A DNA stretch of 64,000 nt from an uncultured Clostridia bacterium (GTDB taxonomy: Bacteria; Bacillota; Clostridia; Oscillospirales; Ruminococcaceae): positions 1 to 64,000 of the forward strand of contig CANQWD010000007.1 of assembly GCA_947627465.1 (NCBI GenBank). Reading direction: 5' to 3'. The notes beneath the pieces were generated by a model that was not told the DNA's origin, made no database searches, and saw nothing but the letters and a program-made list of their open reading frames with translations. Each line of letters starts with the position of its first letter. The stretch's first letter is position 1. Made by a program: the position numbers and the translations under genes. Shown piece after piece: positions 1 to 64,000 of the stretch.

Positions 1-73
1 TTCGTCGATTTTGTGCAATCTGACGAAAAATTAGGCGACGCAATCGGACGACAATCTCTGTGCGGTGTTGCCT
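1..73 (+). repeat. MITE-like fold-back element, family A (right end only)
   Basis: Bases 1-73 are identical to 8587-8659, the right part of a complete 174-bp element, and end with the same terminal repeat TGTGCGGTGTTGCCT. The left end lies outside the window. It stops 28 bp upstream of the -35 box of the GGDEF gene. Confidence 0.85.
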
Positions 74-101
74 TAATCAGCACCTCCTTAAGACAATGGT
101 G

Positions 102-130
102 TTGACAAAATTCTCCGAAAGTGGTATAAT
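102..130 (+). promoter_or_regulatory. Sigma-A promoter of the GGDEF gene
   Basis: TTGACA at 102-107 and TATAAT at 125-130 with a 17-bp spacer match the vegetative consensus exactly. The predicted leader is about 110 nt. GGAGG at 230-234 is placed ideally for an ATG at 243 that encodes only five codons (stop at 258). The gene's own ATG at 250 overlaps this mini-ORF in another frame, 15 nt from GGAGG. Confidence 0.85.
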
Positions 131-249
131 ATGTAATAGAGTTTTGGCTGGAAACAAATTGATTTTCATGCCCGAACCATGGGAAACGCAAAGTTTTCTT
201 AACCGTTTGGTAAATTACAAAAATACCATGGAGGTTCAACGGATGAATT

Positions 250-1989
250 ATGAAGTCTAATCGTAAGGCATTTCATACTATACACTGCATTATGTCGGGT
301 CTTTTCGTATGCGTTGTAGTCTACCTTATTTTAATAACGCAAAGCAAGCCGCTTGCGGAAACCCAATACGATCAGACCACGCCGTTTGAAAGCGGCTGGC
401 ATACCGAGGACGGCACGGAGCTTAACGAAAAAACGCTGCGGAAACTGAAAAACATAAGTCCGAGCGAGGAAATAAGCATTTTCAATACTATACCGGCGGA
501 TTTGGCGAACGCCGACGCTCTTTTTTTCAGAGCGAAAAACGTCTTTTACAGCGTTTACATAAACGGAAAGAACGTATACGAACCCAAGATCGGGGAGAGC
601 GTTTTTTACACGAACTCTACGGGCACGCGTTGGAACTGCATAGATCTTACTCCCAAACAATGCGGAAAAGAGATCGAGATCAAGGTAAGAGTGGCTTATG
701 AAAACGCGCGGTGCGGATTGGACGGCTTCAGGATAGGAAGCTCGGCGGGCGCAGTCATGAACGTTATGCAGGAAAAAATGGTGGCGTTTATAACTTGCGT
801 GCTTATGCTGTTTGTGGGAGTACTGCTGTCTGTGGCGGACATTCCGATAAACATACGCTCAAACAAAAACCACGAGCTGCTGTATTTAGGAGTTTTCTCA
901 ATATGCATTGCGACATGGTGTTTATCGGAGCTTAATATCATTCAATTCTTTTTCGACAACAGCCGCGCCATGCAGGTCGTTTCATGCGGCTCGCTTATGC
1001 TTATTCCCATACCGCTTATGCTGTATCTCGATTCGGTGTTCGGGTTTAAGACAAAATTTGTCATGCCCGCGGTATGCGTCGCTTCGGCGGTGGAATTCGT
1101 CGTGTGCTGGGGGCTTCATCTGTTCGGTATCAAGGATATCCACGAAACCCTTACGCTGTCGCACATCATGCTTGCGGTATCGGCGGGCTTGCTGATATAT
1201 TCCATAATAAAAAACATGGTCACGCAGTCCAAAAAACAAGGCGCGAATATTTACAGCATTCTCAGAACGATCGGACTTTGCAGCATTGCGGTCGCGGCGT
1301 TCATAGATATTACGAGGTACTATTCCGGGCAGACAAGCGACAGCGCACAATTCGTTCGCGTCGGCTTGCTTATCTTTATAATCTGTTTCGGCGCGTCCAG
1401 CTTGGAGAACACCATAAAAGCCGTCAAGAAAGGGGCGCAGACAGAATTTATAAGTCAGCTGGCATATCACGACTGTCTGACGGGAGTGGGCAACCGCACC
1501 GCTTTTCAGGAACGCTTGGACGAGCTTGAAAAAAGTATCGGCTCGAACTCCGTGGGACTTGTTATGTTCGACGTCAACGACCTGAAATACGTCAACGACA
1601 ATTTGGGGCACTCCTTGGGTGACAGCATGATCCAAACAGCCGCCGAGATTATAAGCGGCTCGTTTGAAGAGTGCGGCGAGTGCTTCAGAATCGGCGGCGA
1701 CGAATTCGCGGTGATTATTACGGGCACGGAGGATATTCAAAAAGCCTATGACGACGGAGAAGCTCTGTTTAAGGAAAAATGCGCTCTGCACAACAACGAC
1801 CCCGCCAGCGAACTTAGGATAAGCATTGCGCACGGCTTTTTCCTTTACTCCAAAAACGGAAAATTTGAAAAAGTTGCCGAGGGCTTGCGCGAAGCGGACA
1901 GGAAGATGTACGAGGACAAGCGCGTAATGAAAACGAACCAAACGCCGCCCGCCGAATACTACGCGGAACGGCAGACGAAAGCGGTCTGA
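250..1989 (+). CDS. Membrane-bound diguanylate cyclase (7TM-like sensor + GGDEF)
   Basis: 579 aa. One N-terminal membrane segment (about residues 10-30) is followed by an extracytoplasmic region to about 170, a block of roughly seven hydrophobic helices (about 175-385), and a C-terminal GGDEF domain with the intact motif RIGGDEF (GGDEF at 482-486). The layout resembles 7TMR-DISM sensors that make cyclic di-GMP from GTP. The product-inhibition motif RxxD is not present upstream of GGDEF, so feedback inhibition through that site is unlikely. ATG 250 is the first usable start, because the codon at 244-246 in this frame is a stop. The gene stands alone between a family A and a family C repeat. 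The ligand sensed is unknown. A role in the motility/attachment switch is plausible given the flagellar genes at 53-64 kb, but this is inference. Confidence 0.85.
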   Translation: MKSNRKAFHTIHCIMSGLFVCVVVYLILITQSKPLAETQYDQTTPFESGWHTEDGTELNEKTLRKLKNISPSEEISIFNTIPADLANADALFFRAKNVFYSVYINGKNVYEPKIGESVFYTNSTGTRWNCIDLTPKQCGKEIEIKVRVAYENARCGLDGFRIGSSAGAVMNVMQEKMVAFITCVLMLFVGVLLSVADIPINIRSNKNHELLYLGVFSICIATWCLSELNIIQFFFDNSRAMQVVSCGSLMLIPIPLMLYLDSVFGFKTKFVMPAVCVASAVEFVVCWGLHLFGIKDIHETLTLSHIMLAVSAGLLIYSIIKNMVTQSKKQGANIYSILRTIGLCSIAVAAFIDITRYYSGQTSDSAQFVRVGLLIFIICFGASSLENTIKAVKKGAQTEFISQLAYHDCLTGVGNRTAFQERLDELEKSIGSNSVGLVMFDVNDLKYVNDNLGHSLGDSMIQTAAEIISGSFEECGECFRIGGDEFAVIITGTEDIQKAYDDGEALFKEKCALHNNDPASELRISIAHGFFLYSKNGKFEKVAEGLREADRKMYEDKRVMKTNQTPPAEYYAERQTKAV

Positions 1990-2057
1990 AATTCTAAAGG
2001 CAGCTCAACGCATTAAATTTTTTTGGGTTATCGCTTTTGGTCAGCCGAGCAGCATCT

Positions 2058-2152
2058 CAATTGACAATTTACAATTTCGGTTGCGCGCTTCGCACGCTGA
2101 TTTAAATACGCGCCGCGCAGCGGCGCACCGCAATTGTCAATTGTAAATTGTA
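2058..2152 (+). repeat. Fold-back element, family C
   Basis: AT-rich arms (CAATTGACAATTTACAATT at 2058-2076, with its near complement ending about 2152) enclose a GC-rich core, GCGCGCTTCGC...GCGCCGCGC. The same arms and core occur in reverse orientation at 49770-49873. It lies between the GGDEF stop and the shared terminator. Confidence 0.75.
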
Positions 2153-2173
2153 CATTTCCATGAATTTTATATA

Positions 2174-2214
2174 CAATAACACCGGGCTTTTCAAACGCCC
2201 GGTGTTATTGTTTT
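2174..2214. terminator. Bidirectional intrinsic terminator
   Basis: A perfect 14-bp stem (2174-2187 with 2197-2210) and 9-nt loop are followed by TTTT on the plus strand. It ends at the stop codon of the leftward surface-protein gene, so it can close both convergent transcripts. Confidence 0.85.
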
Positions 2215-5200
2215 ATTTATTCTTTACGGTTTTCTTGGAAGAACTTTTTGCCGCTTTGCGCTTTTTGGACTTTCTTACGCAAAGTATGATTATCAGCGCG
2301 ATTACCGCCGCACCGCCCGCCGCCGCGAACGGTATCCAAACCGTATCGGGTTCGGCGATACAGAATATGCCCTCGGCGCCCGTCATTTCGACAAGCATAT
2401 ATTTTCCGCTCTGCTTAGCCGTAACGGCGCTCCATTTGCCGTCGGAATATATCCATACGTTGGCTTTGCTCTTTCCCGGATTTAATATCCGAACGGACAC
2501 CATATCCGCGCTTCCGACGTCGGTATTCTTCAGCGTAAGCTTGTATATCTTCGCGTTTTTGCCCGCGCCGACGGGCTTTTCCGTGCTCTGTTCCTCGACG
2601 GAAAGCTCCGCGCTGTCCTCAAAGCTGCCCGAAGCGAGAGCCAGCGCAAGTTTTCCATCCGCCTCCGCGCTTTGCGTAATAGTCACGATGTGCTTGTATT
2701 CCGCTTCCACAACGATATCGGAAAGTCTGCCCGTTGTGTCGAAATCGCTCCACCCGCCGTAGCAGTCCGCTTTTTCGGGAACTTCGGGCAGCGGAAGCTT
2801 CGACAGATCCTGACCGTATGAGAACGGTATCTTTTGAACAAGCTTGCCGTCCGCGTTCAAAACAAGATCGAACGTCAGCATTTCGGCGGGCATATTTTCC
2901 AGCTTCGAGAATTTCTCGAACGAAACAGGCTCGGCTCTGCCCGCGCAGCTTACGCCGTCCATGCCGGCAAGTCCCGTATCTACAAAACAGTTGTCCTTTA
3001 GCGTGCCGTCCTCTTTGATCTTACCCGCGACCGCGCCCAGGAACTCTCCGCCGTCAACTATCGTGGTGATCGCGCGGCAGCCGCTCAAGCGTTCTGCGAA
3101 GCCCGCTATTCCGCCTATATAGGAGCTTCCCGAAAGACGCGCTTTTGAATAACAGCCGCGCACCGACGCGTTGGCGCAGCCCGCCGCGCCGCCGACATAA
3201 TCCGCGCCGAAAACGCTGCCGTAGTTTTCACCGCCTATCAGCGTGCCAAGCTCCATTCTGCCGACAAGTCCGCCCGCGGAGTCTTTTTTCGCGGTGACTT
3301 CTCCGTAATTTTTGCAGCCCCTGACCACCGACTTGGTTTCATACCGCGCTCGGGCGGAAAGCTTTCCGGTTACGTCGTCCTCCGGGTCGAGATCGTATTC
3401 TATCGCCATTGCTCCCGCAACTCCGCCTACGTTTCGATCGCCTTCAACCGCGCCGTTGTTGCGGCAGTCGGCGACTTTGCCCTCGCGCGTTGACTCCGCG
3501 TCCTCGTCGGAGGTGTCTTGAATGATATACTTTATCGTTTCTCCGGACGTTGTATCCGTAAGCTCTCCGACCTCGTCTATCACAAGATCGGTTATAACGC
3601 CAATTTGACGGTTTATCGCCCTGAGCTTTTCGGTAAGCTCCGTACCCTGCTCGTTTAGATCCGCCGCAAGCTCATCGGCTTCGCCGAACATTGCAGAAAG
3701 CGCGTCGAACAGATTGTCGCTGTCTTGGCGAACGCTGCCCGAAAGCGGCTTGAACGGCTTTTTATTCGTATTTGAAAGGCTGTCCGCCGCGTTTGAAACG
3801 CACTCCAGCGCGTGCTCAAAAAGAGTACCCGCGCGGGAAACGCGGTCGAACGACGCGGAGATAAGCTCCGCCGCTTTTTCGATATTATCGTTTGCGGGCT
3901 TTATATCCTCTATCGCCGCTCTGAATCCGCCAAGCGCGGCGTTTAAATTCTCCGCCGCCGTTTGAGCTTCGCCGAGCGCCGTTCCCAACTGTGATTTCGC
4001 GCCGTCGATATCGGAAATTATCGTCGGAAGAGAATCGGCGATCTTTTCCAGTGCCGTCACACAATTTTTCAGCGCGGCCGTCAATTCTTGAGTATCAATC
4101 GCATTTACGTCGGGCGAAGAAAGCGCCGTCCTTGAAACCGTTGATTCCGTTAAATCGGAAGTATTCGGCAGACTGATATCGGGCAGACTTATTTCCGGTC
4201 TGCTGATATTGGGCAGACTTACATCGGGCAAACTTATCTCCGGTCTGCTGATATCGGGCAAGCTGAAGTTAGGTTCGCTTGTCTCGGGGCTGCTGATATC
4301 GGGCAGGCTGATGTTCGGTTCGCTCGTCTCGGGGCTGCTGATATCGGGCAGACTGATGTTCGGCTCGCTCGTCTCGGGGCTGCTGATATCGGGCAAACTG
4401 ATGTTCGGCTCACTGATATCGGGTATTTTTTCGCCGATCTCCTTGAGCCACTCGACAATGCCGGCGATATTTTCCATAGCGTCCGCAAGCTGATCGAATA
4501 TATCGTCCGAAGCCGCAACAGCGTCTTTCAAAGCCTGTATCGCTTCTTTAAACGCTTGCGCGTCATCCTCTATAACGCTTGTCTGCAGCTTATCCAGAGC
4601 GCCGCTTATGTCCGCGGCGATGTTTTTGACGTTTTGGGCGCAGTTTTGAAGATCGGCGATCGCCGCCGCAACATCATCGGAAGCCCCGCCCGCCGCTTCG
4701 GGTATCTTACCGAGTTCTTCAGCCGCGTCGGAAAGCAAACCTGCCGCCTCGGAAAGTTCCGTGCCGATATCCGAGAGATCGTCGGCGGCAGGCTTCGCAA
4801 TCACGATAGCGTTTGAGATATCCGCGGTAACCATATTCACGGCGTTGACGTTGTCGTCAACAAAATCGCCCATACTGCCCGCTATGCTGTCGGCGCTGTT
4901 TTGCGCGGTCTGCGAGAAGTTCTTTATCTTGGTCAAGTGAGAATAGACCGTATTTCCCGCCTCGCCTGCACTGTTCAGTGCGTCGTCCGTCATGGTGTTC
5001 AGCTTGTCAAGCTCGGTTCTTAGGCTGCCGAGAAGATCCTCCGAGGGCGTTATCGAGAGGTAAGGCTCGGTTTGTCCGACAATTCCGCCGACTTCCTTTC
5101 TGCCGTTGATAACGCCGTCGTTTACGCAGCCCGAAAGGTAGCCGCTCTGCCGCCCCGCTATGCCGCCCGTATTGTAGCCTACGTGCGGATAACCCACACT

Positions 5201-5992
5201 GCCGCTGTTTTTGCAGCTTTGCACAACGCCGTCGGAATAGCCGACCACGCCGCCCGTATCGAAAACGCTGTTAACAACGGTCGCTTCGTTTACGGTCTCC
5301 GTTTCGCCGAGAATATTCCCAATTCCCATATCCCCGGTGTTCGCCGAGGATATCTCCTCCGTAAGGTTAACGTCCGCGGTGTTTGCGCAGTTTATAAGAG
5401 TGCCGGCATTATTCCCCGCGATACCGCCCGTGCCTTTTTTCCCGTGAACCGCGCCCTCCGAGGAGCAGGAGATTATTTTGCCGCTTTCGGCGTTGCTCCC
5501 CGCTATGCCGCCTACATTTTCTTCGCCGCTCACGGTGCCGTTAAACGAGCTGTTCTTTATCGTGCCGCGGTTTTCACCCGCTATGCCGCCTATGTCGCCG
5601 CGCGTGCCTTTCGGAGCTATCGTTCCTGTGACATTGAGGTTTTCGATAACGCCGCCCTTTTCTATATAGCGGAACAGTCCCATATCCGAGCCGCTTGCGG
5701 TTATCCTCAGCATCGAGATCGTGTGTCCGTTGCCGTTGAATGTGCCGCCGAAGATCGGGATCGGCGTGAACTCGTCGTAATCAAGGTCGAGATCGGCGGC
5801 GAGGTTTACGGTTTTGCCTTTAGACCAGCTGTCGAGTGTGCAGTTTTTGGAAAACGCCAGAAGCTCCTCGACGGAGGAAATGGTGACCGTACCGCCGTCC
5901 GCGAACGCCTTAAAATTCAGCGGCGCGGCAAGAGAAGCCGCGAACGCGCCCGTCAGCACTGCCGCCGAAATTCGTTTAATCGTGCGTTTCAT
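2213..5992 (-). CDS. Large GLUG-repeat surface protein with helical stalk and C-terminal anchor
   Basis: 1259 aa from the ATG at 5992, chosen because GAGGAGG lies 9 nt upstream; the gene overlaps the 3' end of the transporter by 17 bp. In order: a signal peptide (1 to about 32, KRTIKRISAAVLTGAF), GLUG-type repeats (about 115-290, recurring GGIAG/GGVVG), a long Ala-rich helical/coiled-coil region, a Ser/Pro linker (about 517-614) of near-identical 16-residue units of the type LPDISSPETSEPNIS, more helical region, a second GLUG block (about 840-1000), an InlB-B-repeat-like segment (about 1054-1100, YGGWSDF), one transmembrane helix (about 1217-1240) and a Lys-rich tail. It should be a membrane-tethered cell-surface protein. 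Co-expression with the MMPL transporter suggests a joint envelope function. No enzymatic motif is visible. Confidence 0.8.
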   Translation of the reverse strand: MKRTIKRISAAVLTGAFAASLAAPLNFKAFADGGTVTISSVEELLAFSKNCTLDSWSKGKTVNLAADLDLDYDEFTPIPIFGGTFNGNGHTISMLRITASGSDMGLFRYIEKGGVIENLNVTGTIAPKGTRGDIGGIAGENRGTIKNSSFNGTVSGEENVGGIAGSNAESGKIISCSSEGAVHGKKGTGGIAGNNAGTLINCANTADVNLTEEISSANTGDMGIGNILGETETVNEATVVNSVFDTGGVVGYSDGVVQSCKNSGSVGYPHVGYNTGGIAGRQSGYLSGCVNDGVINGRKEVGGIVGQTEPYLSITPSEDLLGSLRTELDKLNTMTDDALNSAGEAGNTVYSHLTKIKNFSQTAQNSADSIAGSMGDFVDDNVNAVNMVTADISNAIVIAKPAADDLSDIGTELSEAAGLLSDAAEELGKIPEAAGGASDDVAAAIADLQNCAQNVKNIAADISGALDKLQTSVIEDDAQAFKEAIQALKDAVAASDDIFDQLADAMENIAGIVEWLKEIGEKIPDISEPNISLPDISSPETSEPNISLPDISSPETSEPNISLPDISSPETSEPNFSLPDISRPEISLPDVSLPNISRPEISLPDISLPNTSDLTESTVSRTALSSPDVNAIDTQELTAALKNCVTALEKIADSLPTIISDIDGAKSQLGTALGEAQTAAENLNAALGGFRAAIEDIKPANDNIEKAAELISASFDRVSRAGTLFEHALECVSNAADSLSNTNKKPFKPLSGSVRQDSDNLFDALSAMFGEADELAADLNEQGTELTEKLRAINRQIGVITDLVIDEVGELTDTTSGETIKYIIQDTSDEDAESTREGKVADCRNNGAVEGDRNVGGVAGAMAIEYDLDPEDDVTGKLSARARYETKSVVRGCKNYGEVTAKKDSAGGLVGRMELGTLIGGENYGSVFGADYVGGAAGCANASVRGCYSKARLSGSSYIGGIAGFAERLSGCRAITTIVDGGEFLGAVAGKIKEDGTLKDNCFVDTGLAGMDGVSCAGRAEPVSFEKFSKLENMPAEMLTFDLVLNADGKLVQKIPFSYGQDLSKLPLPEVPEKADCYGGWSDFDTTGRLSDIVVEAEYKHIVTITQSAEADGKLALALASGSFEDSAELSVEEQSTEKPVGAGKNAKIYKLTLKNTDVGSADMVSVRILNPGKSKANVWIYSDGKWSAVTAKQSGKYMLVEMTGAEGIFCIAEPDTVWIPFAAAGGAAVIALIIILCVRKSKKRKAAKSSSKKTVKNK

Positions 5993-8459
5993 CTGTCTGT
6001 ACCTCCTCATCTTCAAGCTGAACAGCGTTCGTTTCAAGAGCGGCATTTACCGTGCCGCGTATCGTTCCGCTGAAGTCGCCGTCCACAACGCCCTGAACGT
6101 AGCCGCGCATGTGTCCGTGAACGCGCATATTGCCGCTCATCGTCTGCATTGAGAGCTTGTGCTTCATCGTGATAGCCGTCTTTTCGATGATGACGTCGCC
6201 GAGCAGCAATATCTGCGGCAGAATGCCCATTACAAGCAAAATGGATATCAGCGTGCCGCGCCCCAAGCAAACGCCTATCGAGGATATCGCAGGGTTGGTA
6301 GACAAAATGCCTATCAAAACGCCCGCCGCCGCCAAGATCGTGCCCGAGGTGATGATCGTCGGGAAAGACTGATTGAGCGCCTCGATCGTCGCTTTCTTGA
6401 GCGGCATGGTCTTTTTAAGCTCCATATAGCGGTTGGCGATAACTATCGCGTAGTCGATGTTCGCGCCCATCTGAATAGAGCTTACTACAAGATAACTCAG
6501 GAAAAACAGCGGGTCGTTCTGCAAAAACGGGAACGAGAAGTTTATCCAGACCGAACCTTGAATTACCAAGATAAGCAGAATGGGAAGTCCCGAAGATTTG
6601 AACGTGAAAATAAGCACCAATACCACGAAAACTATCGTAAGTATGCCAATGAGAAGATTATCGCCCGCGAAAGACGTTGAAAGGTCGTAGTCCGAGGTGG
6701 AATTTCCGACAAGCAGACACTCGCCCTCGCCGTAATATTTCGCGGCGGTCTCGTGGAGCGTGTTGAGGAATTTTGTGGTCTCGCGGCTTTCCTCGGGAAG
6801 ATTTAGCTGAAGCACAAGGCGGCTGTAATTCTCGCCTTTAAGCTGTTTCAAGGCGTCGGAAAGCTGAACGTGCAGATCCTCTATGGTTTTCGTCATGTCC
6901 TCGTCGAGCGTTACATAGCCTTGCTGCATTTCATCATAGACGAACATAAACATATCCACAAGCGGCACGCCGTATTTATCCACGCCCGAAACGACTTGCC
7001 CGTAATTCTCGCCGTTTATAGCATAAGCCGAATACAGCGCCCGCGACACCTCGATATCGAGGTCGGCAAGCTCGGCGAACTGCCGCGGCGTAAGCTTGTC
7101 GGTGAGCACATAGCCGTCCATTGCTTCTACGTTCGCAAGCCCCAAAACCGTATCGGTCTCCTCCATTTGGTCAAGCTCGCGCAGAAGCCGTCCCTCTTTT
7201 TCGTAATCGCCCGTCGGTACGAGCACGGCTAAGGTATTCACCTTGCCGAAGTTCTCGTTGACCCGCTCAGTCGCGATCTGCGACTCGTTTTTACGCGCGG
7301 TCGTGAGATCCGTCATTCCGAAAGCGTAAGGGCAAAGATTGGAGCAGATAGCACCCGCCACTATCAGCACAATGAAGATCGGCGGCATTATAAAGCGCGT
7401 TTTCACCGCGAATTTGCCCCATGCCGTTATCTTCGGCACGAAATTTTTGTGGTGCGTTTTATCGATAAGTCCGCTGAAGCTCATCAAAAGTCCCGGCATT
7501 AACGTAAACACGGCAAGCAGGGAAAGCACGATAGCTTTCATCAGCACGAAACCGAGATCTTTGCCTATGCCGAATTTCATAAAGCACATAGCGCCCAAGC
7601 CCGAAAGCGTGGTCATTGAGGAACCCGCTATCTCGGGAATGGCTTTGGAAAGCGCTATAACGCACGCGTCATGCGCGTTCATGCGCTCGCGCTCCTCGGT
7701 GTAGCGGTGGCAGAGGATTATCGCGTAATCTATCGCCAGCGCAAGCTGCAAAATTACAGCTACGGAATTTGATACGAACGAGATCTCGCCGAACATAAAG
7801 TTCGTGCCTTTGTTCATAATAGCCGCCATTCCGAATGTTAAGAGCATTACGGGAATTTCCATATAGGTCTGCGAGGTAAAAAGCAAGACCAACAGGATTA
7901 TCACCACCGCGATTATCATAACGACCTGAATTTCCGCGTTTAAAGAAGCGGACGCGTCGTCGCCCGTGTCGCCCGTGACGTAAACGTCATAGCCGTCCAG
8001 TATCTTTTTTACCTTGTCAAGCGCGCTGAGGCTCACCGCGTCCTCGGAAGTGCCGTCGTAGGTTATCGAGAAAAGCGCCGCGCCGTCTTTGAAATAATCC
8101 TCGGTGTTTTCAAAATTCAGCTCTTTAACGCCGCTTACGTCCCTTATTTCCTCCGCGAGCTTTTCCGCCTGCGAATAGGCGATGTTGTCCACCATAATTC
8201 GGTTCGTGCCGAACGTCGTGAACTCCTCCTCCATTACGGTAAGTCCGCGGCGCGTTTCCGTGGAGGCGGGCAGGTAGCTCGTCAAGTCGTCGTTCACCTT
8301 TACCCAGCCGCTTGAGAAAACGCAGAAAACCGCGAATCCGATATACAAGAGATAGAACGCCTTGCGCTTATCCACGATAAACGCGGCAATCCGTTCCATT
8401 GCGCTCGGCTTTGCACTTGTTTTACTTGCTTCGCTTACTTCTCTTGCTTCACTGCTCAA
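5976..8459 (-). CDS. MMPL/RND-family transporter
   Basis: 827 aa with the duplicated MMPL architecture: two sets of about six transmembrane helices, each preceded by a large extracytoplasmic loop. The helical repeats carry the family's charged segments (AIDYAIILCHRYTEE, and NIDYAIVIANRYMEL in the second half). Such proteins export lipids or hydrophobic molecules using the proton gradient; the substrate here is unknown. The start taken is TTG 8459, with AAAGGA 12 nt upstream. An ATG between them opens only a four-codon ORF, and the next in-frame ATG (8399) lacks a ribosome binding site. The C-terminal tail (after about residue 770) is polar and rich in His/Gly. It is first in an operon with the GLUG surface protein. 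A family A element sits in its leader. Confidence 0.88.
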   Translation of the reverse strand: MSSEAREVSEASKTSAKPSAMERIAAFIVDKRKAFYLLYIGFAVFCVFSSGWVKVNDDLTSYLPASTETRRGLTVMEEEFTTFGTNRIMVDNIAYSQAEKLAEEIRDVSGVKELNFENTEDYFKDGAALFSITYDGTSEDAVSLSALDKVKKILDGYDVYVTGDTGDDASASLNAEIQVVMIIAVVIILLVLLFTSQTYMEIPVMLLTFGMAAIMNKGTNFMFGEISFVSNSVAVILQLALAIDYAIILCHRYTEERERMNAHDACVIALSKAIPEIAGSSMTTLSGLGAMCFMKFGIGKDLGFVLMKAIVLSLLAVFTLMPGLLMSFSGLIDKTHHKNFVPKITAWGKFAVKTRFIMPPIFIVLIVAGAICSNLCPYAFGMTDLTTARKNESQIATERVNENFGKVNTLAVLVPTGDYEKEGRLLRELDQMEETDTVLGLANVEAMDGYVLTDKLTPRQFAELADLDIEVSRALYSAYAINGENYGQVVSGVDKYGVPLVDMFMFVYDEMQQGYVTLDEDMTKTIEDLHVQLSDALKQLKGENYSRLVLQLNLPEESRETTKFLNTLHETAAKYYGEGECLLVGNSTSDYDLSTSFAGDNLLIGILTIVFVVLVLIFTFKSSGLPILLILVIQGSVWINFSFPFLQNDPLFFLSYLVVSSIQMGANIDYAIVIANRYMELKKTMPLKKATIEALNQSFPTIITSGTILAAAGVLIGILSTNPAISSIGVCLGRGTLISILLVMGILPQILLLGDVIIEKTAITMKHKLSMQTMSGNMRVHGHMRGYVQGVVDGDFSGTIRGTVNAALETNAVQLEDEEVQTDETHD

Positions 8460-8485
8460 TTTCCGCTCATTCCTTTCTTTATTTT

Positions 8486-8659
8486 AGGCAACACCGCACA
8501 AAGACCGCCCTACGGGCTTTGCCGCCCGCTTGCTTGCAAATTTTCCGTCATTTTTGCCCAAAATCTCCTCATAGGCGCCAGCCTTATTCGTCGATTTTGT
8601 GCAATCTGACGAAAAATTAGGCGACGCAATCGGACGACAATCTCTGTGCGGTGTTGCCT
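8486..8659 (+). repeat. MITE-like fold-back element, family A (complete)
   Basis: 174 bp with 15-bp perfect terminal inverted repeats AGGCAACACCGCACA / TGTGCGGTGTTGCCT, internal partial self-complementarity, and a 7-bp direct repeat TTATTTT on both flanks (8479-8485 and 8660-8666) that looks like a target-site duplication. No ORF. It lies between the transporter promoter and start codon, so it is transcribed in that leader. Confidence 0.88.
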
Positions 8660-8677
8660 TTATTTTGAGTGTATATA

Positions 8678-8706
8678 ATTATACCACACTTGTGTAATAT
8701 TGTCAA
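8678..8706 (-). promoter_or_regulatory. Sigma-A promoter of the MMPL-GLUG operon
   Basis: On the minus strand TTGACA (8706-8701), a 17-bp spacer and TATAAT (8683-8678) match consensus. The spacer contains the small inverted repeat ACAC-AA-GTGT, a possible operator. Transcription runs through the family A element into the transporter gene. Confidence 0.85.
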
Positions 8707-8820
8707 CATTTTTCGAAAAAAAATTGTGCAATAATATCGAATTGTCGGTCGAATTTTTATGCACAATTCACAACAACGTCTCTCCGAAATCGTTCTGCCT
8801 TTTCCGATATCGCGCGGCAC

Positions 8821-10578
8821 TCAGATATGTTCGTCTATCCAAGCGGCACGGGTATGCACAAAGTTCTTGATAAATTCCGTATTCGCGGAGTAAGTATTGA
8901 GATTGGCGCACTGCCAGGATTCGTAGCCGACCTTGTAGCCCATGGTATCCCAGACCTTGTAGTTTTCCGCCTGAGAGCGCTCAAGCAGCGCCGCGTTTTT
9001 GTCGACGCTTTCATCGCAGGTCTGCACAAGTCTGCCGCGAACCTCAAACCAACGTTCGCGTATTTTTCCGCGGAATTTCTCGTCGTTCATCAGATAATTG
9101 CACCAGTTTACGGTGATGTATGCGTCCTCGTTATCTTCGCCTATCGTGAACCAATCGTCGTAGCCGGGGTCCATGGAGAAGTTGCCGAACGCCAGATCGA
9201 AATCCCAGATAGGTCCCATTTTTATCTTGCCGCCCTTATCCTTGGTGAAGTAACAGCTTCTGCGGTAACAGCAATCAAGATTGCAGGTAAGCTCCTGCAT
9301 AATTATCCAATCGGCGAAGCTGTCGGTATCGATATACTGCTCGTAATCCTTGCCGTTTACTATCGCGTCATCGGCGGCGTTGAAGTAATCGATGATGAAT
9401 TTCCGCTGCTCGTCGGTCATTTCGCCGCCCTCGGGGTCTACAAACGTCAGGTTCACTGCCGAACCGGAGTTCACGGTGAAAAAATCCTTGCCGTTTACAA
9501 GGCTTTCGTCGTCCGCGCCGTAGGTCTCCAAAAGATAGCCCCTGTCAGGTTCCGTCGCGCTTTCGTAAAGGTTTATTTTCGCTTTCGCTATCTCGCGCTG
9601 TTCGCCCAGAGCGTAAACTCCTCGGTACTCGCCGTTTACGAACAAATCTACCGAATACTGCGTCGGCGTCCAGACAAAGGAATCAAGCTGCCGCCCCATA
9701 TCGTAAGCCGTGATGTTTCGTATCAGCGACTTGTCGGAATAATTCGCCAACAGGATATAATCCTTGTTTTTCGGAAAGCCGAGCAGCGACGCTTTTTCGC
9801 TCAATTTCAAACGGTACGGCTTTTTCTGCCACTGCCAAGTGGAGTGCCCTCTGCCGTGAATTCCGCCGCTCAAAAAATCGGTGCTTTCAAAGCCCTCCGC
9901 GCCCGAACTGTCGATATAGAACGCCATATCCGAGTAAACGTCGCGGTCTATGGTACTTACGTCCGAGCCGTCCGCTAGGTAAAGATTTACTATCGGTATA
10001 TCGCAGACCGTCCTGTTCACCTCGAACGCGTAACTGCGCGTCAAGCCGTTTTTGTCGGTAAGCTCCAGCGTCGCGCCGCCGATAAGATCAAGGCTGCCGT
10101 CCGCGTTTACCGCGCCGCCGAAGCTGTATTCGCCGTTTTCCGCTTCTATATTCACAAAGCAGTTTTGCAGAGTTTTGATATCCACGTAATTATCATAGCC
10201 GATATTCGCGGTGAGTTTGCCGTTTTCGTTATCCACCGTGAACGGACGCGCGGCGTTTATCAGCTTATTGTCCGCGGAGATCTCCGCGCTTTTGACGCTT
10301 GCGGCGAACAAGTCCGAGGGCGCGGAGCTTTCATTGGTTTTTTCCGAGGAGCTTTCACGCGCGCTTGATAAATTCTCCGTGCTTTGAGTGGCGATCGCGC
10401 TTTTAGAGCTTGTCGAACTTATTGAATTTCCAGAATTTTCCAAGTTTTCCGAACTTTGCGAAGCGCCTTGAGAATTCGCTTCGGACACGGAGATCTCGCC
10501 GGGCGCGTTCGCATTGGAGCAGCCGCATAGACTTATGCACAACAAGGAAAATATCAGACATTTTTTGAGACGTTTCAT
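8821..10578 (-). CDS. CotH-family protein kinase-like lipoprotein
   Basis: 585 aa from ATG 10578, which has GGGAG 7 nt upstream and opens a lipoprotein signal (FSLLCISLCGCSN; lipobox LCGC, Cys near residue 19). A Ser/Asn-rich linker to about 110 is followed by a beta-rich domain and then the CotH domain: GRGHSTWQWQKKPYRLKL (substrate/nucleotide region), GVYALGEQ, and the metal-binding GPIWDFDLAFGN near the C-terminal third. CotH proteins are atypical kinases; in spores they phosphorylate coat proteins. Lipoprotein targeting suggests an extracytoplasmic role instead, perhaps on carbohydrate-binding or secreted proteins as in ruminococcal paralogs. A hairpin repeat lies 31 nt upstream of the start and pckA lies further upstream on the same strand, so read-through from pckA is possible. 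Confidence 0.85.
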   Translation of the reverse strand: MKRLKKCLIFSLLCISLCGCSNANAPGEISVSEANSQGASQSSENLENSGNSISSTSSKSAIATQSTENLSSARESSSEKTNESSAPSDLFAASVKSAEISADNKLINAARPFTVDNENGKLTANIGYDNYVDIKTLQNCFVNIEAENGEYSFGGAVNADGSLDLIGGATLELTDKNGLTRSYAFEVNRTVCDIPIVNLYLADGSDVSTIDRDVYSDMAFYIDSSGAEGFESTDFLSGGIHGRGHSTWQWQKKPYRLKLSEKASLLGFPKNKDYILLANYSDKSLIRNITAYDMGRQLDSFVWTPTQYSVDLFVNGEYRGVYALGEQREIAKAKINLYESATEPDRGYLLETYGADDESLVNGKDFFTVNSGSAVNLTFVDPEGGEMTDEQRKFIIDYFNAADDAIVNGKDYEQYIDTDSFADWIIMQELTCNLDCCYRRSCYFTKDKGGKIKMGPIWDFDLAFGNFSMDPGYDDWFTIGEDNEDAYITVNWCNYLMNDEKFRGKIRERWFEVRGRLVQTCDESVDKNAALLERSQAENYKVWDTMGYKVGYESWQCANLNTYSANTEFIKNFVHTRAAWIDEHI

Positions 10579-10609
10579 AATCGTTCTCCCAAATTTTGTT
10601 TTACACCAC

Positions 10610-10637
10610 GTTTCCCCCGCCTTGAGGCGGGGGAAAC
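10610..10637. repeat. Intergenic CCCC/GGGG hairpin, copy 1
   Basis: A perfect 12-bp stem GTTTCCCCCGCC / GGCGGGGGAAAC with a 4-nt loop, between pckA and the CotH gene. In the leftward mRNA the pyrimidine arm comes first and no U-run follows, so it is not a typical terminator. It ends 31 nt before the CotH start. Confidence 0.8.
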
Positions 10638-10660
10638 TCATAGATTAAGATAAAATCAAA

Positions 10661-12265
10661 TTAAAGCTGAGGACCTGCGGAAACGAGCGCCTTACCTGCG
10701 GGGTTGTTCTCATACTTCTTGAAGTTCTTGTTGAAGCGTGCCGCGAGGTCTTTCGCCTTTTCTTCCCACTCGGAAGCGTTAGCGTAGGTGTCTCTCGGAT
10801 CGAGGATAGCGGGGTCTACTCCGGGGAGCGCAGTGGGCACTTCAAAGTTGAAGTACGGAATAGTCTTGGTGGGCGCGTTCTTGATGTCGCCGTTCAGAAT
10901 AGCGTCGATTATGCCGCGTGTATCCTTAATGGAGATACGCTTGCCCGTGCCGTTCCAGCCGGTATTTACAAGATATGCCTTAGCGCCGCTCTGCTGCATT
11001 CTCTTAACGAGTTCCTCTGCGTACTTCGTGGGGTGGAGTTCCAAGAACGCCTGACCGAAGCAAGCGGAGAATGTGGGAGTAGGCTCGGTGATGCCGCGCT
11101 CCGTGCCCGCAAGCTTAGCGGTAAAGCCCGAAAGGAAGTAGTACTGAGTCTGCTCGGGAGTGAGAATGGATACGGGAGGAAGTACTCCGAAAGCGTCAGC
11201 GGAAAGGAAGATAACGTTCTTAGCCGCGGGAGCGGAAGAAATGGGCTTTACGATATTCGTAATGTGATTGATCGGATAAGATACGCGGGTATTCTCGGTT
11301 ACGCTCTTGTCCTTGAAGTCGATCTTGCCGCTCTTGTCGAGCGTTACGTTCTCAAGAAGCGCGTCGCGCTTGATAGCGTTGTAGATATCGGGTTCGCTGT
11401 CCTTGTCGAGGTCGATTACCTTTGCGTAGCAGCCGCCCTCAAAGTTGAACACGCCATTGTCGTCCCAGCCGTGCTCGTCGTCGCCGATAAGCAGACGCTT
11501 CGGGTCGGTGGAAAGGGTGGTCTTGCCGGTACCGGAAAGACCGAAGAAGATAGCGGTGTTCTCGCCGTTCATATCGGTGTTCGCGGAGCAGTGCATGGAA
11601 GCAATGCCCTTAAGCGGGAGGTAGTAGTTCATCATCGAGAACATACCCTTCTTCATCTCGCCGCCGTACCATGTGTTGAGGATAACCTGCTCGCGGCTTG
11701 TGATGTTGAACATAACGGCAGTCTCGGAATTAAGACCGAGTTCCTTATAGTTCTCAACCTTAGCCTTTGAAGCCGTGTAAACAACGAAGTCGGGCTTGAA
11801 GTTCGCCTGCTCCTCCGCCGTGGGCTTGATAAACATATTTCTTACAAAGTGAGCCTGCCATGCCACTTCCATAATGAAACGGATAGCCATTCTGGTGTCG
11901 TGGTTAGCGCCGCAGAAAGCGTCTACTACGAACAGTCTCTTATTGGAAAGCTCCTTTTTCGCGATCTCCTTGCAAGCCTCCCACGCTTCTTTAGTTGCGG
12001 GGTGGTTGTCGTTCTTGTATTCGTCGGTAGTCCACCAAACGGTGTCCTTGGAGTTCTCGTCCATAACAATGAACTTATCCTTGGGCGAACGGCCGGTGTA
12101 GATACCCGTCATAACGTTTACCGCGCCAAGCTCGCTCTCCTGACCTTTTTCATAGCCCTCAAGCTCGGGTTTAAGCTCCTCCTTGTAAAGATCCTCGTAG
12201 GAGGGGTTGTAAACTATCTCGGTCGTGCCCGTGATACCGTACTGCGTCAAATCGATGTTAGCCAT
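10661..12265 (-). CDS. pckA: Phosphoenolpyruvate carboxykinase (ATP)
   Basis: 534 aa, the usual length. It interconverts oxaloacetate + ATP and PEP + CO2 + ADP in the cytoplasm; in fermenting gut anaerobes it often runs in the CO2-fixing, ATP-yielding direction. Visible motifs: the P-loop [14 protein letters not shown], the kinase-2 region [10 protein letters not shown], the substrate/metal residues around [10 protein letters not shown], and WNGTGKR near the C-terminus. The ATG at 12265 has AGAGG upstream. It is preceded by its own sigma-A promoter and appears to be first in its transcript. Confidence 0.97.
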
Positions 12266-12349
12266 TTTCAGTTACCTCTTTCTTCTAAATTTTTAATAAA
12301 TTGAGAGTCCCGCGTTTTCCGTCCGCAAAAAACTCTCTCCACGAATACC

Positions 12350-12378
12350 ATTATACAACATCTTTTGCAAGTTGTCAA
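12350..12378 (-). promoter_or_regulatory. Sigma-A promoter of pckA
   Basis: TTGACA (12378-12373), a 17-bp spacer and TATAAT (12355-12350) on the minus strand give a leader of about 80 nt. The rest of the 386-bp gap (12379-12651) is AT-rich and belongs to the upstream region of the spore-protein gene; I see no clear sporulation promoter or second gene in it. Confidence 0.85.
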
Positions 12379-12651
12379 GAAAATTTTTTCAAAATTTACG
12401 TTTTTTACGGATTTTTTACACTTTGACGGGAAATACAAATCAAACGGATATTTACGGGCAATCATAAAGCTATATAAATAGGTAGAAACAAGCAGATTTT
12501 TGAAATCGATCGAACAAAAAACGGATAAATCTGCAACAATTACCTTTAATAATTCACGCCGAGCCGAAAATAATAATAGCGCAAAGGGCAATTAAGCATT
12601 CGATTTTGAAAACCTTTGCTATTAAATTGAATTGAACAAGGAGAAATTGTT

Positions 12652-12828
12652 ATGTCTACTAAACAGGCTAAGGCTAATCTTAACAACATTAAAATGCAGG
12701 CTGCGAACGAAGTCGGCGTAAACCTCAACCAGGGCTACAACGGCGATCTTACCGCACGTCAGGCAGGTTCCATCGGCGGTCAGATGGTAAAGAAAATGAT
12801 CGAGTCTTACGAGCAGAACGCTAAGTGA
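12652..12828 (+). CDS. Alpha/beta-type small acid-soluble spore protein
   Basis: 58 aa, beginning MSTKQAKANL and ending ESYEQNAK. It carries the family hallmarks: an N-terminal ANEVGVNL segment (corresponding to the ELGVNL region around the GPR protease site), then GDLTARQAGSIGGQMVKKMI, matching the conserved DNA-binding helix region of SASPs. These proteins coat forespore DNA, protect it from UV and heat, and serve as an amino-acid store at germination. AAGGAG lies 9 nt upstream of the ATG. A sigma-G promoter is expected from family knowledge, but I could not assign one with confidence. A strong terminator follows, so it is monocistronic. Confidence 0.93.
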   Translation: MSTKQAKANLNNIKMQAANEVGVNLNQGYNGDLTARQAGSIGGQMVKKMIESYEQNAK

Positions 12829-12862
12829 GCTTTTAAGAGTTGATCGTTCAATAAGAACAGAG

Positions 12863-12894
12863 TTCCCTCGGGCAATAGTCCGAGGGAATTTTTT
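12863..12894 (+). terminator. Terminator of the spore-protein gene
   Basis: A 9-bp stem TTCCCTCGG / CCGAGGGAA (12863-12871 with 12880-12888) is followed by six T residues. Confidence 0.9.
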
Positions 12895-13029
12895 AGACAA
12901 AACCGTCAATTGTATAAAAACAAACGCCGACGTTAAGAATAATACTGATTTTCCGAAATTTTGCCGCCTGCCCCTCTTACGGCATGGCGCGGCAAAAAAA
13001 GAAAACAAGTAAAGGAGAAAAAATTTACT

Positions 13030-13686
13030 ATGGCACAATTCAAATGTAAAATATGCGGGGCGGTTTTTGACGCGCCCAACCGCGCCGAGGCGGTCTGCCC
13101 GGTTTGCGGAGTCAGCGGAGAGGACTTGGAGGAGCTGCAGGGCGAACATCAGAACAAGTACGCGGGCACCAAAACCGAACGCAATCTCGAGGCGGCGTTC
13201 GCGGGAGAGAGCCAGGTGCGGAACAAGTACACGTATTTCGCGGCAAAGGCAAAACAGGACGGCTTCGAGCAGATAGCGCAGATTTTCCAAACGACCGCGG
13301 ATAACGAAAAAGAACACGCGGAGATCTGGTTCAAGGAGCTTGGCGGCATCGGAACAACGGAGCAAAATCTGCTTTCGGCGGCGGAGGGCGAGAACTTCGA
13401 GTGGACGAATATGTACGAGGATTTTGCGAAAACCGCCGAACAGGAAAATTTCCCCGAGCTTGCCGCGAAATTCCGCTTGGTCGCCGAGATCGAAAAGCAC
13501 CACGAGGAGCGTTACAGAGCGCTAATAAAGAACATCGAAATGCAGGAGGTGTTCAAGAAAAGCGAGGTCAAGGTGTGGGAATGCCGCAACTGCGGACACA
13601 TCGTCGTCGGCACGAACGCACCCGAGCAATGTCCCGTCTGCGGCAAGCCGCAAAGCTACTTCCAGCTCTGCGCCGAGAATTATTGA
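13030..13686 (+). CDS. Rubrerythrin with rubredoxin domains at both ends
   Basis: 218 aa from ATG 13030, preceded by AAAGGAG. An N-terminal rubredoxin-like knuckle pair (CKICG and CPVCG, residues 6-26) is followed by the ferritin-like diiron domain (about 45-175, with [23 protein letters not shown] and [10 protein letters not shown] supplying the metal-ligand Glu/His residues) and a C-terminal rubredoxin domain (CRNCG and CPVCG). Classical rubrerythrin has only the C-terminal rubredoxin and reverse rubrerythrin only the N-terminal one; this protein has both. It is expected to reduce hydrogen peroxide in the cytoplasm using electrons from NAD(P)H oxidoreductases. The convergent neighbour is a thioredoxin reductase, but the two are not co-transcribed. 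Confidence 0.94.
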
Positions 13687-13693
13687 TAAAACA

Positions 13694-13719
13694 AATCCCG
13701 CCAAAAAGCGGGATTTTTT
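13694..13719. terminator. Bidirectional terminator between rubrerythrin and thioredoxin reductase
   Basis: An 8-bp stem AATCCCGC / GCGGGATT (13694-13701 with 13708-13715) is followed by a T-run on the plus strand. It can also serve the convergent leftward gene. Confidence 0.88.
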
Positions 13720-13749
13720 CCTGTTTGCGGTCGTTTTCCGCAAATTTTA

Positions 13750-14649
13750 TCATCTTAAATTCAGATACTCTTCAACAGAATTTACACAGCAAGCGCCGTC
13801 CGAGCAAGCCGTTATCACCTGCCGCAGAGCCTTTGTGCGAACGTCTCCCGCCGCGTAAAAGCCGGGAAGCGAGGTCTCGCCGTTCTCGTCCGCTTTGACG
13901 TATCCGCGCTCGTCAAGCTCGACCAAGCCTTTCAGAACGTCCGTGTTCGGCACGCTTCCTATCGCGGCGAAAACGCCGTTTACGTCAAGAGTTTTCGTTT
14001 CGTTGTTCTGCGATATTTCGATCGCGCTCACCCTTTTTTCACCGGTTATTTTAGTCGGTTTCGCGGACAAAACCAATTCGATATTCGCGCAGTTCTTTAC
14101 CTTTTCGACAAGCGACCTGTTCGCGCGGAACTCGTCGCGGCGGTGAATAAGATACACCTTTCGCGCGATTTTCGCGAGATACAGCGCGTCCGTAAGCGCC
14201 GTATCGCCGCCGCCTATCACCGCGGCGGTTTTCCCGTCATAAAACGCGCCGTCGCAAGTCGCGCAGTAGCTCACACCGAGCAGCTTGTCGCCCTCGATGT
14301 CAAGCCGCCGATAACTCGTCCCCGCCGCGTAAACGATCGTTTTGCTGTCGATCTCCGAGCCGTCCTTAAAGCGCGTTTTAAAACCGCTCTCCGTTCGAGT
14401 TATCTCGGCGGCTTCGGCGGTTATTATCTCCGTGCCGAGTTTTTCCGCGTGTTCTCTGAACTTCTCGCCCAAATCGTAACCCGAAATGCCGAAAAGCCCC
14501 GGGAAGTTGTCGACTTGCTCAGTAACCGCAATAGCGCCGCTGCCCATAAAATCCTTTTCCGCGACAATGTGGGAAAGCTTCGCCCTTGCCGCGTAGATCG
14601 CCGCGGTCAGCCCCGCGGGACCGCTTCCGATTATCAAAATATCTATCAT
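13750..14649 (-). CDS. trxB: Thioredoxin reductase (NADPH/ferredoxin type flavoprotein)
   Basis: 299 aa from ATG 14649 (GGAAAGGA upstream), the usual length. An N-terminal FAD-binding Rossmann motif IIGSGPAGLTAAIYAAR, the redox-active disulfide CATCDG in the pyridine-nucleotide domain, the second Rossmann motif VIGGGDTALTDALYLA followed by HRRDEFRA (NADPH-phosphate contact), and the C-terminal FAD motif GFYAAGDVRTK are all present. The NADP-contact residues HRRDEFRA favour NADPH use. It is downstream of, and co-transcribed with, the E1-like adenylyltransferase gene (32-bp gap). The pairing hints at a role in sulfur-carrier or thiol chemistry. Confidence 0.93.
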   Translation of the reverse strand: MIDILIIGSGPAGLTAAIYAARAKLSHIVAEKDFMGSGAIAVTEQVDNFPGLFGISGYDLGEKFREHAEKLGTEIITAEAAEITRTESGFKTRFKDGSEIDSKTIVYAAGTSYRRLDIEGDKLLGVSYCATCDGAFYDGKTAAVIGGGDTALTDALYLAKIARKVYLIHRRDEFRANRSLVEKVKNCANIELVLSAKPTKITGEKRVSAIEISQNNETKTLDVNGVFAAIGSVPNTDVLKGLVELDERGYVKADENGETSLPGFYAAGDVRTKALRQVITACSDGACCVNSVEEYLNLR

Positions 14650-14681
14650 TATACCGTCATTCCTTTCCGACTTGCCGCCGT

Positions 14682-15491
14682 TCACCGTTCGCCGCATTTC
14701 GTGATGGTCGGGTGATCTCCGCATACCGCGCAGCCGTGCGTATCGGTCGGCAGCTTCACCTTGCGGAACTCCGTTTTCAGCGCGTCGTATGTAAGCAAAT
14801 ATCCCGTCAAAAGCTCGCCGCAGCCGATTATGTACTTCACCGCTTCCATAGCCTGAAGCGAACCGATAACGCCCGCCACAGCGCCGATAATGCCCGCCCG
14901 TTCGCGGACGGGCAGCGCTTCTTCGGGCGGCGGGGCTTTGAACACGCAGCGGTAACACGGACCTTGCTTCGGAACGTAAGTCATAAGCTGCCCTTTTAAG
15001 CCCAGTAGCCCCGCGTGACAAAACGGCTTCTTCGCTATAACGCACGCGTCGTTTATCAGAAATTTCGCGGAAAAGTTGTCGGTGCAGTCGAGAATGAAGT
15101 CGTAACCCTCGATAAGCTCCATAATGTTTTCGCTCGTTACGAACGTGTGATACGCGTTCACCGTAACGTCGGGGTTTATCGCGTTCATCGTTTCCTTGGC
15201 GCTCTGCGCCTTGGGCTTGCCGAGGTCGTTTACGGTGTGGAGTATCTGTCTTTGCAGATTGGACAAGTCCACCTCGTCCGCGTCGGCTATGCCGATAGTC
15301 CCCACCCCCGCCGCCGCAAGGTAAAGCGCCGCCGGAGAGCCTAAGCCACCCGCGCCGATAATAAGCGTCTTGGCGTTCAAGAGCTTTTTCTGCCCCTCGG
15401 CTCCGACCTCTTTAAGCGCGATGTGTCTTGAATATCTTTCCCGCTGTTCATCGGTAAAAGACGTTTCGTATCTGCCGTCCGCAATTGCCAT
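14682..15491 (-). CDS. MoeB/ThiF-family E1-like adenylyltransferase
   Basis: 269 aa from ATG 15491, chosen for GGGAG 7 nt upstream; earlier in-frame starts lack one. It has the nucleotide-binding GAGGLGSPAALYLAAAG, the DADEVDLSNLQRQ segment, the catalytic-region DCTDNFSAKFLIND, and two zinc knuckles (CYRC and CAVC). Members adenylate the C-terminal Gly of ThiS/MoaD-like sulfur carriers for thiamine, molybdopterin or other sulfur-containing cofactors. No ThiS/MoaD gene is in the window, so the partner cannot be named. It leads an operon with trxB under a strong promoter and a long structured leader. Confidence 0.9.
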   Translation of the reverse strand: MAIADGRYETSFTDEQRERYSRHIALKEVGAEGQKKLLNAKTLIIGAGGLGSPAALYLAAAGVGTIGIADADEVDLSNLQRQILHTVNDLGKPKAQSAKETMNAINPDVTVNAYHTFVTSENIMELIEGYDFILDCTDNFSAKFLINDACVIAKKPFCHAGLLGLKGQLMTYVPKQGPCYRCVFKAPPPEEALPVRERAGIIGAVAGVIGSLQAMEAVKYIIGCGELLTGYLLTYDALKTEFRKVKLPTDTHGCAVCGDHPTITKCGER

Positions 15492-15525
15492 AGCCGATCT
15501 CCCGAATTGTTGTTTATCAGAACTT

Positions 15526-15674
15526 GTGTTCATAGAATTTGTGCGCGAATTTTCGAGCATAATTTTTCCGAGAACAAGGAAAATTTTCGCAGACGGGCTT
15601 TCGCCCGTCAAGAAATTTTGACGCAGTTATCGGGAAAATTTGCCGAAAAGACGCGTGCAATATTCTATGAATAC
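15526..15674. repeat. Large imperfect fold-back in the leader of the E1-like gene
   Basis: Thirteen-base arms with one mismatch (GTGTTCATAGAAT at 15526-15538, ATTCTATGAATAC at 15662-15674) enclose arms that continue to pair imperfectly down to the central hairpin GACGGGC / GCCCGTC (15592-15609). Several deviations are G-U pairs when read on the plus strand and A-C mismatches on the minus strand. It may be a MITE-like insertion or a structured leader. No second copy was seen here. Confidence 0.65.
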
Positions 15675-15737
15675 ACGCTCTTAAAGTTGCTCCGTTAGTA
15701 TTTGTTTGTTTTAATGAGGTTATTCGCGTTTTCTTTT

Positions 15738-15766
15738 ATTATACACCATATTGCCTATCTCGTCAA
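15738..15766 (-). promoter_or_regulatory. Sigma-A promoter of the E1-like/trxB operon
   Basis: TTGACG (15766-15761), a 17-bp spacer and TATAAT (15743-15738) on the minus strand. The resulting leader is about 240 nt and contains the fold-back at 15526-15674. Confidence 0.82.
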
Positions 15767-15904
15767 TAGGCTTTGCGGTTTTTGACGTTCCGCACAAAAA
15801 CTTCGGCGAATTTCCAAACAATTATAGGGAATATTACCACCGGCGCTCTTAGCCGCGCAAAACCCGCCGATATAAAATTTTATCCGAATTTCATAATATA
15901 TAGG

Positions 15905-15933
15905 TTGAATTATTTTGCGGAATGTGCTATAAT
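15905..15933 (+). promoter_or_regulatory. Sigma-A promoter of the RING-finger operon
   Basis: TTGAAT (15905-15910), a 17-bp spacer and TATAAT (15928-15933). The leader of about 187 nt holds a 9-bp perfect hairpin CGTTCGGCA / TGCCGAACG (15968-16002) and a family B element. Confidence 0.75.
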
Positions 15934-16010
15934 TAAAATGTATATATGCGTTTAACGATATAACGCGCGTTCGGCACGACAAAACGGACATTATGCCGAA
16001 CGGTATACGC

Positions 16011-16111
16011 TATAGCGATCCACGAAAATAACGCTACAGTTTTAATTGACGTTATAAAGCGATGTGAGAGCATAAAGAACCATTGTTGCTTTAATTGTGT
16101 GGATCGCTATA
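16011..16111. repeat. MITE-like element, family B, copy 1
   Basis: 101 bp with terminal inverted repeats TATAGCGATCCAC / GTGGATCGCTATA and the shared inner pieces GAAAATAACGCT and GTTGCTTTAATTGTG. A shorter copy lies at 27711-27791. It ends 15 bp before the RING-protein start, so it is part of that gene's leader. Confidence 0.85.
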
Positions 16112-16126
16112 AGAAAGGACGCAGCA

Positions 16127-17038
16127 ATGACAAGATTTGAAAATAAGCTTTGCCCGATCTGCCGAACGCGGTTTAACGAAAAGGCGGACATAGTGGTCTG
16201 CCCGATCTGCGGAACGCCGCACCACAGGGCTTGTTACAGCATAAAAAACAAATGCGCTTTGGAGGAACTTCACGAAAAGGGCTGGAATTGGAACGGCAGA
16301 CTTCCCGACGAGGAACCCGAAAAAACCGCGCCCCAATCGGACGCCGCTGCCGCCGCCAATATCGAACCGCAGTCGGAGGATCCCCACCACGCGGAATATC
16401 CGAGCGGCACGCCCTATGAACAAGAACAGCGCATGTTTGAGGAACTTGGCGAGGAAAACCCGTTCAAGGAAATCTTCGGCACGCTTCGCGACAGGGAGAT
16501 AGGCGAGGACGGCGTAAGCATGCACGAACTTGTCGCGTACTCCGCGACAAGCGCGTACCATTACGGAAAATCGTTCAACATTTTCAGAAACAAGACCGAC
16601 GGCAAAAAGCACAGAGCCTCGTTCAACTTTTGCAGCGGGATTTTCGCGCCGATATTCCAATTCTACCGCAGAATGAACGTGTTCGGCATACTTGTTTTGC
16701 TGATACAGCTCGTGCCGCAGCTGATATCCGCCGGGGCTTCCGAACAGTTTATAAAAGCGAACGGCGTGGCGCTCAATCTGGCGTTCAATCTGATACAAAT
16801 AGGGCTTACGGTGGTGCTGTGCGTTTTTGGCGACTATATTTATTACAGGCACTGTGTAAAGCGAATCACCAAGTTCAGAAAATGCTATGAGGGCGACACC
16901 AAATCCGACGACTACTATATGGCTCTTTATGAAAACGGCAAGCCGACTTTTGCGGGAGCGGCTTTGGGAATGCTAGCGACGGTGTTCGCCGAAGCGTGCG
17001 TTTTCGCCCTGAAAATGTTCAACGGCGGCATAATGTGA
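16127..17038 (+). CDS. Prokaryotic RING-finger membrane protein (DUF2628-like)
   Basis: 303 aa from ATG 16127 (AAAGGA upstream). The N-terminus is a treble-clef/RING-like zinc domain: CPICRTRF, CPICG, then HHRACY and a further Cys (residues 7 to about 45), as in the Prok-RING family. An acidic Pro/Glu-rich linker follows (to about 150), then a domain with three or four hydrophobic helices (about 170-295) resembling DUF2628 membrane modules. The RING-like domain probably binds protein; ubiquitin-ligase activity should not be assumed. Its stop codon is followed at once by the ribosome binding site of the next gene, so the two are translated together. Confidence 0.78.
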   Translation: MTRFENKLCPICRTRFNEKADIVVCPICGTPHHRACYSIKNKCALEELHEKGWNWNGRLPDEEPEKTAPQSDAAAAANIEPQSEDPHHAEYPSGTPYEQEQRMFEELGEENPFKEIFGTLRDREIGEDGVSMHELVAYSATSAYHYGKSFNIFRNKTDGKKHRASFNFCSGIFAPIFQFYRRMNVFGILVLLIQLVPQLISAGASEQFIKANGVALNLAFNLIQIGLTVVLCVFGDYIYYRHCVKRITKFRKCYEGDTKSDDYYMALYENGKPTFAGAALGMLATVFAEACVFALKMFNGGIM

Positions 17039-17046
17039 GGATCGCC

Positions 17047-18906
17047 ATGAGACGAAGACTCGAACAATTTTACGAATCTTTCGGCGACCGCGGAGTAATG
17101 TTCATTCTCTACGCGCTTGCCGTGGTGATAAACGCGCTGCCCGCGGTCACGGCGGAGCTGCCCTCGGTCTATCCCGACGAAATAAGCGTGGCGGGCGCCG
17201 CCGCTCTGTATTCGGGGCGAGACTGGTCGGCGCTGTTTAAGGATATAAACGCAAGCGGCGGATATATTCAGGCAATTCTCTACACGCCGCTGTTTTGGAT
17301 AATCAAGAACCCTTATGCGCTGTATAAGGCGATGCTTATCGAAAACGCGCTCGTCGTCGGTTTTATTCCGCTTATCGTTTACAGGCTTGCGGGAAAATTC
17401 GGAGTTATCCGAGTGCGGCAGAAGCTGCTGATCTCGATGTGCTGCGGAATGTACGTCTCGTATCTTGTGAATTCCAAGTTTATCTGGAACGAATCGGTGA
17501 CCTGTCTTTTCGGATGGCTGCTGGTACTGTGCTTTTTCGGAAGCTGGGACAAAACCTCTCAAAGCGCGCGCGCGGGAATGTCGGTACTGACAGGATTTTT
17601 GTGCGCTCTGTCATACGCGGCAAGCACGCGGCTGATATCCGTTGTGGCGGCGATCGTTCTTACCGCGGTGTTCGCGCGGTTCGTGCTGAAAGAAAAGGCG
17701 CTAAATCTTCCCGTTTTCGGGCTTACGCTTATGGGCGCGTTCGTCGGGGAGCATTTTTTGAGGGAAGCGGTGGAAAAAGCCGTTTGGGGCACAGCTTCAA
17801 ATAATCTTGAGAATATCGCGGCATACGCGAATGCCGCCGGGCGGTTTTTCGGGGTGCTGTTTTCGCACATTTACGCGTTTATGACTTCCTCGATAGGTTT
17901 GGGAGCGCTTGCCGCGGCGATATTCGCCGTGATGCTGCTGACGTATCTTTCCGAGGGCATAAAGGCGCGTCCGACTGTCCTAGAGGACGGCACCAAGGTA
18001 TACGAGCCTGTAAAACACAAGTTCAACGTGAAGCTCACGGCGTTCGCGCTTCTGCAATTTTCGGCGGTGGGCTTCACTTCGATGATATCGGCTTTTTTTG
18101 CGTTCGGAACGGGGAAATACTCCTCGGAAACATCAATGTTTGGACGGTACACCGACAACATTGCGCCGTTTGCGATGTTTTTGGTGCTGACATACATTTT
18201 CCTCTACGGGATAGATCTCGCAAAGCCCCTTATCGGCGCGGGAATATACGGCTACGCCTGTCTGTGCTTCGCGGTGGCGGGATATCCGCTGACGCAGCTG
18301 TACAGCCAATTCAGCTGCTCGCCCATTCTGGGTATGTTTACGACGATTCTTGGAGAGGACGGCGCGGAAAGCTCTTCGGGCATGGGCTATGTGATAATGT
18401 CGTCGTTTGTGTTTACGGTGTACGTGCTTGTCATTGTGCTGATAGCCTGTACGCGGAAGCACAGAACAAGCAGCGTTACCGGCACGGTTTTCGGCGTGAT
18501 AGCGGCGGCAATTATCTACACCTGTGTGTGGTATCTGCCGAGGATATGCACGGAAAACTCGGAACGGCTCGCCCCTTATAAAGAGGTAGCCGCGCTGCTT
18601 TACAACGACGCGCAGTCGCCGCCGATAATCGCTTACAACACCGACCCCGAGCTTGCGGCGACGGTTCAGTTTCTCACGCCGGACGCGCAAGTTTCCACGC
18701 TAAAGCGCGGGAAAAAGATCACGAAATCCTGCCTGCTCATCGCGGAAAACAACGCGAAGCTGCCGTTTAAGGGCGGTTCATACGACATTGTGGGAAAAAC
18801 CGCGGCTTTTACGGTTTACGCTTACGGCGAAAACGCGCGCGACTTTATTAGCTACAGCTCGTCGAACGGCAAAAATTCGGCGGCTGTAAAACAGACAACG
18901 AGGTAA
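17047..18906 (+). CDS. Polytopic membrane protein, GT-C glycosyltransferase-like
   Basis: 619 aa from ATG 17047, with GAGG overlapping the previous stop. About a dozen hydrophobic segments are visible. The first extracytoplasmic loop holds YPDEISVAGAAALY; the acidic pair DE there corresponds in position to the catalytic Asp/Glu of PMT/ArnT-type transferases that use polyprenyl-phosphate sugars. A soluble C-terminal region (about 520-619) follows the last helix. No family-specific signature beyond this was recognised, so substrate and acceptor are unknown. It lies in an operon between the RING protein and a potassium-channel subunit. Confidence 0.6.
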   Translation: MRRRLEQFYESFGDRGVMFILYALAVVINALPAVTAELPSVYPDEISVAGAAALYSGRDWSALFKDINASGGYIQAILYTPLFWIIKNPYALYKAMLIENALVVGFIPLIVYRLAGKFGVIRVRQKLLISMCCGMYVSYLVNSKFIWNESVTCLFGWLLVLCFFGSWDKTSQSARAGMSVLTGFLCALSYAASTRLISVVAAIVLTAVFARFVLKEKALNLPVFGLTLMGAFVGEHFLREAVEKAVWGTASNNLENIAAYANAAGRFFGVLFSHIYAFMTSSIGLGALAAAIFAVMLLTYLSEGIKARPTVLEDGTKVYEPVKHKFNVKLTAFALLQFSAVGFTSMISAFFAFGTGKYSSETSMFGRYTDNIAPFAMFLVLTYIFLYGIDLAKPLIGAGIYGYACLCFAVAGYPLTQLYSQFSCSPILGMFTTILGEDGAESSSGMGYVIMSSFVFTVYVLVIVLIACTRKHRTSSVTGTVFGVIAAAIIYTCVWYLPRICTENSERLAPYKEVAALLYNDAQSPPIIAYNTDPELAATVQFLTPDAQVSTLKRGKKITKSCLLIAENNAKLPFKGGSYDIVGKTAAFTVYAYGENARDFISYSSSNGKNSAAVKQTTR

Positions 18907-18910
18907 TGAT

Positions 18911-20281
18911 ATGCCTATATTTAAAAAGGCGTCGAAGCGGTTTGACCCCGCGCGGACGCTTTGCATTGGATTTTTGATAATAATCGCGCTGGGAACGCTG
19001 CTGCTGTGGCTGCCGATATCCTCTCGAAACATGAAAGCCACTCCGATTTTCGACTGCCTGTTCACGGCGACTTCGGCAAGCTGCGTTACGGGGCTTTCCG
19101 TTTACGACACTTATTTACACTGGTCGCTTTTCGGACAGATAGTGATAGCGCTTCTTATTCAAGTGGGCGGTTTGGGATTTGTTACGATAATCACGTTCTT
19201 CAACGTTGCCGCCGGCAAGAAACTCGGTTACAGAACGCTGAAAAACGCCGCCGGCGATTTTTCCGAAAGCAGCGTAGAGGGCGGACGCTCGATTTTCATC
19301 AGGATCATCAAGTACTCGCTTATCTTCGAGCTGTGCGGCGCGCTTATTCTGGCGTTCGACCTCGTGCCGAGGTTCGGAGGATACGGCGTTTGGATGAGTA
19401 TTTTTATGAGCATTTCGGCGTTCTGCAACGCGGGCTTCGACCTGCTTGGAATGACGGGCGAGGGGTCGAGCTTGATATCGGCGCAAAATCACCCGATCAT
19501 ACTTATTACTCTCGCTTTACTTATTATAATAGGCGGCTTGGGTTTTATCGTATGGGAGAATTTTCTGAGCTTCAAAGATAAACGCAAGTTCAGTCTGCAC
19601 ACGAAAACCGTGCTGTTTATGACGGGAATACTTATAATAGGCGGCACGCTGTTCTATATGATAAGCGAACGCAACAATCCCGCCACAATGAGGAACATGC
19701 CGTTCGGCGAAAGGCTGATAAACGCGTTCTTCGCGTCCGTCTCCACTCGGACGGCGGGCTTTGACAACCTCGGAATGGGCGATATGAACGAGTTCTCGCA
19801 AATGGGGACTGTGCTTTTGATGTTTATCGGCGCGGCTCCGGGTTCTACGGGCGGCGGCATCAAGGTAACGACGGTTATGGTGATGATCGCGACGGTGGCT
19901 TCCTACATGCGTAACAAAAACGACGTGGAACTGTTCCGCCACAAGCTTGATAAAATGATCATCTACCGCACCTTGGTAATTTCGGTTCTGTCTATGTTCG
20001 CGGTGGCGCTGTGCTTCGGATTTTTGTACTTCTCAATGCCAAAGGGCACGGAAGCGGACGCGGGCGCTGTGCAGTGTCTGTTCGACGCAGTGAGCGCGTT
20101 CTCCACAGCGGGGCTGTCGGCGGGGGCGACGGCTCTCGCGGGAACTGCGGGGCGGATTTTGCTGATATTCACGATGTTTATCGGAAGAGTGGGGCCCGTT
20201 TCGATAGTAATGTCGCTTGTTATGAAGAGCGGCAGCCGCAAGAACATCGTAGTCCCCGACGGGCAGATATTGATAGGCTGA
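18911..20281 (+). CDS. Trk/Ktr-type potassium uptake channel subunit
   Basis: 456 aa, typical of KtrB/TrkH. The four pore-loop repeats are visible: TSASCVTGLSVYDT, CNAGFDLLGM, STRTAGFDNLGM and STAGLSAG, each contributing the selectivity-filter Gly. It forms the ion-conducting subunit of a K+ uptake system in the membrane. The regulatory KtrA/TrkA subunit is not in this window and must be elsewhere. AGGTAATGAT precedes the ATG, 4 bp after the stop of the upstream gene. Confidence 0.94.
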   Translation: MPIFKKASKRFDPARTLCIGFLIIIALGTLLLWLPISSRNMKATPIFDCLFTATSASCVTGLSVYDTYLHWSLFGQIVIALLIQVGGLGFVTIITFFNVAAGKKLGYRTLKNAAGDFSESSVEGGRSIFIRIIKYSLIFELCGALILAFDLVPRFGGYGVWMSIFMSISAFCNAGFDLLGMTGEGSSLISAQNHPIILITLALLIIIGGLGFIVWENFLSFKDKRKFSLHTKTVLFMTGILIIGGTLFYMISERNNPATMRNMPFGERLINAFFASVSTRTAGFDNLGMGDMNEFSQMGTVLLMFIGAAPGSTGGGIKVTTVMVMIATVASYMRNKNDVELFRHKLDKMIIYRTLVISVLSMFAVALCFGFLYFSMPKGTEADAGAVQCLFDAVSAFSTAGLSAGATALAGTAGRILLIFTMFIGRVGPVSIVMSLVMKSGSRKNIVVPDGQILIG

Positions 20282-20339
20282 CAACAGAGAACAGTCATCA
20301 AATCAAAGCAATTTTGTAATTTTTAAAGGACGTGATATA

Positions 20340-21050
20340 ATGGAAACAGAAGCGTTTCAGCTCGGAAAAATCAAGATGTACGTATCGGAAGATCACCGTT
20401 TCGGCACGGACGCGTTTTTACTCGCGTACTACGCGGGGGTGCGTTCAACGAGCGTTGTGTGCGACCTCTGCACGGGCTGCGGGATAATCCCCCTGATATT
20501 CTGCAAGAACGCGAAGCCGCAGCTTGTCTACGCGATGGACATTCAAGAGGAAGCCGTGGCTCTGCTTCAAAAGACCGTGAACGAAAACGGCTTACAGAAC
20601 ATCGTTCAGCCAATTCTGTGTGACTTGAGGAACATTCCTCAAAGCGTTCTCGCGTATGAAAGCGTTGACATTGTTACCGCAAACCCGCCGTATATGGTAA
20701 GCGGTTCGGGATTCACCAAGGGTTCCGAAGCGCAGGCGATAGCTCGGCACGAGATCTTATGCACCGTTGACGACGTTTGCGCGGCGGCGGCGAAGCTCCT
20801 CAAATACGGAGGTTTTTTGAAAATGTGCAACCGTCCCGATCGGCTGTCGGACGTTATTTGCTCCATGCGCGAGCACAAGATAGAGCCTAAAAACCTTACG
20901 TTTGTGTTTAACTCGATAAACGATCGTCCGTGGCTGTTCCTTATCAGCGGAAAAAAGGGCGCGGCTCCCGGAATGGTCGTTGAAAAGCCCATGATACTCC
21001 GCAACGACGACAAATCCTACACCGAGGAGTACTCTAAGATCTACGAATGA
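20340..21050 (+). CDS. TrmN6-like tRNA/rRNA adenine-N6 methyltransferase
   Basis: 236 aa. It is a Rossmann-fold SAM methyltransferase with the SAM-binding segment VCDLCTGCGIIPL, the acidic loop MDIQEEAV, and the catalytic NPPYM motif typical of N6-adenine methyltransferases of the YfiC/TrmN6 type. FGTDAFLLAYY near the N-terminus is also characteristic of that family, which methylates A37 of tRNA-Val in E. coli. The exact substrate in Firmicutes members is less certain. AAAGGA lies upstream of the ATG. It sits beside rsmI, a pairing that is common in Firmicutes. Confidence 0.88.
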   Translation: METEAFQLGKIKMYVSEDHRFGTDAFLLAYYAGVRSTSVVCDLCTGCGIIPLIFCKNAKPQLVYAMDIQEEAVALLQKTVNENGLQNIVQPILCDLRNIPQSVLAYESVDIVTANPPYMVSGSGFTKGSEAQAIARHEILCTVDDVCAAAAKLLKYGGFLKMCNRPDRLSDVICSMREHKIEPKNLTFVFNSINDRPWLFLISGKKGAAPGMVVEKPMILRNDDKSYTEEYSKIYE

Positions 21051-21055
21051 TACTA

Positions 21056-21251
21056 AGGCAACACCGCACAATTATTGCTGTCCGATTGCGCAGTCAGATT
21101 TTTCTGTCAGCGGGTTGAGCTTTGCTAAACGCTTGTACAATGAGGACGAAGCAAGGCTGACGCCTTGCGAGGACGAATTGTGCAATATGACGAAAAATAT
21201 GCAAGCAAGCGGGCGGCAAAGGCGTTAGCCGGTAATTGCGCGGTGTTGCCC
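21056..21251 (-). repeat. MITE-like fold-back element, family A (inverted copy)
   Basis: About 196 bp with termini AGGCAACACCGCACA and TTGCGCGGTGTTGCCC. Its interior aligns with the reverse complement of 8486-8659 (shared GCAAGCAAGCGGGCGGCAAAG and TGTCCGATTGCG). It is more diverged than the other two copies. CTAA flanks both sides (21053-21056 and 21251-21254). It follows the methyltransferase stop directly. Confidence 0.85.
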
Positions 21252-21341
21252 TAATTCCAAATCAGCGTATAGACTTTAATTTGCTGTTCCACACCCGTCA
21301 TCACGTCAATTTTCGTCCACACTTTGAATACGAGTTAGTAT

Positions 21342-21585
21342 GCGCCGCCCCGTGCGCTTCGGGGCGGCGCGCGAGAAAACGCCCTCGGGGTCGCGGCTGC
21401 CTTTCAATTTCACGTCGGCGCGAATGCGCGGCGTTTTCGAGTGCGCCGCCCTCGCGTTTCCGAATGTCCCCCGAGAGGGAACGCGAAAATCGCGGAGCGG
21501 TTTTCGCGCGACCCGAGGGGGGGCGTGAGGAAACGCTCCGACCCGCAGCCGCGCTTCGGCGGGGAGTTTTCCTATTCTTTACCCA
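21342..21585 (+). other. GC-rich structured region upstream of rsmI
   Basis: The 350-bp gap before rsmI is much richer in G+C than its surroundings and has no convincing gene. It contains an 11-bp perfect hairpin (21342-21352 with 21360-21370), a long-range helix (21380-21395 with about 21507-21525), and two hairpins that compete for the same bases: CGCGTTTCC with GGGAACGCG (21453-21461, 21477-21485) and CGCGAAAA with TTTTCGCG (21482-21489, 21501-21508). I found no clear promoter. Confidence 0.55.
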
Positions 21586-21600
21586 AGGGGGGAACGTTTT

Positions 21601-22434
21601 ATGAGCGAATCAGGCAAGCTGTCCATAGTCGGCACTCCGATAGGCAACCTCGGCGACTTTTCTCCGCGCGGCATTGAAACGCTTCAAAACGCGGACTTCA
21701 TCGCCGCGGAGGACACGCGCGTGACGCTGGGATTATTAACGAAATTCGAGATAAAAAAGCCGCTTGTCTCCTGCTACAAGCCAAAGGAACAGGAAAAAAG
21801 CGAACAAATCATCGGCTTGCTTCTTGAAGGTAAAAACGTCGCCATGGTATCCGACGCCGGAATGCCGTGTATATCCGATCCGGGCGCGGTGCTCGTCCGC
21901 AAGTGCTATGAGCGCGGTATCGCCGTAGAAGTTATTCCGGGGTGCAATGCGGCAGTCGCGGCGGTAGCGGTGAGCGGACTTGAAGTCGACAGGTGGGTGT
22001 TCGAGGGATTTCTGCCCGTTCCGAAAAAGGAACGCGCGGAGCGTTTGGAAACCGTCAAAAATCTGCCGCACGCGCTTGTATTTTACGAAGCGCCGCATAA
22101 AATAAAGCAAACGCTAAACGATCTATACGCGGTTCTCGGGGAACGCCAAGCAGCGCTTTGCCGCGAGATTACGAAAGTCCACGAAGAAGTGATACGCGGC
22201 ACTCTCGGCGAGCTTTCGCACTATTATGATGATTTGGAGCCGCGCGGAGAATATGTTATAGTGGTGCGCGGCGCGGAAAACTCGGCGGCTGAGTTCTCTC
22301 TCGAACAGGCGGCGGAGCTGGTGCGGCAACTGGTCGAAGGCGGCGAAAAGCTGTCGGAAGCGTGCCGCGAAGCCGCGAAAGTCACGGGCATTCCGAAACG
22401 GGAAATATACGCGCGACTGACACCCAACGGCTGA
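21601..22434 (+). CDS. rsmI: 16S rRNA 2'-O-ribose C1402 methyltransferase
   Basis: 277 aa. The tetrapyrrole-methylase fold is recognised from VGTPIGNLGDFSPRG at the N-terminus, AAEDTRVTLGLL, VSDAGMPCISDPG and EAPHKIKQTL, all standard RsmI segments. It uses SAM to methylate the 2'-O of C1402 in the decoding centre. AAGGGGGG precedes the ATG. The long GC-rich structured stretch upstream is unusual for this housekeeping gene. Confidence 0.95.
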   Translation: MSESGKLSIVGTPIGNLGDFSPRGIETLQNADFIAAEDTRVTLGLLTKFEIKKPLVSCYKPKEQEKSEQIIGLLLEGKNVAMVSDAGMPCISDPGAVLVRKCYERGIAVEVIPGCNAAVAAVAVSGLEVDRWVFEGFLPVPKKERAERLETVKNLPHALVFYEAPHKIKQTLNDLYAVLGERQAALCREITKVHEEVIRGTLGELSHYYDDLEPRGEYVIVVRGAENSAAEFSLEQAAELVRQLVEGGEKLSEACREAAKVTGIPKREIYARLTPNG

Positions 22435-22522
22435 CGGTCACTGCCATGCGCCCTCAAAACGCTTATCGGCTGTCGATCGTATACTTTGTACATTTTGCAC
22501 TATTCAAATGGAGGTAAACATT

Positions 22523-22714
22523 ATGAAGAAAATACACAACATTATCCAAGAGGATATCAAAAAGAAAACAGGACCCGTCGCTCAAATAGTTATCCCGATA
22601 ATCACGGCGGTGATAGTCGTAGCGGCGGCGGTGGCTTACATCTGCCTGAAAATCGCCGATGAAATGCGCTATCAGGAAAAATGGAAAGACTACGACGAAT
22701 GCGGAATGCACTGA
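22523..22714 (+). CDS. Small single-pass membrane protein, unknown
   Basis: 63 aa from ATG 22523, chosen for GGAGG 8 nt upstream rather than the ATG that overlaps this ribosome binding site. A basic N-terminus (1-20) is followed by one hydrophobic helix (about 22-46, VIPIITAVIVVAAAVAYICL) and an acidic tail. No family is recognised. It is the first of a run of small genes reading toward the kinase at 26.4 kb. Confidence 0.65.
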   Translation: MKKIHNIIQEDIKKKTGPVAQIVIPIITAVIVVAAAVAYICLKIADEMRYQEKWKDYDECGMH

Positions 22715-22757
22715 AAAACCATACCGACTACCGAGCGATCGAGATAAACGGCGGCTT

Positions 22758-23201
22758 ATGAAATACTCGCAGCTTAACGGCAAACTGCTGATCTCGCGGC
22801 TTCCGAAACTTTCCGAGCGCGTAACGAACGAGCTTCAAAAACTCGATTTTGGAGACGATGTGCCGCATTGTCTGTTCGCCGACGTGCTTAACCCCGTACT
22901 GTCCGACTATTTCGCCGCGCACGATTTCGGCGGCGTGAAAACCGCTCGTCAAAAAAGAGCCGCGCTGAAACTCGCCGAGCCGCTTATTTCCCAAATATTT
23001 GAATTTTTCGAGGACTTGGCGGCAAGCGGCGATGAGAAAGTGCGATATCTTCTTCAAACGTCGCTGTTAGAGCCGCTTTATGACAGCGAAGCCTCATATA
23101 AGGGAGCGCTGTTGTTTATGGGAGACGAAACTCGGCGGATATTTGACGAGATCGCGGAGTACATAGATATTCCGAAAGGACGGAACAATTATGCGCGCTG
23201 A
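22758..23201 (+). CDS. Hypothetical protein
   Basis: 147 aa from ATG 22758 (MKYSQLNGKL). It is predicted all-helical and cytoplasmic, with no signal peptide and no recognised motif. The ribosome binding site is weak. Its end overlaps the next gene's start by 11 bp, showing it is translated as part of the operon. Short acidic proteins followed by small variable ones can be immunity-type proteins, but nothing specific supports that here. Confidence 0.6.
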   Translation: MKYSQLNGKLLISRLPKLSERVTNELQKLDFGDDVPHCLFADVLNPVLSDYFAAHDFGGVKTARQKRAALKLAEPLISQIFEFFEDLAASGDEKVRYLLQTSLLEPLYDSEASYKGALLFMGDETRRIFDEIAEYIDIPKGRNNYAR

Positions 23202-23685
23202 AATCGAGGTTTTTGCAGACAGCGAAGAAGTGCCCGCCGAGCATTGTATGCGTTTCGGCGCGAACAAATTCTATACCGTGCGAATTGACGGCGAAAATTT
23301 TCTGCGCCTTGAAACAGACCGCGACGATTGGAACCAGTGCTTTAACGAGTATATACTTTGGCGCGGTTGGTTTGTTCTCGGCACGGGCGAACAGGTGATC
23401 GCCGTGAATTTGAAAACGCTTGAATGCAAACAATATGCGGTAGATTTTTATTTCAACGGATTTCGTGAATACGGCGAGACGCTCTTTGTGCAGTCGGGCA
23501 CGGAAGTACTCGCGTTCGGCGGAGATATGGAGCTGCTTTGGCGGCGTGAGGGGCTTGCCGACGACGGCGCGGCGGTTTTCGCGGTGAAAGACGGAACGGT
23601 TTTCGTTAACTGCATTTTTGACCCTCCCGACGGCGATACTGTCGAAATACGGTTAGACATTCTCTCGGGGAAAACGCTCCCATAA
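23191..23685 (+). CDS. Hypothetical beta-rich protein
   Basis: 164 aa. GGACGG lies just before the ATG, inside the previous gene. The sequence alternates short hydrophobic strands and turns (FVLGTGEQVIAVNL, VQSGTEVLAFGGDMELLW), suggestive of propeller-like or beta-sandwich blades. It is cytoplasmic by absence of a signal. No family is recognised. Confidence 0.6.
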   Translation: MRAEIEVFADSEEVPAEHCMRFGANKFYTVRIDGENFLRLETDRDDWNQCFNEYILWRGWFVLGTGEQVIAVNLKTLECKQYAVDFYFNGFREYGETLFVQSGTEVLAFGGDMELLWRREGLADDGAAVFAVKDGTVFVNCIFDPPDGDTVEIRLDILSGKTLP

Positions 23686-23698
23686 TTTAGGAGATATT

Positions 23699-24541
23699 AT
23701 GAAAAAGAAAAGCAAAACGCCGATAATCGCCATAGCGTTATGCGCGGTCGTTTTAGCATTCGCCGCGCTTTCGGTACTTATATTGACAGGCAAGATAGGC
23801 GGCGAAAGGCGAGACCCCGACAAGGAGCGGTTCGAGACGTTTCTCCGTGAGAAATACGGCGAGGAATTTGTCTGCCTTGAGACAAGCAAGCCAAGTAAAG
23901 CCGATCATGTCATGATAATTTTGGGGATCTGCGCCCCCGTTCGGGATATGTCGCTCACTTTCGAGACGGAAATAGATATCAAGCCCAACGAAACGCAGAA
24001 TATCGATCATTACCCGACCGCAATAGCGAACCGACAGCTTACCAAGGAATTTACAGAGCGGCTCGGCGATGATTGGGGCGAGTTTACCGCGAATTGCGAG
24101 GTTCTCAAATACTACCATGACAGCGAGATCGTTGAAAAAGTTCGCAGCGGCACGTTCGATTGGCAAGATCTTGCGGCGCTTAATAACAAAAGCCGCGTTC
24201 TCTGCGGATTTACCGTGCTTGTCAACGGCTCGACGAACATTTCCGATGAAGATGAGTGGAACGCTTTGCAAGAGATTGCCGCGGAGTACCGCAGTGAACT
24301 TGTAAAACTCGGCGCGGACTTGGGGCTGATGTTCGACTTGTATTTCGCGCCCGACGGTCTTTACGAAGAATGTGCGGCGAAAATAAACGCGCCGCCCCCG
24401 CTCGACTTTGAGTTTATCGAGGAGAAGCTTGACGGACGGGATATACATATCCTCGTCAATATGAAGTTCCCCGACGAAAGCGCATTTACGCAGAGTGTCG
24501 GAGCATACGTAAAAGCCAAAGAGGAAATCAATGAGCAATAA
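23699..24541 (+). CDS. Membrane-anchored hypothetical protein, tandem paralog 1
   Basis: 280 aa. The N-terminal hydrophobic anchor (about 8-32) is followed by GGERRDPDKERFETFLRE and a soluble domain of unknown type that faces outward if the anchor is uncleaved. The first 60 residues are almost identical to those of the next gene, whereas the rest diverges strongly. The stop overlaps the next start by 11 bp. This is a recent tandem duplication or a region kept similar by recombination. Confidence 0.68.
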   Translation: MKKKSKTPIIAIALCAVVLAFAALSVLILTGKIGGERRDPDKERFETFLREKYGEEFVCLETSKPSKADHVMIILGICAPVRDMSLTFETEIDIKPNETQNIDHYPTAIANRQLTKEFTERLGDDWGEFTANCEVLKYYHDSEIVEKVRSGTFDWQDLAALNNKSRVLCGFTVLVNGSTNISDEDEWNALQEIAAEYRSELVKLGADLGLMFDLYFAPDGLYEECAAKINAPPPLDFEFIEEKLDGRDIHILVNMKFPDESAFTQSVGAYVKAKEEINEQ

Positions 24542-25433
24542 AAAAATCAAAACGCCTATAATCGTCATAGCGTTATGCGCGGTCGTTTTAGCATTCGCCG
24601 CGCTTACGATACTCATATTGACGGGCAAGATAGGCGGCGAAAGGCGAGACCCCGATAAAGAACGGTTCGAGACGTTTCTCCGCGAAAGATACGGCGAGGA
24701 ATTTGTGTGTCTTGAATGGGAAAGCTCGAGCGTTTTCAAGAAACCCGTGCTGATGAACGGAATTTGCGCGCCCGTCCGCGATACAACGCTTAGGTTTATG
24801 GCGGATATAGAGATCGGCGACGAAACGGAGTTCACCGACGATTATCCGTGGGCTGTTGCAAGCCGACAACTCTCCGATGAGTTTACCGAAAAGTTTGGCA
24901 AAATATGGAATGAATTCAGCATTGACAGCGGTTTTCTTATCATTGAAGGACATGACAGCGCCGAGTTTGTCCCAAAAATTAGGGAGGGCACATTCAATTG
25001 GCGGTATTATGTGGAGCAGAGTATAAGCGGCAGCTACTTCGATCTCGGCGTCAATGCTATCTGTACGGTGCTTGTCGACGGTTCGGCGGCGACGCATTCC
25101 TATGAGGAAGAGTGGAACGCTTTGCATGAGCTTTTGGAGGAATATAATGCGGAACTTAACAAGCTGGATAGATACCCCGTGCTTTCGATCTCAATATACT
25201 TCGCGCCAAGCAAACTTTACGGCGAGTGCGCGGCAAGAATGAAAGCGCCGCGGTCGCTCGGCAGCGGCAACGATGATTACTTGGTTTTTTTAGAAGAAAA
25301 GCTTGGCGAACCGATATATATCGGCGCAAGCGGCGGTCTCACTTCGGAAATGCTTGCGGAGGACAAAGGACCTTATATGGAATATCGAAAGAACATCGGC
25401 AAAGTAAATAATCAAACGGAGGAAAACACATGA
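24531..25433 (+). CDS. Membrane-anchored hypothetical protein, tandem paralog 2
   Basis: 300 aa with the same anchor and GGERRDPDKERFETFLRE segment as its neighbour, then a diverged soluble domain sharing the pattern EEWNALxE (residues about 190-200 in both). A start inside the preceding gene and a 4-bp overlap (ATGA) with the following gene indicate translational coupling. No family is recognised. Confidence 0.68.
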   Translation: MSNKKIKTPIIVIALCAVVLAFAALTILILTGKIGGERRDPDKERFETFLRERYGEEFVCLEWESSSVFKKPVLMNGICAPVRDTTLRFMADIEIGDETEFTDDYPWAVASRQLSDEFTEKFGKIWNEFSIDSGFLIIEGHDSAEFVPKIREGTFNWRYYVEQSISGSYFDLGVNAICTVLVDGSAATHSYEEEWNALHELLEEYNAELNKLDRYPVLSISIYFAPSKLYGECAARMKAPRSLGSGNDDYLVFLEEKLGEPIYIGASGGLTSEMLAEDKGPYMEYRKNIGKVNNQTEENT

Positions 25434-25834
25434 AAAACTTTCGCAGCTACAAAGCGGAAAAATATTCCGAGGACAAATTTAAAGAGGTCGAGGACAGGAT
25501 ATATCAGACCGCCGACCCATTTGGCACATTTGACGGCGACATCTATGTTACCTCGCTTACGTTTGAACTGGAGAACGACCGTTACGGCGAGGAGGACGGC
25601 TCTCCGCAATTTATTCCGCAGGTGCCGATAGAGGGGCTTCTGGACGAGTTCAGCCTGTTCGTCACGGATTTTTACGAGGACTTGAACAACGCAAGCGAGA
25701 CCGTTTGCTATCAGGAGTTCGGCTCGTTCGAGATCGAAGATATACGAAAGCTGAGAACGCTTATCGGAAAGAAGTTCTACGCCGAGCCGTATGAAGAGGA
25801 CGGCGAGGAGTACTATAAAATGGTAACGGAGTAA
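25430..25834 (+). CDS. Hypothetical acidic protein
   Basis: 134 aa, strongly acidic (many Glu/Asp, for example EDGEEYYK near the end), with no membrane segment. GGAGG lies upstream within the preceding gene and the starts overlap by ATGA. No family is recognised. Confidence 0.62.
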   Translation: MKNFRSYKAEKYSEDKFKEVEDRIYQTADPFGTFDGDIYVTSLTFELENDRYGEEDGSPQFIPQVPIEGLLDEFSLFVTDFYEDLNNASETVCYQEFGSFEIEDIRKLRTLIGKKFYAEPYEEDGEEYYKMVTE

Positions 25835-25855
25835 CGCCAAATCTCAAATTATATT

Positions 25856-25884
25856 TTCTTTTCCCTGCGGGGCGGGGAAAAGAA
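25856..25884. repeat. Intergenic CCCC/GGGG hairpin, copy 2
   Basis: TTCTTTTCCC / GGGAAAAGAA (25856-25865 with 25875-25884). The pyrimidine arm is first in the mRNA. It ends 38 nt before the next start; no U-run follows. Confidence 0.7.
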
Positions 25885-25922
25885 GATATTATGCCTACTT
25901 TTAATAAACGGAGGAAAACACA

Positions 25923-26291
25923 ATGAAAGCAGCAGTAATTTTAACGAAATGCAAAGAGAGTCACGAACTTTTCGGCATACGCGCCGAGGTTCGCGAGAAC
26001 GCGGAAAAGCCCGAACAGGAAGAATGGTACGCGACCTGGGCTTTTAAAGTCAGCGAGAAGACGGCGGGTCGCGAGAAATTCGGCGACACCGAAATTTCGG
26101 GCAACATCTACATCACGACCGAATATCCGTCTTGTCCATATTGCGGCGCGAAAGGCTTCTTCCAATGCAGCGAGTGCGGCAAGACCACTTGCTGGAACGG
26201 CGAAAACGAGACCGTCTGCGAGTGGTGCGGCAACGCCGCCGAAACTTCCGCCGAAGAGAGCTTTGAGGGCATTACCGGCGGCGGGTTCTGA
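25923..26291 (+). CDS. TerY-C-like zinc-ribbon protein
   Basis: 122 aa. The N-terminal half is a beta-rich domain (GIRAEVRE, WYATWAFKVSE). The C-terminal half has three Cys pairs CPYCG, CSECG and CEWCG with GFFQC between them (about residues 75-110), matching the metal-binding domain found at the C-terminus of TerY proteins. GGAGG lies upstream. Its direct neighbour is a kinase of the type encoded with TerY, so the two probably work together in a phosphorylation-based stress response. The VWA domain and phosphatase of the full TerY system are not nearby. The last residues are Gly-rich. Confidence 0.72.
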   Translation: MKAAVILTKCKESHELFGIRAEVRENAEKPEQEEWYATWAFKVSEKTAGREKFGDTEISGNIYITTEYPSCPYCGAKGFFQCSECGKTTCWNGENETVCEWCGNAAETSAEESFEGITGGGF

Positions 26292-26354
26292 CAGTTGACA
26301 ATTATTGATCGATGTCGTAATGTTGTACCACTAAGGAAACGTTGATTTATCTTC

Positions 26355-26381
26355 GTTTTCCCCGCCGGCGGCGGGGAAAAC
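26355..26381. repeat. Intergenic CCCC/GGGG hairpin, copy 3
   Basis: A perfect 12-bp stem GTTTTCCCCGCC / GGCGGGGAAAAC with a 3-nt loop, 31 nt upstream of the kinase start. The sequence after it (AATTTTGGGAGAA) also resembles the corresponding stretch in front of the CotH gene. Confidence 0.8.
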
Positions 26382-26412
26382 ATAATCAATTCACAATTTT
26401 GGGAGAAACACT

Positions 26413-27684
26413 ATGCTTAAAATAGGCGATAAAGTGCCGCTGGAATTGGGCGGCTCGGCGGAAATTCTCGAGGTGCTCGGACAGGGCGGGCAAGGTATCG
26501 TTTACCGCGCCCTGTTCGCGGATAAGGAGTACGCGCTTAAAATGTATTTTCAGAACAAACTGCGCCGCCCCGAGATCTTCCGTGATAATCTGCGGACGCT
26601 GTGCGAGGACAAAACGGCAAACAGCGCGTTTTTAATGCCGCGGCTTCTTACCGCGCAGACGGACGAGGGCTTCGGATTTATGATGGACTTAATTCCGGAA
26701 GAGTACAAACCGTTCTCTGACATACTTAACGCGCGTGTTAAACTGTCGGGACTGTACTCGGTCGTGAATTCCGCGATAAAGATAACGGCGGCTTTCCGCG
26801 AACTTCACAACTCGGGGTTCAGCTATCAAGACTTGAACGACGGCGGTTTTTTTATTCGTCCGTCGGACGGCGACGTGCTCATCTGCGACTGCGACAACAT
26901 CGCGCCTTACGGAGAACACCTCGGCATTGCGGGTAAACCCGGATATATGGCGCCCGAAATAGTGCGCGGCGAAAAGACTCCCGACAAGTTTACGGACAGA
27001 TACTCGCTTGCTGTGGTGCTGTTCAGACTTCTTCTGCGCGGCGACCCGCTGGAGGGCGGCAAGGTGCTGAAAAGCGTGTGTCTTACCGAGGAAGCCGAAA
27101 GGCGGCACTACGGCTTCGAGCCGATCTTCGTTTACGACCCCGACAACGACAGCAACCGCCCCGTGCGCGGCGTTCACAACAACATCATCAAGTTCTGGAA
27201 GATCATGCCCGACTATATTCGGGAAGCGTTCGAGTTTTCGTTTACCACGGGCTTGAACGAGCCGTCAAAGCGGCTTATCGAGAAGCAATGGCTCGATATT
27301 TTGAAACGTCTGCGCGGCGATATCACCGCGTGTCCGTGCGGCATCCAAAACTTCCTGCCCGCCGTTCCCGTTGACGACGAGGGAAAACTCATCTGCGCGT
27401 GCGGAAATCATTACGCGAAACCGCTGTCGCTTAAAGGCTCGAAAACAAGCGTTCTGCTGTTTGACGGCGCGAAACTCTGGAACGATGACTGCGAAGCGCT
27501 TGCCGAGGTAGTCCGCAACAAGAAAAATCCCGCGCTGTGGGGGCTTAAAAATCTCGGCTCGGAGGCTTGGCAGTGTACGCTCCCGAACGGCGATGAAAAA
27601 GATATCGAAAGCGGAAAAGCCGCGCCTATCTTTATGGGAACGAGCGTTGAAATAAACGGAGAACGGTTTGAGATCAAGGAGTAA
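26413..27684 (+). CDS. Atypical Ser/Thr kinase of the TerY-associated type
   Basis: 423 aa; GGGAG upstream. The kinase fold (about 1-290) has a Gly-rich loop LGQGGQGIVY, the lysine ALKMYF, the catalytic-loop equivalent YQDLNDGGFF, and the metal-binding segment LICDCDN, followed by GKPGYMAPEI. The HRD His is Tyr, the usual Asn five residues after the catalytic Asp is Gly, and DFG is replaced by DCD; related Ter-associated kinases also depart from DFG, but the Asn-to-Gly change could weaken Mg binding. A C-terminal region has paired CxC motifs (CPCG, CACG, about 305-335), which may bind zinc, and then a beta-rich end. No membrane segment. It is the last gene of the small-gene cluster. Confidence 0.78.
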   Translation: MLKIGDKVPLELGGSAEILEVLGQGGQGIVYRALFADKEYALKMYFQNKLRRPEIFRDNLRTLCEDKTANSAFLMPRLLTAQTDEGFGFMMDLIPEEYKPFSDILNARVKLSGLYSVVNSAIKITAAFRELHNSGFSYQDLNDGGFFIRPSDGDVLICDCDNIAPYGEHLGIAGKPGYMAPEIVRGEKTPDKFTDRYSLAVVLFRLLLRGDPLEGGKVLKSVCLTEEAERRHYGFEPIFVYDPDNDSNRPVRGVHNNIIKFWKIMPDYIREAFEFSFTTGLNEPSKRLIEKQWLDILKRLRGDITACPCGIQNFLPAVPVDDEGKLICACGNHYAKPLSLKGSKTSVLLFDGAKLWNDDCEALAEVVRNKKNPALWGLKNLGSEAWQCTLPNGDEKDIESGKAAPIFMGTSVEINGERFEIKE

Positions 27685-27710
27685 CCGAACCGGCAGCGCC
27701 TATAGCAATC

Positions 27711-27791
27711 CACGAAAATAACGCTCTAATGTTATCATGCGAGACGGGGCTTAAAAGCACTAACGTTGCTTTAATTGTGCGGATCGCTATA
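27711..27791. repeat. MITE-like element, family B, copy 2
   Basis: 81 bp with the same ends as 16011-16111 (TATAGCAATCCAC / GCGGATCGCTATA) and the shared inner blocks GAAAATAACGCT and GTTGCTTTAATTGTG; the centre is 20 bp shorter. It lies 26 bp after the kinase gene. Confidence 0.85.
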
Positions 27792-27882
27792 AACGCATAT
27801 CGAACTTTGACGTGCCGCCGCGCATACTCCGCGATTTACGAAAGCATAAATTCAAAAAATTTTATGGTCGAGGGCAAACTCT

Positions 27883-29335
27883 ATGAAATACACAAATCCC
27901 ATTATTAAGGGCTTTTACCCCGATCCGTCGGTCTGCGCGGCGAACGGGAAATACTACCTCGCGTGCAGCTCGTTTCAGTACTTCCCGGGCGTGCCGCTGT
28001 TTGAAAGCGAAGACTTGGTAAACTGGCGGCAGATAGGTCACGTTCTTACGCGAAAAAGTCAAGCGGATCTCGACGGGGTGCCGAGTTCCGGCGGAATATT
28101 TGCGCCGACTTTGCGCTTTAACGGCGGGCGATTCTATATGACGGCGAACAACAACACGACGGGGAAGAATTTCTATGTCTTCACCGACGACATTTACGGC
28201 GAATGGAGCGAGCCTATAACCGTAGGTCTTGACGGCATAGATCCCTCGCTTTATTTCGAGGACGGGAGCGCGTATTTTATGACAAACGGCACGGACGACA
28301 ACGGCGAAAGCGGCGTTGCGCAGTGCGAGATTGATATAGAGACGGGCGTGAAGCTCTCGCCGAGCCGGTGTATTTGGAAAGGCTCGGGAGGGCGCTTTCT
28401 CGAAAGCCCGCACCTATATAAAATAAACGGCGCTTACTTCTTAATGGCGGCGGAGGGCGGCACGGAATACGGGCACATGATAACCCTCGCCCGCGCCGAC
28501 AGCGTTTGGGGCGAGTTTAAAAGCTGCCCGAATAATCCTATACTCACAAACAGAAACAAGGCGCCGTATATCATTCAAGGGATAGGGCACGGCGATCTTA
28601 TTCGGGACAAGTACGGCGATTGGCATATCGTCTCTGCCTCGGATTTCGGCAGCTTGGAAAATGGCAGCCTTATCACAACCTCGGACGAGAGACTTTTCTT
28701 GTGCCCGCCCGGTTCACCGAGGACGGTCGGCTTTGCGCGGGGCTTGACGGTACCTGCGATTTTGAGTATGAGATAAAGGGCGATTTCGCTCAGGAGGAAA
28801 AGCGGCGCCGCACTCTCGCAAATTCACGGCTTGAATTTGTACATTTGCGTTATCCCGTATCGGAGAATTATGAAATTACGGATGACAAAGCGATACTCCG
28901 CGGCACGAAAAAACGCTTGACGACGTTGACAGCCCGACTTTCATAGGGATACGCCAGCGAGAGTTTGCGGGAATTTTCCGCGCCCGCGTAAAACTCCTCG
29001 GCGGCGAAGCGGGGCTTTCGGCGTATATGTGCGAACTTGAGCATTACGACATCGCCGTCAAGCAAACGGCAAACGGCTTCGAACTGATTGCCAAGCTTAA
29101 TATCGGCGGCATTAAACACGTTGAAAAGCGGCTTCCGATCGACGGCGGCGAGGTCGCGCTGGAGATCGCGGCAAGCAGCGAATATTACGAGCTTCGGGCG
29201 AACGGAACAACGCTTGCCCGCGGAATGTCGAAATATCTGTCAAGCGAGGTCTCGAACGGTTTTACGGGAGTAGTACTCGCGATGTACGCCGTGGACGGTA
29301 CGGCGGAGTTTTCCGAATTCGAGTATGTTTATTAA
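27883..29335 (+). pseudogene. GH43 beta-xylosidase/arabinofuranosidase, two frameshifts
   Basis: The first frame (27883 to about 28625) encodes the five-bladed propeller of a GH43 enzyme: NPIIKGFYPDPSVC with the catalytic-base Asp, DGIDPSLYFEDG with the transition-state Asp, and FLESPHLYK with the catalytic acid Glu. Near 28630 the frame changes: the expected continuation LGFRQLGKWQPYHNLGRETF is read in another frame up to about 28910. A second shift follows, after which SPTFIGIRQREFAG and the C-terminal beta-sandwich run to 29335. The three pieces join in order without loss, so the original gene was about 480 aa. It is either a young pseudogene or an assembly error at two sites. GAGGG lies upstream of ATG 27883. 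Confidence 0.85.
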
Positions 29336-29348
29336 GGAAGTGCGAGTT

Positions 29349-29816
29349 ATGGAACTTAACATCAGAAAAGCTGAAAACCGCGATATTCCGCGTATTCTGG
29401 AGCTTTTAAGCCAAGTGCTGGAAGTCCACGCGAAAGGCAGACCCGATCTGTTTAAATCGGGGACGACAAAGTATGACGCGGCGGAACTCGAAAAAATACT
29501 TGCAGACAAAGAGCGCCCCGTGTTCGTCGCGGAAAACGGAGAAGTGCTCGGGTACGCGTTCTGCGTATTTCAGCGCCACGAGGAGCGCAACACCCCGAAT
29601 TTCACCACGCTTTACATAGACGATCTTTGCGTTGACGAGAAGTCGCGCGGCTTGCACGTCGGGCGGTCGCTTTACGAATACGTTCTGAAATTCGCCAAAG
29701 AGCGCGGCTGTTACAACGTTACCCTGAACGTATGGGCCTGCAACGAGAGCGCGATGAGATTTTATGAAAAATGCGGGCTTCAGGTGCAGAAGATCGGAAT
29801 GGAAAAAATTCTGTGA
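29349..29816 (+). CDS. GNAT-family N-acetyltransferase
   Basis: 155 aa from ATG 29349, chosen for AAGGAAG upstream. The acetyl-CoA-binding motif A is seen as LCVDEKSRGLHVGRSLYEY (R/Q-x-x-G-x-G/A form slightly altered), with NVTLNVWACNESAMRFYEKCG as motif B. The acceptor is unknown. It follows the GH43 pseudogene by 13 bp. Confidence 0.88.
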   Translation: MELNIRKAENRDIPRILELLSQVLEVHAKGRPDLFKSGTTKYDAAELEKILADKERPVFVAENGEVLGYAFCVFQRHEERNTPNFTTLYIDDLCVDEKSRGLHVGRSLYEYVLKFAKERGCYNVTLNVWACNESAMRFYEKCGLQVQKIGMEKIL

Positions 29817-29830
29817 ATAATAAACGGTAA

Positions 29831-29867
29831 TTCCCCATAAACTATTTTGCAAACAGTTTAAGGGGGA
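29831..29867 (+). promoter_or_regulatory. Hairpin that sequesters the ribosome binding site of the hydrolase gene
   Basis: Bases 29831-29843 (TTCCCCATAAACT) pair with 29855-29867 (AGTTTAAGGGGGA) except for one A-A and one wobble position. The 3' arm contains the GGGGG ribosome binding site, 6 nt before the ATG at 29873. A T5 run directly follows the arm, so the same hairpin could also act as a weak terminator of the GNAT transcript. Confidence 0.65.
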
Positions 29868-29872
29868 TTTTT

Positions 29873-30847
29873 ATGTGCACCGCCGTTGGTTTTAATAAAA
29901 AGGACTTTTATTTCGGAAGGAATCTCGATTACGACGTGAAATTCGGCGACAATGTCGTAATAACGCCGCGGAATTTTCCGCTGAAATTCCGCTTGGCAGG
30001 CTCGATGAACAAACATTACGCTATGATAGGAATGGCTCATATTGAGAAAAACTATCCGCTGTATTACGAATGCGCAAATGAAAAAGGTCTTGCCATTGCG
30101 TGCCTGAACTTCGTCGGCAACGCGTTTTACGGAAAGCCCGCCGAGGGGAAATTCGCGGCGGCTTCGTTTGAACTTATCCCGTTTATCGCGGGACAATGCG
30201 CCAACCTCTCCGAAGCGCGAGAACTTCTCAAAAAGCTAACGATCGTAGACGAGCCGTTTAGCAAAGAGCTTCCCAATTCGGAACTGCACTGGATGATCTC
30301 CGACAAAAGCGGCTCGATAGTCGTGGAAAGCACACGCGGCGGCTTGTTCGTTTACGAGAACCCGCTCGGCGTGCTTACAAACAATCCCGAATTTCCCGCG
30401 CAGCTCACTCAAATCAACAATTATATGGGGCTTTCAGCAAAACCGCCCGAAAACCGATTTTGCCCGAGTTACAGCTTTAACGCTTACAGCCGCGGAATGG
30501 GCGCTATCGGCTTGCCGGGAGATCTTTCGAGCCAATCTCGTTTCACGCGGGCGGCTTTCGTCAAGTCCAACTCCGTTTGCGGCGACAGCGAGGAAGAATG
30601 CGTGTCTCAAGTATTTCACATTCTGGCGAGCGTCGAAAACCAAAAGGGCTGCTGCGAACTTGAAAACGGCAGGTTTCAGATAACGCAATACTCCTGCTGC
30701 TGCAACTGCACAACGGGCGTTTACTACTACAATTACTATGACAATCATCAAATAAACGCCGTGAATATGCGCGCCGAAAACCTATGTTCCTCGGAACTTA
30801 TCGTATTCAAGCCTCGGCAGAAAGAAAATATCAACTATCAAAATTAA
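29873..30847 (+). CDS. Bile salt hydrolase/choloylglycine hydrolase family protein
   Basis: 324 aa. Ntn-hydrolase of the linear-amide C-N hydrolase family. Cys2 becomes the N-terminal nucleophile after Met removal. FGRNLDYD (Arg16, Asp19), ACLNFVGNAFY (Asn79), LTNNPEF (about 169) and SQSRFTRAAF (Arg about 226) correspond to the conserved catalytic set of bile salt hydrolases; Asn at the 79 position is the residue found in bile salt hydrolases where penicillin V acylases usually differ. No signal peptide, so cytoplasmic. The likely reaction is deconjugation of glycine/taurine bile salts, but related N-acyl amidases cannot be excluded from sequence alone. Confidence 0.88.
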   Translation: MCTAVGFNKKDFYFGRNLDYDVKFGDNVVITPRNFPLKFRLAGSMNKHYAMIGMAHIEKNYPLYYECANEKGLAIACLNFVGNAFYGKPAEGKFAAASFELIPFIAGQCANLSEARELLKKLTIVDEPFSKELPNSELHWMISDKSGSIVVESTRGGLFVYENPLGVLTNNPEFPAQLTQINNYMGLSAKPPENRFCPSYSFNAYSRGMGAIGLPGDLSSQSRFTRAAFVKSNSVCGDSEEECVSQVFHILASVENQKGCCELENGRFQITQYSCCCNCTTGVYYYNYYDNHQINAVNMRAENLCSSELIVFKPRQKENINYQN

Positions 30848-30858
30848 CACACTAAAAA

Positions 30859-30882
30859 TGCCGCACGGAAAACCGCGCGGCT
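30859..30882 (+). terminator. Hairpin after the hydrolase gene (first of two identical copies)
   Basis: TGCCGCACGGAAAACCGC plus GCGGCT forms a GCCGC / GCGGC stem. No U-run follows this copy. The same 24 bases recur exactly at 31014-31037, where a T-run follows. Confidence 0.65.
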
Positions 30883-30907
30883 CAGCGTGTAGAAAAAGCA
30901 TATCTTT

Positions 30908-31013
30908 CAGACTGTCGAGAAGCCCTCAGATACGAGGAAACCGCTCCGCGGCTAGCCTTAATGGCTGCCGCGAGGGCGGTTGACGAAGTAGATGAGGGTT
31001 TATCGACAGTCTG
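30908..31013. repeat. Single-copy fold-back element, family D
   Basis: 106 bp with 21-bp terminal inverted repeats having two mismatches (outer 11 bp CAGACTGTCGA / TCGACAGTCTG perfect) and a GC-rich inner stem, ACCGC and CCGCGGC with GCCGCG and GGGCGGT. It abuts the second copy of the terminator hairpin. No coding potential. Confidence 0.8.
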
Positions 31014-31041
31014 TGCCGCACGGAAAACCGCGCGGCTTTTT
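31014..31041. terminator. Terminator shared by the hydrolase and YgjP genes
   Basis: GCCGC / GCGGC stem with a short A-rich loop followed by TTTTT on the plus strand, directly abutting the stop codon of the leftward gene at 31040. Confidence 0.75.
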
Positions 31042-31726
31042 ATTCCTTTAAAAATTCGTGCCATTTGAAATAGTCGGGATAATATTTCAGCAGAAAATCG
31101 TAGAACGCTTTCGAGTGGTCGTGGTGCCAATAATGCGCGTATTCGTGCCAAAAGACCGCCTTTACCGTTTCACGCGGATATGCCGCCAAACGAAAATTTA
31201 TCGAGATATGCCCGCGCGTATAAGAACAGCTACCCCAGCGCGACTTCATATCCTTTATCGTAATTTGCGTGGGCGGCGGCTTTAGACCGTGCGTTTTCAA
31301 TTCTTCCCAAACCTCGGCGTTCAGTTCGCGGCAAAGCTGCAAAAAACGCTCCGAGACGGCGAACTTGATAAGCGAAAGCACGTTTTCGGGCTCGGGGAGA
31401 CGGGTGAAAACGCGGCACTCGTTCTCGTCAAAAACGGCGGTCTCGCGCGAATTTTGAATAATTCGCACGGGATATTCTTTCCCGAGAAAATTCACTGAAC
31501 GTGTGTTTATTTCGCTTTTTTCCTCGTGATCTTTAAGCCTCTCGAACGCGCCGAAAAAGAAGTCCGCTTTCTCGACAAGAAAGCGTTCGATCTCCGCAAC
31601 GGGAACGCGCGGGCTTGCCGAAACGTAAACTATGCCGTCCGATTTCGGGCGGCAGTTTATGTTTTTGACTTTTTTGCGTTCCAATTCATAGCGGAGCGGC
31701 TTGCCGCCCGCATTCAATGTTTTCAT
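31040..31726 (-). CDS. YgjP/DUF45-family zinc metallopeptidase
   Basis: 228 aa from ATG 31726, preceded by GGAG; an upstream TTG would add five residues. The C-terminal domain holds the zinc motif HEYAHYWHHDHSKAFY (HExxH plus downstream His) and KSRWGSCSYTRGHISINFRL, both standard for this SprT-like family. Cytoplasmic; substrates are largely unknown, though members are often linked to restriction or protein-quality genes. It is 29 bp downstream of the Sel1 gene and probably co-transcribed. Confidence 0.9.
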   Translation of the reverse strand: MKTLNAGGKPLRYELERKKVKNINCRPKSDGIVYVSASPRVPVAEIERFLVEKADFFFGAFERLKDHEEKSEINTRSVNFLGKEYPVRIIQNSRETAVFDENECRVFTRLPEPENVLSLIKFAVSERFLQLCRELNAEVWEELKTHGLKPPPTQITIKDMKSRWGSCSYTRGHISINFRLAAYPRETVKAVFWHEYAHYWHHDHSKAFYDFLLKYYPDYFKWHEFLKE

Positions 31727-31755
31727 CGGTCTGCTCTCCAAACGGTGGACTTCAC

Positions 31756-33078
31756 TTACCTAAGTTTTTTGAGTATCTTTGCCGCGTCCTCGTGACCGTT
31801 TTCGGCGGCGAGTTTAAACCACTTTTTCGCCTCGGACGCGTCCTTGGACACGTAAACGCCCTTTAGATACATAACGCCGAGATTATACTGCGCGATGTTG
31901 AGCTTCTGCGCGGCGGCGGTCTTGAACCAGCGGAACGCTTCGGCAACGTCCTTCGCCGCGCCGTTGCCCGTGTAAAGGCACTTTCCGTAAGAGCACTGCG
32001 CCCGCGCGTGACCAAGCTCCGCGGCGCGTTTGTAAAACATCGCCGCGCCCTCCGCGTCCTTTTCGGCAAGACATCGCCGCGCGCTCTGATAAAGCTCCTC
32101 GCCCTCGTCCGCGGTAGGCTTCGGCGAAACGTCGGGGTCGGGTATCTGCGGCGCCTGCTTCGATCTTTCGATAGCCTGTTCGGGCTTCGCTTCGTCGAGA
32201 GTGCCGCCCGCTTTCCGCCATTTACGCGCAAGCTCGGCGTTTTTCTCCGTATGAACGCCGTTTTCGTAGCACATCGCCACCATATTCGCCGCGTCCGCAC
32301 AGCCGTTTTTGGCGGCTTTCAAAAAGCACTCGAAAGCCTTGTCCTCGTTAACCTCGCACGCTATTCCCTCCGCGTAAAAATAGCCCGCCATATACTCCGC
32401 CTGCGCTACGCCGTTTTCCGCGCCGCGCACGAACCATTCCCGCGCCTGCTCCAAATCCTGAACTCCGCCGCGTCCCTCCAAACGGTAAACTCCGACGTAG
32501 TATTCCGCTTCTCCGAAATCCTGAGCCGCGGCGGCTTCAAACCAATAAAGCGCCTTTTCATACTCGCGTATCCTATCGAAATGCCGCCCCAGCGAATACT
32601 GCTCCGCCGCGTCGGTGACGTTCTTGCGGACTTCGGTCTCGGCGGCGGGAGGGTTTTCGCTCTTTTTGAACGAGATCTCGCACCCGACCGCGCTTCCGAC
32701 CGCCTCGACCGCCTCGGCGGCCGATTTCCCTTTAAGCCCTATCTCGTCGCGCAAGGATTTTACACATCTTGCCGCCGCCGCGCACTTTACCTCGAACGGC
32801 TTCTCGCGAACCGCGACGAGCTTTTGCGCCGTGCCGTCGTAAAGCGCCACATAAGCCAATCGGCGCGCGGCGGTCTCTTTCGGGAAAAAATCCGCTATGA
32901 GCGCGTCGGCGCGGCGGCGGTTCAATAAAGTCTCCGCTCCGAATTTCTCCGTTATATAGCAAAGTATCCCCTTTATATCGCGTATCGGTTCGCCGTTTTT
33001 ATCGTGAACGGTTTTGCAAAAGCCGCAAAAATCCTGCTTGGTATTGTCGAACTCCTTGCCGCAGCGCCCGCATTTCAT
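31756..33078 (-). CDS. Sel1-repeat protein with N-terminal zinc ribbon
   Basis: 440 aa. An N-terminal CGRCG / CGFC zinc ribbon (residues 3-21) is followed by a charged helical segment to about 140, then two blocks of Sel1-type repeats (about 165-280 and 335-440) of the form AEYYVGVYRLEGRGGVQDLEQA. Sel1 repeats form alpha-solenoids that bind protein partners. No signal peptide, so cytoplasmic, unlike most secreted Sel1 proteins. The ATG at 33078 has only a weak ribosome binding site (GGGTGAT). It is transcribed from its own promoter. Confidence 0.85.
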   Translation of the reverse strand: MKCGRCGKEFDNTKQDFCGFCKTVHDKNGEPIRDIKGILCYITEKFGAETLLNRRRADALIADFFPKETAARRLAYVALYDGTAQKLVAVREKPFEVKCAAAARCVKSLRDEIGLKGKSAAEAVEAVGSAVGCEISFKKSENPPAAETEVRKNVTDAAEQYSLGRHFDRIREYEKALYWFEAAAAQDFGEAEYYVGVYRLEGRGGVQDLEQAREWFVRGAENGVAQAEYMAGYFYAEGIACEVNEDKAFECFLKAAKNGCADAANMVAMCYENGVHTEKNAELARKWRKAGGTLDEAKPEQAIERSKQAPQIPDPDVSPKPTADEGEELYQSARRCLAEKDAEGAAMFYKRAAELGHARAQCSYGKCLYTGNGAAKDVAEAFRWFKTAAAQKLNIAQYNLGVMYLKGVYVSKDASEAKKWFKLAAENGHEDAAKILKKLR

Positions 33079-33171
33079 ATTATCACCCGCTTAACATTCA
33101 ATGATTTTCAAGTGGGAATCTCTAAAATCCGATTTTGTCTAAAACAAGTTTTTCAGAGATGTCCAAGCTAT

Positions 33172-33200
33172 ATTGTACCACAAATCCCCCGAAAAGTCAA
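33172..33200 (-). promoter_or_regulatory. Probable promoter of the Sel1-YgjP operon
   Basis: TTGACT (33200-33195), a 17-bp spacer and TACAAT (33177-33172). An inverted repeat TCCCCCG / CGGGGGA with a 17-nt loop overlaps the -35 region, a possible operator. Confidence 0.65.
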
Positions 33201-33249
33201 CGGCTTAACGGGGGAAATCTTACATTTGTCTTACATTTTGCGAAAACCG

Positions 33250-33278
33250 TTGACGTAAACGGAGAAAAGTGATATTAT
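33250..33278 (+). promoter_or_regulatory. Promoter of the VanZ gene
   Basis: TTGACG (33250-33255), a 17-bp spacer and TATTAT (33273-33278). The predicted transcript starts about 14 nt before GTG 33299, leaving just enough room for AGGTG. Confidence 0.7.
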
Positions 33279-33298
33279 GGTAACACGAGGTGAAATTT

Positions 33299-33880
33299 GT
33301 GAGAGATATTATCGAAACATTAAAATTTTACGGCTTTTTTGAAGCGGCGCCGCTGTCATTGATCGCGGTGCTGATATATTCATTGGCGCGCACCGCTTAT
33401 CTTAAGGCGGGAAATCATCCGCGCGCACGCGTTTCCGAAGAAATCGCGCGGGGGCTTTTGGTGTGGTATCTTATAACGCTTGTCGTTGTGGTATGGTTCA
33501 TATATTTGCCCGAACTGCTGTTTGGAAAGATATCGGTCGGGGACTTTTGCGAGATGACGTTTTTCCACGGCGAATACGCAAGCAACGGGCGTTTTGAGAA
33601 ACTTCTGCGCGGCGATTTTTCGGTGTTCAGCGACGGGGAATTCTGCGCGAATATTGCGCTGTTCGTCCCTTACGGAATACTGCTCCCGACCGCGTTCCGC
33701 CGCTTGAAGTGGTGGGCGGTCGATCTCGCCGCGCTTGGAACCACGCTTGTTATCGAGATCATTCAGCCGTTTTTCGGACGCTCCTGCGACCTCGACGACA
33801 TTATAGCGAACACTCTCGGCGCGGCGGTAGGGTGCGCGGCAGCTAAGCTTGTAATCACGCTCGCCAACCGCAAGGAATAG
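33299..33880 (+). CDS. VanZ-family membrane protein
   Basis: 193 aa from GTG 33299, preferred over GTG 33290 because GAGGTG lies 6-7 nt upstream of it. About four hydrophobic segments; the conserved VanZ pieces are NIALFVPYGILLP, VIEIIQPFFGR and SCDLDDIIANTLGAAVG. VanZ proteins are associated with low-level teicoplanin tolerance and cell-envelope processes; the biochemical role is not established. It is flanked by divergent and convergent genes and is probably transcribed alone. Confidence 0.88.
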   Translation: MRDIIETLKFYGFFEAAPLSLIAVLIYSLARTAYLKAGNHPRARVSEEIARGLLVWYLITLVVVVWFIYLPELLFGKISVGDFCEMTFFHGEYASNGRFEKLLRGDFSVFSDGEFCANIALFVPYGILLPTAFRRLKWWAVDLAALGTTLVIEIIQPFFGRSCDLDDIIANTLGAAVGCAAAKLVITLANRKE

Positions 33881-33919
33881 ATCGGCGCACAGAATTTTCA
33901 CGCGGCGGTCCGCAAAAAA

Positions 33920-34483
33920 TCACCGCTTTTTGCTGTCTCCGAGAATGGACGGCGCGACTTCGCTGTCTTTTTCAATGCGCCTGTTCATCCACTTCGGAAC
34001 ATTTACGATAAGCATAATGCCGATTGAAAGCAGCGTAATAAGCAGGCTCGGCATATAAAGCATAGTGGGTCCGCTGCTGTTGACGGGCTTGTAAAGCTCG
34101 ATGAAAAAACTATATGTTATCAAAGTCCCCGCCGCCGCGAAAACGTGTATCACGGCGGCTGTTTTTGTATGTCCGAGCATCATCACGAACATTCCGACAA
34201 CATAGAATATCGAGGATATCAGCCACCACAGCGCCGACGGGTCGGACGCCACCTCCGCTTCAACGATATCTCCGTTCCAAATGCAAAGCGGTCCGAATAT
34301 TCCCAAAACGAACGCGAAGATCGTCGTGACGATAAGCTCCAGCACCTTTAAAATTATCACGAAAACCTTGCCCGCGCCCGTACCTTGGTCTTTTGCGAAG
34401 AAGTAAAACGCTTCCTTTTCGTTCGCTTTTTCGGTTATGTTTTCCGCGCTTTTTTTAGGCGGCAGCTTGACTTGTTTTCCCAT
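33920..34483 (-). CDS. Four-helix membrane protein, unknown
   Basis: 187 aa; GGAGG lies before ATG 34483. A Lys/Glu-rich cytoplasmic N-terminus (1-35) is followed by four hydrophobic helices (about 42-65, 82-103, 110-128 and 140-163) and a charged tail. No family is recognised. It lies downstream of the TtcA-like gene on the same strand, with a CCCC/GGGG hairpin between them. Confidence 0.7.
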   Translation of the reverse strand: MGKQVKLPPKKSAENITEKANEKEAFYFFAKDQGTGAGKVFVIILKVLELIVTTIFAFVLGIFGPLCIWNGDIVEAEVASDPSALWWLISSIFYVVGMFVMMLGHTKTAAVIHVFAAAGTLITYSFFIELYKPVNSSGPTMLYMPSLLITLLSIGIMLIVNVPKWMNRRIEKDSEVAPSILGDSKKR

Positions 34484-34507
34484 ATTTCCTCCAAAATCAT
34501 ATCTCTC

Positions 34508-34533
34508 GTTTCTCCCCGCCGCTCGGGGAAAAC
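34508..34533. repeat. Intergenic CCCC/GGGG hairpin, copy 4
   Basis: In the leftward mRNA GTTTTCCCCG pairs with CGGGGAGAAAC (one bulge). It ends 24 nt before the start at 34483. Polarity is the same as in the other copies. Confidence 0.75.
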
Positions 34534-34534
34534 G

Positions 34535-35263
34535 TTATTCTTTATTCTTATATCCCCAACGGTCGATATCCGCTTTTCTCATCGCGCCGAAAATGCGCTG
34601 CTTCACTCCGTGATTGTTATGCTCAAGCTCCGCAAGAAACTCTTTCATCGACTGGCGCGTCGTGTGCTTATCGGCGGGGCATTTTGATTTTACTATCTCG
34701 AAACCGTTTCGTTTCGCGCAAGACGTGACCGCGTATTCGGGCGCGAAAACGAGCGGTCGGATAAGCGTGATGTCCTTTCGCGAAAGATACGAGCTTGGCG
34801 AGAAGCAGCCTATTCTTCCCTCTTGAAACAAGTTCATCATAAACGTTTCGATAGCGTCGTCGTAATTATGCCCGAGCGCTATTTTATTGCAGCCCGCTTC
34901 TTTTGCCGCGTCATGAAGCGCGCCGCGCCGCATTTTCGCGCACAGCGAGCACGGGTTCGGCTCTTTGCGGATATCGAAAACTATCTCGCCGATATCGGTC
35001 TTTATCAAGTTAAACTCAACGTCCAATTCCGCGCACATTTTTTCCACGGGCGAGTAGTCCGTTTCAACGCCGCCGAAGCGCGGGTCGAGCGTTACGCAAA
35101 CCACCTCGTACTTTTTCTCGTAAAATCTCCGCATTTTCGCAAGACCGCAAAGCAGCACGAGGCTGTCCTTACCGCCCGAAACGCCGACGGCTATCCTGTC
35201 GCCGTCCCCTATCAGATCGAATTCTTGACAGGCTCGGCGGATATAGCCCAATATTTTCTGCAT
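34535..35263 (-). CDS. TtcA-like tRNA 2-thiocytidine synthase family protein
   Basis: 242 aa. The N-terminal PP-loop GVSGGKDSLVLL binds ATP and adenylates the tRNA base. A CxxC (CSLCAKMRRG) and HNYDDAIETFMMNLF follow in the order seen in TtcA/TtuA-like proteins, where the cysteines hold an Fe-S cluster. Family members thiolate C32 or related tRNA positions. The exact base in Firmicutes homologs is uncertain. The ATG 35263 has GAGGGTGA upstream. It is read from a consensus promoter back-to-back with that of the VWA gene. Confidence 0.87.
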   Translation of the reverse strand: MQKILGYIRRACQEFDLIGDGDRIAVGVSGGKDSLVLLCGLAKMRRFYEKKYEVVCVTLDPRFGGVETDYSPVEKMCAELDVEFNLIKTDIGEIVFDIRKEPNPCSLCAKMRRGALHDAAKEAGCNKIALGHNYDDAIETFMMNLFQEGRIGCFSPSSYLSRKDITLIRPLVFAPEYAVTSCAKRNGFEIVKSKCPADKHTTRQSMKEFLAELEHNNHGVKQRIFGAMRKADIDRWGYKNKE

Positions 35264-35286
35264 TGTCTCACCCTCATTCTCTACTT

Positions 35287-35315
35287 ATTATAGTTCATTT
35301 TCTCTCCTATGTCAA
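35287..35315 (-). promoter_or_regulatory. Sigma-A promoter of the TtcA-like gene
   Basis: TTGACA (35315-35310), a 17-bp spacer and TATAAT (35292-35287) on the minus strand, giving a very short leader. Confidence 0.85.
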
Positions 35316-35335
35316 TAGTCTTTTTGCTTTTGCGA

Positions 35336-35364
35336 TTGACAAAGAACCTGTTTTGTCGTATAAT
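35336..35364 (+). promoter_or_regulatory. Sigma-A promoter of the VWA/ankyrin-LRR operon
   Basis: TTGACA (35336-35341), a 17-bp spacer and TATAAT (35359-35364). It is a full consensus match, divergent from the TtcA promoter with 20 bp between the -35 boxes, and produces a structured leader of about 245 nt. Confidence 0.88.
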
Positions 35365-35410
35365 ATAGTTGTATACTCAATTCAACCTTACTTAGCGCAG
35401 CCACCCCCGC

Positions 35411-35493
35411 GCTGCCGCGAACCGCCGCCGCAGGCGGCGCGGCGGCGACAGCCGCCGATTTTGCCGCGACAGCGGCAAAATGTTCGCGGCAGC
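35411..35493 (+). ncRNA. Perfect four-way-junction RNA fold in the VWA leader
   Basis: A 12-bp closing helix (35411-35422 with 35482-35493, GCTGCCGCGAAC / GTTCGCGGCAGC) encloses three adjacent hairpins with no unpaired base between them: 35423-35439 (7 bp, GCA loop), 35440-35457 (7 bp, GACA loop) and 35458-35481 (10 bp, GACA loop). All 36 pairs are Watson-Crick. A second nested hairpin follows at 35496-35559 (GGCGTTT with AAACGCC, GTCCGCC with GGCGGAC). It may be a leader RNA element or a mobile fold-back; no known riboswitch motif was recognised. Confidence 0.6.
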
Positions 35494-35614
35494 ACGGCGT
35501 TTCGGACGTCCGCCCCGAACGGAGCGCAAGCGGAGTGAGCGGGCGGCGGACAAAACGCCTCCGGGCGGGTGAAAACCTTGCAGGCTCCGCACAAAACCGA
35601 CAAGGAGAAAACAA

Positions 35615-36973
35615 ATGCTTGACGAAGTAACTCAAGAGAAAACGGAAAAAATAGCGCGGGAAATATTACAGAACGCGAAAAACAAACTTCTCGTAAATCT
35701 GCGCTTTCTGGATATGGCGCTCAGCCGTCCGAATCTCACCTCGGACGCGGAACACACGACCTCCTGCGCGACGGACGGCGAGATATTTATATACGCGCCG
35801 AAGTTCGTGCTGTCGACTTACCGCGTGGAACCCGATCTGGTGACACGGAATTTTCTGCACATGATATTTCACTGCGTATTTCGCCACATGTTCGTCAATA
35901 CGCTGATAGACAGAGAATTATGGGATATAGCGTGCGATATTGCCGTGGAGAGCGTGATAAACGACCTCAAACTCGATTACTTAACGACTCTTAAATCGTC
36001 GCAGCAGGAACAGTTTTTAAGCGGCTTCAAGAACAAGATAAAAACGCTTTCCGCGGAGAAGATCTATCGCTTTTTGCTTGATCAAAAACTTCCGCAAAAA
36101 ACGATCGACGGACTTGGCATGCTGTTCAAAGTGGATGACCATTTTCTTTGGTACCTCACTGAAGAACAAAAAGGAGCGCTCGGCTTAGGCAGCGGCGCAA
36201 ATCAAAACGGAGACGGCGAGGCTTTCTCCGTGAGCCGCTCCGCGCTTGCGGACGACTGGACGAGTATTGCCGAAAGTATGCAGATGGACTTGGAAACGTT
36301 CGGAAAACAGCGCGGCACGAAAGCGGGGCTTTTGACGCAAAATCTCCGCGAGGTGAACCGTGAACACTACGACTACACCGAATTTCTAAAAAAATTCGCG
36401 GTGCGCGGCGAAATTATGAAAATAAACCCCGACGAGTTCGACTACAACTATTACACCTACGGGCTTAGCTTATATGAAAACATGCCGCTTATCGAGCCGC
36501 TGGAATACAAGGACGTCAAAGCTATCCGAGAATTCGCAATAGCTATTGACACGTCGGGTTCCACGTCGGGAGAATTGGTTCAAAAATTCGTGCAGAAAAC
36601 CTACAATATCCTCAAAAACGCCGAGAGCTTTTTCACTAAAGTAAATATTCACATAATCCAATGCGACGCGGCAATTCAGGAGGATGTGAAAATCACCACG
36701 CAGGAAGAGTTTGACAATTATCTCAAAACCATGAAAATACACGGATTGGGCGGCACGGATTTCAGACCGGTGTTCAGCTATGTAAATTCGCTTATGGATA
36801 CGGGCGAGTTCTCGAATTTAAAAGGGCTTATTTATCTTACGGACGGCATGGGAGCGTTTCCCGCGAAAAAGCCCGATTACGACGCGGCGTTCGTGTTTAT
36901 CGACGACGAGCCGAACAACTACGACGTTCCCGCTTGGGCGATAAAACTGATTTTAAGGAGCGGCGAGATATGA
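35615..36973 (+). CDS. VWA/DUF2201-type protein with degenerate metallopeptidase motif
   Basis: 452 aa; AAGGAG upstream. The N-terminal domain (1 to about 150) matches the DUF2201 putative metallopeptidase region, but the zinc motif reads FLHMIFHCVFRH: the Glu of HExxH is Met, so hydrolysis is doubtful. A linker with EEFL-type helices follows, and then a VWA domain (about 305-452) with an intact MIDAS: DTSGS (312-316) and LTDGMG. Such proteins usually act with a MoxR AAA+ ATPase, which is absent here. The stop overlaps the start of the first ankyrin/LRR gene (ATGA), so the VWA protein and that family are made together. It is cytoplasmic. Confidence 0.85.
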   Translation: MLDEVTQEKTEKIAREILQNAKNKLLVNLRFLDMALSRPNLTSDAEHTTSCATDGEIFIYAPKFVLSTYRVEPDLVTRNFLHMIFHCVFRHMFVNTLIDRELWDIACDIAVESVINDLKLDYLTTLKSSQQEQFLSGFKNKIKTLSAEKIYRFLLDQKLPQKTIDGLGMLFKVDDHFLWYLTEEQKGALGLGSGANQNGDGEAFSVSRSALADDWTSIAESMQMDLETFGKQRGTKAGLLTQNLREVNREHYDYTEFLKKFAVRGEIMKINPDEFDYNYYTYGLSLYENMPLIEPLEYKDVKAIREFAIAIDTSGSTSGELVQKFVQKTYNILKNAESFFTKVNIHIIQCDAAIQEDVKITTQEEFDNYLKTMKIHGLGGTDFRPVFSYVNSLMDTGEFSNLKGLIYLTDGMGAFPAKKPDYDAAFVFIDDEPNNYDVPAWAIKLILRSGEI

Positions 36974-38238
36974 GGGAGCACTATTCCCTGAAAACTGAAT
37001 TCGGCAAACGGGACGAGCTTTTTAAAGCGATAATAACGCTTGACAAAAAGCGCGTTCGCGAACTGAAAAAGAGCGGCGCAGCGCTCACCGAAAACGTGCG
37101 CGGCGTTCTCGAAAACGGCGCGGGGCGCTCGGTAAGCGTGGAAAACCCCGCTTATCAATTTTGGTTCTCGCTGCTGCGCGAGATCAAAGAAACGCCGCTT
37201 AAAGACTTTGCGGAATTCGCCGCGCTGCTCCGCGCGGAGGTCGGCAAACCGCTCCACTACTCCGAGGCGTTGTGGGTGTGGGGAAACAAACGGGCGTTCG
37301 AGCCGCGATTTTTTGAAATAACGCTTGCGAATTTCAACCAAAAGAAAATGCCGAAAAAGATTGCTATGAAGCGAATTATAGACGAAAACAAGCTCGGCTG
37401 TCTGCCGATATGCGAGAAGCACGGCTGGCTAAAAAATCCGAAAACGCGCGACGAGCTTATCGACTACGCGACCGAACAGGGCAAAACGGAAATATCCGCG
37501 TGGTTGTTGGACTTCAAGAACCGCACCGCCGATCTCGCTTTGGAGCGCGAACGCGCCGAGAAGAAAATGCAGCGCGAACTCAACGCCGACCCGAACTCCA
37601 TTACCGAGTTGAGGAAGATTTGGAAATTTGAAAAACGCGAGGACGGTTCTATAATCATATTGGGCTACAAGGGCGACCGCAGGGAGATAATCGTTCCCGA
37701 AAAGATAGGCGGCTGTACCGTTACGGCACTCGGAGAATACGTATTCTCGCCTTATGCCAAACACATAAAAGCGGAACAGCGCGCTTTGCGGAAAGCGATT
37801 ACCAAGATCGTTCTGCCGGATACGATAGAGAGTATCGGGGAGTTTGCGTTTTATCAATGTAAGTCGCTGACGCGCATAAATCTCCCCGAAAGGCTCACCG
37901 AAATCACCAAGGGGATGCTTGACATCACGGGATTGGAAAGTATCGTTATCGGCGGTAACGTCAAGAAGATCGGCGGGGTGGCGTTTTGGGGCTGCCGCGA
38001 TCTCAGATATGTGAAGCTCTGCGAGGGAGTTGCCGAGATAGATGTGGCGGCGTTCTATAACTGCGGGAATTTGGAAACAATAGAGCTGCCGCGCTCGCTG
38101 AAAAAAGCGCCTCCCTGCACTATGTCCGAAAGCCCGTTTTGGAACTGCATAAAGCTCACAGCTTTGGTGCACAAAGGCACATACGCGGAGAAGTACTGCG
38201 AGGAAAACAAGATTATTTACAAATACGCGGAGGAATAA
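36970..38238 (+). CDS. Ankyrin-like/LRR paralog A
   Basis: 422 aa from ATG 36970, with AAGGAG upstream and ATGA overlap with the VWA gene. The N-terminal part has ankyrin-like helices (DELFKAIITLDKKRVRELKK); a second pair lies at about 135-175 (IIDENKLGCLPICEKHGWL, RDELIDYA). The conserved core LLDFKNRTADLALERERAEKK (about 178-198) leads to a C-terminal BspA-type LRR_5 domain (about 230-405; units such as IESIGEFAFYQCKSLTRINLP) and a cap ending GTYAEKYCEEN. No signal peptide or anchor, so intracellular, which is unusual for BspA-like LRRs. It is the founder copy of six tandem paralogs. Confidence 0.82.
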   Translation: MREHYSLKTEFGKRDELFKAIITLDKKRVRELKKSGAALTENVRGVLENGAGRSVSVENPAYQFWFSLLREIKETPLKDFAEFAALLRAEVGKPLHYSEALWVWGNKRAFEPRFFEITLANFNQKKMPKKIAMKRIIDENKLGCLPICEKHGWLKNPKTRDELIDYATEQGKTEISAWLLDFKNRTADLALERERAEKKMQRELNADPNSITELRKIWKFEKREDGSIIILGYKGDRREIIVPEKIGGCTVTALGEYVFSPYAKHIKAEQRALRKAITKIVLPDTIESIGEFAFYQCKSLTRINLPERLTEITKGMLDITGLESIVIGGNVKKIGGVAFWGCRDLRYVKLCEGVAEIDVAAFYNCGNLETIELPRSLKKAPPCTMSESPFWNCIKLTALVHKGTYAEKYCEENKIIYKYAEE

Positions 38239-38240
38239 TT

Positions 38241-40367
38241 ATGGAATACTACTCAATTTCAAGCGAATACGGAAACCGTGACGAGCTTTTCAAGGCTATC
38301 ATAACGCTTAACAAAAAGCGCGTCGAAGAATTAAAGGTGCGCGGCGTTACACTCACCGAGGACGTGAAAAACACAATGCTGAACGGCGGCGGCTCGTTTA
38401 TTTCGGGTTCGCCCGCGTCGGGGCTTTGGTACGGTTATCTTACCGACTTGGAGAGCGTCGCGAAGCTCGATTTTGTGTACATCTCGCGGGAGATATTCGC
38501 GCAGACGGGCGAACCGCTTTACTTTTCCAACTCGTTAGAGCAGGTGATAGCCAAATATTTTTTCAATCCCGACGTGTTTACTTGTCTGCTGGAGTGCTAC
38601 GACCAAAAAAAGCTGAACAAAACGCGGATAATGAAAGAGCTTATCCGCAAAAACAACGTTCCGCTTCTGGAAAAATGCGCCGAACACGGCTGGCTGAAGC
38701 AATCGAAAAAGCGCGACGAGATGATAGACTACGCCGCCGAACAGAACCGCCCCGAATGCACCGCGTGGTTTCTGGAATTTAAGAGCCGCACCGCAGACCT
38801 CGCCGCCGAACGCAAAAAAGCCGAAAAGAAACAGCTCGCCGAGCTGAACGCCGCGCCCGATTCCGCTCTTGAACTCAAAAAAATCTGGAGCTGGGAAAGG
38901 GGCGAGGACGGCGGACTTATCATCAAAAGCTACAAGGGCGAGGAAACCGAGGTTACAATTCCTTCCAAAATCGGGAAGAATTTCGTGACGGCGATAGCCG
39001 ATTACGCGCTCTCCCCCGCCGCTCCGCGGCTAAAGGACGACCGCATAAAAAGCCGCGCCGACATAAAAAAGATCACCGTGCCGACCGGCGTCAAACGAAT
39101 AGGCGAATACGCGTTCGGCGGCAACGGATATATGTGGCAAAGAGTCACCTCATCGCTTTCGGAACTGATACTCCCCGAAACGCTTGAGATATTCAACGAC
39201 AGGCAAGCCGCGGAAACCGCGCCGCGTTTTCTCGCAAAGTGCGGCATAGATGTTCTCGTCGTGCCCGACACGCCCGCCGCGCGGTGTTACTGTATAAAAA
39301 ACGACATCAAATTCCGCTTTGAAGAGGGCGGCGAAATACATATCCCGTTTAAAGAGATCATCAAATCGGACGAGCTGTTTGCCGCGATACTCGCTGTCGA
39401 TAAAGAAAAAGTCGAAAAGCTGAAAGGCTCGGGCTTTACGGACTATATCAAAGAATGTCTGCAAAAGGAGCTTTACGGAATTATGTACTCCGTTCACCGG
39501 GAAATTGCGGAAGTTATCGCAAACGCGAACGCCGACGACAGGCTGTTTATTTTGCAAAACCTGACCGCCGAACTCGGCGAAAAGCTTTACTGCAACAACC
39601 ACATTCACGGGTTATTATACAGAAAGCCCGAGCTGTGGGACTGCGTGCTGAAAATTTTCGATACGAAACGCCTTAACAAAACGGACGAGATGAAACGCTT
39701 TATCAAAAACAATCAAGTGGAGTATCTCGCGGTATTCGCGGAAAACGGCTGTCTTAAAAATTCCGCGACACGCGACAAACTTATAAAATACGCCTCTGAC
39801 AACAACAAGACTGAAGCTCTCGCGTGGCTTCTCGATTACAAAAGCCGCACCTCCGACCCCGAAAAAGAACGAAAACGCGCCGAGAAAAAACTTGAACGCG
39901 AGCTGAATGCGGCGCCGCCCACGGAAGAAGAACTTCGCGAAAAGTCGAACAAGCTGTTTAAGAGAATGTTCACATACGAGATTGCAGACGGCGAAGTCAC
40001 AATAACGGGCTACAAGGGGAGCGCCGAGGAAGTAGAAATTCCTCGGGAGTTTGAGGGCAAGCCCGTTGTCGCTATCGGCAAGCAGGCGTTTTATCCGCAA
40101 GGCTCGGGAGTTCCAACGCGTCACAGACACAACCGCGCTAACGTCAAAAGGGTAGTATTCCCCGACACGGTTCGGACAATCGGCGAGATGGCGTTTTTAG
40201 GGTGCAACGCCTTGCGTGAAGTCGTTATACCAAGCTCCGTGACGGAAATCGGGGCGCGGGCGTTCTTTACGTCCGTGGCGATAACGTTCACCGTGGAGCG
40301 CGGCTCGTTAGCCGAAAAATACTGCAAGGCAAACGGAGAAAAAATCGTGTATAAGGTGAGCCTATGA
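38241..40367 (+). CDS. Ankyrin-like/LRR paralog B (two fused units)
   Basis: 708 aa from ATG 38241 (GGAGG 8 nt upstream, 2 bp after the previous stop). It contains two complete units: residues 1 to about 370 (ankyrin-like helices, core FLEFKSRTADLAAERKKAEKK, short LRR part ending TPAARCYCIKND) and about 375-708, starting again with SDELFAAILAVDKEKVEKLK, with core LLDYKSRTSDPEKERKRAEKK and LRR part ending GSLAEKYCKAN. The joint looks like fusion of two tandem genes by loss of a stop codon. It overlaps paralog C by ATGA. Confidence 0.82.
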   Translation: MEYYSISSEYGNRDELFKAIITLNKKRVEELKVRGVTLTEDVKNTMLNGGGSFISGSPASGLWYGYLTDLESVAKLDFVYISREIFAQTGEPLYFSNSLEQVIAKYFFNPDVFTCLLECYDQKKLNKTRIMKELIRKNNVPLLEKCAEHGWLKQSKKRDEMIDYAAEQNRPECTAWFLEFKSRTADLAAERKKAEKKQLAELNAAPDSALELKKIWSWERGEDGGLIIKSYKGEETEVTIPSKIGKNFVTAIADYALSPAAPRLKDDRIKSRADIKKITVPTGVKRIGEYAFGGNGYMWQRVTSSLSELILPETLEIFNDRQAAETAPRFLAKCGIDVLVVPDTPAARCYCIKNDIKFRFEEGGEIHIPFKEIIKSDELFAAILAVDKEKVEKLKGSGFTDYIKECLQKELYGIMYSVHREIAEVIANANADDRLFILQNLTAELGEKLYCNNHIHGLLYRKPELWDCVLKIFDTKRLNKTDEMKRFIKNNQVEYLAVFAENGCLKNSATRDKLIKYASDNNKTEALAWLLDYKSRTSDPEKERKRAEKKLERELNAAPPTEEELREKSNKLFKRMFTYEIADGEVTITGYKGSAEEVEIPREFEGKPVVAIGKQAFYPQGSGVPTRHRHNRANVKRVVFPDTVRTIGEMAFLGCNALREVVIPSSVTEIGARAFFTSVAITFTVERGSLAEKYCKANGEKIVYKVSL

Positions 40368-41911
40368 ATTACAGATATATACCTCAGGAAAACAAAGCCG
40401 AGATATTGGAAAACGCCGTGATAAACGGTTCTTCCGAGGAAATTGCGGCGGCTTTCAAGGAACTCGGATATATAGAAATGACGGCGCGGGCTTTGGGTCT
40501 GGCGTGCCGTTTTCGCGGAGTTGAGACCGTGAAAACGCTTGCGGAAAACGGCGCGACGTTTAAAATTCCGAAAACCGAGGAGGCGGAGCAGCGATACCAT
40601 TGCTACTCCGGAGCGAAACAGAGCAACTACCGTTCAAACTTCGCGCTGTATCTTCTTAACATAACAAAGCACATTAAAGGCGCTTGCTGCTGCAAAGGCT
40701 TGAAGCTCACGAAAAAAGCGGCGCGGCGCGACAAAACTTTTCTGAACCAACTGACCGACGGCGAACGCGCCGAGGTTTTGAGATACCTTTGCGAAAACGC
40801 GGAAAAGCTGTCGTTTTCGCCCGAGGAAACGCTGTACTATGCGATATTCGCGCGGGACGAATTTATAGCGTCGGAACTGAAAAAGCTCGGTGTGAAGCTC
40901 TCGGAAAAGCGCGTAAATATTATGACGAACGGCGGACCGATTTCGGACGGATATTGGTTTGAATGGTGCTCGATGCAAGGAAAGCTGCCGAACGACGACT
41001 ATATTCCCGTAATGAAAACGATAGCCGCGGAGCTTAATGGAGAGCGGTTTCACTGCACGGGAAAAGTTTACGATCTGACTAAAACGCGCTTTGAAAACAC
41101 GGAAATTCTGGAATTCTTCCGCGACAATTTCAAAATCGCGCGGCTTAACAAAACGCAGATAATCCGCGACGTTATCAACATGAACAATCCCGGCGCGCTC
41201 GTTGTTTTTGAGCGGCTGGGGTGGCTTTCCGATATTCGGCGGCGCGACGAGATGATAGACTACGCGCAAAAGCTCGGCGACAGAACGGAGTGTGTGGCGT
41301 GGCTTCTTGATTTCAAGAACCGCACCGCCGATCTCGCCGCCGAACGCGCCAAAGCCGAAAAGAAAATGGAAGCGGAACATAACGCAAGCCCGACCTCCGT
41401 TGTTATAATGAAAAAGACTTGGGGATATAAAAAACGCGAGGACGGCACACTTATCATCACGAGTTACAAGGGCACAAGCACCAACGTAAGAGTACCCGAA
41501 AAGATAGGCAAAGGCACCGTCGCGGCGATAGGCATGGGAGCGTTCTCGGGGAACAGCGGAATGTGCGGCGGCAGAGTTACGACCTACGCTTCATACGATC
41601 AGCAAAGGCAGCGCCGCACGATAACGAAGATAACTTTGCCCGAGACCGTGAATTTTATAGATAACAGCGCGTTCGCGGATATGGAAGCGCTCACGGAGAT
41701 AAATATTCCCGAGGGAGTTACGGAAATAGGCGGCGTGGCGTTTTATCAATGTCTGTCGCTGGAAACGCTCGTTATTCCAAGCTCGGTGGAGCGTATCGGG
41801 GTGTACGCGTTTCGGAACTGCGGCAAACTCACGGCTATCGTGGAGCGTGGCTCGTTCGCCGAAAAATACTGCAAGGAAAACGGAATTAAATTCAAATATA
41901 AGGAGCAATGA
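40364..41911 (+). CDS. Ankyrin-like/LRR paralog C (long N-terminal subtype)
   Basis: 515 aa. It differs from A, B, D and E by an additional N-terminal ankyrin-like region (about 20-70, with ARALGLACRFRGVETVKTL) and a following helical stretch to about 240. The conserved core LLDFKNRTADLAAERAKAEKK (about 310-330) and LRR_5 C-terminus (about 360-510, VTEIGGVAFYQCLSLETLVIP) are shared with the others. Paralog F has the same subtype. Starts within an ATGA overlap. Confidence 0.82.
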   Translation: MNYRYIPQENKAEILENAVINGSSEEIAAAFKELGYIEMTARALGLACRFRGVETVKTLAENGATFKIPKTEEAEQRYHCYSGAKQSNYRSNFALYLLNITKHIKGACCCKGLKLTKKAARRDKTFLNQLTDGERAEVLRYLCENAEKLSFSPEETLYYAIFARDEFIASELKKLGVKLSEKRVNIMTNGGPISDGYWFEWCSMQGKLPNDDYIPVMKTIAAELNGERFHCTGKVYDLTKTRFENTEILEFFRDNFKIARLNKTQIIRDVINMNNPGALVVFERLGWLSDIRRRDEMIDYAQKLGDRTECVAWLLDFKNRTADLAAERAKAEKKMEAEHNASPTSVVIMKKTWGYKKREDGTLIITSYKGTSTNVRVPEKIGKGTVAAIGMGAFSGNSGMCGGRVTTYASYDQQRQRRTITKITLPETVNFIDNSAFADMEALTEINIPEGVTEIGGVAFYQCLSLETLVIPSSVERIGVYAFRNCGKLTAIVERGSFAEKYCKENGIKFKYKEQ

Positions 41912-41913
41912 TT

Positions 41914-43317
41914 ATGGAACTTTCCGACGATCTTTACGCGGTTGTTTTACAATGCGATTTTAAAGCGGCTGACGATATGATAAAGGCGGGCGCGGCGCTT
42001 GACGAGGACACGAAAAAGGCTCTTACGGAGGGCGTGGGGAAAGATACGGAGGACGGATCTAAAAAACGTTTAAAACGTTTGGCAATACGTCTGGTGTTTG
42101 ATAAATTTATCGAGGGCGCTTCGGCGGAAGATTTCGCCGCGGTTTCCGAAAAGCTGTCGGAACTGGTCGGCAAACCGCTTTTTTACCACTATAACGATTT
42201 TCATTACGCGTTTTTTCTGCATAATTACTACGACCCGTTAATCTTTGAAACGATACTTAAATGCTATAACGGCAAATCAATGCGAAAACAAGCGACTATG
42301 CAGGAGATAATCGACCAAAATAACGTGAATCTGCTCGGGATATGCGCGAAGTACGGTTGGCTGAAAATGCCGAAGATCCGCGACGCTATGATAGATTACG
42401 CGAACAAGCAAAACAGACCGGAATGCACCGCGTTTCTTTTGGATTTCAAGAACCGCACCGCCGACCTCGCCGCCGAACGCGAACGCGCCGAGAAGCGTAT
42501 GCTTCGAGAGATGAACGCAAATCCAAATTCGCTCGCCGAGCTTAAAAAGGTTTGGCGGTTTACAAAGCTTGAAGACGGAACTCTTGAAATAACAAGCTAC
42601 AAGGGCAAGCAAACGGAAGTTGTCGTGCCCGAAAAAATAGGAAAGGACACGGTGACTTCAATAGGAAACGGGGCGTTTACGGGAAATATCGGGAGAGCAA
42701 AAAGAACGCCGCGCGAAATATGCAATTTCCGACAAGGGAAAATCACTAAGATAACCCTGCCCGAGACTATAAGCAACATCGGCGAGGGCGCGTTCGACCA
42801 CTGCTTGGCGCTTACCGAAGTGAATATTCCGGGCGGCGTTAAGGTCGTGAGAAGCGGCGTGTTTACGTACACGGCGATCGAGGTTTTGCGGCTTCCCGAA
42901 ACGGTAGAGGAGATCGCCGACTATGCGTTCTCGGGCGGGAAATTCAAAGAGTTGATACTGCCGAAAGGACTTAAATTTCTCGGCAAGGCGGCGTTTGATT
43001 GGTGTACGTTCGAGCGTATCGAGATACCCGAAAACATATCCGTGATAATGCAGGGAACTTTTTGGGGATGTAAAAAGCTGAAAGAGGTCGTGCTGCCCGA
43101 GGGTATGGAAACGATAAAAGCCCGTGCGTTCTGGACCTGTCCTGAACTTGAAACAATAAACCTCCCCGCCTCGATAAAGAAAATCGAGAACTACAAGCGC
43201 GGCGGCAAAATTCACAACGCTTTCACGGACAGTCCGAACCTCACCGCAACGGTGGAACGCGGCTCTTACGCGGAAAAATACTGCATTAAAAACCATATTG
43301 CATATAGGAGCGAGTGA
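41914..43317 (+). CDS. Ankyrin-like/LRR paralog D
   Basis: 467 aa from ATG 41914, preferred over the ATG at 41908 because AAGGAG is then at normal distance. A short N-terminal ankyrin-like unit (DDLYAVVLQCDFKAADDMIKAG), a divergent helical part, the core LLDFKNRTADLAAERERAEKR (about 179-199), and the longest LRR_5 region of the array (about 230-440, at least six units), capped by GSYAEKYCIKN. Cytoplasmic. Confidence 0.82.
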   Translation: MELSDDLYAVVLQCDFKAADDMIKAGAALDEDTKKALTEGVGKDTEDGSKKRLKRLAIRLVFDKFIEGASAEDFAAVSEKLSELVGKPLFYHYNDFHYAFFLHNYYDPLIFETILKCYNGKSMRKQATMQEIIDQNNVNLLGICAKYGWLKMPKIRDAMIDYANKQNRPECTAFLLDFKNRTADLAAERERAEKRMLREMNANPNSLAELKKVWRFTKLEDGTLEITSYKGKQTEVVVPEKIGKDTVTSIGNGAFTGNIGRAKRTPREICNFRQGKITKITLPETISNIGEGAFDHCLALTEVNIPGGVKVVRSGVFTYTAIEVLRLPETVEEIADYAFSGGKFKELILPKGLKFLGKAAFDWCTFERIEIPENISVIMQGTFWGCKKLKEVVLPEGMETIKARAFWTCPELETINLPASIKKIENYKRGGKIHNAFTDSPNLTATVERGSYAEKYCIKNHIAYRSE

Positions 43318-43318
43318 T

Positions 43319-44338
43319 ATGGACGAGCTTCAAAAATACGCGCTCTCAACGGACAAAAGCTATTCTCCAAGCGCGGACGAGCAAGACAAGATAACAAAGA
43401 TACAGTACGAGTTCTGTGTGAAAATGCAGAACGCCGAGGAAAGCGAGTTTATAGAGACCGCAAGAAAAGTCCGCGCCGAGTTGGGCTTTCCTATTCTCTA
43501 TTTCAAGTCTGTCTTCAAAAGCGGCGTTCCGAAAAGCATTGAGAGCGCGGCCGTTCTGGAATGCGTTATCGAGTGCTTTGACTGCTCTCAAATTAACAAG
43601 AAAAAACTGATGCAAAATTACATAGATGTAAACCGCCTTGATTTGCTTGAAATTTGTGTCAAGCACGGGTGGCTTGCGCAGCCGAAAAAGCGCGACGAGC
43701 TCATTTTCTACGCGAACGAAAAATGCAGAACGGAAGCCGCGGCATACTTGCTTGAATTCAAGAACAGCACCGCCGACCTCAAAACCGAACGCAAAAAAGC
43801 CGAGAAAAAGCTCGAACGCGAATTAAACGCCGACCCGAATTCGGTCTCGGAATTGAAAAAGAGCTGGCGATTTGACAAGCTCGGCGACGGCACGCTTATC
43901 ATTCTCGGCTATAAGGGCGGACGCTCGGAAATTTACGTGCCGAAAACGATCGGGCAAAATACCGTTACGGCAATCGGAAACGGCGCGTTTTCGCCGCTGC
44001 AAACGCGAATTTCTCAACAACGTTTCGATTTTCGAATGAACGGCATAACTAAAATCACGCTCCCCGAAACGATAAAGCTTATCGACCCGTTTGCGTTCAG
44101 CGCCTGTCGCGCTCTGCGTGAAGTCGTTTTGCCGAAGGGTCTTACCGACATCGGCTATCACGCGTTTTACGATTGTGAAGCGCTCGAAAAGCTCACACTC
44201 TCGGGCGGCGTGAAATATATCGCCGAAGAGACGTTCGCGGCATGCCCGAAGCTTACCGTGTATGTAAGACGCGGAAGTCACGCGGAACGCTATTGCCGCG
44301 AAAGGGGCGTTCGGTTTGAGATAAGGGAGGACGAATGA
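43319..44338 (+). CDS. Ankyrin-like/LRR paralog E (shortest)
   Basis: 339 aa from ATG 43319, with AGGAG upstream and 1 bp after the previous stop. The N-terminus lacks the LFKAI helix pair and begins DELQKYALSTDKSYSPSADE. The remaining helices, the core LLEFKNSTADLKTERKKAEKK (about 142-162) and a four-unit LRR_5 region with cap GSHAERYCRERG are conserved. The decayed remnant at 45764-45934 is closest to this copy. Overlaps F by ATGA. Confidence 0.82.
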   Translation: MDELQKYALSTDKSYSPSADEQDKITKIQYEFCVKMQNAEESEFIETARKVRAELGFPILYFKSVFKSGVPKSIESAAVLECVIECFDCSQINKKKLMQNYIDVNRLDLLEICVKHGWLAQPKKRDELIFYANEKCRTEAAAYLLEFKNSTADLKTERKKAEKKLERELNADPNSVSELKKSWRFDKLGDGTLIILGYKGGRSEIYVPKTIGQNTVTAIGNGAFSPLQTRISQQRFDFRMNGITKITLPETIKLIDPFAFSACRALREVVLPKGLTDIGYHAFYDCEALEKLTLSGGVKYIAEETFAACPKLTVYVRRGSHAERYCRERGVRFEIREDE

Positions 44339-45762
44339 GTAAGGAACTTAAACCGTGGGAAAAAATCGACAAACTTGAACAGAGCGTTATGCAGGACAGC
44401 GCGGACGATGTGGCGGCGCTTTATGACGCACTCGGCAAGGTTCCGTTTACGGCGCAGGCTTTGGGGCTTGCGTGCCGCTATCGCGGGCTTGAAACCGTCA
44501 AGGTCTTGGCGGAACGCGGCGCGGCGTTCACGTTCGATTTGGCTGAACTTAAGCCCGTTCACTTGGGGAGATCGCGGTATTTTTGGCTGGAACTTTACGG
44601 CGACGAGAACTACTCGTTCGGACTGTTGAGCGATGTCAAGCGCCGCGAAACGTATGAACTGAACAACATAGGCAAAATGCACTGCGGTGTTAGTCTCGTT
44701 TCGTTAAGCGAACGTTTGAAAACGCTTGATTATCTTCTCGAAAACGCGGAGAAACTCGGCTTCAAGGCTGACGAGTTTTTGTTTTACGCTTATCTCTCCG
44801 ACGAACGCGAGATGATAGATTTTCTGAAAAGCAAAGGCGTTCGCGCGTCGGAGCGGCTTCTCAAAATAATCACCGAGGGTGCAAACAACGACGATTGGCT
44901 AAACTACTGCTATATCGTCGGAAATCTCCCCGATGATAAGTTTTTCCGCGTAATGGGCGCGATCGTCGAGGAGTGCGCCGAGCAAATGCCCGGTCGTAAG
45001 CTGCACTTCACGGAGAAGCTTTGGGAGTACAACGAGAGACGTTTTGTCGAGAAGCCCGAATTTCTCAAATTTCTGCTCCTACATTTCAATCAGGCGAAAA
45101 TCAACAAAACCAAATTGATGAAGAAAATTATCGATCGTGATAACGTTCCTTGCCTTGAAATCGCGGCGGAAAACGGTTTACTCAAACAACCGCGAAAGCG
45201 CGACGAGATGATAGATTACGCGAACGAAAAAAACGCGGTTGAATGTACGGCGTGGCTTTTGGACTTCAAGAATCGCACCGCAGACCTCGCCGCCGAACGT
45301 GCCAAAGCCGAGAAAAAACTTGAACGCGAACTAAACGCGAACCCTAATTCCGCATCGGAACTCCGAAAAGTCTGGAGCTTCAAAAAGCGCGGGGACGGTA
45401 CGCTCGAAATTACGAACTACCGCGGAAACTCGACAAAGATAATCGTTCCCGCGAAAATAGGAAAAAGCGCGGTGACCGCGATAGGCAAGGAAGCGTTTTC
45501 ACCGTTTCGCGACAGAGTATGCCACGGTCGCGAGTTCTTCAGGACGATCACCGAAATAACGCTGCCCGACGGCATTGTCGAGATCGGCGAAATGGCGTTC
45601 GACAACTGTCTCGCGCTGACGGCAGTCGTTGTTCCGAAAAGCGTCTCTGTTATCGGCAAAGCGGCGTTCGCCAACTGCAAGGGGCTGACCGTAACTGTCG
45701 AGCGCGGCTCTTACGCCGAGGAGTACTGCAAAGAAAACGGCGTTAAATTTAAGGACAAATAA
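44335..45762 (+). CDS. Ankyrin-like/LRR paralog F (long N-terminal subtype)
   Basis: 475 aa. Same subtype as C: DVAALYDALGKVPFTAQAL then ALGLACRYRGLETVKVL at about 30-60, a helical extension to about 220, the core LLDFKNRTADLAAERAKAEKK (about 304-324), and only two or three LRR_5 units with cap GSYAEEYCKEN. It is the last intact gene of the array, and a truncated relative follows directly. Confidence 0.82.
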   Translation: MSKELKPWEKIDKLEQSVMQDSADDVAALYDALGKVPFTAQALGLACRYRGLETVKVLAERGAAFTFDLAELKPVHLGRSRYFWLELYGDENYSFGLLSDVKRRETYELNNIGKMHCGVSLVSLSERLKTLDYLLENAEKLGFKADEFLFYAYLSDEREMIDFLKSKGVRASERLLKIITEGANNDDWLNYCYIVGNLPDDKFFRVMGAIVEECAEQMPGRKLHFTEKLWEYNERRFVEKPEFLKFLLLHFNQAKINKTKLMKKIIDRDNVPCLEIAAENGLLKQPRKRDEMIDYANEKNAVECTAWLLDFKNRTADLAAERAKAEKKLERELNANPNSASELRKVWSFKKRGDGTLEITNYRGNSTKIIVPAKIGKSAVTAIGKEAFSPFRDRVCHGREFFRTITEITLPDGIVEIGEMAFDNCLALTAVVVPKSVSVIGKAAFANCKGLTVTVERGSYAEEYCKENGVKFKDK

Positions 45763-45763
45763 A

Positions 45764-45970
45764 GCGGACGGACTTCACAAATTTACGCTCTCGACAGACA
45801 AAAGCCATTCTCCCGGCGAGGACGAACAAGCTGCGATCGCTAAAATACAATACGAATTTTGCGTAAAAATGCAAAAAGCTCCCGAGGAAGAATTTATCGA
45901 GACTGCGCGTGAATTGCGTAGGAACTCGGCGTGAATGTTGGACTGCTCGAACCCCTCCCGAAAATAATTC
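45764..45970 (+). pseudogene. Remnant of a seventh ankyrin/LRR paralog
   Basis: Starting 1 bp after the stop of F, the frame 45764-45934 reads LHKFTLSTDKSHSPGEDEQ and then IQYEFCVKMQKAPEEEFIET, clearly matching the start of paralog E. The start codon and ribosome binding site have been lost, and a frameshift near 45920 precedes the stop; ELGVNVGLLEP continues the homology in another frame to about 45960. The rest of the gene is missing. Confidence 0.85.
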
Positions 45971-45981
45971 GCGGATTGCGC

Positions 45982-46011
45982 TTGACTAACTCAACCCTTT
46001 GGTGCTATAAT
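45982..46011 (+). promoter_or_regulatory. Promoter of the cation-efflux gene
   Basis: TTGACT (45982-45987), an 18-bp spacer and TATAAT (46006-46011), about 52 nt before the start codon. Confidence 0.75.
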
Positions 46012-46063
46012 TAGAAAAGCGCATATAATGTAAGAAGCGTTCAACAAATCAGGGGGTGCGGCA

Positions 46064-47218
46064 ATGACCGAATTACTCATCAAACGATTTATCAAAGACG
46101 GCGACGACCGCTCCGCTTACGGAAAAATGGCGGGGAAAGTCGGGATAGCGTGCAACGTGCTTTTGTGTATCGGCAAATTTATCGCGGGCGTTTTGTCGGG
46201 AAGTCTGTCGATCTCGGCGGACGCGGTGAACAACCTTTCCGACGCTTCTTCAAGCATAATCAGCCTTATAGGTTTCAAACTTTCGGAAAAGTCCGCGGAC
46301 AGCGAACACCCTTACGGTCACGGGCGGTACGAGTACCTCGCGGGATTTATGGTCGCCGCGCTCATTATCGTTATCGGCGCGGAACTTTTACGCGACAGTA
46401 TACGGAAAATCATTGCTCCCACCGAAGTGATCTTCGGCATAGTGCCGTTGGTCGTGCTTATCGTTTCGATACTGGTTAAACTCTGGATGATGCATTTTTA
46501 TCGTAAAATAGCGCGGAAAATAAACTCCGATACTCTTAAAGCCTCCGCCGCCGACAGCCGCAACGATGTTTTCTCTACCTCTGCGGTTCTGACAGCGCTT
46601 ATCATCGCGCATTTCGCCAATATAAACCTCGACGGCATAATGGGCGCGGCGGTCGCGGTTTTCATTCTGATAAGCGGCATAGGTCTTGTCAAGGAAACGC
46701 TCGACCCTCTGCTCGGAAAAGCGCCGAGCGCGGAAACGGTCGAGGAGATACGCGCGAAAATTCTCGCTTATGACGGCGTGCTCGGAACTCACGACCTTAT
46801 GGTGCACGACTACGGTCCGGGTCGGAAGTTCGCGTCGGTACATGTCGAGGTATCTGCGGACCTGACGCTGGTTGAATGTCACGACATTATTGATAAAATA
46901 GAACGCGATTTTCTGAAAGGCGGGCTTAATATGCTCGTCCACCCCGACCCCGTGTCCTCGGACGGCGCTTCGGAACTTGTCGGCGGGGTTCTTAAAGAAA
47001 TAGACGAACGCATTACGTTCCACGATTTGAGAGCCATTGGTTCGCCGCCCTTAAAAGTGCTTTTCGACTGCGTTCTTCCGCCGAATTGTCCGAGTACTCA
47101 CGACGAAATAACCGCCGCCGTTTCGGAAAAATTGAACGAAAAGTTTGAGGGCTGCCGCGCCGTTATAACGTTTGACGACGGCTACGCTAGCATTCCGCAA
47201 ACTTCTCATCAAGAATAA
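46064..47218 (+). CDS. Cation diffusion facilitator (CDF) metal efflux protein
   Basis: 384 aa; GGGGGTG upstream. Six transmembrane helices (within 20-215) carry the metal-site motifs SADAVNNLSDASSS (helix 2) and HPYGHGRYEYLAG, with DSRNDVFSTSAVL (helix 5) completing the Asp/His set. A cytoplasmic C-terminal domain follows (HDLMVHDYGPGRKFASVHVEV) and an extra C-terminal extension of about 80 residues. It exports divalent ions (Zn, Fe or Mn) in exchange for protons. It is monocistronic with a terminator. Confidence 0.93.
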   Translation: MTELLIKRFIKDGDDRSAYGKMAGKVGIACNVLLCIGKFIAGVLSGSLSISADAVNNLSDASSSIISLIGFKLSEKSADSEHPYGHGRYEYLAGFMVAALIIVIGAELLRDSIRKIIAPTEVIFGIVPLVVLIVSILVKLWMMHFYRKIARKINSDTLKASAADSRNDVFSTSAVLTALIIAHFANINLDGIMGAAVAVFILISGIGLVKETLDPLLGKAPSAETVEEIRAKILAYDGVLGTHDLMVHDYGPGRKFASVHVEVSADLTLVECHDIIDKIERDFLKGGLNMLVHPDPVSSDGASELVGGVLKEIDERITFHDLRAIGSPPLKVLFDCVLPPNCPSTHDEITAAVSEKLNEKFEGCRAVITFDDGYASIPQTSHQE

Positions 47219-47220
47219 CA

Positions 47221-47250
47221 AAACCGCCGCTCACCCGAACGGCGGTTTTT
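47221..47250. terminator. Bidirectional terminator
   Basis: A 9-bp stem AAACCGCCG / CGGCGGTTT (47221-47229 with 47240-47248) with T-runs on both strands, between the convergent efflux and LRR genes. Confidence 0.9.
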
Positions 47251-47253
47251 GTA

Positions 47254-48090
47254 TCAGAAAATAACATTGCAATTCGGCAGCTTTTCGCGCAGCAGCTTAA
47301 TATCATCTTCGGAAGTGTTTTGCAGTTCTGTGACGTCAAGTTCCTCTAAATTTGTAAACTCGAACAGCACGTCAAATTTTTTCAAGGCGCAGTTGTACAA
47401 CTCCAGCTTTCGCAGCTTTTGAAAATCCTTTATCGGCGAAAGTTCCAAATCGTTCGTCCAGCTTAAATTCAACTCCTCCAAATTCGGGAGCGATATCAGC
47501 GGATCGAGTTTCGTTGAAAAACACAGGCTGCTTAGATCGAGTTTTCGCAAATTCACAAGTTCGGAGAGCGGCCGGACGGTTTTCGTCGCCAACTGCAAAA
47601 GACACAATTCTTCAAGCTGCGTTAGCGTGCCGATAAGTTCCAGATCGTCTAAACTGTCGGATATATCCAAATCGCGGAGACGGCGAAGTTTGGGCAGCTT
47701 TTTCAGCGGCTCAAGGCTTTTATACGCGCAGCTAACGTCCAGATATTCGAGCGGCAAGCCCTCAAGCGGCGAGATGTCGCGCAGTTCCTCGCAGTCGAGA
47801 ACGAGAGAACGCAATTCGGACAGCGTTGACAGCGGCTTGATACTTTGGACGGAAGTGCCCGAAAGGTTCAGTTCGGTGAGTTTTGCGAGTTTGGCAAGCG
47901 GCTTTATGTCTGTCAAGTCAAGGTTGTTCAACAGATTCAGCGAACGCAGTTCGGTAAGCACCGCAAGCGGAGAGATATCGGTAACGTCCGCCCACGAGAG
48001 GTCTAACTCCGTTATTTTCTCCGGGTGTTCAAGTCCGCTTATCCACTCGCGCAGTTCGCTGTCGGTAAAATCTTGGAATTTGAATTTCAT
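47254..48090 (-). CDS. Intracellular internalin/SDS22-type leucine-rich repeat protein
   Basis: 278 aa from ATG 48090 (AGGTGA upstream). About nine LRR units of 21-23 residues with the pattern LTELNLSGTSVQSIKPLSTL, typical of the bacterial SDS22-like class, and a short helical N-terminal cap (FQDFTDSELREWISG). No signal peptide or anchor, so an intracellular binding protein of unknown partner. This LRR class differs from the BspA type in the array at 37-46 kb. It is 5 bp downstream of the small zinc protein gene. Confidence 0.85.
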   Translation of the reverse strand: MKFKFQDFTDSELREWISGLEHPEKITELDLSWADVTDISPLAVLTELRSLNLLNNLDLTDIKPLAKLAKLTELNLSGTSVQSIKPLSTLSELRSLVLDCEELRDISPLEGLPLEYLDVSCAYKSLEPLKKLPKLRRLRDLDISDSLDDLELIGTLTQLEELCLLQLATKTVRPLSELVNLRKLDLSSLCFSTKLDPLISLPNLEELNLSWTNDLELSPIKDFQKLRKLELYNCALKKFDVLFEFTNLEELDVTELQNTSEDDIKLLREKLPNCNVIF

Positions 48091-48095
48091 AGCCG

Positions 48096-48299
48096 TCACC
48101 TGAATAATGTGCAGTGTCCGCTTTTGCGGTAATAGTCGATACGCGCCTGTATGACCTCGCGCGTGGTTCGGTAATATTTCGCAAGGCAGTCGATACAGAA
48201 AAACTCTTGGACGTTACGCGAGATCAGCTTTTGATTTATCGCGATATCGTCCGAGCCGAGTTTTGCGCCGCACTCCTTGCAGGTTTTCCAGTTTGCCAT
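48096..48299 (-). CDS. Small zinc-ribbon protein
   Basis: 67 aa. Two Cys pairs, CKECG (near residue 8) and CIDC (about 34), make a probable zinc ribbon, followed by a basic helix (YYRTTREVIQARIDYYRKSG). No family is assigned. Adjacent to, and probably translated with, the LRR gene. Confidence 0.7.
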   Translation of the reverse strand: MANWKTCKECGAKLGSDDIAINQKLISRNVQEFFCIDCLAKYYRTTREVIQARIDYYRKSGHCTLFR

Positions 48300-48321
48300 A
48301 GTGATTTCTCTCTAATAATAT

Positions 48322-48343
48322 CTCTCCCCCGTTGGGGGGAGAG
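48322..48343. repeat. Intergenic CCCC/GGGG hairpin, copy 5
   Basis: A perfect 9-bp stem CTCTCCCCC / GGGGGAGAG with a 4-nt loop, 22 nt upstream of the zinc-ribbon start in the leftward mRNA, pyrimidine arm first. Confidence 0.75.
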
Positions 48344-48353
48344 GAAATTTTTA

Positions 48354-49574
48354 TTACTTTACTTTAACGACCTTAGCGCGGAGCACCATACAGCCGTGCG
48401 GCGGGAGCGTTGTGCAGAAACGCTCGGTGAACGTGCCGAGAGCTTCGTGCTTCCAGCAGTCGTAAATATCCAGACCTCTGCCCGAAGCGGTGGTAAGTCC
48501 GATATCCCAGAACTGGAGCGACATCTCGCCGTCTCTGTCGCCGAAGTTGAACATTCCGATAGCGTAAGAACCGTCGCTCATCGGCTTTACGAGCGAGAAC
48601 ACGTTCTCAGGATTGTTCCACTGCTTTATGCAGTAAGCCGCGCGGCACTCGATATCCTGATTTATCGCGATAACGTCCTTGTTGGTGAGCGTTTCCTTAG
48701 TCGCGGGCGTCATATTGCGGATATCGCAGCCTATCATCAAGGGGCTGTCCATAAGCGCCCACAGCGAGAAGTGCGTTCTGTATTCCTCGTCTGTGCAGCC
48801 GCCGAGACGCGCACCCGTAGCCGCGTTAGCCGCGTCCGCGACAACAGCCACATCGCCCTCCGCGTCCGCCGAAGCTATCCACTGATTTACCGAGCCGCCG
48901 TACATTCCGACAACAAGCATATCAATGTCGTTGTGGCAATAGTTTCCGCCGTAGCACTCGTTTCCGATCTGCGACAAAGCGAGCTTTTTAATGCTCTCCC
49001 AATTGTCCTGAATGTCGCCCGTAGAACGGAACAAATGTGCGCCGCTCTCGCGTATCCACTTGTAAACATTGTCGTTGCCCCAGTTGCACGCCGAGAACAC
49101 AATGTCTCTGCCGCAGTTGCGGAGAGCCGTGCTCATTCTCTTATAGAGCACCTCGCCGGGAATATGGTCGGGCTTGTAGCAGTAGTCGTATTTGAGGTAA
49201 TCAACGCCCCACTCCGCGAAAGTTTCCGCGTCGTCAAACTCGTGCTCGAAAGAGCCGGGGTGACCGCCGCAGGTGTGAGTGCCCGCGCAGGAATAAATGC
49301 CGAATTTCAAGCCCTTTGAGTGAACATAATCGGCAACCGCCTTAATGCCGTTCGGGAATTTCTCGTGGTCGGGAACGAGCTTGCCGTTCGCGTCGCGCTG
49401 TTTCTCGCTCCAGCAGTCGTCGATAACGACATACTCATAACCCGCGTCTTTCAGACCCTCGGTGATAAAAGCGTCCGCCGCAGTTTTGATAAGCTCCTCG
49501 TTTATCTCCCAAGAAAAGGTGTTCCAAGAATTCCAGCCAAGGGGCGGCGTAAGCCCGAGATATTTGTTTTGCAT
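48354..49574 (-). CDS. GH27 alpha-galactosidase
   Basis: 406 aa; AAGGAG upstream of ATG 49574. The (beta/alpha)8 domain opens with TPPLGWNSWNTF and contains VIDDCWSEKQRD, the nucleophile segment YLKYDYCYK and the acid/base segment RSTGDIQDNW, all characteristic of GH27. A C-terminal beta domain follows from about 300. No signal peptide, so it hydrolyses alpha-galactosides (raffinose-family or galactomannan fragments) inside the cell. No transporter gene is adjacent. Three 28-bp repeats lie in its leader. Confidence 0.94.
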   Translation of the reverse strand: MQNKYLGLTPPLGWNSWNTFSWEINEELIKTAADAFITEGLKDAGYEYVVIDDCWSEKQRDANGKLVPDHEKFPNGIKAVADYVHSKGLKFGIYSCAGTHTCGGHPGSFEHEFDDAETFAEWGVDYLKYDYCYKPDHIPGEVLYKRMSTALRNCGRDIVFSACNWGNDNVYKWIRESGAHLFRSTGDIQDNWESIKKLALSQIGNECYGGNYCHNDIDMLVVGMYGGSVNQWIASADAEGDVAVVADAANAATGARLGGCTDEEYRTHFSLWALMDSPLMIGCDIRNMTPATKETLTNKDVIAINQDIECRAAYCIKQWNNPENVFSLVKPMSDGSYAIGMFNFGDRDGEMSLQFWDIGLTTASGRGLDIYDCWKHEALGTFTERFCTTLPPHGCMVLRAKVVKVK

Positions 49575-49607
49575 ATCGTTTATTTCTCCTTAATTTTTCG
49601 TTGCGCG

Positions 49608-49691
49608 GGCAAATACTAACAAGTAGATATTTGCGGGCAAATACCAATAAGCAGATATTTGCGTGCAAATACCAACAGATAGATATTTGCA
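49608..49691. repeat. Three tandem 28-bp palindromic repeats in the alpha-galactosidase leader
   Basis: Units 49608-49635, 49636-49663 and 49664-49691 follow each other without spacer. Each contains GCAAATA, 12-13 variable bases and TATTTGC, so each can form a 7-bp hairpin or an operator half-site pair. They lie between the predicted transcription start (about 49700) and the ribosome binding site. Confidence 0.85.
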
Positions 49692-49706
49692 TGCCGCTTT
49701 AGTTTA

Positions 49707-49735
49707 TTCTACCATAAAGAGCCGAAAAATACAAG
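49707..49735 (-). promoter_or_regulatory. Probable promoter of the alpha-galactosidase gene
   Basis: TTGTAT (49735-49730), a 17-bp spacer and TAGAAT (49712-49707) on the minus strand. It is weaker than the consensus promoters nearby, which would suit a regulated gene. Confidence 0.55.
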
Positions 49736-49769
49736 GGCTTTTTCTAATTTTTTTATATGGGTAACAACG

Positions 49770-49873
49770 GTACAGTTGACAGTTAATGTGCGCCGCCGCG
49801 CGGCGCATATTCAAATTAGCGCGCGAAGCGCGCATACCTTAATTGTCAATTGTCAACTGTACATTGTCAATTG
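49770..49873 (-). repeat. Fold-back element, family C (inverted copy)
   Basis: Arms GTACAGTTGACAGTTAA and TTAATTGTCAATTGTCAACTGTAC (the latter read in two pieces, 49840-49862) enclose a core whose reverse complement matches that of 2058-2152. The element runs to the stop codon of the radical SAM gene. Confidence 0.75.
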
Positions 49874-49874
49874 T

Positions 49875-50846
49875 TTACAGCCCCTCGAAATCGAATACGG
49901 GCGTATATTCCTCTTTCGCGGAGCTTTTCTCCTGCATAAAGCCGCGAAGTCCCGCTTTGTAAACCTCGTCGAGAACCTTTTCGTACTCGAATGTGGTAAT
50001 TCTCCTGTTCATTTTGGAAAGCGCGGGATCGGTTTTGACTTTCCCGAACGGAGTGTACTGGCTCATCAAGCTGAACAGAATGTTGCCGCCGAAGCGCTCC
50101 CCGAGCCGCTTTACTATCTCTATGCTGTCGCGGTAATGCCACGGCAGAACCAAATGCCGCACGATAACCCCCTTTGTTATCGTGCCGTATTCATTGAAAA
50201 CGGGCTTTCCCGTTTGTCTTAACATTTCGGAAACGGCGCTCATCGCGGTCTCGAAATAATTCGGCGCTTTGGAGAGATTTATTGCCAATTCATCGTCGAA
50301 ATACTTCACATCGGGAAGATAAACGCCGATAATTCCGTCCAACATTCGCAGAGTTTCCACGCGCTCATAGCCGCCCGAATTGTACACTATCGGAACGTTC
50401 AAGCCCCGCCTTTTAGCAAGTTCCAGACTTCGTAGAATTTGCGGCACGAAATGCGTGGGATTTACGAGATTTATATTCTGCGCTCCCTTTTCTTGAAGTT
50501 CCAAAAAGATTTGCGCTAAACGCTCCTCGGAGATCTCCCTGCCTAAGTTATCGGAACTGATATCGTAATTCTGACAGAACACGCACTTCAAAACGCACCC
50601 CGAAAAGAACACTGCTCCCGAGCCGCGGCGTGTCGCCGCTCCCGTTCCGCTCACGCCTTGATTTGGGTCGCGGGCTTGTTCCTCGCAGTCAAAGGGCTGC
50701 ACGGGCTGTTCGCAACCCGAAATGCACGGTTCTTCCCAGAAGTGGAGCATAGCTTTTGCCGCCGTGATTTTGTCGCCCATTCCGCAAAAGCCGCGCGTTA
50801 CGGCTCTGTCAACTCCGCATTTTCGCGGACACAATTCACACTTCAC
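49875..50846 (-). CDS. Radical SAM protein, PflA-like (COG1313 type)
   Basis: 323 aa from GTG 50846, with AAAGGAGG 11 nt upstream and a 4-bp overlap (GTGA) with the preceding gene. An N-terminal Cys cluster (CELCPRKCG) is followed by the radical SAM motif CVLKCVFCQN, which binds the 4Fe-4S cluster and SAM. Homologs are annotated as pyruvate-formate-lyase activator-like; no glycyl radical enzyme is adjacent, so the target is unknown. Between PCISG and RGSGAVFFSG, which are normally almost contiguous in this family, there are about 28 extra residues rich in Gln, Gly and Thr with two extra Cys. Confidence 0.85.
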   Translation of the reverse strand: MKCELCPRKCGVDRAVTRGFCGMGDKITAAKAMLHFWEEPCISGCEQPVQPFDCEEQARDPNQGVSGTGAATRRGSGAVFFSGCVLKCVFCQNYDISSDNLGREISEERLAQIFLELQEKGAQNINLVNPTHFVPQILRSLELAKRRGLNVPIVYNSGGYERVETLRMLDGIIGVYLPDVKYFDDELAINLSKAPNYFETAMSAVSEMLRQTGKPVFNEYGTITKGVIVRHLVLPWHYRDSIEIVKRLGERFGGNILFSLMSQYTPFGKVKTDPALSKMNRRITTFEYEKVLDEVYKAGLRGFMQEKSSAKEEYTPVFDFEGL

Positions 50847-51256
50847 GGATTACGCCGCCCTCCTTTCAGAAGCCCGAGAAAATCCCCGACAGTCAACAGC
50901 ACGGACATCAACCCGAGTACTACGATAATTACCGTGTTTTTGGTCTCTCTGTAACCGCTTGCAAGCCGGCTTGGATTTTTCGGGTTGTATCGCACGATTA
51001 TATTGTCGCCCACGGAAACAGCGATCCCGCTCACTTCCATTCTGCCGTTGTATTGCGTGCCGTTTATGAAATATCTGCACTCGGCGTAATGGTGACGGTG
51101 TTTGCGGCTGCCGCTCTCCTTGACGTTCGTCACGACCGCCGAAGTCTCCTTATACGAATTGTATCGCACGCTTGTTACAATTTGCGGAATCAAAAACGCC
51201 GCGAACGCCAGCCAACATATTATCACATAAATTCTGCTTTTCGGCATATTTTTCAT
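50843..51256 (-). CDS. DUF3592-like membrane protein
   Basis: 137 aa; AAGGAG upstream. An N-terminal transmembrane helix (about 9-30), an extracytoplasmic beta domain (SAVVTNVKES, then AECRYFINGTQYNG, and VRYNPKNPSRLA) and a C-terminal helix (about 107-130) match the DUF3592 layout. Function unknown. It is translationally coupled to the radical SAM gene. Confidence 0.8.
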   Translation of the reverse strand: MKNMPKSRIYVIICWLAFAAFLIPQIVTSVRYNSYKETSAVVTNVKESGSRKHRHHYAECRYFINGTQYNGRMEVSGIAVSVGDNIIVRYNPKNPSRLASGYRETKNTVIIVVLGLMSVLLTVGDFLGLLKGGRRNP

Positions 51257-51274
51257 AGTTTCTCCTTACACAAC

Positions 51275-51301
51275 ATTTCCCCCACCAACCGATGGGGGAA
51301 T
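51275..51301. repeat. Intergenic CCCC/GGGG hairpin, copy 6
   Basis: TTCCCCCA / TGGGGGAA (51277-51284 with 51293-51300), 18 nt upstream of the DUF3592 start in the leftward mRNA, pyrimidine arm first. Confidence 0.75.
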
Positions 51302-51309
51302 GAAGTTCT

Positions 51310-52135
51310 TCAATCGTCCGACGCTTTGTCCGTGCCCGTGACGTTAAAGCGCATTTGATTTACCTTATTGAAAAACGCGTTGATGTCGAATGGGTTTTCG
51401 GCTTCAATCTTCTTGCGCATACGAATTGCCTCTAATAAATAATCCTCGGCGGTTCTTCTTGGTGCCCTGTACAAAACACGCGGATTGGAGTACATTTGCG
51501 CGTCCTCGTCGCGGAGACGTTTTCCCACGCGCGTCGGTTATGCTATCGAGCCAATACTTTGTGCAGTTTGTGATTTCATCGTTGAGCTGCGCGTATTCCT
51601 CGTCGGAATAAGTGCCGTTTTCGTGACAGCTGTCTATATACTTTCCGACTTGAGCGGCAATGGTCGCCACGCTGTCCTCGTTAAAGCTGCCGTTTTCGGT
51701 TGCCCAAGACAGATTAACTTGTCCGTGGTCAATTGCCCAAGCCTCCGTTTTAGCAAGCTCGGCGATTTCATAGTTCAAGCCGACGTGATAACGGCTTGCG
51801 CCTTCGGCGCGGAAAAACGCTGAAACGATATGCTTCGCGGAAAACCCTCCAGGCGTATAGCCGTCGCTCAATTCTAAGTCTTTTATGACCCTCTCCCCGA
51901 CATCAGCGCTCGTGTTCTCCGAAAAAATACCTTTTGGAATGCTGTTAGAATTGCCGTTCAGCTTTAACGCGCCATCGTCCGCAGGCACGCCCTCGTATCT
52001 GTCAAACTTTACGATTTTGTAGTCTTTCGCCCTTTCCGGGTCAAGAGGTTTCATCACCTTGTTGACATCAATTGTGTCCGTTTTCGGGCTTTGCGAGTAT
52101 CTTACCGATAAATGAATGTTGTTTGTTACGTCCAT
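51310..52135 (-). pseudogene. Flagellar-operon-associated unknown protein, one frameshift
   Basis: ATG 52135 (GGAGG 6 nt upstream) reads MDVTNNIHLSVRYSQ and continues through KYWLDSITDAR. Near 51528 the frame must shift by one base to continue as GKRLRDEDAQMYSNPRV and end ENPFDINAFFNKVNQMRFN at 51310; without the shift the frame continues into unrelated sequence and stops at about 51404. The corrected product would be about 274 aa, equal in length to its upstream paralog (about 267-271 aa) and with a matching C-terminus (FDFTEFFKRIVAARY in the paralog). The shift lies in a GCGCGTGGGAAAA stretch, so a sequencing error is possible. Confidence 0.75.
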
Positions 52136-52929
52136 TGTTTACCTCCCGAAAAGCACTCGAATGTTTTTTCTTCGCCGCCGTATCTCGCCGCGACTATCCG
52201 CTTGAAGAACTCTGTGAAATCAAATCCGTCTTTCTTAATAAGCCGCTGCTTTCGCTGCGTGGTGTATTGCTCCAAATCTTTGGGCGTCATGGGGGTAAGC
52301 CGATGATTAAGGTAATCCTCGCGGCGCTCGTCCGTTATTTCCACGGCGGCGCGGCGGTCGTAAAGCTTATCTGTCCAAGCGTTTGCGGCGCTCTTTATCT
52401 CGTCGTTAAAGCGCGCGTACAGCTCGTCGGACATACAGCCGTGCTTATAAGCGTCGTCTATTTCCCTGCCGACTTTCGCGGCGACAGTTACTATGCTGTC
52501 CTCGTCAAAGGCGTTTTCGCGAACCGCTTTGAACAGCTCTCCTATGCCGAGACTTCTTTGAATAGAGGGCTTTTCGTCTTCGTATTCATATCCCACGCCG
52601 TATAACTGCGTTCCGTAAGACGCGAACATTCCGCTTACTCGGCGCTTTACGTCGAAATCATCGGGTAATTTTGTGTAAAACTTTTCGACCTTAGCGATAT
52701 TGGAAACATTGTCGAAACTCTTGCTGACATTCATCAGTTCCTCGCGGGACATAGTTTTTATCTCTCCGCGCGCCGCAGCCGAAAAATCAACCGTATCATA
52801 GCGCACTGTCGGGAGAGCCTTAACGTCCACGCCCGTCAAATCTGTTGTCTCACCCTTAAAGTTCTCCAAAGAGACCGCATTGACGTTCTTGAAAAATTCG
52901 GGAGAACCGAGCTTTACTATTCCGTCCAT
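52126..52929 (-). CDS. Flagellar-operon-associated unknown protein
   Basis: 267 aa from ATG 52929, with GGAGG 5 nt upstream; an in-frame ATG at 52941 overlaps that ribosome binding site and would add four residues. Mostly helical and cytoplasmic. It shares with the next, frameshifted gene the block EDSIVTVAAKVGREIDD (EDSVATIAAQVGKYIDS in the paralog), a YDDEI-like segment and a C-terminal FDFTEFFKR motif. No known family. Position after the fliS/fliT genes suggests a motility-linked role, but this is only context. Confidence 0.7.
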   Translation of the reverse strand: MDGIVKLGSPEFFKNVNAVSLENFKGETTDLTGVDVKALPTVRYDTVDFSAAARGEIKTMSREELMNVSKSFDNVSNIAKVEKFYTKLPDDFDVKRRVSGMFASYGTQLYGVGYEYEDEKPSIQRSLGIGELFKAVRENAFDEDSIVTVAAKVGREIDDAYKHGCMSDELYARFNDEIKSAANAWTDKLYDRRAAVEITDERREDYLNHRLTPMTPKDLEQYTTQRKQRLIKKDGFDFTEFFKRIVAARYGGEEKTFECFSGGKQWT

Positions 52930-52954
52930 ATTGACCTCCATTGTTAATTACAAA

Positions 52955-52981
52955 CTTACTCCCCCGAAACGGAGGAGTAAG
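52955..52981. repeat. Intergenic CCCC/GGGG hairpin, copy 7
   Basis: CTTACTCCTCCG / CGGGGGAGTAAG in the leftward mRNA, 12 bp with one mismatch and a 3-nt loop, about 26 nt upstream of ATG 52929. Confidence 0.72.
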
Positions 52982-52986
52982 CCGAT

Positions 52987-53472
52987 TTACAGATTTTTGT
53001 TGAGCGACTGTCCGGAAGCCCGCCCTACGGTCGCGCTGTTGTAGTAGCCGATCTTCTGCTTGGTCTGCTTTAACTGCTCAAGCTCACGGCGGGAGTCCTG
53101 ACGGCGCTCTTTAAACTGTCCCGAAATAACCTTGTCTTTATCGACTATCCGCTGCTTGCAGAACGTGATGTTCCGCTGGAGCATTTGCAGCTTTTTGTGC
53201 TGCTCGTCAAGCTCGGCGGAAACCAAAGTGCCGTTGATAAGCATATTCAAAAGCTTCTGTTCTTCGGGGCTTTCGCACTCGATAACGCTGCGGAGATCCT
53301 CTTTCAAGTCCTCGAGGGTATCAATAAGCTCGTTTCTGGCGATAAGAGCCTCTTGAAGCACCTCGATCTCGGCGTTTACCATGTTATCCGTCTGCTTTTC
53401 ATACTCCTGAAGCGTTGAAAGCATTTCGCTCATCAGCTCGTTTACTCTTTCACATCCAAAAAGCTCTGCCAT
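52987..53472 (-). CDS. FliT/FlgN-like coiled-coil protein
   Basis: 161 aa from ATG 53472 (GAGGGG upstream). Almost entirely helical with heptad-like patterns (VLQEALIARNELIDTLEDLKED). By size, composition and position directly after fliS it corresponds to FliT or an FlgN-type export chaperone, but the sequence itself has no diagnostic motif. The C-terminus is basic. Confidence 0.6.
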   Translation of the reverse strand: MAELFGCERVNELMSEMLSTLQEYEKQTDNMVNAEIEVLQEALIARNELIDTLEDLKEDLRSVIECESPEEQKLLNMLINGTLVSAELDEQHKKLQMLQRNITFCKQRIVDKDKVISGQFKERRQDSRRELEQLKQTKQKIGYYNSATVGRASGQSLNKNL

Positions 53473-53508
53473 AATTTTCCCCTCTTTTCTGTGCAATATT
53501 GAAACGCG

Positions 53509-53928
53509 TCAGCCTATTTTTTTGCGTTTCTTTTCGTTAGCTTTCTCCTGCGCTTCGATTTCGTCGCGGGTCATCTGGCTTACCTGCGTCCACGTATCGC
53601 GAAGCTCGGCTATCATCGGAACGACTTTTTTTAGATCGGTCAGATCCTTGCAGACGTTCGCTTTAACTATCGTCTTATAGAAGAAAACATACAAATCGTC
53701 AAGGTTCTGCGAGATCGGGATGGACATATCAAGAGCCTCGCGGAGAGCGTCTATGCAGTCCTCGGCTCTGATAAACGCGTCGTTGGACTTCGCGTAATTC
53801 TTCTTCTCGACAAAATCCATTCCGATAGCGCATTGTTTTTCTATCTCGCTGTAAAGTCTGATAACGACCTCAACGGGGGTCATCGTCTCAACCGACTGCT
53901 TTTTATATTGTGCATAGGGATTTACCAT
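53509..53928 (-). CDS. fliS: Flagellin export chaperone FliS
   Basis: 139 aa from ATG 53928 (AAGGG upstream). The N-terminal NPYAQYKKQSVETMTPVEVV and LYSEIEKQC match FliS, which binds the C-terminus of unpolymerised flagellin in the cytoplasm and delivers it to the export gate. The order fliD-fliS-fliT is standard. The C-terminus has a Lys-rich tail. Confidence 0.94.
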   Translation of the reverse strand: MVNPYAQYKKQSVETMTPVEVVIRLYSEIEKQCAIGMDFVEKKNYAKSNDAFIRAEDCIDALREALDMSIPISQNLDDLYVFFYKTIVKANVCKDLTDLKKVVPMIAELRDTWTQVSQMTRDEIEAQEKANEKKRKKIG

Positions 53929-53976
53929 AATTATCAACCCTTCATTTCAGTCTAACTGTATTAGCGCATTAGTACA

Positions 53977-56900
53977 TTAGTACGAGGACAGAGAGCCGCC
54001 GTTCGCGGTGAACTGCGTAATGTAGTTCTGCTGCGAATCGAACTGCGCCTGCATTTTTTCAAGGTTGGTGAATACCTTCCACCAATATTCCTCTTTGCTG
54101 TCGTAGCGGTCCTGAAGCTGCTCAATACGCTTGTTGATGCGCTCCATTTCCTTGTATATCGAGTTATCCTTAGCGGATGTGCCCGTAGCCAATCCCGCCT
54201 TGCGAACGAGCGTGCCCTTAACCTTGCCGGTGTCCTTGACCGCGCTTTCGATCGCTTTGTTGACTTTCGACATAACGCCGTTGTCAAGGTCGGTGAACAG
54301 CGCGATGACCTTGTCGGGATTTTCGCTCAGCGCTTTGTCGAGAGTATCCTCGTTAACTTTCAGCTTGCCGTATTTCATACCCTCGCCGCCGTCCGCGTCA
54401 AGGAGACTTGCCGTACTAACGCCCATACTCGAAAGCGCGAATTTAGAACCGTCCTCCAACGTAATAACGGTGGACATTGCGCTTCTTATTCTCGACATAA
54501 CGCTCATAACCGTGCTGTCGTGATAAAGCAGACCTTTTTTAGCGGCTTCTTCCCACTTTTCGATCTCCTTGTCGTCCATATCCTCTTTTTCCTCGTCGGT
54601 AAGAGGCTCGTAGTAATCCTTGTTCTTATCCTTGGGGCGCTGGGTCTGGGTGTAGACGTTTACGTCGTCGATCATCTGATTGTAGTCGTTGACAAAATCC
54701 ATGATCGTCTTTTTGATATCGGTGTAATCCTTGTCAATGATTACCGAAATTTCTTCGCTGTTTTCGGGGTCTACGTCCGAGAAATCATAAGTAACGCCGT
54801 CAAACTCGTAAACGTTGTCGTTGTGAGCGATCTCGACGCCGTCAAACGTAAAGGACGCATTCTCGCCGCCCGCGTAATCCTTTCTTGTTCCCTCGGTCAG
54901 TTTCAATGCGCGCGCAAATTCCGTATCGGCAACGTTGACTTTTCCGCCCGCGCCCTTATCGCTCGCCTCAAGCGTAAACGCGCCCGAGAGCTTGGAGTAC
55001 GACATAGTAACTCCCGCGTCGCTCTTGTTTACCGCGTTCATAAGGTCGGAGATGGTAGCGTTCTTATCGACGCTTATCTCCTTGCCGTTGATATTGAGAG
55101 TGTAATTCTGAACCGGAGTTCCGTCGGAGGGCGTGTCAGATGTCGGGAATGTGTAGCTTGCGGAGCCTTTCGGTACGCCGTAATCGCCCTTATCGGAAGC
55201 AACCGACATTTTCAGCGCGTCACCCGTCGCCAGATCCTTTGCGGAAAGCTTGCCGTCGGCATACTCAAATCCTATACCGTATTGGTCGAATTCGTTGTTA
55301 AAGTATGTAAGAACTCTGTTTAAATTCTTGTCGGACGCCGCTTGTTTCGCGCTGTATTCAAATCCCGCAAGCTGATCTGCCGTAACGGCCGCGTCCTCGT
55401 CAAGACCGTTCGCCTTTCTGTAAGCCGCTCTTTTGAGGTTCATATAATCCGCGCCGTCTTGAGAAGCATAATCGGCTTCGGTAGCATATCCGGCAAATCT
55501 CATACTTCCCGAGTGAACGTTGCCGTCCGCGCCTGTTACGTTAAACATGAAAAACGGCATTGTTTCATCGGGATCGTCGGAACCGAGCGGATCGAACGTA
55601 ACGCTCTCGCTCATTCCGCCGAAACCGAATTTGCCGACGTTTTCGGTTATGGAAAGGCTGTCGCCGCCGCTGATCTTAAACGCGTACTCGCTGCCGCTTT
55701 TCTCAACTTTAAGACCGCTGTCGGCAAACTCTGCCGCAAGCGCGCTGTTAAGGCTTTGCGCAATGCTGTCCTCGTCGCTGCCCGAAAAGCTTATAGTTTT
55801 TGAATTCTCGCCGACTTTAACATCAAGTTTAAAATTGTATTTTCCGCCCGCGTCAGTCTCCGCGTTCAGTATAGCTTGCGAGATATCCAGCTTAAAGCCG
55901 TCGGGAAGCGTATAATCCTTCGACGTGGAAGATGTCGGCGCGGCAAGACCCAATTCCGAAAGCTTGGTGTTCTCGTCAATGTAGCTTGTCGCCGAGCCTT
56001 TCACCAGACCGAGCGTCGCGTCGCAGGTGGAAGTCATCGAAAACTCCGCATACGAGCCGTCCTGAATATATTTCGCGACCATCGAGGAGCCGTCTATGCT
56101 GAACGTTATGCCCTGTTCCAAGCTGTAAGCATTGTTAAGAGCGGTTACCATTGAAGCGGCGTTGTAATCGTCCGCGGCGTCAAGTGAGGTGTATTTGAAG
56201 TTCACGGAGTTCATTACCTCTTCGGTAACTTCGCCCTCATAAGAATACTGCTTTAGGAACGCCGCTTTTTTCAGTTCCATAAACTCATCTTTTATTTTGG
56301 CGCCTTCCGTGGTATCTTCGTCTCTGCCGTCGTAATAACCCGAGGTGTGCGTATCAAATGTGATGTTTTTGTTAACCAGCGAATTCTTGTAGGAAACTTT
56401 GGGGTCGTCCTTGTCGTAAAAGTTGGGGACGCTCACCAAAACGGAGCTTTTGCCCTCGACAGCCGCCGACGGAGAAACCGCCACTCTTTGAGCGAGTTTC
56501 GCCATACCGAAGCAGCCGGATCTCTCGGTAACGGTCGCCATAGCGTTGCCCGCGGTCGTGAAGTTTATTTCGCCGTCCGCGTTTGCGTTTGCCGAAATGA
56601 ACGGCGTACTGCCGTCTATGGTTCCGAACGCGTCTTTAAGCGCGGCGTTAAGGCTTGCCGCAAGATTGTCCGTCATATCGTCAAGCGCAGCGTTTCTGTC
56701 GTCCTTCGATTGACCTTGAACTCTCGTATCGGTAACGGAAAACTCGACGGTTTTCGCAACATTGCCCACTTTAACATCCAACGAGAATTTCATCTCGCTG
56801 CCGTTGTCGACATCTTTCGCCTCAATAGCTCTCTTGGCGTCCAGCCCGAAATTAGCCGAAGCGACCTGATTTCCTGTTGCTTTCGCCGCTTTGGCAACGC

Positions 56901-57243
56901 TGTTCACCTTTATCTTATGAGAACCCGCCATAGACTTGCTGTCGGTCGTTACTTTAAGATTGCTATCCTTGCCCGATTTTGTGGTGATGGTCGTGCTGAA
57001 CTTATTGAACGACGACGGGCTCATCAAATATGTATCGCGCTTTAAGATATCAAAATACTTGTTCTTGAAAGTCGAAAGCTTAGAGGTGATATCACGATAT
57101 TGCTCCTGCTGCCACTGAAGCTTCTGGAGCTTTTTATTTTGATTGTCGATCTTAGTCTGATAAACGGACATCATCTGCTGTATCATAGCCTCGGTATCAA
57201 AGCCCGAGTTGACGCCGCTTATACGCATCTGATTACTTGCCAT
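53977..57243 (-). CDS. fliD: Flagellar filament cap protein FliD, enlarged
   Basis: 1088 aa, about twice the usual length. The N-terminal domain (MRISGVNSGFDTEAMIQQM, then coiled coil KLQKLQWQQEQYRDI) and the C-terminal helices ending WWKVFTNLEKMQAQFDSQQ are typical of FliD and form the inner legs of the cap. The extra middle (about 120-750) contains repeated Flagellin_IN-like modules, for example KFSLDVKVGNVAKTVEF (about 149) and NFKLDVKVGENSKTISF (about 469), each followed by an SLNAAL helix. These should form large outward-facing domains. AGGAGGG precedes the ATG; the CsrA-type site ACAGGAGGG overlaps it. Confidence 0.93.
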   Translation of the reverse strand: MASNQMRISGVNSGFDTEAMIQQMMSVYQTKIDNQNKKLQKLQWQQEQYRDITSKLSTFKNKYFDILKRDTYLMSPSSFNKFSTTITTKSGKDSNLKVTTDSKSMAGSHKIKVNSVAKAAKATGNQVASANFGLDAKRAIEAKDVDNGSEMKFSLDVKVGNVAKTVEFSVTDTRVQGQSKDDRNAALDDMTDNLAASLNAALKDAFGTIDGSTPFISANANADGEINFTTAGNAMATVTERSGCFGMAKLAQRVAVSPSAAVEGKSSVLVSVPNFYDKDDPKVSYKNSLVNKNITFDTHTSGYYDGRDEDTTEGAKIKDEFMELKKAAFLKQYSYEGEVTEEVMNSVNFKYTSLDAADDYNAASMVTALNNAYSLEQGITFSIDGSSMVAKYIQDGSYAEFSMTSTCDATLGLVKGSATSYIDENTKLSELGLAAPTSSTSKDYTLPDGFKLDISQAILNAETDAGGKYNFKLDVKVGENSKTISFSGSDEDSIAQSLNSALAAEFADSGLKVEKSGSEYAFKISGGDSLSITENVGKFGFGGMSESVTFDPLGSDDPDETMPFFMFNVTGADGNVHSGSMRFAGYATEADYASQDGADYMNLKRAAYRKANGLDEDAAVTADQLAGFEYSAKQAASDKNLNRVLTYFNNEFDQYGIGFEYADGKLSAKDLATGDALKMSVASDKGDYGVPKGSASYTFPTSDTPSDGTPVQNYTLNINGKEISVDKNATISDLMNAVNKSDAGVTMSYSKLSGAFTLEASDKGAGGKVNVADTEFARALKLTEGTRKDYAGGENASFTFDGVEIAHNDNVYEFDGVTYDFSDVDPENSEEISVIIDKDYTDIKKTIMDFVNDYNQMIDDVNVYTQTQRPKDKNKDYYEPLTDEEKEDMDDKEIEKWEEAAKKGLLYHDSTVMSVMSRIRSAMSTVITLEDGSKFALSSMGVSTASLLDADGGEGMKYGKLKVNEDTLDKALSENPDKVIALFTDLDNGVMSKVNKAIESAVKDTGKVKGTLVRKAGLATGTSAKDNSIYKEMERINKRIEQLQDRYDSKEEYWWKVFTNLEKMQAQFDSQQNYITQFTANGGSLSSY

Positions 57244-57245
57244 AG

Positions 57246-57479
57246 TTAATTTCCCTCCTGTTTATGAGCGTTCAAAAGCTGCTTTATCGCCGTCTCGGAG
57301 ACCTGAGCCGCTTGCTCGTTCGTCTGACGGAGCGTCTTAAGCTCGCTTCGATAGATCTTAACTTCCTTAGGGGCATTGATCCCTATCTTCACCTTGTCCT
57401 TAGATATCTCCAAAACCGTTATCTCAACGTTGTCGGCAATGGTGATGCTCTCATCGCTTTTTCGTGTAATTACAAGCAT
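57246..57479 (-). CDS. csrA: Carbon storage/translation regulator CsrA
   Basis: 77 aa. LVITRKSDESITIADNVEI and IKIGINAPKEV-type core (VKIGINAPKEVKIYR) are the conserved RNA-binding strands of CsrA. In flagellated Firmicutes it represses flagellin translation and is antagonised by FliW, whose gene is immediately upstream. GGAGGAGG precedes the ATG. Confidence 0.97.
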   Translation of the reverse strand: MLVITRKSDESITIADNVEITVLEISKDKVKIGINAPKEVKIYRSELKTLRQTNEQAAQVSETAIKQLLNAHKQEGN

Positions 57480-57480
57480 A

Positions 57481-57909
57481 TCATGCCTCCTCCGCGTACA
57501 CCGGGTACTTAAATTCGTAATCTTCGAGAATAGTCTGTCCCGCGATATTGTTCTTAGTATTAAGAATTATCGGGCAGCGAAGATTGATGGTGGTTTTCTT
57601 GTAATCCTCGGGGACGATCGCGACAGCCAAGGTATGCAGATCGTCGCCATCCTCGGCTTTGAGCGTTTTCTGCATCTCGTCGTCGATCTCAAATTTATAG
57701 CCGGGATAAATTGCCCACGGGTCGTAAACCACAAAGCACGGATCCGTGCTGTCCACCGCCTGAAGCCACATCGGAAAGACGTCCTCGCCAAGCGGACTTA
57801 AAAGCGTATACCGCTTAATGTCCTCAAAGCCGATTATCCCGTTCGGAACGGTGATTATCGTGCTTTCCTCGATCTCAACCTCGCCAAAATCTCTTGTTTT
57901 GATTTTCAT
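57481..57909 (-). CDS. fliW: Flagellar assembly factor FliW
   Basis: 142 aa. GIIGFEDIKRYTLL, DPWAIYPGYKFEID and LRCPIILNTKNNIAGQ are standard FliW segments. It binds CsrA and flagellin and couples flagellin secretion to its translation. One base separates it from csrA. AAAGGAA upstream of the ATG. Confidence 0.97.
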   Translation of the reverse strand: MKIKTRDFGEVEIEESTIITVPNGIIGFEDIKRYTLLSPLGEDVFPMWLQAVDSTDPCFVVYDPWAIYPGYKFEIDDEMQKTLKAEDGDDLHTLAVAIVPEDYKKTTINLRCPIILNTKNNIAGQTILEDYEFKYPVYAEEA

Positions 57910-57935
57910 ATTTCGTTCCTTTATCTTTAAAACGT

Positions 57936-58559
57936 TCAGCCCTTGATATCGAAAAGCGGCGGCTCATAGTTCGGGTTCGCCGAGGGCGGCACGTAGATCG
58001 GATCGCCTATGTATTCGATCTCGACGCGCGGTCTGTCGCGAACGATAAGCTCCACGCTTCCCGGAATAAACTCAAGCGGGCTTTCGGGGTGAACATCCCA
58101 GTCGAAATCCTGCTCGCCCATTTGGTACTCAATATTCAGCTTGCCCTCGTCGAACGTGATATCCGCGCCCTCCTTTGGCAAAAACTCCATAATGGTCTGG
58201 ACGGTCGCCCCCGCGCGCGCGTTATTGAGCGCTATCTCGCTCGGCGACATTCCGCGCGCAAGCTGATCGCCCTCGTTCGCCACCTTCGCGGTTCCCTGAA
58301 ACGCTATCGAAAAGCCGTCCTGCGCTTTTTGTTGGAGCATATCGCCGTCGGTCATATTTCCATATCCCAAGCTCTTTCTGGCTTGGTAGGTGTCGATATT
58401 GAGCTTCAGCGGCTCAGCCTGCATAACATATCCGCCATTCGTTGTCTTGATATTTACCTTCGGCTGAGTGTTTTCCTCGGAATGTTCAAACTTTGCGTTT
58501 GTTACCTTGATCTCTATTTGAATAGGGATCGTTGTGATTTGAAGCAAATTGGGAATCAA
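57936..58559 (-). CDS. DUF6470 (YviE-type) flagellar-operon protein
   Basis: 207 aa from TTG 58559, supported by GGAGG 8 nt upstream. Starts with the family pattern LLQITTIPIQIEIK and contains LNIDTYQARKSLGYGN. Proteins of this family are encoded between flgL and fliW in Bacillus and Clostridia. The function is unknown; no signal peptide. Confidence 0.85.
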   Translation of the reverse strand: MIPNLLQITTIPIQIEIKVTNAKFEHSEENTQPKVNIKTTNGGYVMQAEPLKLNIDTYQARKSLGYGNMTDGDMLQQKAQDGFSIAFQGTAKVANEGDQLARGMSPSEIALNNARAGATVQTIMEFLPKEGADITFDEGKLNIEYQMGEQDFDWDVHPESPLEFIPGSVELIVRDRPRVEIEYIGDPIYVPPSANPNYEPPLFDIKG

Positions 58560-58625
58560 TTAAAACACCTCCTGCGTAATAATCTTTATAGACGGGCAAA
58601 AAACAAATTCGCCGCAGCCTTTAAT

Positions 58626-60809
58626 TTACTTTATATAATTGAAAATGCTGTTCGGCACCACCGAGCTTGACATTTGCAGACACGCGTTGTAAAGCGCCTC
58701 ATACGTTTTCCAAAGCGTGATCTCTTTCTCCGCGTCCGTAACCTCGAGATCGTTTTGACGTTCCATAAGATTGAGGTCGCGGGTGGTGAGCTTCTCGAGA
58801 TTAAAGTCAATGAAGTCCTCGTTGCAGCCGAGATCGGCGATCTGTACAAGCAAATGCTCGTTCGCGTCGACTATCCTGTCGATACAGCCGTTAGCGTAAT
58901 CAATGTCGCCGTCGCGCAAAGCCCTCGCCGCGTCTATTGTAAGCTGAATATAATTGTCAGAGTATATCTTATCTCTCTGAACCGCCGACGCGTCCTTGTC
59001 CGAGCCTTGTTCCATTGACGTTACCGCTACGGGATTTCCGTCATAGGTAGTAATGTTACCCTCATCGTCGATATTGATTTTATTATGCACTCCATCCAAG
59101 CCGAACGCAACCGAAAGCGCGCCTTGAATGTTGCTTACCGTCTTAGCCGTATCCGCGCTGCCTTCGAAGCTTACCACCTTTGCGCGGTTACCGTAAATCA
59201 CCTTAATGGAATACTCGCGTTCCTCGCCTATGGAAGCCAGATCCACCTTATATGTTGAACCTTTCGTCGGCGTTATCGCCACGCTGCCCGACGGTGGATT
59301 TTTCACCTCGGAGATCGTCTCGTAATCGTCGCCGGTTTTAAAGCTTACCGACTGCTTATCGCCCGTGGGATTTGTGACGGTGAATCCTGCCGCCGCAGCT
59401 TTAATGTTATTTAAAGTTTCCGCAGTGGTTTTTCCGCCTTGGAACGTAATATCCGTAGTACCTACTTTTATTGTATATGTGTTGCCCGCGTTGAGCTTCA
59501 CAAGGTCGATTTGGTCGAAATATTTTGAATATACGGTGGCGCCTTTTACGTTCGTGCCGGTCATCTTCATCGAATCCTGAACCTTGACCACCGCGCCCTC
59601 CGCCGAAAAGCAGCCCTTTGTAACGGGGTTTGTGGAAATATGCACAAGGCTGTGCCCGTTCACGTCCTTGCCGAACGCGTCATCCAAAGCGTCCTGAACA
59701 TTTTTGATAGTGTTGTTCTCGCGCGTTTCGGGATCGGCGTCGTTCGCCGCCGTGAATTTGATCGACTTCGTGATCTCGCCCATTGTAACGTCGATCGAAT
59801 AGATCTTGTTTTCTTCCATGGACGCGAAATTCAGCTTGAACTTATTGGTATAGCCCGCGTCGTTATCAACAACGAGCTTTTCGGCAGTCGTGCTGTACTC
59901 GTTGTTTACCGCGCTTACGATACTTCCGTCGGAATATATCACTCCGCACTCGTCCATTGTGGGCTGTTTTAATTTATCATAAGCGACTTCCTTTGAATAC
60001 GCCGCTTTAAGCGCGTTGTTTATCGTATCGACGGTCTCCTCGCGGGTCGCGCCGCCCGTAAACTCTATCGTTTTCTTGATACTGTTCGCGTAAACGTCGA
60101 TGCAGTATTTTCTGCCGACCTTTATCGATTCAAGATTTATGTCTGCTGTGCCCTTTTCCGCGCCGCAGCCCGTTATCTTCGCGCCGTTGAACGAAATATC
60201 CAGCACCGACTGCGGATCTACCTCTTGAGTTTTCTGATCTATATCCATTCCCAATCCGATATCTACGGTAACGGCGTTAGAATAAGGAAAGCCCTTATAG
60301 CTGCTCATTGAATTCACGGGAACGCCGTGATACAGAACCGTCGCGAGGTTTCCGCTGCTGTCGTTCTCGAGTGTAAACGGCAGACCGTTATCGCTCTCTC
60401 CTCCGAAGATAGCGCGTCCCGCGCTGTCCGTATTGAATATCGAAACAAGCTTTTTCGCGGAGTTTTCAAGCTGCTCCGCGTAGATCGCGTAGTCCTGCGA
60501 ATCCTTGGTGGTATTGCATGCCGCCACGAGAATTTCTCTTATCTCCGCCATTTTATCGGACACCTGCAAAAGCGAGGTCTCGGCTTCCGTATAGAACTTG
60601 TTCGCCGTTTTGAGGTTTTCCTGCCACTGCTCGGAATTGTAAAGCGATCTTCTTACGTTAAGCGCTTTCGCCGCGGAAAGCGGAGCCTCGGAAGCTCTCG
60701 AAAACTTTCTTGTAGAGGTAATGCGCCGCTCGCATGCCGTCTTTTGCGTTAAAAGACGATTGAGGTCGCGGTTGTAGCCTCTTAATATAGTAGGATTTGT
60801 AATTCTCAT
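58626..60809 (-). CDS. flgL: Flagellar hook-filament junction protein FlgL, enlarged
   Basis: 727 aa against about 300 usually. The N-terminal flagellin-like helices (MRITNPTILRGYNRDLNRL to about 150, with IFGGESDNGLPF) and the C-terminal helices (about 625-727, DLGCNEDFIDFNLEKL) are normal and pack inside the filament. The middle is filled with about four repeated modules of 90-110 residues, seen at KYCIDVYANSIKKTIEF (about 231), IYSIDVTMGEITKSIKF (about 336), TYTIKVGTTDITFQG (about 443) and EYSIKVIYGNRAKVVSF (about 531), which would project from the surface. They resemble those in FliD. Confidence 0.92.
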   Translation of the reverse strand: MRITNPTILRGYNRDLNRLLTQKTACERRITSTRKFSRASEAPLSAAKALNVRRSLYNSEQWQENLKTANKFYTEAETSLLQVSDKMAEIREILVAACNTTKDSQDYAIYAEQLENSAKKLVSIFNTDSAGRAIFGGESDNGLPFTLENDSSGNLATVLYHGVPVNSMSSYKGFPYSNAVTVDIGLGMDIDQKTQEVDPQSVLDISFNGAKITGCGAEKGTADINLESIKVGRKYCIDVYANSIKKTIEFTGGATREETVDTINNALKAAYSKEVAYDKLKQPTMDECGVIYSDGSIVSAVNNEYSTTAEKLVVDNDAGYTNKFKLNFASMEENKIYSIDVTMGEITKSIKFTAANDADPETRENNTIKNVQDALDDAFGKDVNGHSLVHISTNPVTKGCFSAEGAVVKVQDSMKMTGTNVKGATVYSKYFDQIDLVKLNAGNTYTIKVGTTDITFQGGKTTAETLNNIKAAAAGFTVTNPTGDKQSVSFKTGDDYETISEVKNPPSGSVAITPTKGSTYKVDLASIGEEREYSIKVIYGNRAKVVSFEGSADTAKTVSNIQGALSVAFGLDGVHNKINIDDEGNITTYDGNPVAVTSMEQGSDKDASAVQRDKIYSDNYIQLTIDAARALRDGDIDYANGCIDRIVDANEHLLVQIADLGCNEDFIDFNLEKLTTRDLNLMERQNDLEVTDAEKEITLWKTYEALYNACLQMSSSVVPNSIFNYIK

Positions 60810-60828
60810 ATCTCAGTTCCTCCGAATA

Positions 60829-62631
60829 TTACAGACCGACTCTGCCCGTGCCGTTTATCAATTTGTCGAGCATATCGTCCAAAGTAGTCAACATTCTCGA
60901 AGAAGCATTGTACCATTTGGAGTAATTCAGCATATTTATGCCTTCCTCGTCCATCTGAACGCCCGAAACGCTGTCGCGGGAATCAAGCAGCTCGTCTACG
61001 GTGACTTTCGCGGTCTCGTTGCGGCTGGTCTCGTATTCTATCGTCTGCCCCAAGCGGTTGGATATGAACGAAATGTATTCAAAGTAGCTGCCCGTAAAAT
61101 CGTGGCAATATCCGAACTCGATATTTTTGTTGTCGAACTGCGAGAACAGATACTTAACGTTGGTATTCTGCAAATTCACCGTGCCCGAAGCCGTGCCGTC
61201 AACCGTCTCGTAAACGGGAATGGGCTTGCCGTTTGCGTCCAGCTTGTTGGAACCGTCCGCGTTCTTTTCGTAAACGGGAACGAGATTGTTGTCCTTATCT
61301 CTCAGTCTCGAACCGGGTATGTAAACTATATTCCCGTTTGCGTCCTTTTTCGGAACGGGAAGTCCGTCAGCGTCGTATTTTATCGAGCCGTCCGCGTTGG
61401 TCTCCGTTTCGTAAGCCTGCTCGTACTTTATCTTAGTGACGGGAGTGTCCGACTTCTCGTCGAAGCCGTACTCATACAAGCCCGTTTTCTCGTTGAAGTA
61501 ACGTACCTTGCCTATCATCGTGGGATCCTCGAGCCAATCATCCGAAACGCGGATATTTCCCGCCGTAATGAGCGAATCCTCCGTCGCGGAAACAAACATC
61601 GCCCTAAAGCTGTCGTTATCCGCGCCGTTAGCGGTGTTCAGCGTGTCGGCGACCGTTCTCGCGAACATATTGATAGCGGACTTGAAGTACGCAATTCCGT
61701 AATTGCTGTTCTGACCGCCCGCCGCGTAAACGCCGTTGCCGTTTATCATATCCTGATACGCTTTAAACGAGCCGCGCGTCAAAATAACGTCCTGTCCGTT
61801 CTGGAAGTAAAGCTCCGCTGTGCCGTAAATGTCATATTCTTTCATAATGATCTGGCTGTTCTTCTGCGCGATGCCGTCCAGTATTTTCACTCCGCCCATT
61901 GTAACGTCATACGTTCCGTTGGCGTTTTGGTGCACGGAGATCTCGCCGTAGGTTCCCAGCTCGTCAATATAGAGGTTCATCTCGTCGTAAAGCTCGTTGG
62001 GCCCGTACTCCTCGGCGTAATGGAACTTCTCTTTTTCAATGCGCTCGTTCAATTCGCGCATTTCGTTGAGCATCTTGTTTACGTATTCAACATTGTCTTT
62101 CAGCTCGTTGACATAAGTGTCCTCGACCTGCTTAAGCTGACTGCTGTAATCGTTCAGCATACGGCAAAGATTGACCGCCGCGTTCGCGGCTATTGTCGCG
62201 ACCTCGGTACTGTCGGGCTTTTCCTCGGAATAATCCTGAAGCGCATTCCAGAAATCCTGAGTTTTCCGTTGCAAGCCCGTGGTCTCAAAATTGTCGAGGA
62301 TATCCTCAATATCGCTTAAAACGTTTATTTTCGTCTCTGTCTCCGATTCTATGGAAACGTTTTCTCTGTAACGCTTATCTATGTAAGTGTCGCGTATCTG
62401 TGAAACGCCGTAAGCGTTCGCGCCCTGACCCTGCATGGAAAGCATATTGCTCCGCGACGACCACCTCGGCTCTCCGAGACCGCTTACATACATCGAATAA
62501 ATATCCACGCGCTGGCGGGTATAGCCCGGCGTGTTGATGTTTGATATATTGTTGCCCACAATATCCTGGTTCTTCTGAGCCAGCATAAGTGTTCTTCTTT
62601 GAGTTTCAAAGCCTAAAAAAGTAGGACGCAT
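60829..62631 (-). CDS. flgK: Flagellar hook-associated protein FlgK
   Basis: 600 aa. FLGFETQRRTLMLAQKNQD, NNISNINTPGYTRQRVD near the N-terminus and the C-terminal EEGINMLNYSKWYNASSRML are hallmarks of FlgK, the first hook-filament junction protein. A surface region at about 385-470 has short tandem repeats rich in Asp, Gly and Lys (KYDADGLPVPKKDANGN, KLDANGKPIPVYE). Shares an operon with flgL (19-bp gap). Confidence 0.96.
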   Translation of the reverse strand: MRPTFLGFETQRRTLMLAQKNQDIVGNNISNINTPGYTRQRVDIYSMYVSGLGEPRWSSRSNMLSMQGQGANAYGVSQIRDTYIDKRYRENVSIESETETKINVLSDIEDILDNFETTGLQRKTQDFWNALQDYSEEKPDSTEVATIAANAAVNLCRMLNDYSSQLKQVEDTYVNELKDNVEYVNKMLNEMRELNERIEKEKFHYAEEYGPNELYDEMNLYIDELGTYGEISVHQNANGTYDVTMGGVKILDGIAQKNSQIIMKEYDIYGTAELYFQNGQDVILTRGSFKAYQDMINGNGVYAAGGQNSNYGIAYFKSAINMFARTVADTLNTANGADNDSFRAMFVSATEDSLITAGNIRVSDDWLEDPTMIGKVRYFNEKTGLYEYGFDEKSDTPVTKIKYEQAYETETNADGSIKYDADGLPVPKKDANGNIVYIPGSRLRDKDNNLVPVYEKNADGSNKLDANGKPIPVYETVDGTASGTVNLQNTNVKYLFSQFDNKNIEFGYCHDFTGSYFEYISFISNRLGQTIEYETSRNETAKVTVDELLDSRDSVSGVQMDEEGINMLNYSKWYNASSRMLTTLDDMLDKLINGTGRVGL

Positions 62632-62647
62632 GATCTATCCTCCACAG

Positions 62648-63130
62648 TTAAACGTTTCTGAACGCCTTTGCCGTCGGCTGTCCGCCCGCGACCTTTGAAG
62701 CGTTCTTATTATAAGTCTCGGGCTTGTTTACAATGCCCGCCCTGTCTACGATTTCCTTTTCGCTGTCGAGCTTGCGCTTGACTATCTCGGCAGTCTCCGA
62801 GTTAAGCTCGGTGATGTTGTCGACGATCTCCGTAAGCTGCCGCGCCAGCATTTTGATTTTCGGCTTATAGCTTTCGGGCGCGTCCTCGGCAAGCTCCGAG
62901 AGCTTTTTATCACCAATGCCCAGTCCCTTGAAAAGCGCCAGCCGCTTTTCCTCAAGCGAACGGCTCTTCATCAGAAAAGCCTGCTCGTCGTTCAGCGATT
63001 TCGTAAGCCAGTCCAAATCATCCTGCAATATCTTCGTGTGCTTTTTCATTAAGAAAACCGTAAGTTCTCTGTAAAAATCCACGTCGATCTCCAGACATTT
63101 TACGACCGCTTCGGCAGTCCGCCAATCCAT
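62648..63130 (-). CDS. flgN: FlgN-type flagellar export chaperone
   Basis: 160 aa; GGGGTGAT upstream. Long helices with LMKKHTKILQDDLDWLTKSL and EKRLALFKGLG, typical of FlgN, which protects FlgK and FlgL in the cytoplasm before export. The gene precedes flgK, as is usual. The C-terminus NKNASKVAGGQPTAKAF is FlgN-like. Confidence 0.88.
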   Translation of the reverse strand: MDWRTAEAVVKCLEIDVDFYRELTVFLMKKHTKILQDDLDWLTKSLNDEQAFLMKSRSLEEKRLALFKGLGIGDKKLSELAEDAPESYKPKIKMLARQLTEIVDNITELNSETAEIVKRKLDSEKEIVDRAGIVNKPETYNKNASKVAGGQPTAKAFRNV

Positions 63131-63134
63131 CAGA

Positions 63135-63398
63135 TCACCCCATTAAAATAAGTGCCGCGAGCTCTTCTCTCGAAAAATCGCCCGCCGAATTGCCCGCGTC
63201 AACTATCTCCTGCGGAGTGGCGTTAGCGTTTACTGCGCTTGCGATATCCGCTTTTGCGGCGGCTATCGCGGCTGCAAAGCCGAACTCGACCCTGTCGGTG
63301 TTATTTTTTGCGGAAACGGCGGCACCGGATTTTTTCGGCGCGCTCGCCTTTGTTGTTTTGTAGGGAGAATAAATTCCTCCGATACCTTTTATCTCCAT
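63135..63398 (-). CDS. flgM: Anti-sigma-28 factor FlgM-like protein
   Basis: 87 aa; GGGGG upstream. N-terminal IKGIGGIYSPYK and a C-terminal helix pair (IVDAGNSAGDFSREELAALIL) fit FlgM, which holds the flagellar sigma factor inactive until it is exported through the finished hook. The sequence is short and Ala-rich, so identity rests partly on its position at the head of the flgN-flgK-flgL operon. Confidence 0.8.
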   Translation of the reverse strand: MEIKGIGGIYSPYKTTKASAPKKSGAAVSAKNNTDRVEFGFAAAIAAAKADIASAVNANATPQEIVDAGNSAGDFSREELAALILMG

Positions 63399-63461
63399 AG
63401 TGCCGACCCCCTTTTAAATTAGATGTCAAAATTTTAGCATGAGCCTCGCGCTGTAAGAAAG

Positions 63462-63521
63462 CGCAACTCGCGCTTTGGTTATATTATCGGCATACCGGCT
63501 TAAAATCTTTAGCGAGTTGCG
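63462..63521. repeat. 10-bp inverted repeats flanking the flgM promoter
   Basis: CGCAACTCGC (63462-63471) and GCGAGTTGCG (63512-63521) are perfect complements separated by 40 bp. The spacer contains the complete sigma-28-type promoter. Confidence 0.75.
63484..63511 (-). promoter_or_regulatory. Sigma-28 (SigD)-type promoter of the flgM operon
   Basis: On the minus strand TAAA (63511-63508), a 16-bp spacer and GCCGATAA (63491-63484) match the flagellar sigma-factor consensus. It would drive flgM through the fliS/fliT genes. Confidence 0.85.
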
Positions 63522-63555
63522 AAAGCCGCCGAAATTTTCGGCGAAACGCACAAAA

Positions 63556-63581
63556 AGCGCACCACATTTCTATGGTGCGCT
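63556..63581 (-). terminator. Terminator of the gene at the right edge
   Basis: A 9-bp stem AGCGCACCA / TGGTGCGCT followed by TTTT on the minus strand, 32 bp after the stop of the leftward partial gene. It isolates the flgM operon from upstream transcription. Confidence 0.85.
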
Positions 63582-63612
63582 GTATATTTTTTATCCCAAT
63601 ATTAACAAAATA

Positions 63613-64000
63613 TTAACTAAAGAGCGTTCCCGCTGAACCTAACGAATTTCCGACGTGTGCAAAAACTCCGCACGGCTGACCGTTCTCAAGCACGCCTTGG
63701 GTCTTGAAGGTGTTGGTAGAGGCATTGGTAGTGACCTCTTTTTTGCAATATGACGTCCACTCGACTTCCACGGGCTTTGAGGAGAAATCCCCGGCTGTCA
63801 GAGGAACGGACGCGTCTGTCTGCGTGGGAGGAACATAGGATATCTTCGCGTAGTAAAAGCCGTCTTTATATTCCATCTTGTTTTTCATTTCTTCCATAAA
63901 AACCGCGCCGATCTCGCTGCCGCCTGTGGTGTGGTTAAGTCTTGCGAGAAGAACGTCAAGCTCGTTTGCATAGTCGACGTGCTTCAAAACGCCGCCGATA
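63613..64000 (-). CDS. Hypothetical protein, 5' end outside the window
   Basis: About 129 codons are visible and the frame stays open to the window edge. The visible part includes ARLNHTTGGSEIGAVFMEE and a C-terminal QPCGVFAHVGNSLGSAG. A TTG at 63987 is in frame but has no evident ribosome binding site, so the protein likely begins further upstream. Mostly polar with no membrane segment. No family recognised. Confidence 0.6.
   Translation of the reverse strand, partial: IGGVLKHVDYANELDVLLARLNHTTGGSEIGAVFMEEMKNKMEYKDGFYYAKISYVPPTQTDASVPLTAGDFSSKPVEVEWTSYCKKEVTTNASTNTFKTQGVLENGQPCGVFAHVGNSLGSAGTLFS

Follow-up and report, generated by a model that had tools for sequence, protein, structure and literature searches.

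The window, the whole 64,000-nt stretch of DNA that we analysed, carries on its forward strand a VWA/DUF2201 gene (35615..36973) followed by six array genes: A (36970..38238), B (38241..40367), C (40364..41911), D (41908..43317), E (43319..44338) and F (44335..45762). ATGA overlaps join the VWA gene to A, B to C, C to D and E to F, and the gaps at the two other junctions are 2 nt (A/B) and 1 nt (D/E). B contains two core matches and represents two fused units, which makes seven units in all; E was read from an ATG, with an alternative TTG start possible at 43298. Behind F, on the same strand, lies a truncated eighth unit (about 45764..45934); its translation, KADGLHKF...RELRRNSA-stop, is similar to how E begins. 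The arrangement described in an earlier note on this DNA, a VWA gene with six same-strand paralogs and a remnant, was thus confirmed.

A sigma-70-type promoter-like site, TTGACA-17-TATAAT (35336..35364, forward strand), matches the consensus at 12/12 positions 5' of the VWA gene. It is followed on the same strand by a GC-rich 5' leader (35395..35600) with 73-76% similar copies at three other sites of the genome (two on contig C36 and one on C31). An RNA element was considered for this region and rejected, as Rfam gave no match across 30000-50000. The earlier note had listed a single promoter; the site upstream of the VWA gene stands, but that it is the sole promoter is only plausible, since the stretch contains 22 promoter-like sites against 7.7 in shuffled sequences, one of them (11/12) within A. 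A divergent 12/12 promoter-like site on the opposite strand starts at 35315.

The VWA protein matched DUF2201_N (34.1 bits, cut-off 23.2) and DUF2201/VWA (DUF2201 46.5 bits, cut-off 26.4) and nothing else in Pfam; no effector domain was detected, and the protein ends about ten residues past its VWA domain. H82, H86, H91, D312, S314, S316, T381 and D410 did not vary in either of two alignments, one of 15 and one of 34 sequences. The MIDAS motif DxSxS is kept in 80 of 81 VWA ORFs of relatives, the exception being a 73-aa fragment. HExxH is the signature of zincins. The protein in the window has HMIFH in its place, and HExxH was found in none of the 81 ORFs, whereas HxxxHxxxxH is present in 79 of them (the remaining two are fragments). 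The catalytic Glu of the metallopeptidase motif is therefore missing from the DUF2201_N domain in all 79 motif-bearing relatives, as it is here.

All six array proteins matched LRR_5 above the Pfam cut-off of 27.7 (41.0-139.8 bits). The best ankyrin match was Ank_2 with 21.0 bits, below its cut-off of 27.3, so that of the label "ankyrin-like/LRR" given in the earlier note the LRR half holds for all six proteins and the ankyrin half is weaker. In A, as in every unit, ankyrin-like helices are combined with the core and a BspA-type LRR_5 domain, and C has a long N-terminal ankyrin-like region. An alignment of the seven units has 46 invariant columns, and their shared core contains a 56-aa ankyrin-like module. 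A simple repeat pattern, which overlooks degenerate repeats, found two LRR repeats in A, two in the whole of B, three in C, seven in D (the longest LRR domain by this measure), and two each in E and F. In a single-sequence search, F upstream of residue 318 matched this array alone, the matches elsewhere in the genome being to the LRR part. With a profile, which was trained iteratively on the same proteins in which the module was then counted, the module was detected in 73 of 91 LRR proteins located within 4 kb of the VWA or ATPase gene. It was absent from all eight other LRR loci of the genome and present in a second LRR array, where the domain order is reversed. A strict motif regex, tried as a discriminator of near and far LRR proteins, gave no separation (29/91 versus 3/14) and was replaced by this profile. 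Profile searches against solved structures returned chance-level matches only (best E 0.045 and 0.04).

The highest 11-residue hydropathy within the first 45 residues did not exceed 1.12 in A-F and was 1.31 in the VWA protein. Among 11 LRR_5 ORFs of the eight other loci, six reached 2.16-2.81; of the other five, three are edge-cut (0.63, 1.18 and 1.28) and two uncut (1.57 and 1.18). The array proteins are probably cytoplasmic, export being judged here from hydropathy. This agrees with the earlier view of the paralogs as intracellular and lacking signal peptides, and on the same N-terminal hydropathy we ruled out a reading as secreted adhesins.

Gene F looks like a recombinant of two units: compared with the array of a relative (G039), its N-terminal part resembles unit 9 and its LRR part unit 7, with the switch inside the core near 45187. 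Synonymous divergence (dS) across the array is mosaic, which suggests exchange between lineages. Omega was below 1 in every region tested, with 0.13-0.38 for the LRR and 0.05-0.16 for the core; C has a lower value in its LRR (0.125) than in its core (0.151), and the LRR value of F comes from a comparison with the non-matching unit 9 of G039. Positive selection on the LRR was ruled out on these values. The proposal that the LRR modules diversify is thus borne out for module exchange and copy number, but not for their omega.

The earlier note had treated the VWA protein as a hub and suggested looking for a distant MoxR gene. Indeed, the genome has a MoxR-type AAA+ gene on a separate contig (C22:35246-36754) that encodes GAPGIGKT and FLDEIN. 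A lone VWA hub is therefore ruled out, and the protein becomes one half of a MoxR pair. The ATPase of a relative (P0008), 75% identical to the C22 copy, scored 32.9 bits with AAA_5 (cut-off 22) and 22.7 bits with bpMoxR, under the cut-off of 27. Among the 13 VWA-bearing congeners, the ATPase was found near full length in 11 and as a distant match in G016 (residues 2-299), and the search in G039 gave a generic 26% match only; of the 30 VWA-less congeners, ten were tested and none had it. VWA and ATPase identities correlate across ten genomes with r 0.92, a value also raised by shared ancestry.

The ATPase gene lies apart from the VWA gene and array in G000, G024 and G026 as well. In these genomes and in G028 it is followed by a flavoredoxin-like gene, as in G020 and G014, where the VWA gene lies just upstream of the ATPase gene. 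No flavoredoxin-like gene was found next to the ATPase in further unsplit loci that we fetched (e.g. G021, G041 and G018), so that two unsplit genomes are the basis for the putative ancestral layout. G028 is counted on neither side, because its array extends past the contig end and its ATPase sits on a contig of 3.2 kb. We named genes by eye as ttcA, FieF-like, flavoredoxin-like or EAL-like, and these presumptive names come from no domain search.

The coupling of VWA and LRR genes, which the earlier note had proposed to look for in relatives, recurs. We compared the 80 named loci of highest similarity (of at least 574), mainly from uncultured Clostridia: a 504-aa MoxR-type ATPase lies no more than 6 kb from the VWA gene and in its orientation in 66, a same-strand LRR gene in 58, and both in 47. 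For the 33 loci flanked by 6 kb or more at each end, the corresponding numbers are 29, 25 and 21 (no LRR match within 6 kb in 8, no module match in 11), and the ATPase is within 10 kb in 32. No further gene family occurs in more than 8 of 70 compared loci. Among 43 congeneric genomes, 13 have the VWA gene, and the module is present in 12 of these versus 3 of the 30 others, all three less than 90% complete; these co-occurrence counts are inflated by the relatedness of the genomes. On an rpoB tree, four of five independent contrasts agree, none opposes and one is uninformative (p 0.125). Three genomes come some way towards a VWA gene without an adjoining LRR gene and with the array elsewhere, which would have spoken against the coupling: G033 has the VWA-ATPase pair without an adjoining unit on its 7.3-kb contig and units on other contigs, G014 has a second-type array only, and G006 carries its array in divergent orientation to the pair; the distribution of the module argues against that reading. 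We conclude that the set has three parts, MoxR, VWA and LRR, and is not a VWA gene plus array alone. By neighbourhood, by distribution in congeners and by identity correlation, the AAA+ and VWA genes are co-inherited in the manner of NorQ-NorD-type pairs. A mobile element was considered and rejected: of the best 8 of 40 phage matches, seven were short unannotated 'Bacteriophage sp.' fecal contigs (34-53% identity) and the eighth had 25%, six plasmid matches had 24-25%, and ten IMG/VR matches were partial with 24-39%.

We give about an even chance to a three-component MoxR-VWA system with interchangeable cytoplasmic LRR adaptors that share a docking module. For such a system we infer a complex, docking through the module, client binding by the LRR, ATP-driven remodelling and a role of swapping in client choice. 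The C22 ATPase and the VWA/DUF2201 protein would form a single ATP-driven remodelling machine, for which NorQ-NorD may serve as precedent (accessible parts of PMC9976466 and PMC13036017). The LRR proteins would be its interchangeable adaptors, the ankyrin-like module common to all of them the putative docking part, and each LRR surface would select a different client. Recombination within the conserved core would exchange LRR ends between docking ends and alter the client set, while the fit to one machine would be retained. The candidate docking module, with 56 residues, is small enough for testing, and the system would have a visible means of changing its specificity.

The same genes could belong to a conflict or immune system, with the LRR arrays as sensors of phage or other foreign proteins and the MoxR-VWA pair as the part that sets a threshold or triggers the response, along the lines suggested for the MoxR-vWA ternary conflict systems. 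The patchy occurrence of the VWA gene (six changes, at least five of them forced, on a 26-genome tree), the variation from no core units (G014) to ten (G039), the LRR exchange and the mosaic dS would suit it, and the beta-propeller ternary systems, with their variable third component, likewise lack conventional effectors in the available portion of PMC7159879. Against this, the VWA protein carries no effector, no linked effector or defence family recurs in the 70 loci, omega is below 1 throughout, and padloc matched neither the VWA nor the array proteins, the ATPase of the relative giving weak matches only (best IetA, 22.3 bits). The defence role that had been allowed for earlier was thus not supported by these searches, and we consider it possible but unlikely. 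Equally doubtful is a core-recombined repertoire of cytoplasmic LRR receptors read by one MoxR-VWA ATPase, which would be a functional analogue, in Clostridia, of the LRR receptor families that diversify. Should the LRRs bind foreign proteins, the system would amount to a cytoplasmic recognition repertoire. Slightly less probable still, the LRR/ankyrin proteins may be clients that the pair folds or assembles into a cytoplasmic scaffold. One chaperone could serve every unit through the common core, and MoxR-VWA pairs mature specific targets (PMC9976466, as far as accessible), but client status does not by itself explain why LRR ends are exchanged while the core stays constant, or the second array with its reversed domain order. 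Chance neighbours, an unrelated VWA gene in a genome with 57 LRR_5 matches, are highly improbable and already refuted at the gene-neighbourhood level: opposite-strand LRR genes lie within 6 kb in 2 of the 80 best loci, against 58 on the same strand, and LRR_5 matches of either strand come within 6 kb of no more than about 10% of the bases in this genome (one genome, clusters hand-grouped).

Among MoxR-VWA systems, the adaptor system appears to form a new class; it recurs in Clostridia and has a clear part list. No description of a MoxR-VWA-LRR/ankyrin set was found among the open PMC text matches listed, and a third component of this kind looks new with respect to them. In the available text, MoxR-vWA ternary conflict systems likewise add a system-specific third component to a core of MoxR AAA+ and vWA; this component is VMAP, iSTAND, FtsH or a beta-propeller (PMC7159879), or iSTAND2 or TERNS3 (PMC8195603). 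Here its place is taken by an LRR_5/ankyrin-like protein that is sometimes encoded in tandem arrays, and the VWA protein carries DUF2201_N and no effector. The ternary systems are further marked by a preference for multicellular hosts; the records matched here are titled mainly as uncultured Clostridia. Pfam detected none of VMAP, iSTAND, FtsH or beta-propeller in the VWA or array proteins; conversely, the main text of PMC7159879 contains neither 'leucine' nor 'ankyrin', and its one instance of 'LRR' belongs to a reference on LRRK2. BspA-type proteins also match LRR_5 over the Pfam cut-off, but the array proteins differ from them in lacking an export-like N-terminus and in being coupled to the ankyrin-like module. 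Distant DUF2201-like VWA proteins (G061 and G103; 27-34% identity, not Pfam-scanned) have an adjoining MoxR-like gene as well, but retain HExxH (HEVLH and HEILH) and have no module protein beside them. In NorQ-NorD, CbbQ-CbbO and RavA-ViaA, as here, an AAA+ protein with Walker motifs has a VWA partner that keeps its MIDAS; in the NorQ-NorD type the VWA is inserted in the AAA+ ring and the MIDAS binds an acidic target residue. According to the accessible parts of PMC9976466 and PMC13036017, these machines serve one target each (nitric oxide reductase, rubisco and fumarate reductase, respectively), while here one VWA gene stands with many paralogous LRR proteins; if these are indeed interchangeable adaptors, target choice would become directly dissectable.

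The VWA/DUF2201 gene (35615-36973, + strand) heads an array of six LRR genes, A to F, on the same strand (36970-45762), and the junctions of this operon consist of four ATGA overlaps and two gaps of 1-2 nt. The array comprises seven units, gene B being a fusion, and a truncated eighth unit starts 3' of gene F. LRR_5 scored over the Pfam cut-off in all six array proteins, and their ankyrin matches stayed below it in the Pfam scan. The array proteins have no hydrophobic N-termini; among 11 LRR_5 ORFs at eight other loci of the same genome (G000), six have one, two lack it and three are truncated at the edge of the locus. A promoter-like site with a 12/12 consensus lies 5' of the operon, although such sites are overabundant in the window. 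Between a ttcA-like gene and the VWA gene, two 12/12 promoter-like sites stand back to back (35287-35364); a GC-rich leader (35395-35600) has copies of 73-76% similarity on two other contigs of G000, C36 (two) and C31. Beyond a FieF-like gene 3' of the array lies a further LRR protein (47254-48099, - strand), of a different LRR type by eye.

The MIDAS residues of the VWA protein do not vary across alignments of 15 and 34 sequences. Its DUF2201_N motif has kept the histidines and lost the Glu: HxxxHxxxxH was found in 79 of 81 VWA ORFs of relatives (the remaining two are fragments) and HExxH in none of the 81, while two more distant proteins carry HEVLH and HEILH. Since the Glu is missing, the DUF2201_N domain is likely structural or metal-binding only.

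One search of genome contigs gave at least 574 relatives of the VWA protein, and the best 80 were used for neighbourhood counts. These 80 come chiefly from uncultured Clostridia; Ruminococcus flavefaciens and Alkalibacter mobilis are among the cultured sources. Within 6 kb of the VWA gene and on its strand, they have a 504-aa MoxR-type AAA+ ATPase gene (66/80), an LRR gene (58/80) or both (47/80); for loci with full flanks the numbers are 29/33, 25/33 and 21/33. LRR genes were scored with a single-sequence profile that may miss divergent LRRs; 8/33 full-flank loci gave no LRR match within 6 kb. The ATPase lies within 10 kb in 32/33 full-flank loci. No gene family other than those of the VWA, ATPase, LRR and core proteins occurred in more than 8 of the 70 loci compared. 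Among 398 genomes drawn evenly from the phylum, eight gave a match at E 1e-20, G000 included, and one of these matches was partial.

Individual loci vary in layout. In L059 (G006) the array is divergent from VWA and ATPase, as after an inversion. In close relatives, VWA and array are separated by one or two small genes (L052:5241-6175, L053:7130-8058, L054:11641-12177), and the second of those in L052 has a weak similarity to Imm1 immunity proteins (21.0 bits, cut-off 22.4). In L061, from another family of the order (9871-12024 and 13595-17212, - strand), an LRR protein has a BRCT match at 35.0 bits (cut-off 21.3) and adjoins a protein of 1206 aa whose own BRCT match is sub-threshold (19.3).

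The stretch fetched around the G000 array contained no MoxR-type ATPase gene. The earlier note had advised looking for a distant one, and a copy was indeed located on another contig (C22:35246-36754), carrying GAPGIGKT and FLDEIN and 75% identical to the G020 ATPase. A flavoredoxin-like gene (named by eye) comes directly after it. This gene also follows the ATPase in G024, G026 and G028, and in G020 and G014, whose VWA gene is immediately upstream of the ATPase; in other unsplit loci, e.g. G021, G041 and G018, it was not found beside the ATPase. The ATPase is flanked by unrelated genes in G000, G024 and G026; the G028 layout is not judgeable, as its array continues past the contig end and its ATPase is on a contig of 3.2 kb. 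The most economical explanation is that an ancestral operon lost VWA and array and kept the ATPase. Near full-length ATPases occur in 11 of 13 VWA-bearing congeners, the other two being G016 (distant match over residues 2-299) and G039 (generic match only), and in none of the 10 VWA-less congeners tested (of 30). Across 10 genomes, VWA identity is correlated with ATPase identity (r 0.92, Mantel p 0.0002), to which common descent contributes.

An iterated profile of the stretch inside the conserved core of the array units gave the consensus KKRILEAAIDNDDAEALSLLLEEGLITAKDIDELIEYASKNGATECTAFLLDYKNR, a 56-aa ankyrin-like module. It matched 73/91 LRR proteins encoded no more than 4 kb from a VWA or ATPase gene (49/57 loci), the profile having been trained on the same protein set, and 5/769 other ORFs of those loci. 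Of these five, two lie in the interval from VWA to ATPase and a third just 3' of the ATPase. None of 91 reversed sequences matched, and the module was absent from all eight other LRR loci of G000 examined. Per locus, it lay within 6 kb in 56/80 (best 80 of at least 574) and in 22/33 with full flanks. On contigs outside the training set, it matched in L061, L062, L064, L066 and L068, weakly in L070, and not in L067, L069, L071 and L072; the DUF2201-like proteins of L071 and L072 retain HExxH. In L070 (G016; 10645-17716, - strand), divergent VWA and MoxR-like genes adjoin an AAA/AAA_lid_6 protein and two other proteins, of which one gave the weak module match; the two proteins scanned against Pfam had no LRR.

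Weak core matches led to a second tandem array of four LRR genes in G000 (C5:19075-22489 = L170:9076-12490). Its proteins (261-301 aa, no export-like N-terminus) have the LRR first and the module last, and two large proteins, EAL-like by eye, precede it. G028 has a longer array of this type; G014 and G020, both without a full core array, gave three matches each. With the C-terminus profile, the module of either array type was found in 12/13 VWA-bearing genomes versus 3/30 others, those three being <90% complete; for the 27 congeners of 90% completeness or more, the numbers were 9/10 versus 0/17. Relatedness of the genomes matters for this co-occurrence. On an rpoB tree of 26 of these 27 (G004 left out), VWA presence needs six changes, at least five of them forced, and of five independent contrasts four agree, none opposes and one is uninformative, too few for significance.

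Gene F is a mosaic relative to G039: its N-part is 76% identical to unit 9 and 30% to unit 7, whereas its LRR is 89% identical to unit 7 and 46% to unit 9. The switch fits best at base 45187 (residue 284), directly ahead of the conserved residues RDEMIDYA, in a zone extending to about 45354 where both G039 units are similar; sequence 3' of F still matches G039, into the unit after unit 7. In 44 cross-genome comparisons, identity was 60% or more for both parts; of these, 40 named the same unit and three were strongly discordant, two of these being orthologues that may reflect one event. Genes A, B and C had a synonymous divergence from G039 of 0.42-0.49 and the F LRR one of 0.36, versus 0.91-1.45 for VWA, D, E and the F N-part; two flanking genes gave 0.68 and 0.83. 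This pattern points to a probable exchange of array parts between lineages since the divergence from G039. Omega was 0.05-0.16 for the core and 0.13-0.38 for the LRR, except in gene C, where the LRR is slightly below the core, and exceeded 1 in no region tested. In L053:11321-12585 (G026), a stop splits one array unit into two open pieces.

NorQ-NorD is reported to bind its target through the VWA MIDAS and to remodel it by ATP hydrolysis (PMC9976466, PMC13036017). By analogy, the MoxR-VWA pair would act on clients delivered by LRR adaptors, which would dock through the shared module; we infer this analogy and every contact in the mechanism. The main rival is a conflict role for the set, because array copy number, patchy distribution and the exchange of modules agree with it; no effector and no recurrent defence neighbours were found, which argues against it.

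The VWA/ATPase/LRR set would work like a MoxR-VWA machine. Described ternary conflict systems have effectors and known third components; both were looked for here and not found, and we therefore keep the set apart from those systems. It is best called a MoxR-VWA system with an LRR/ankyrin-like third part.
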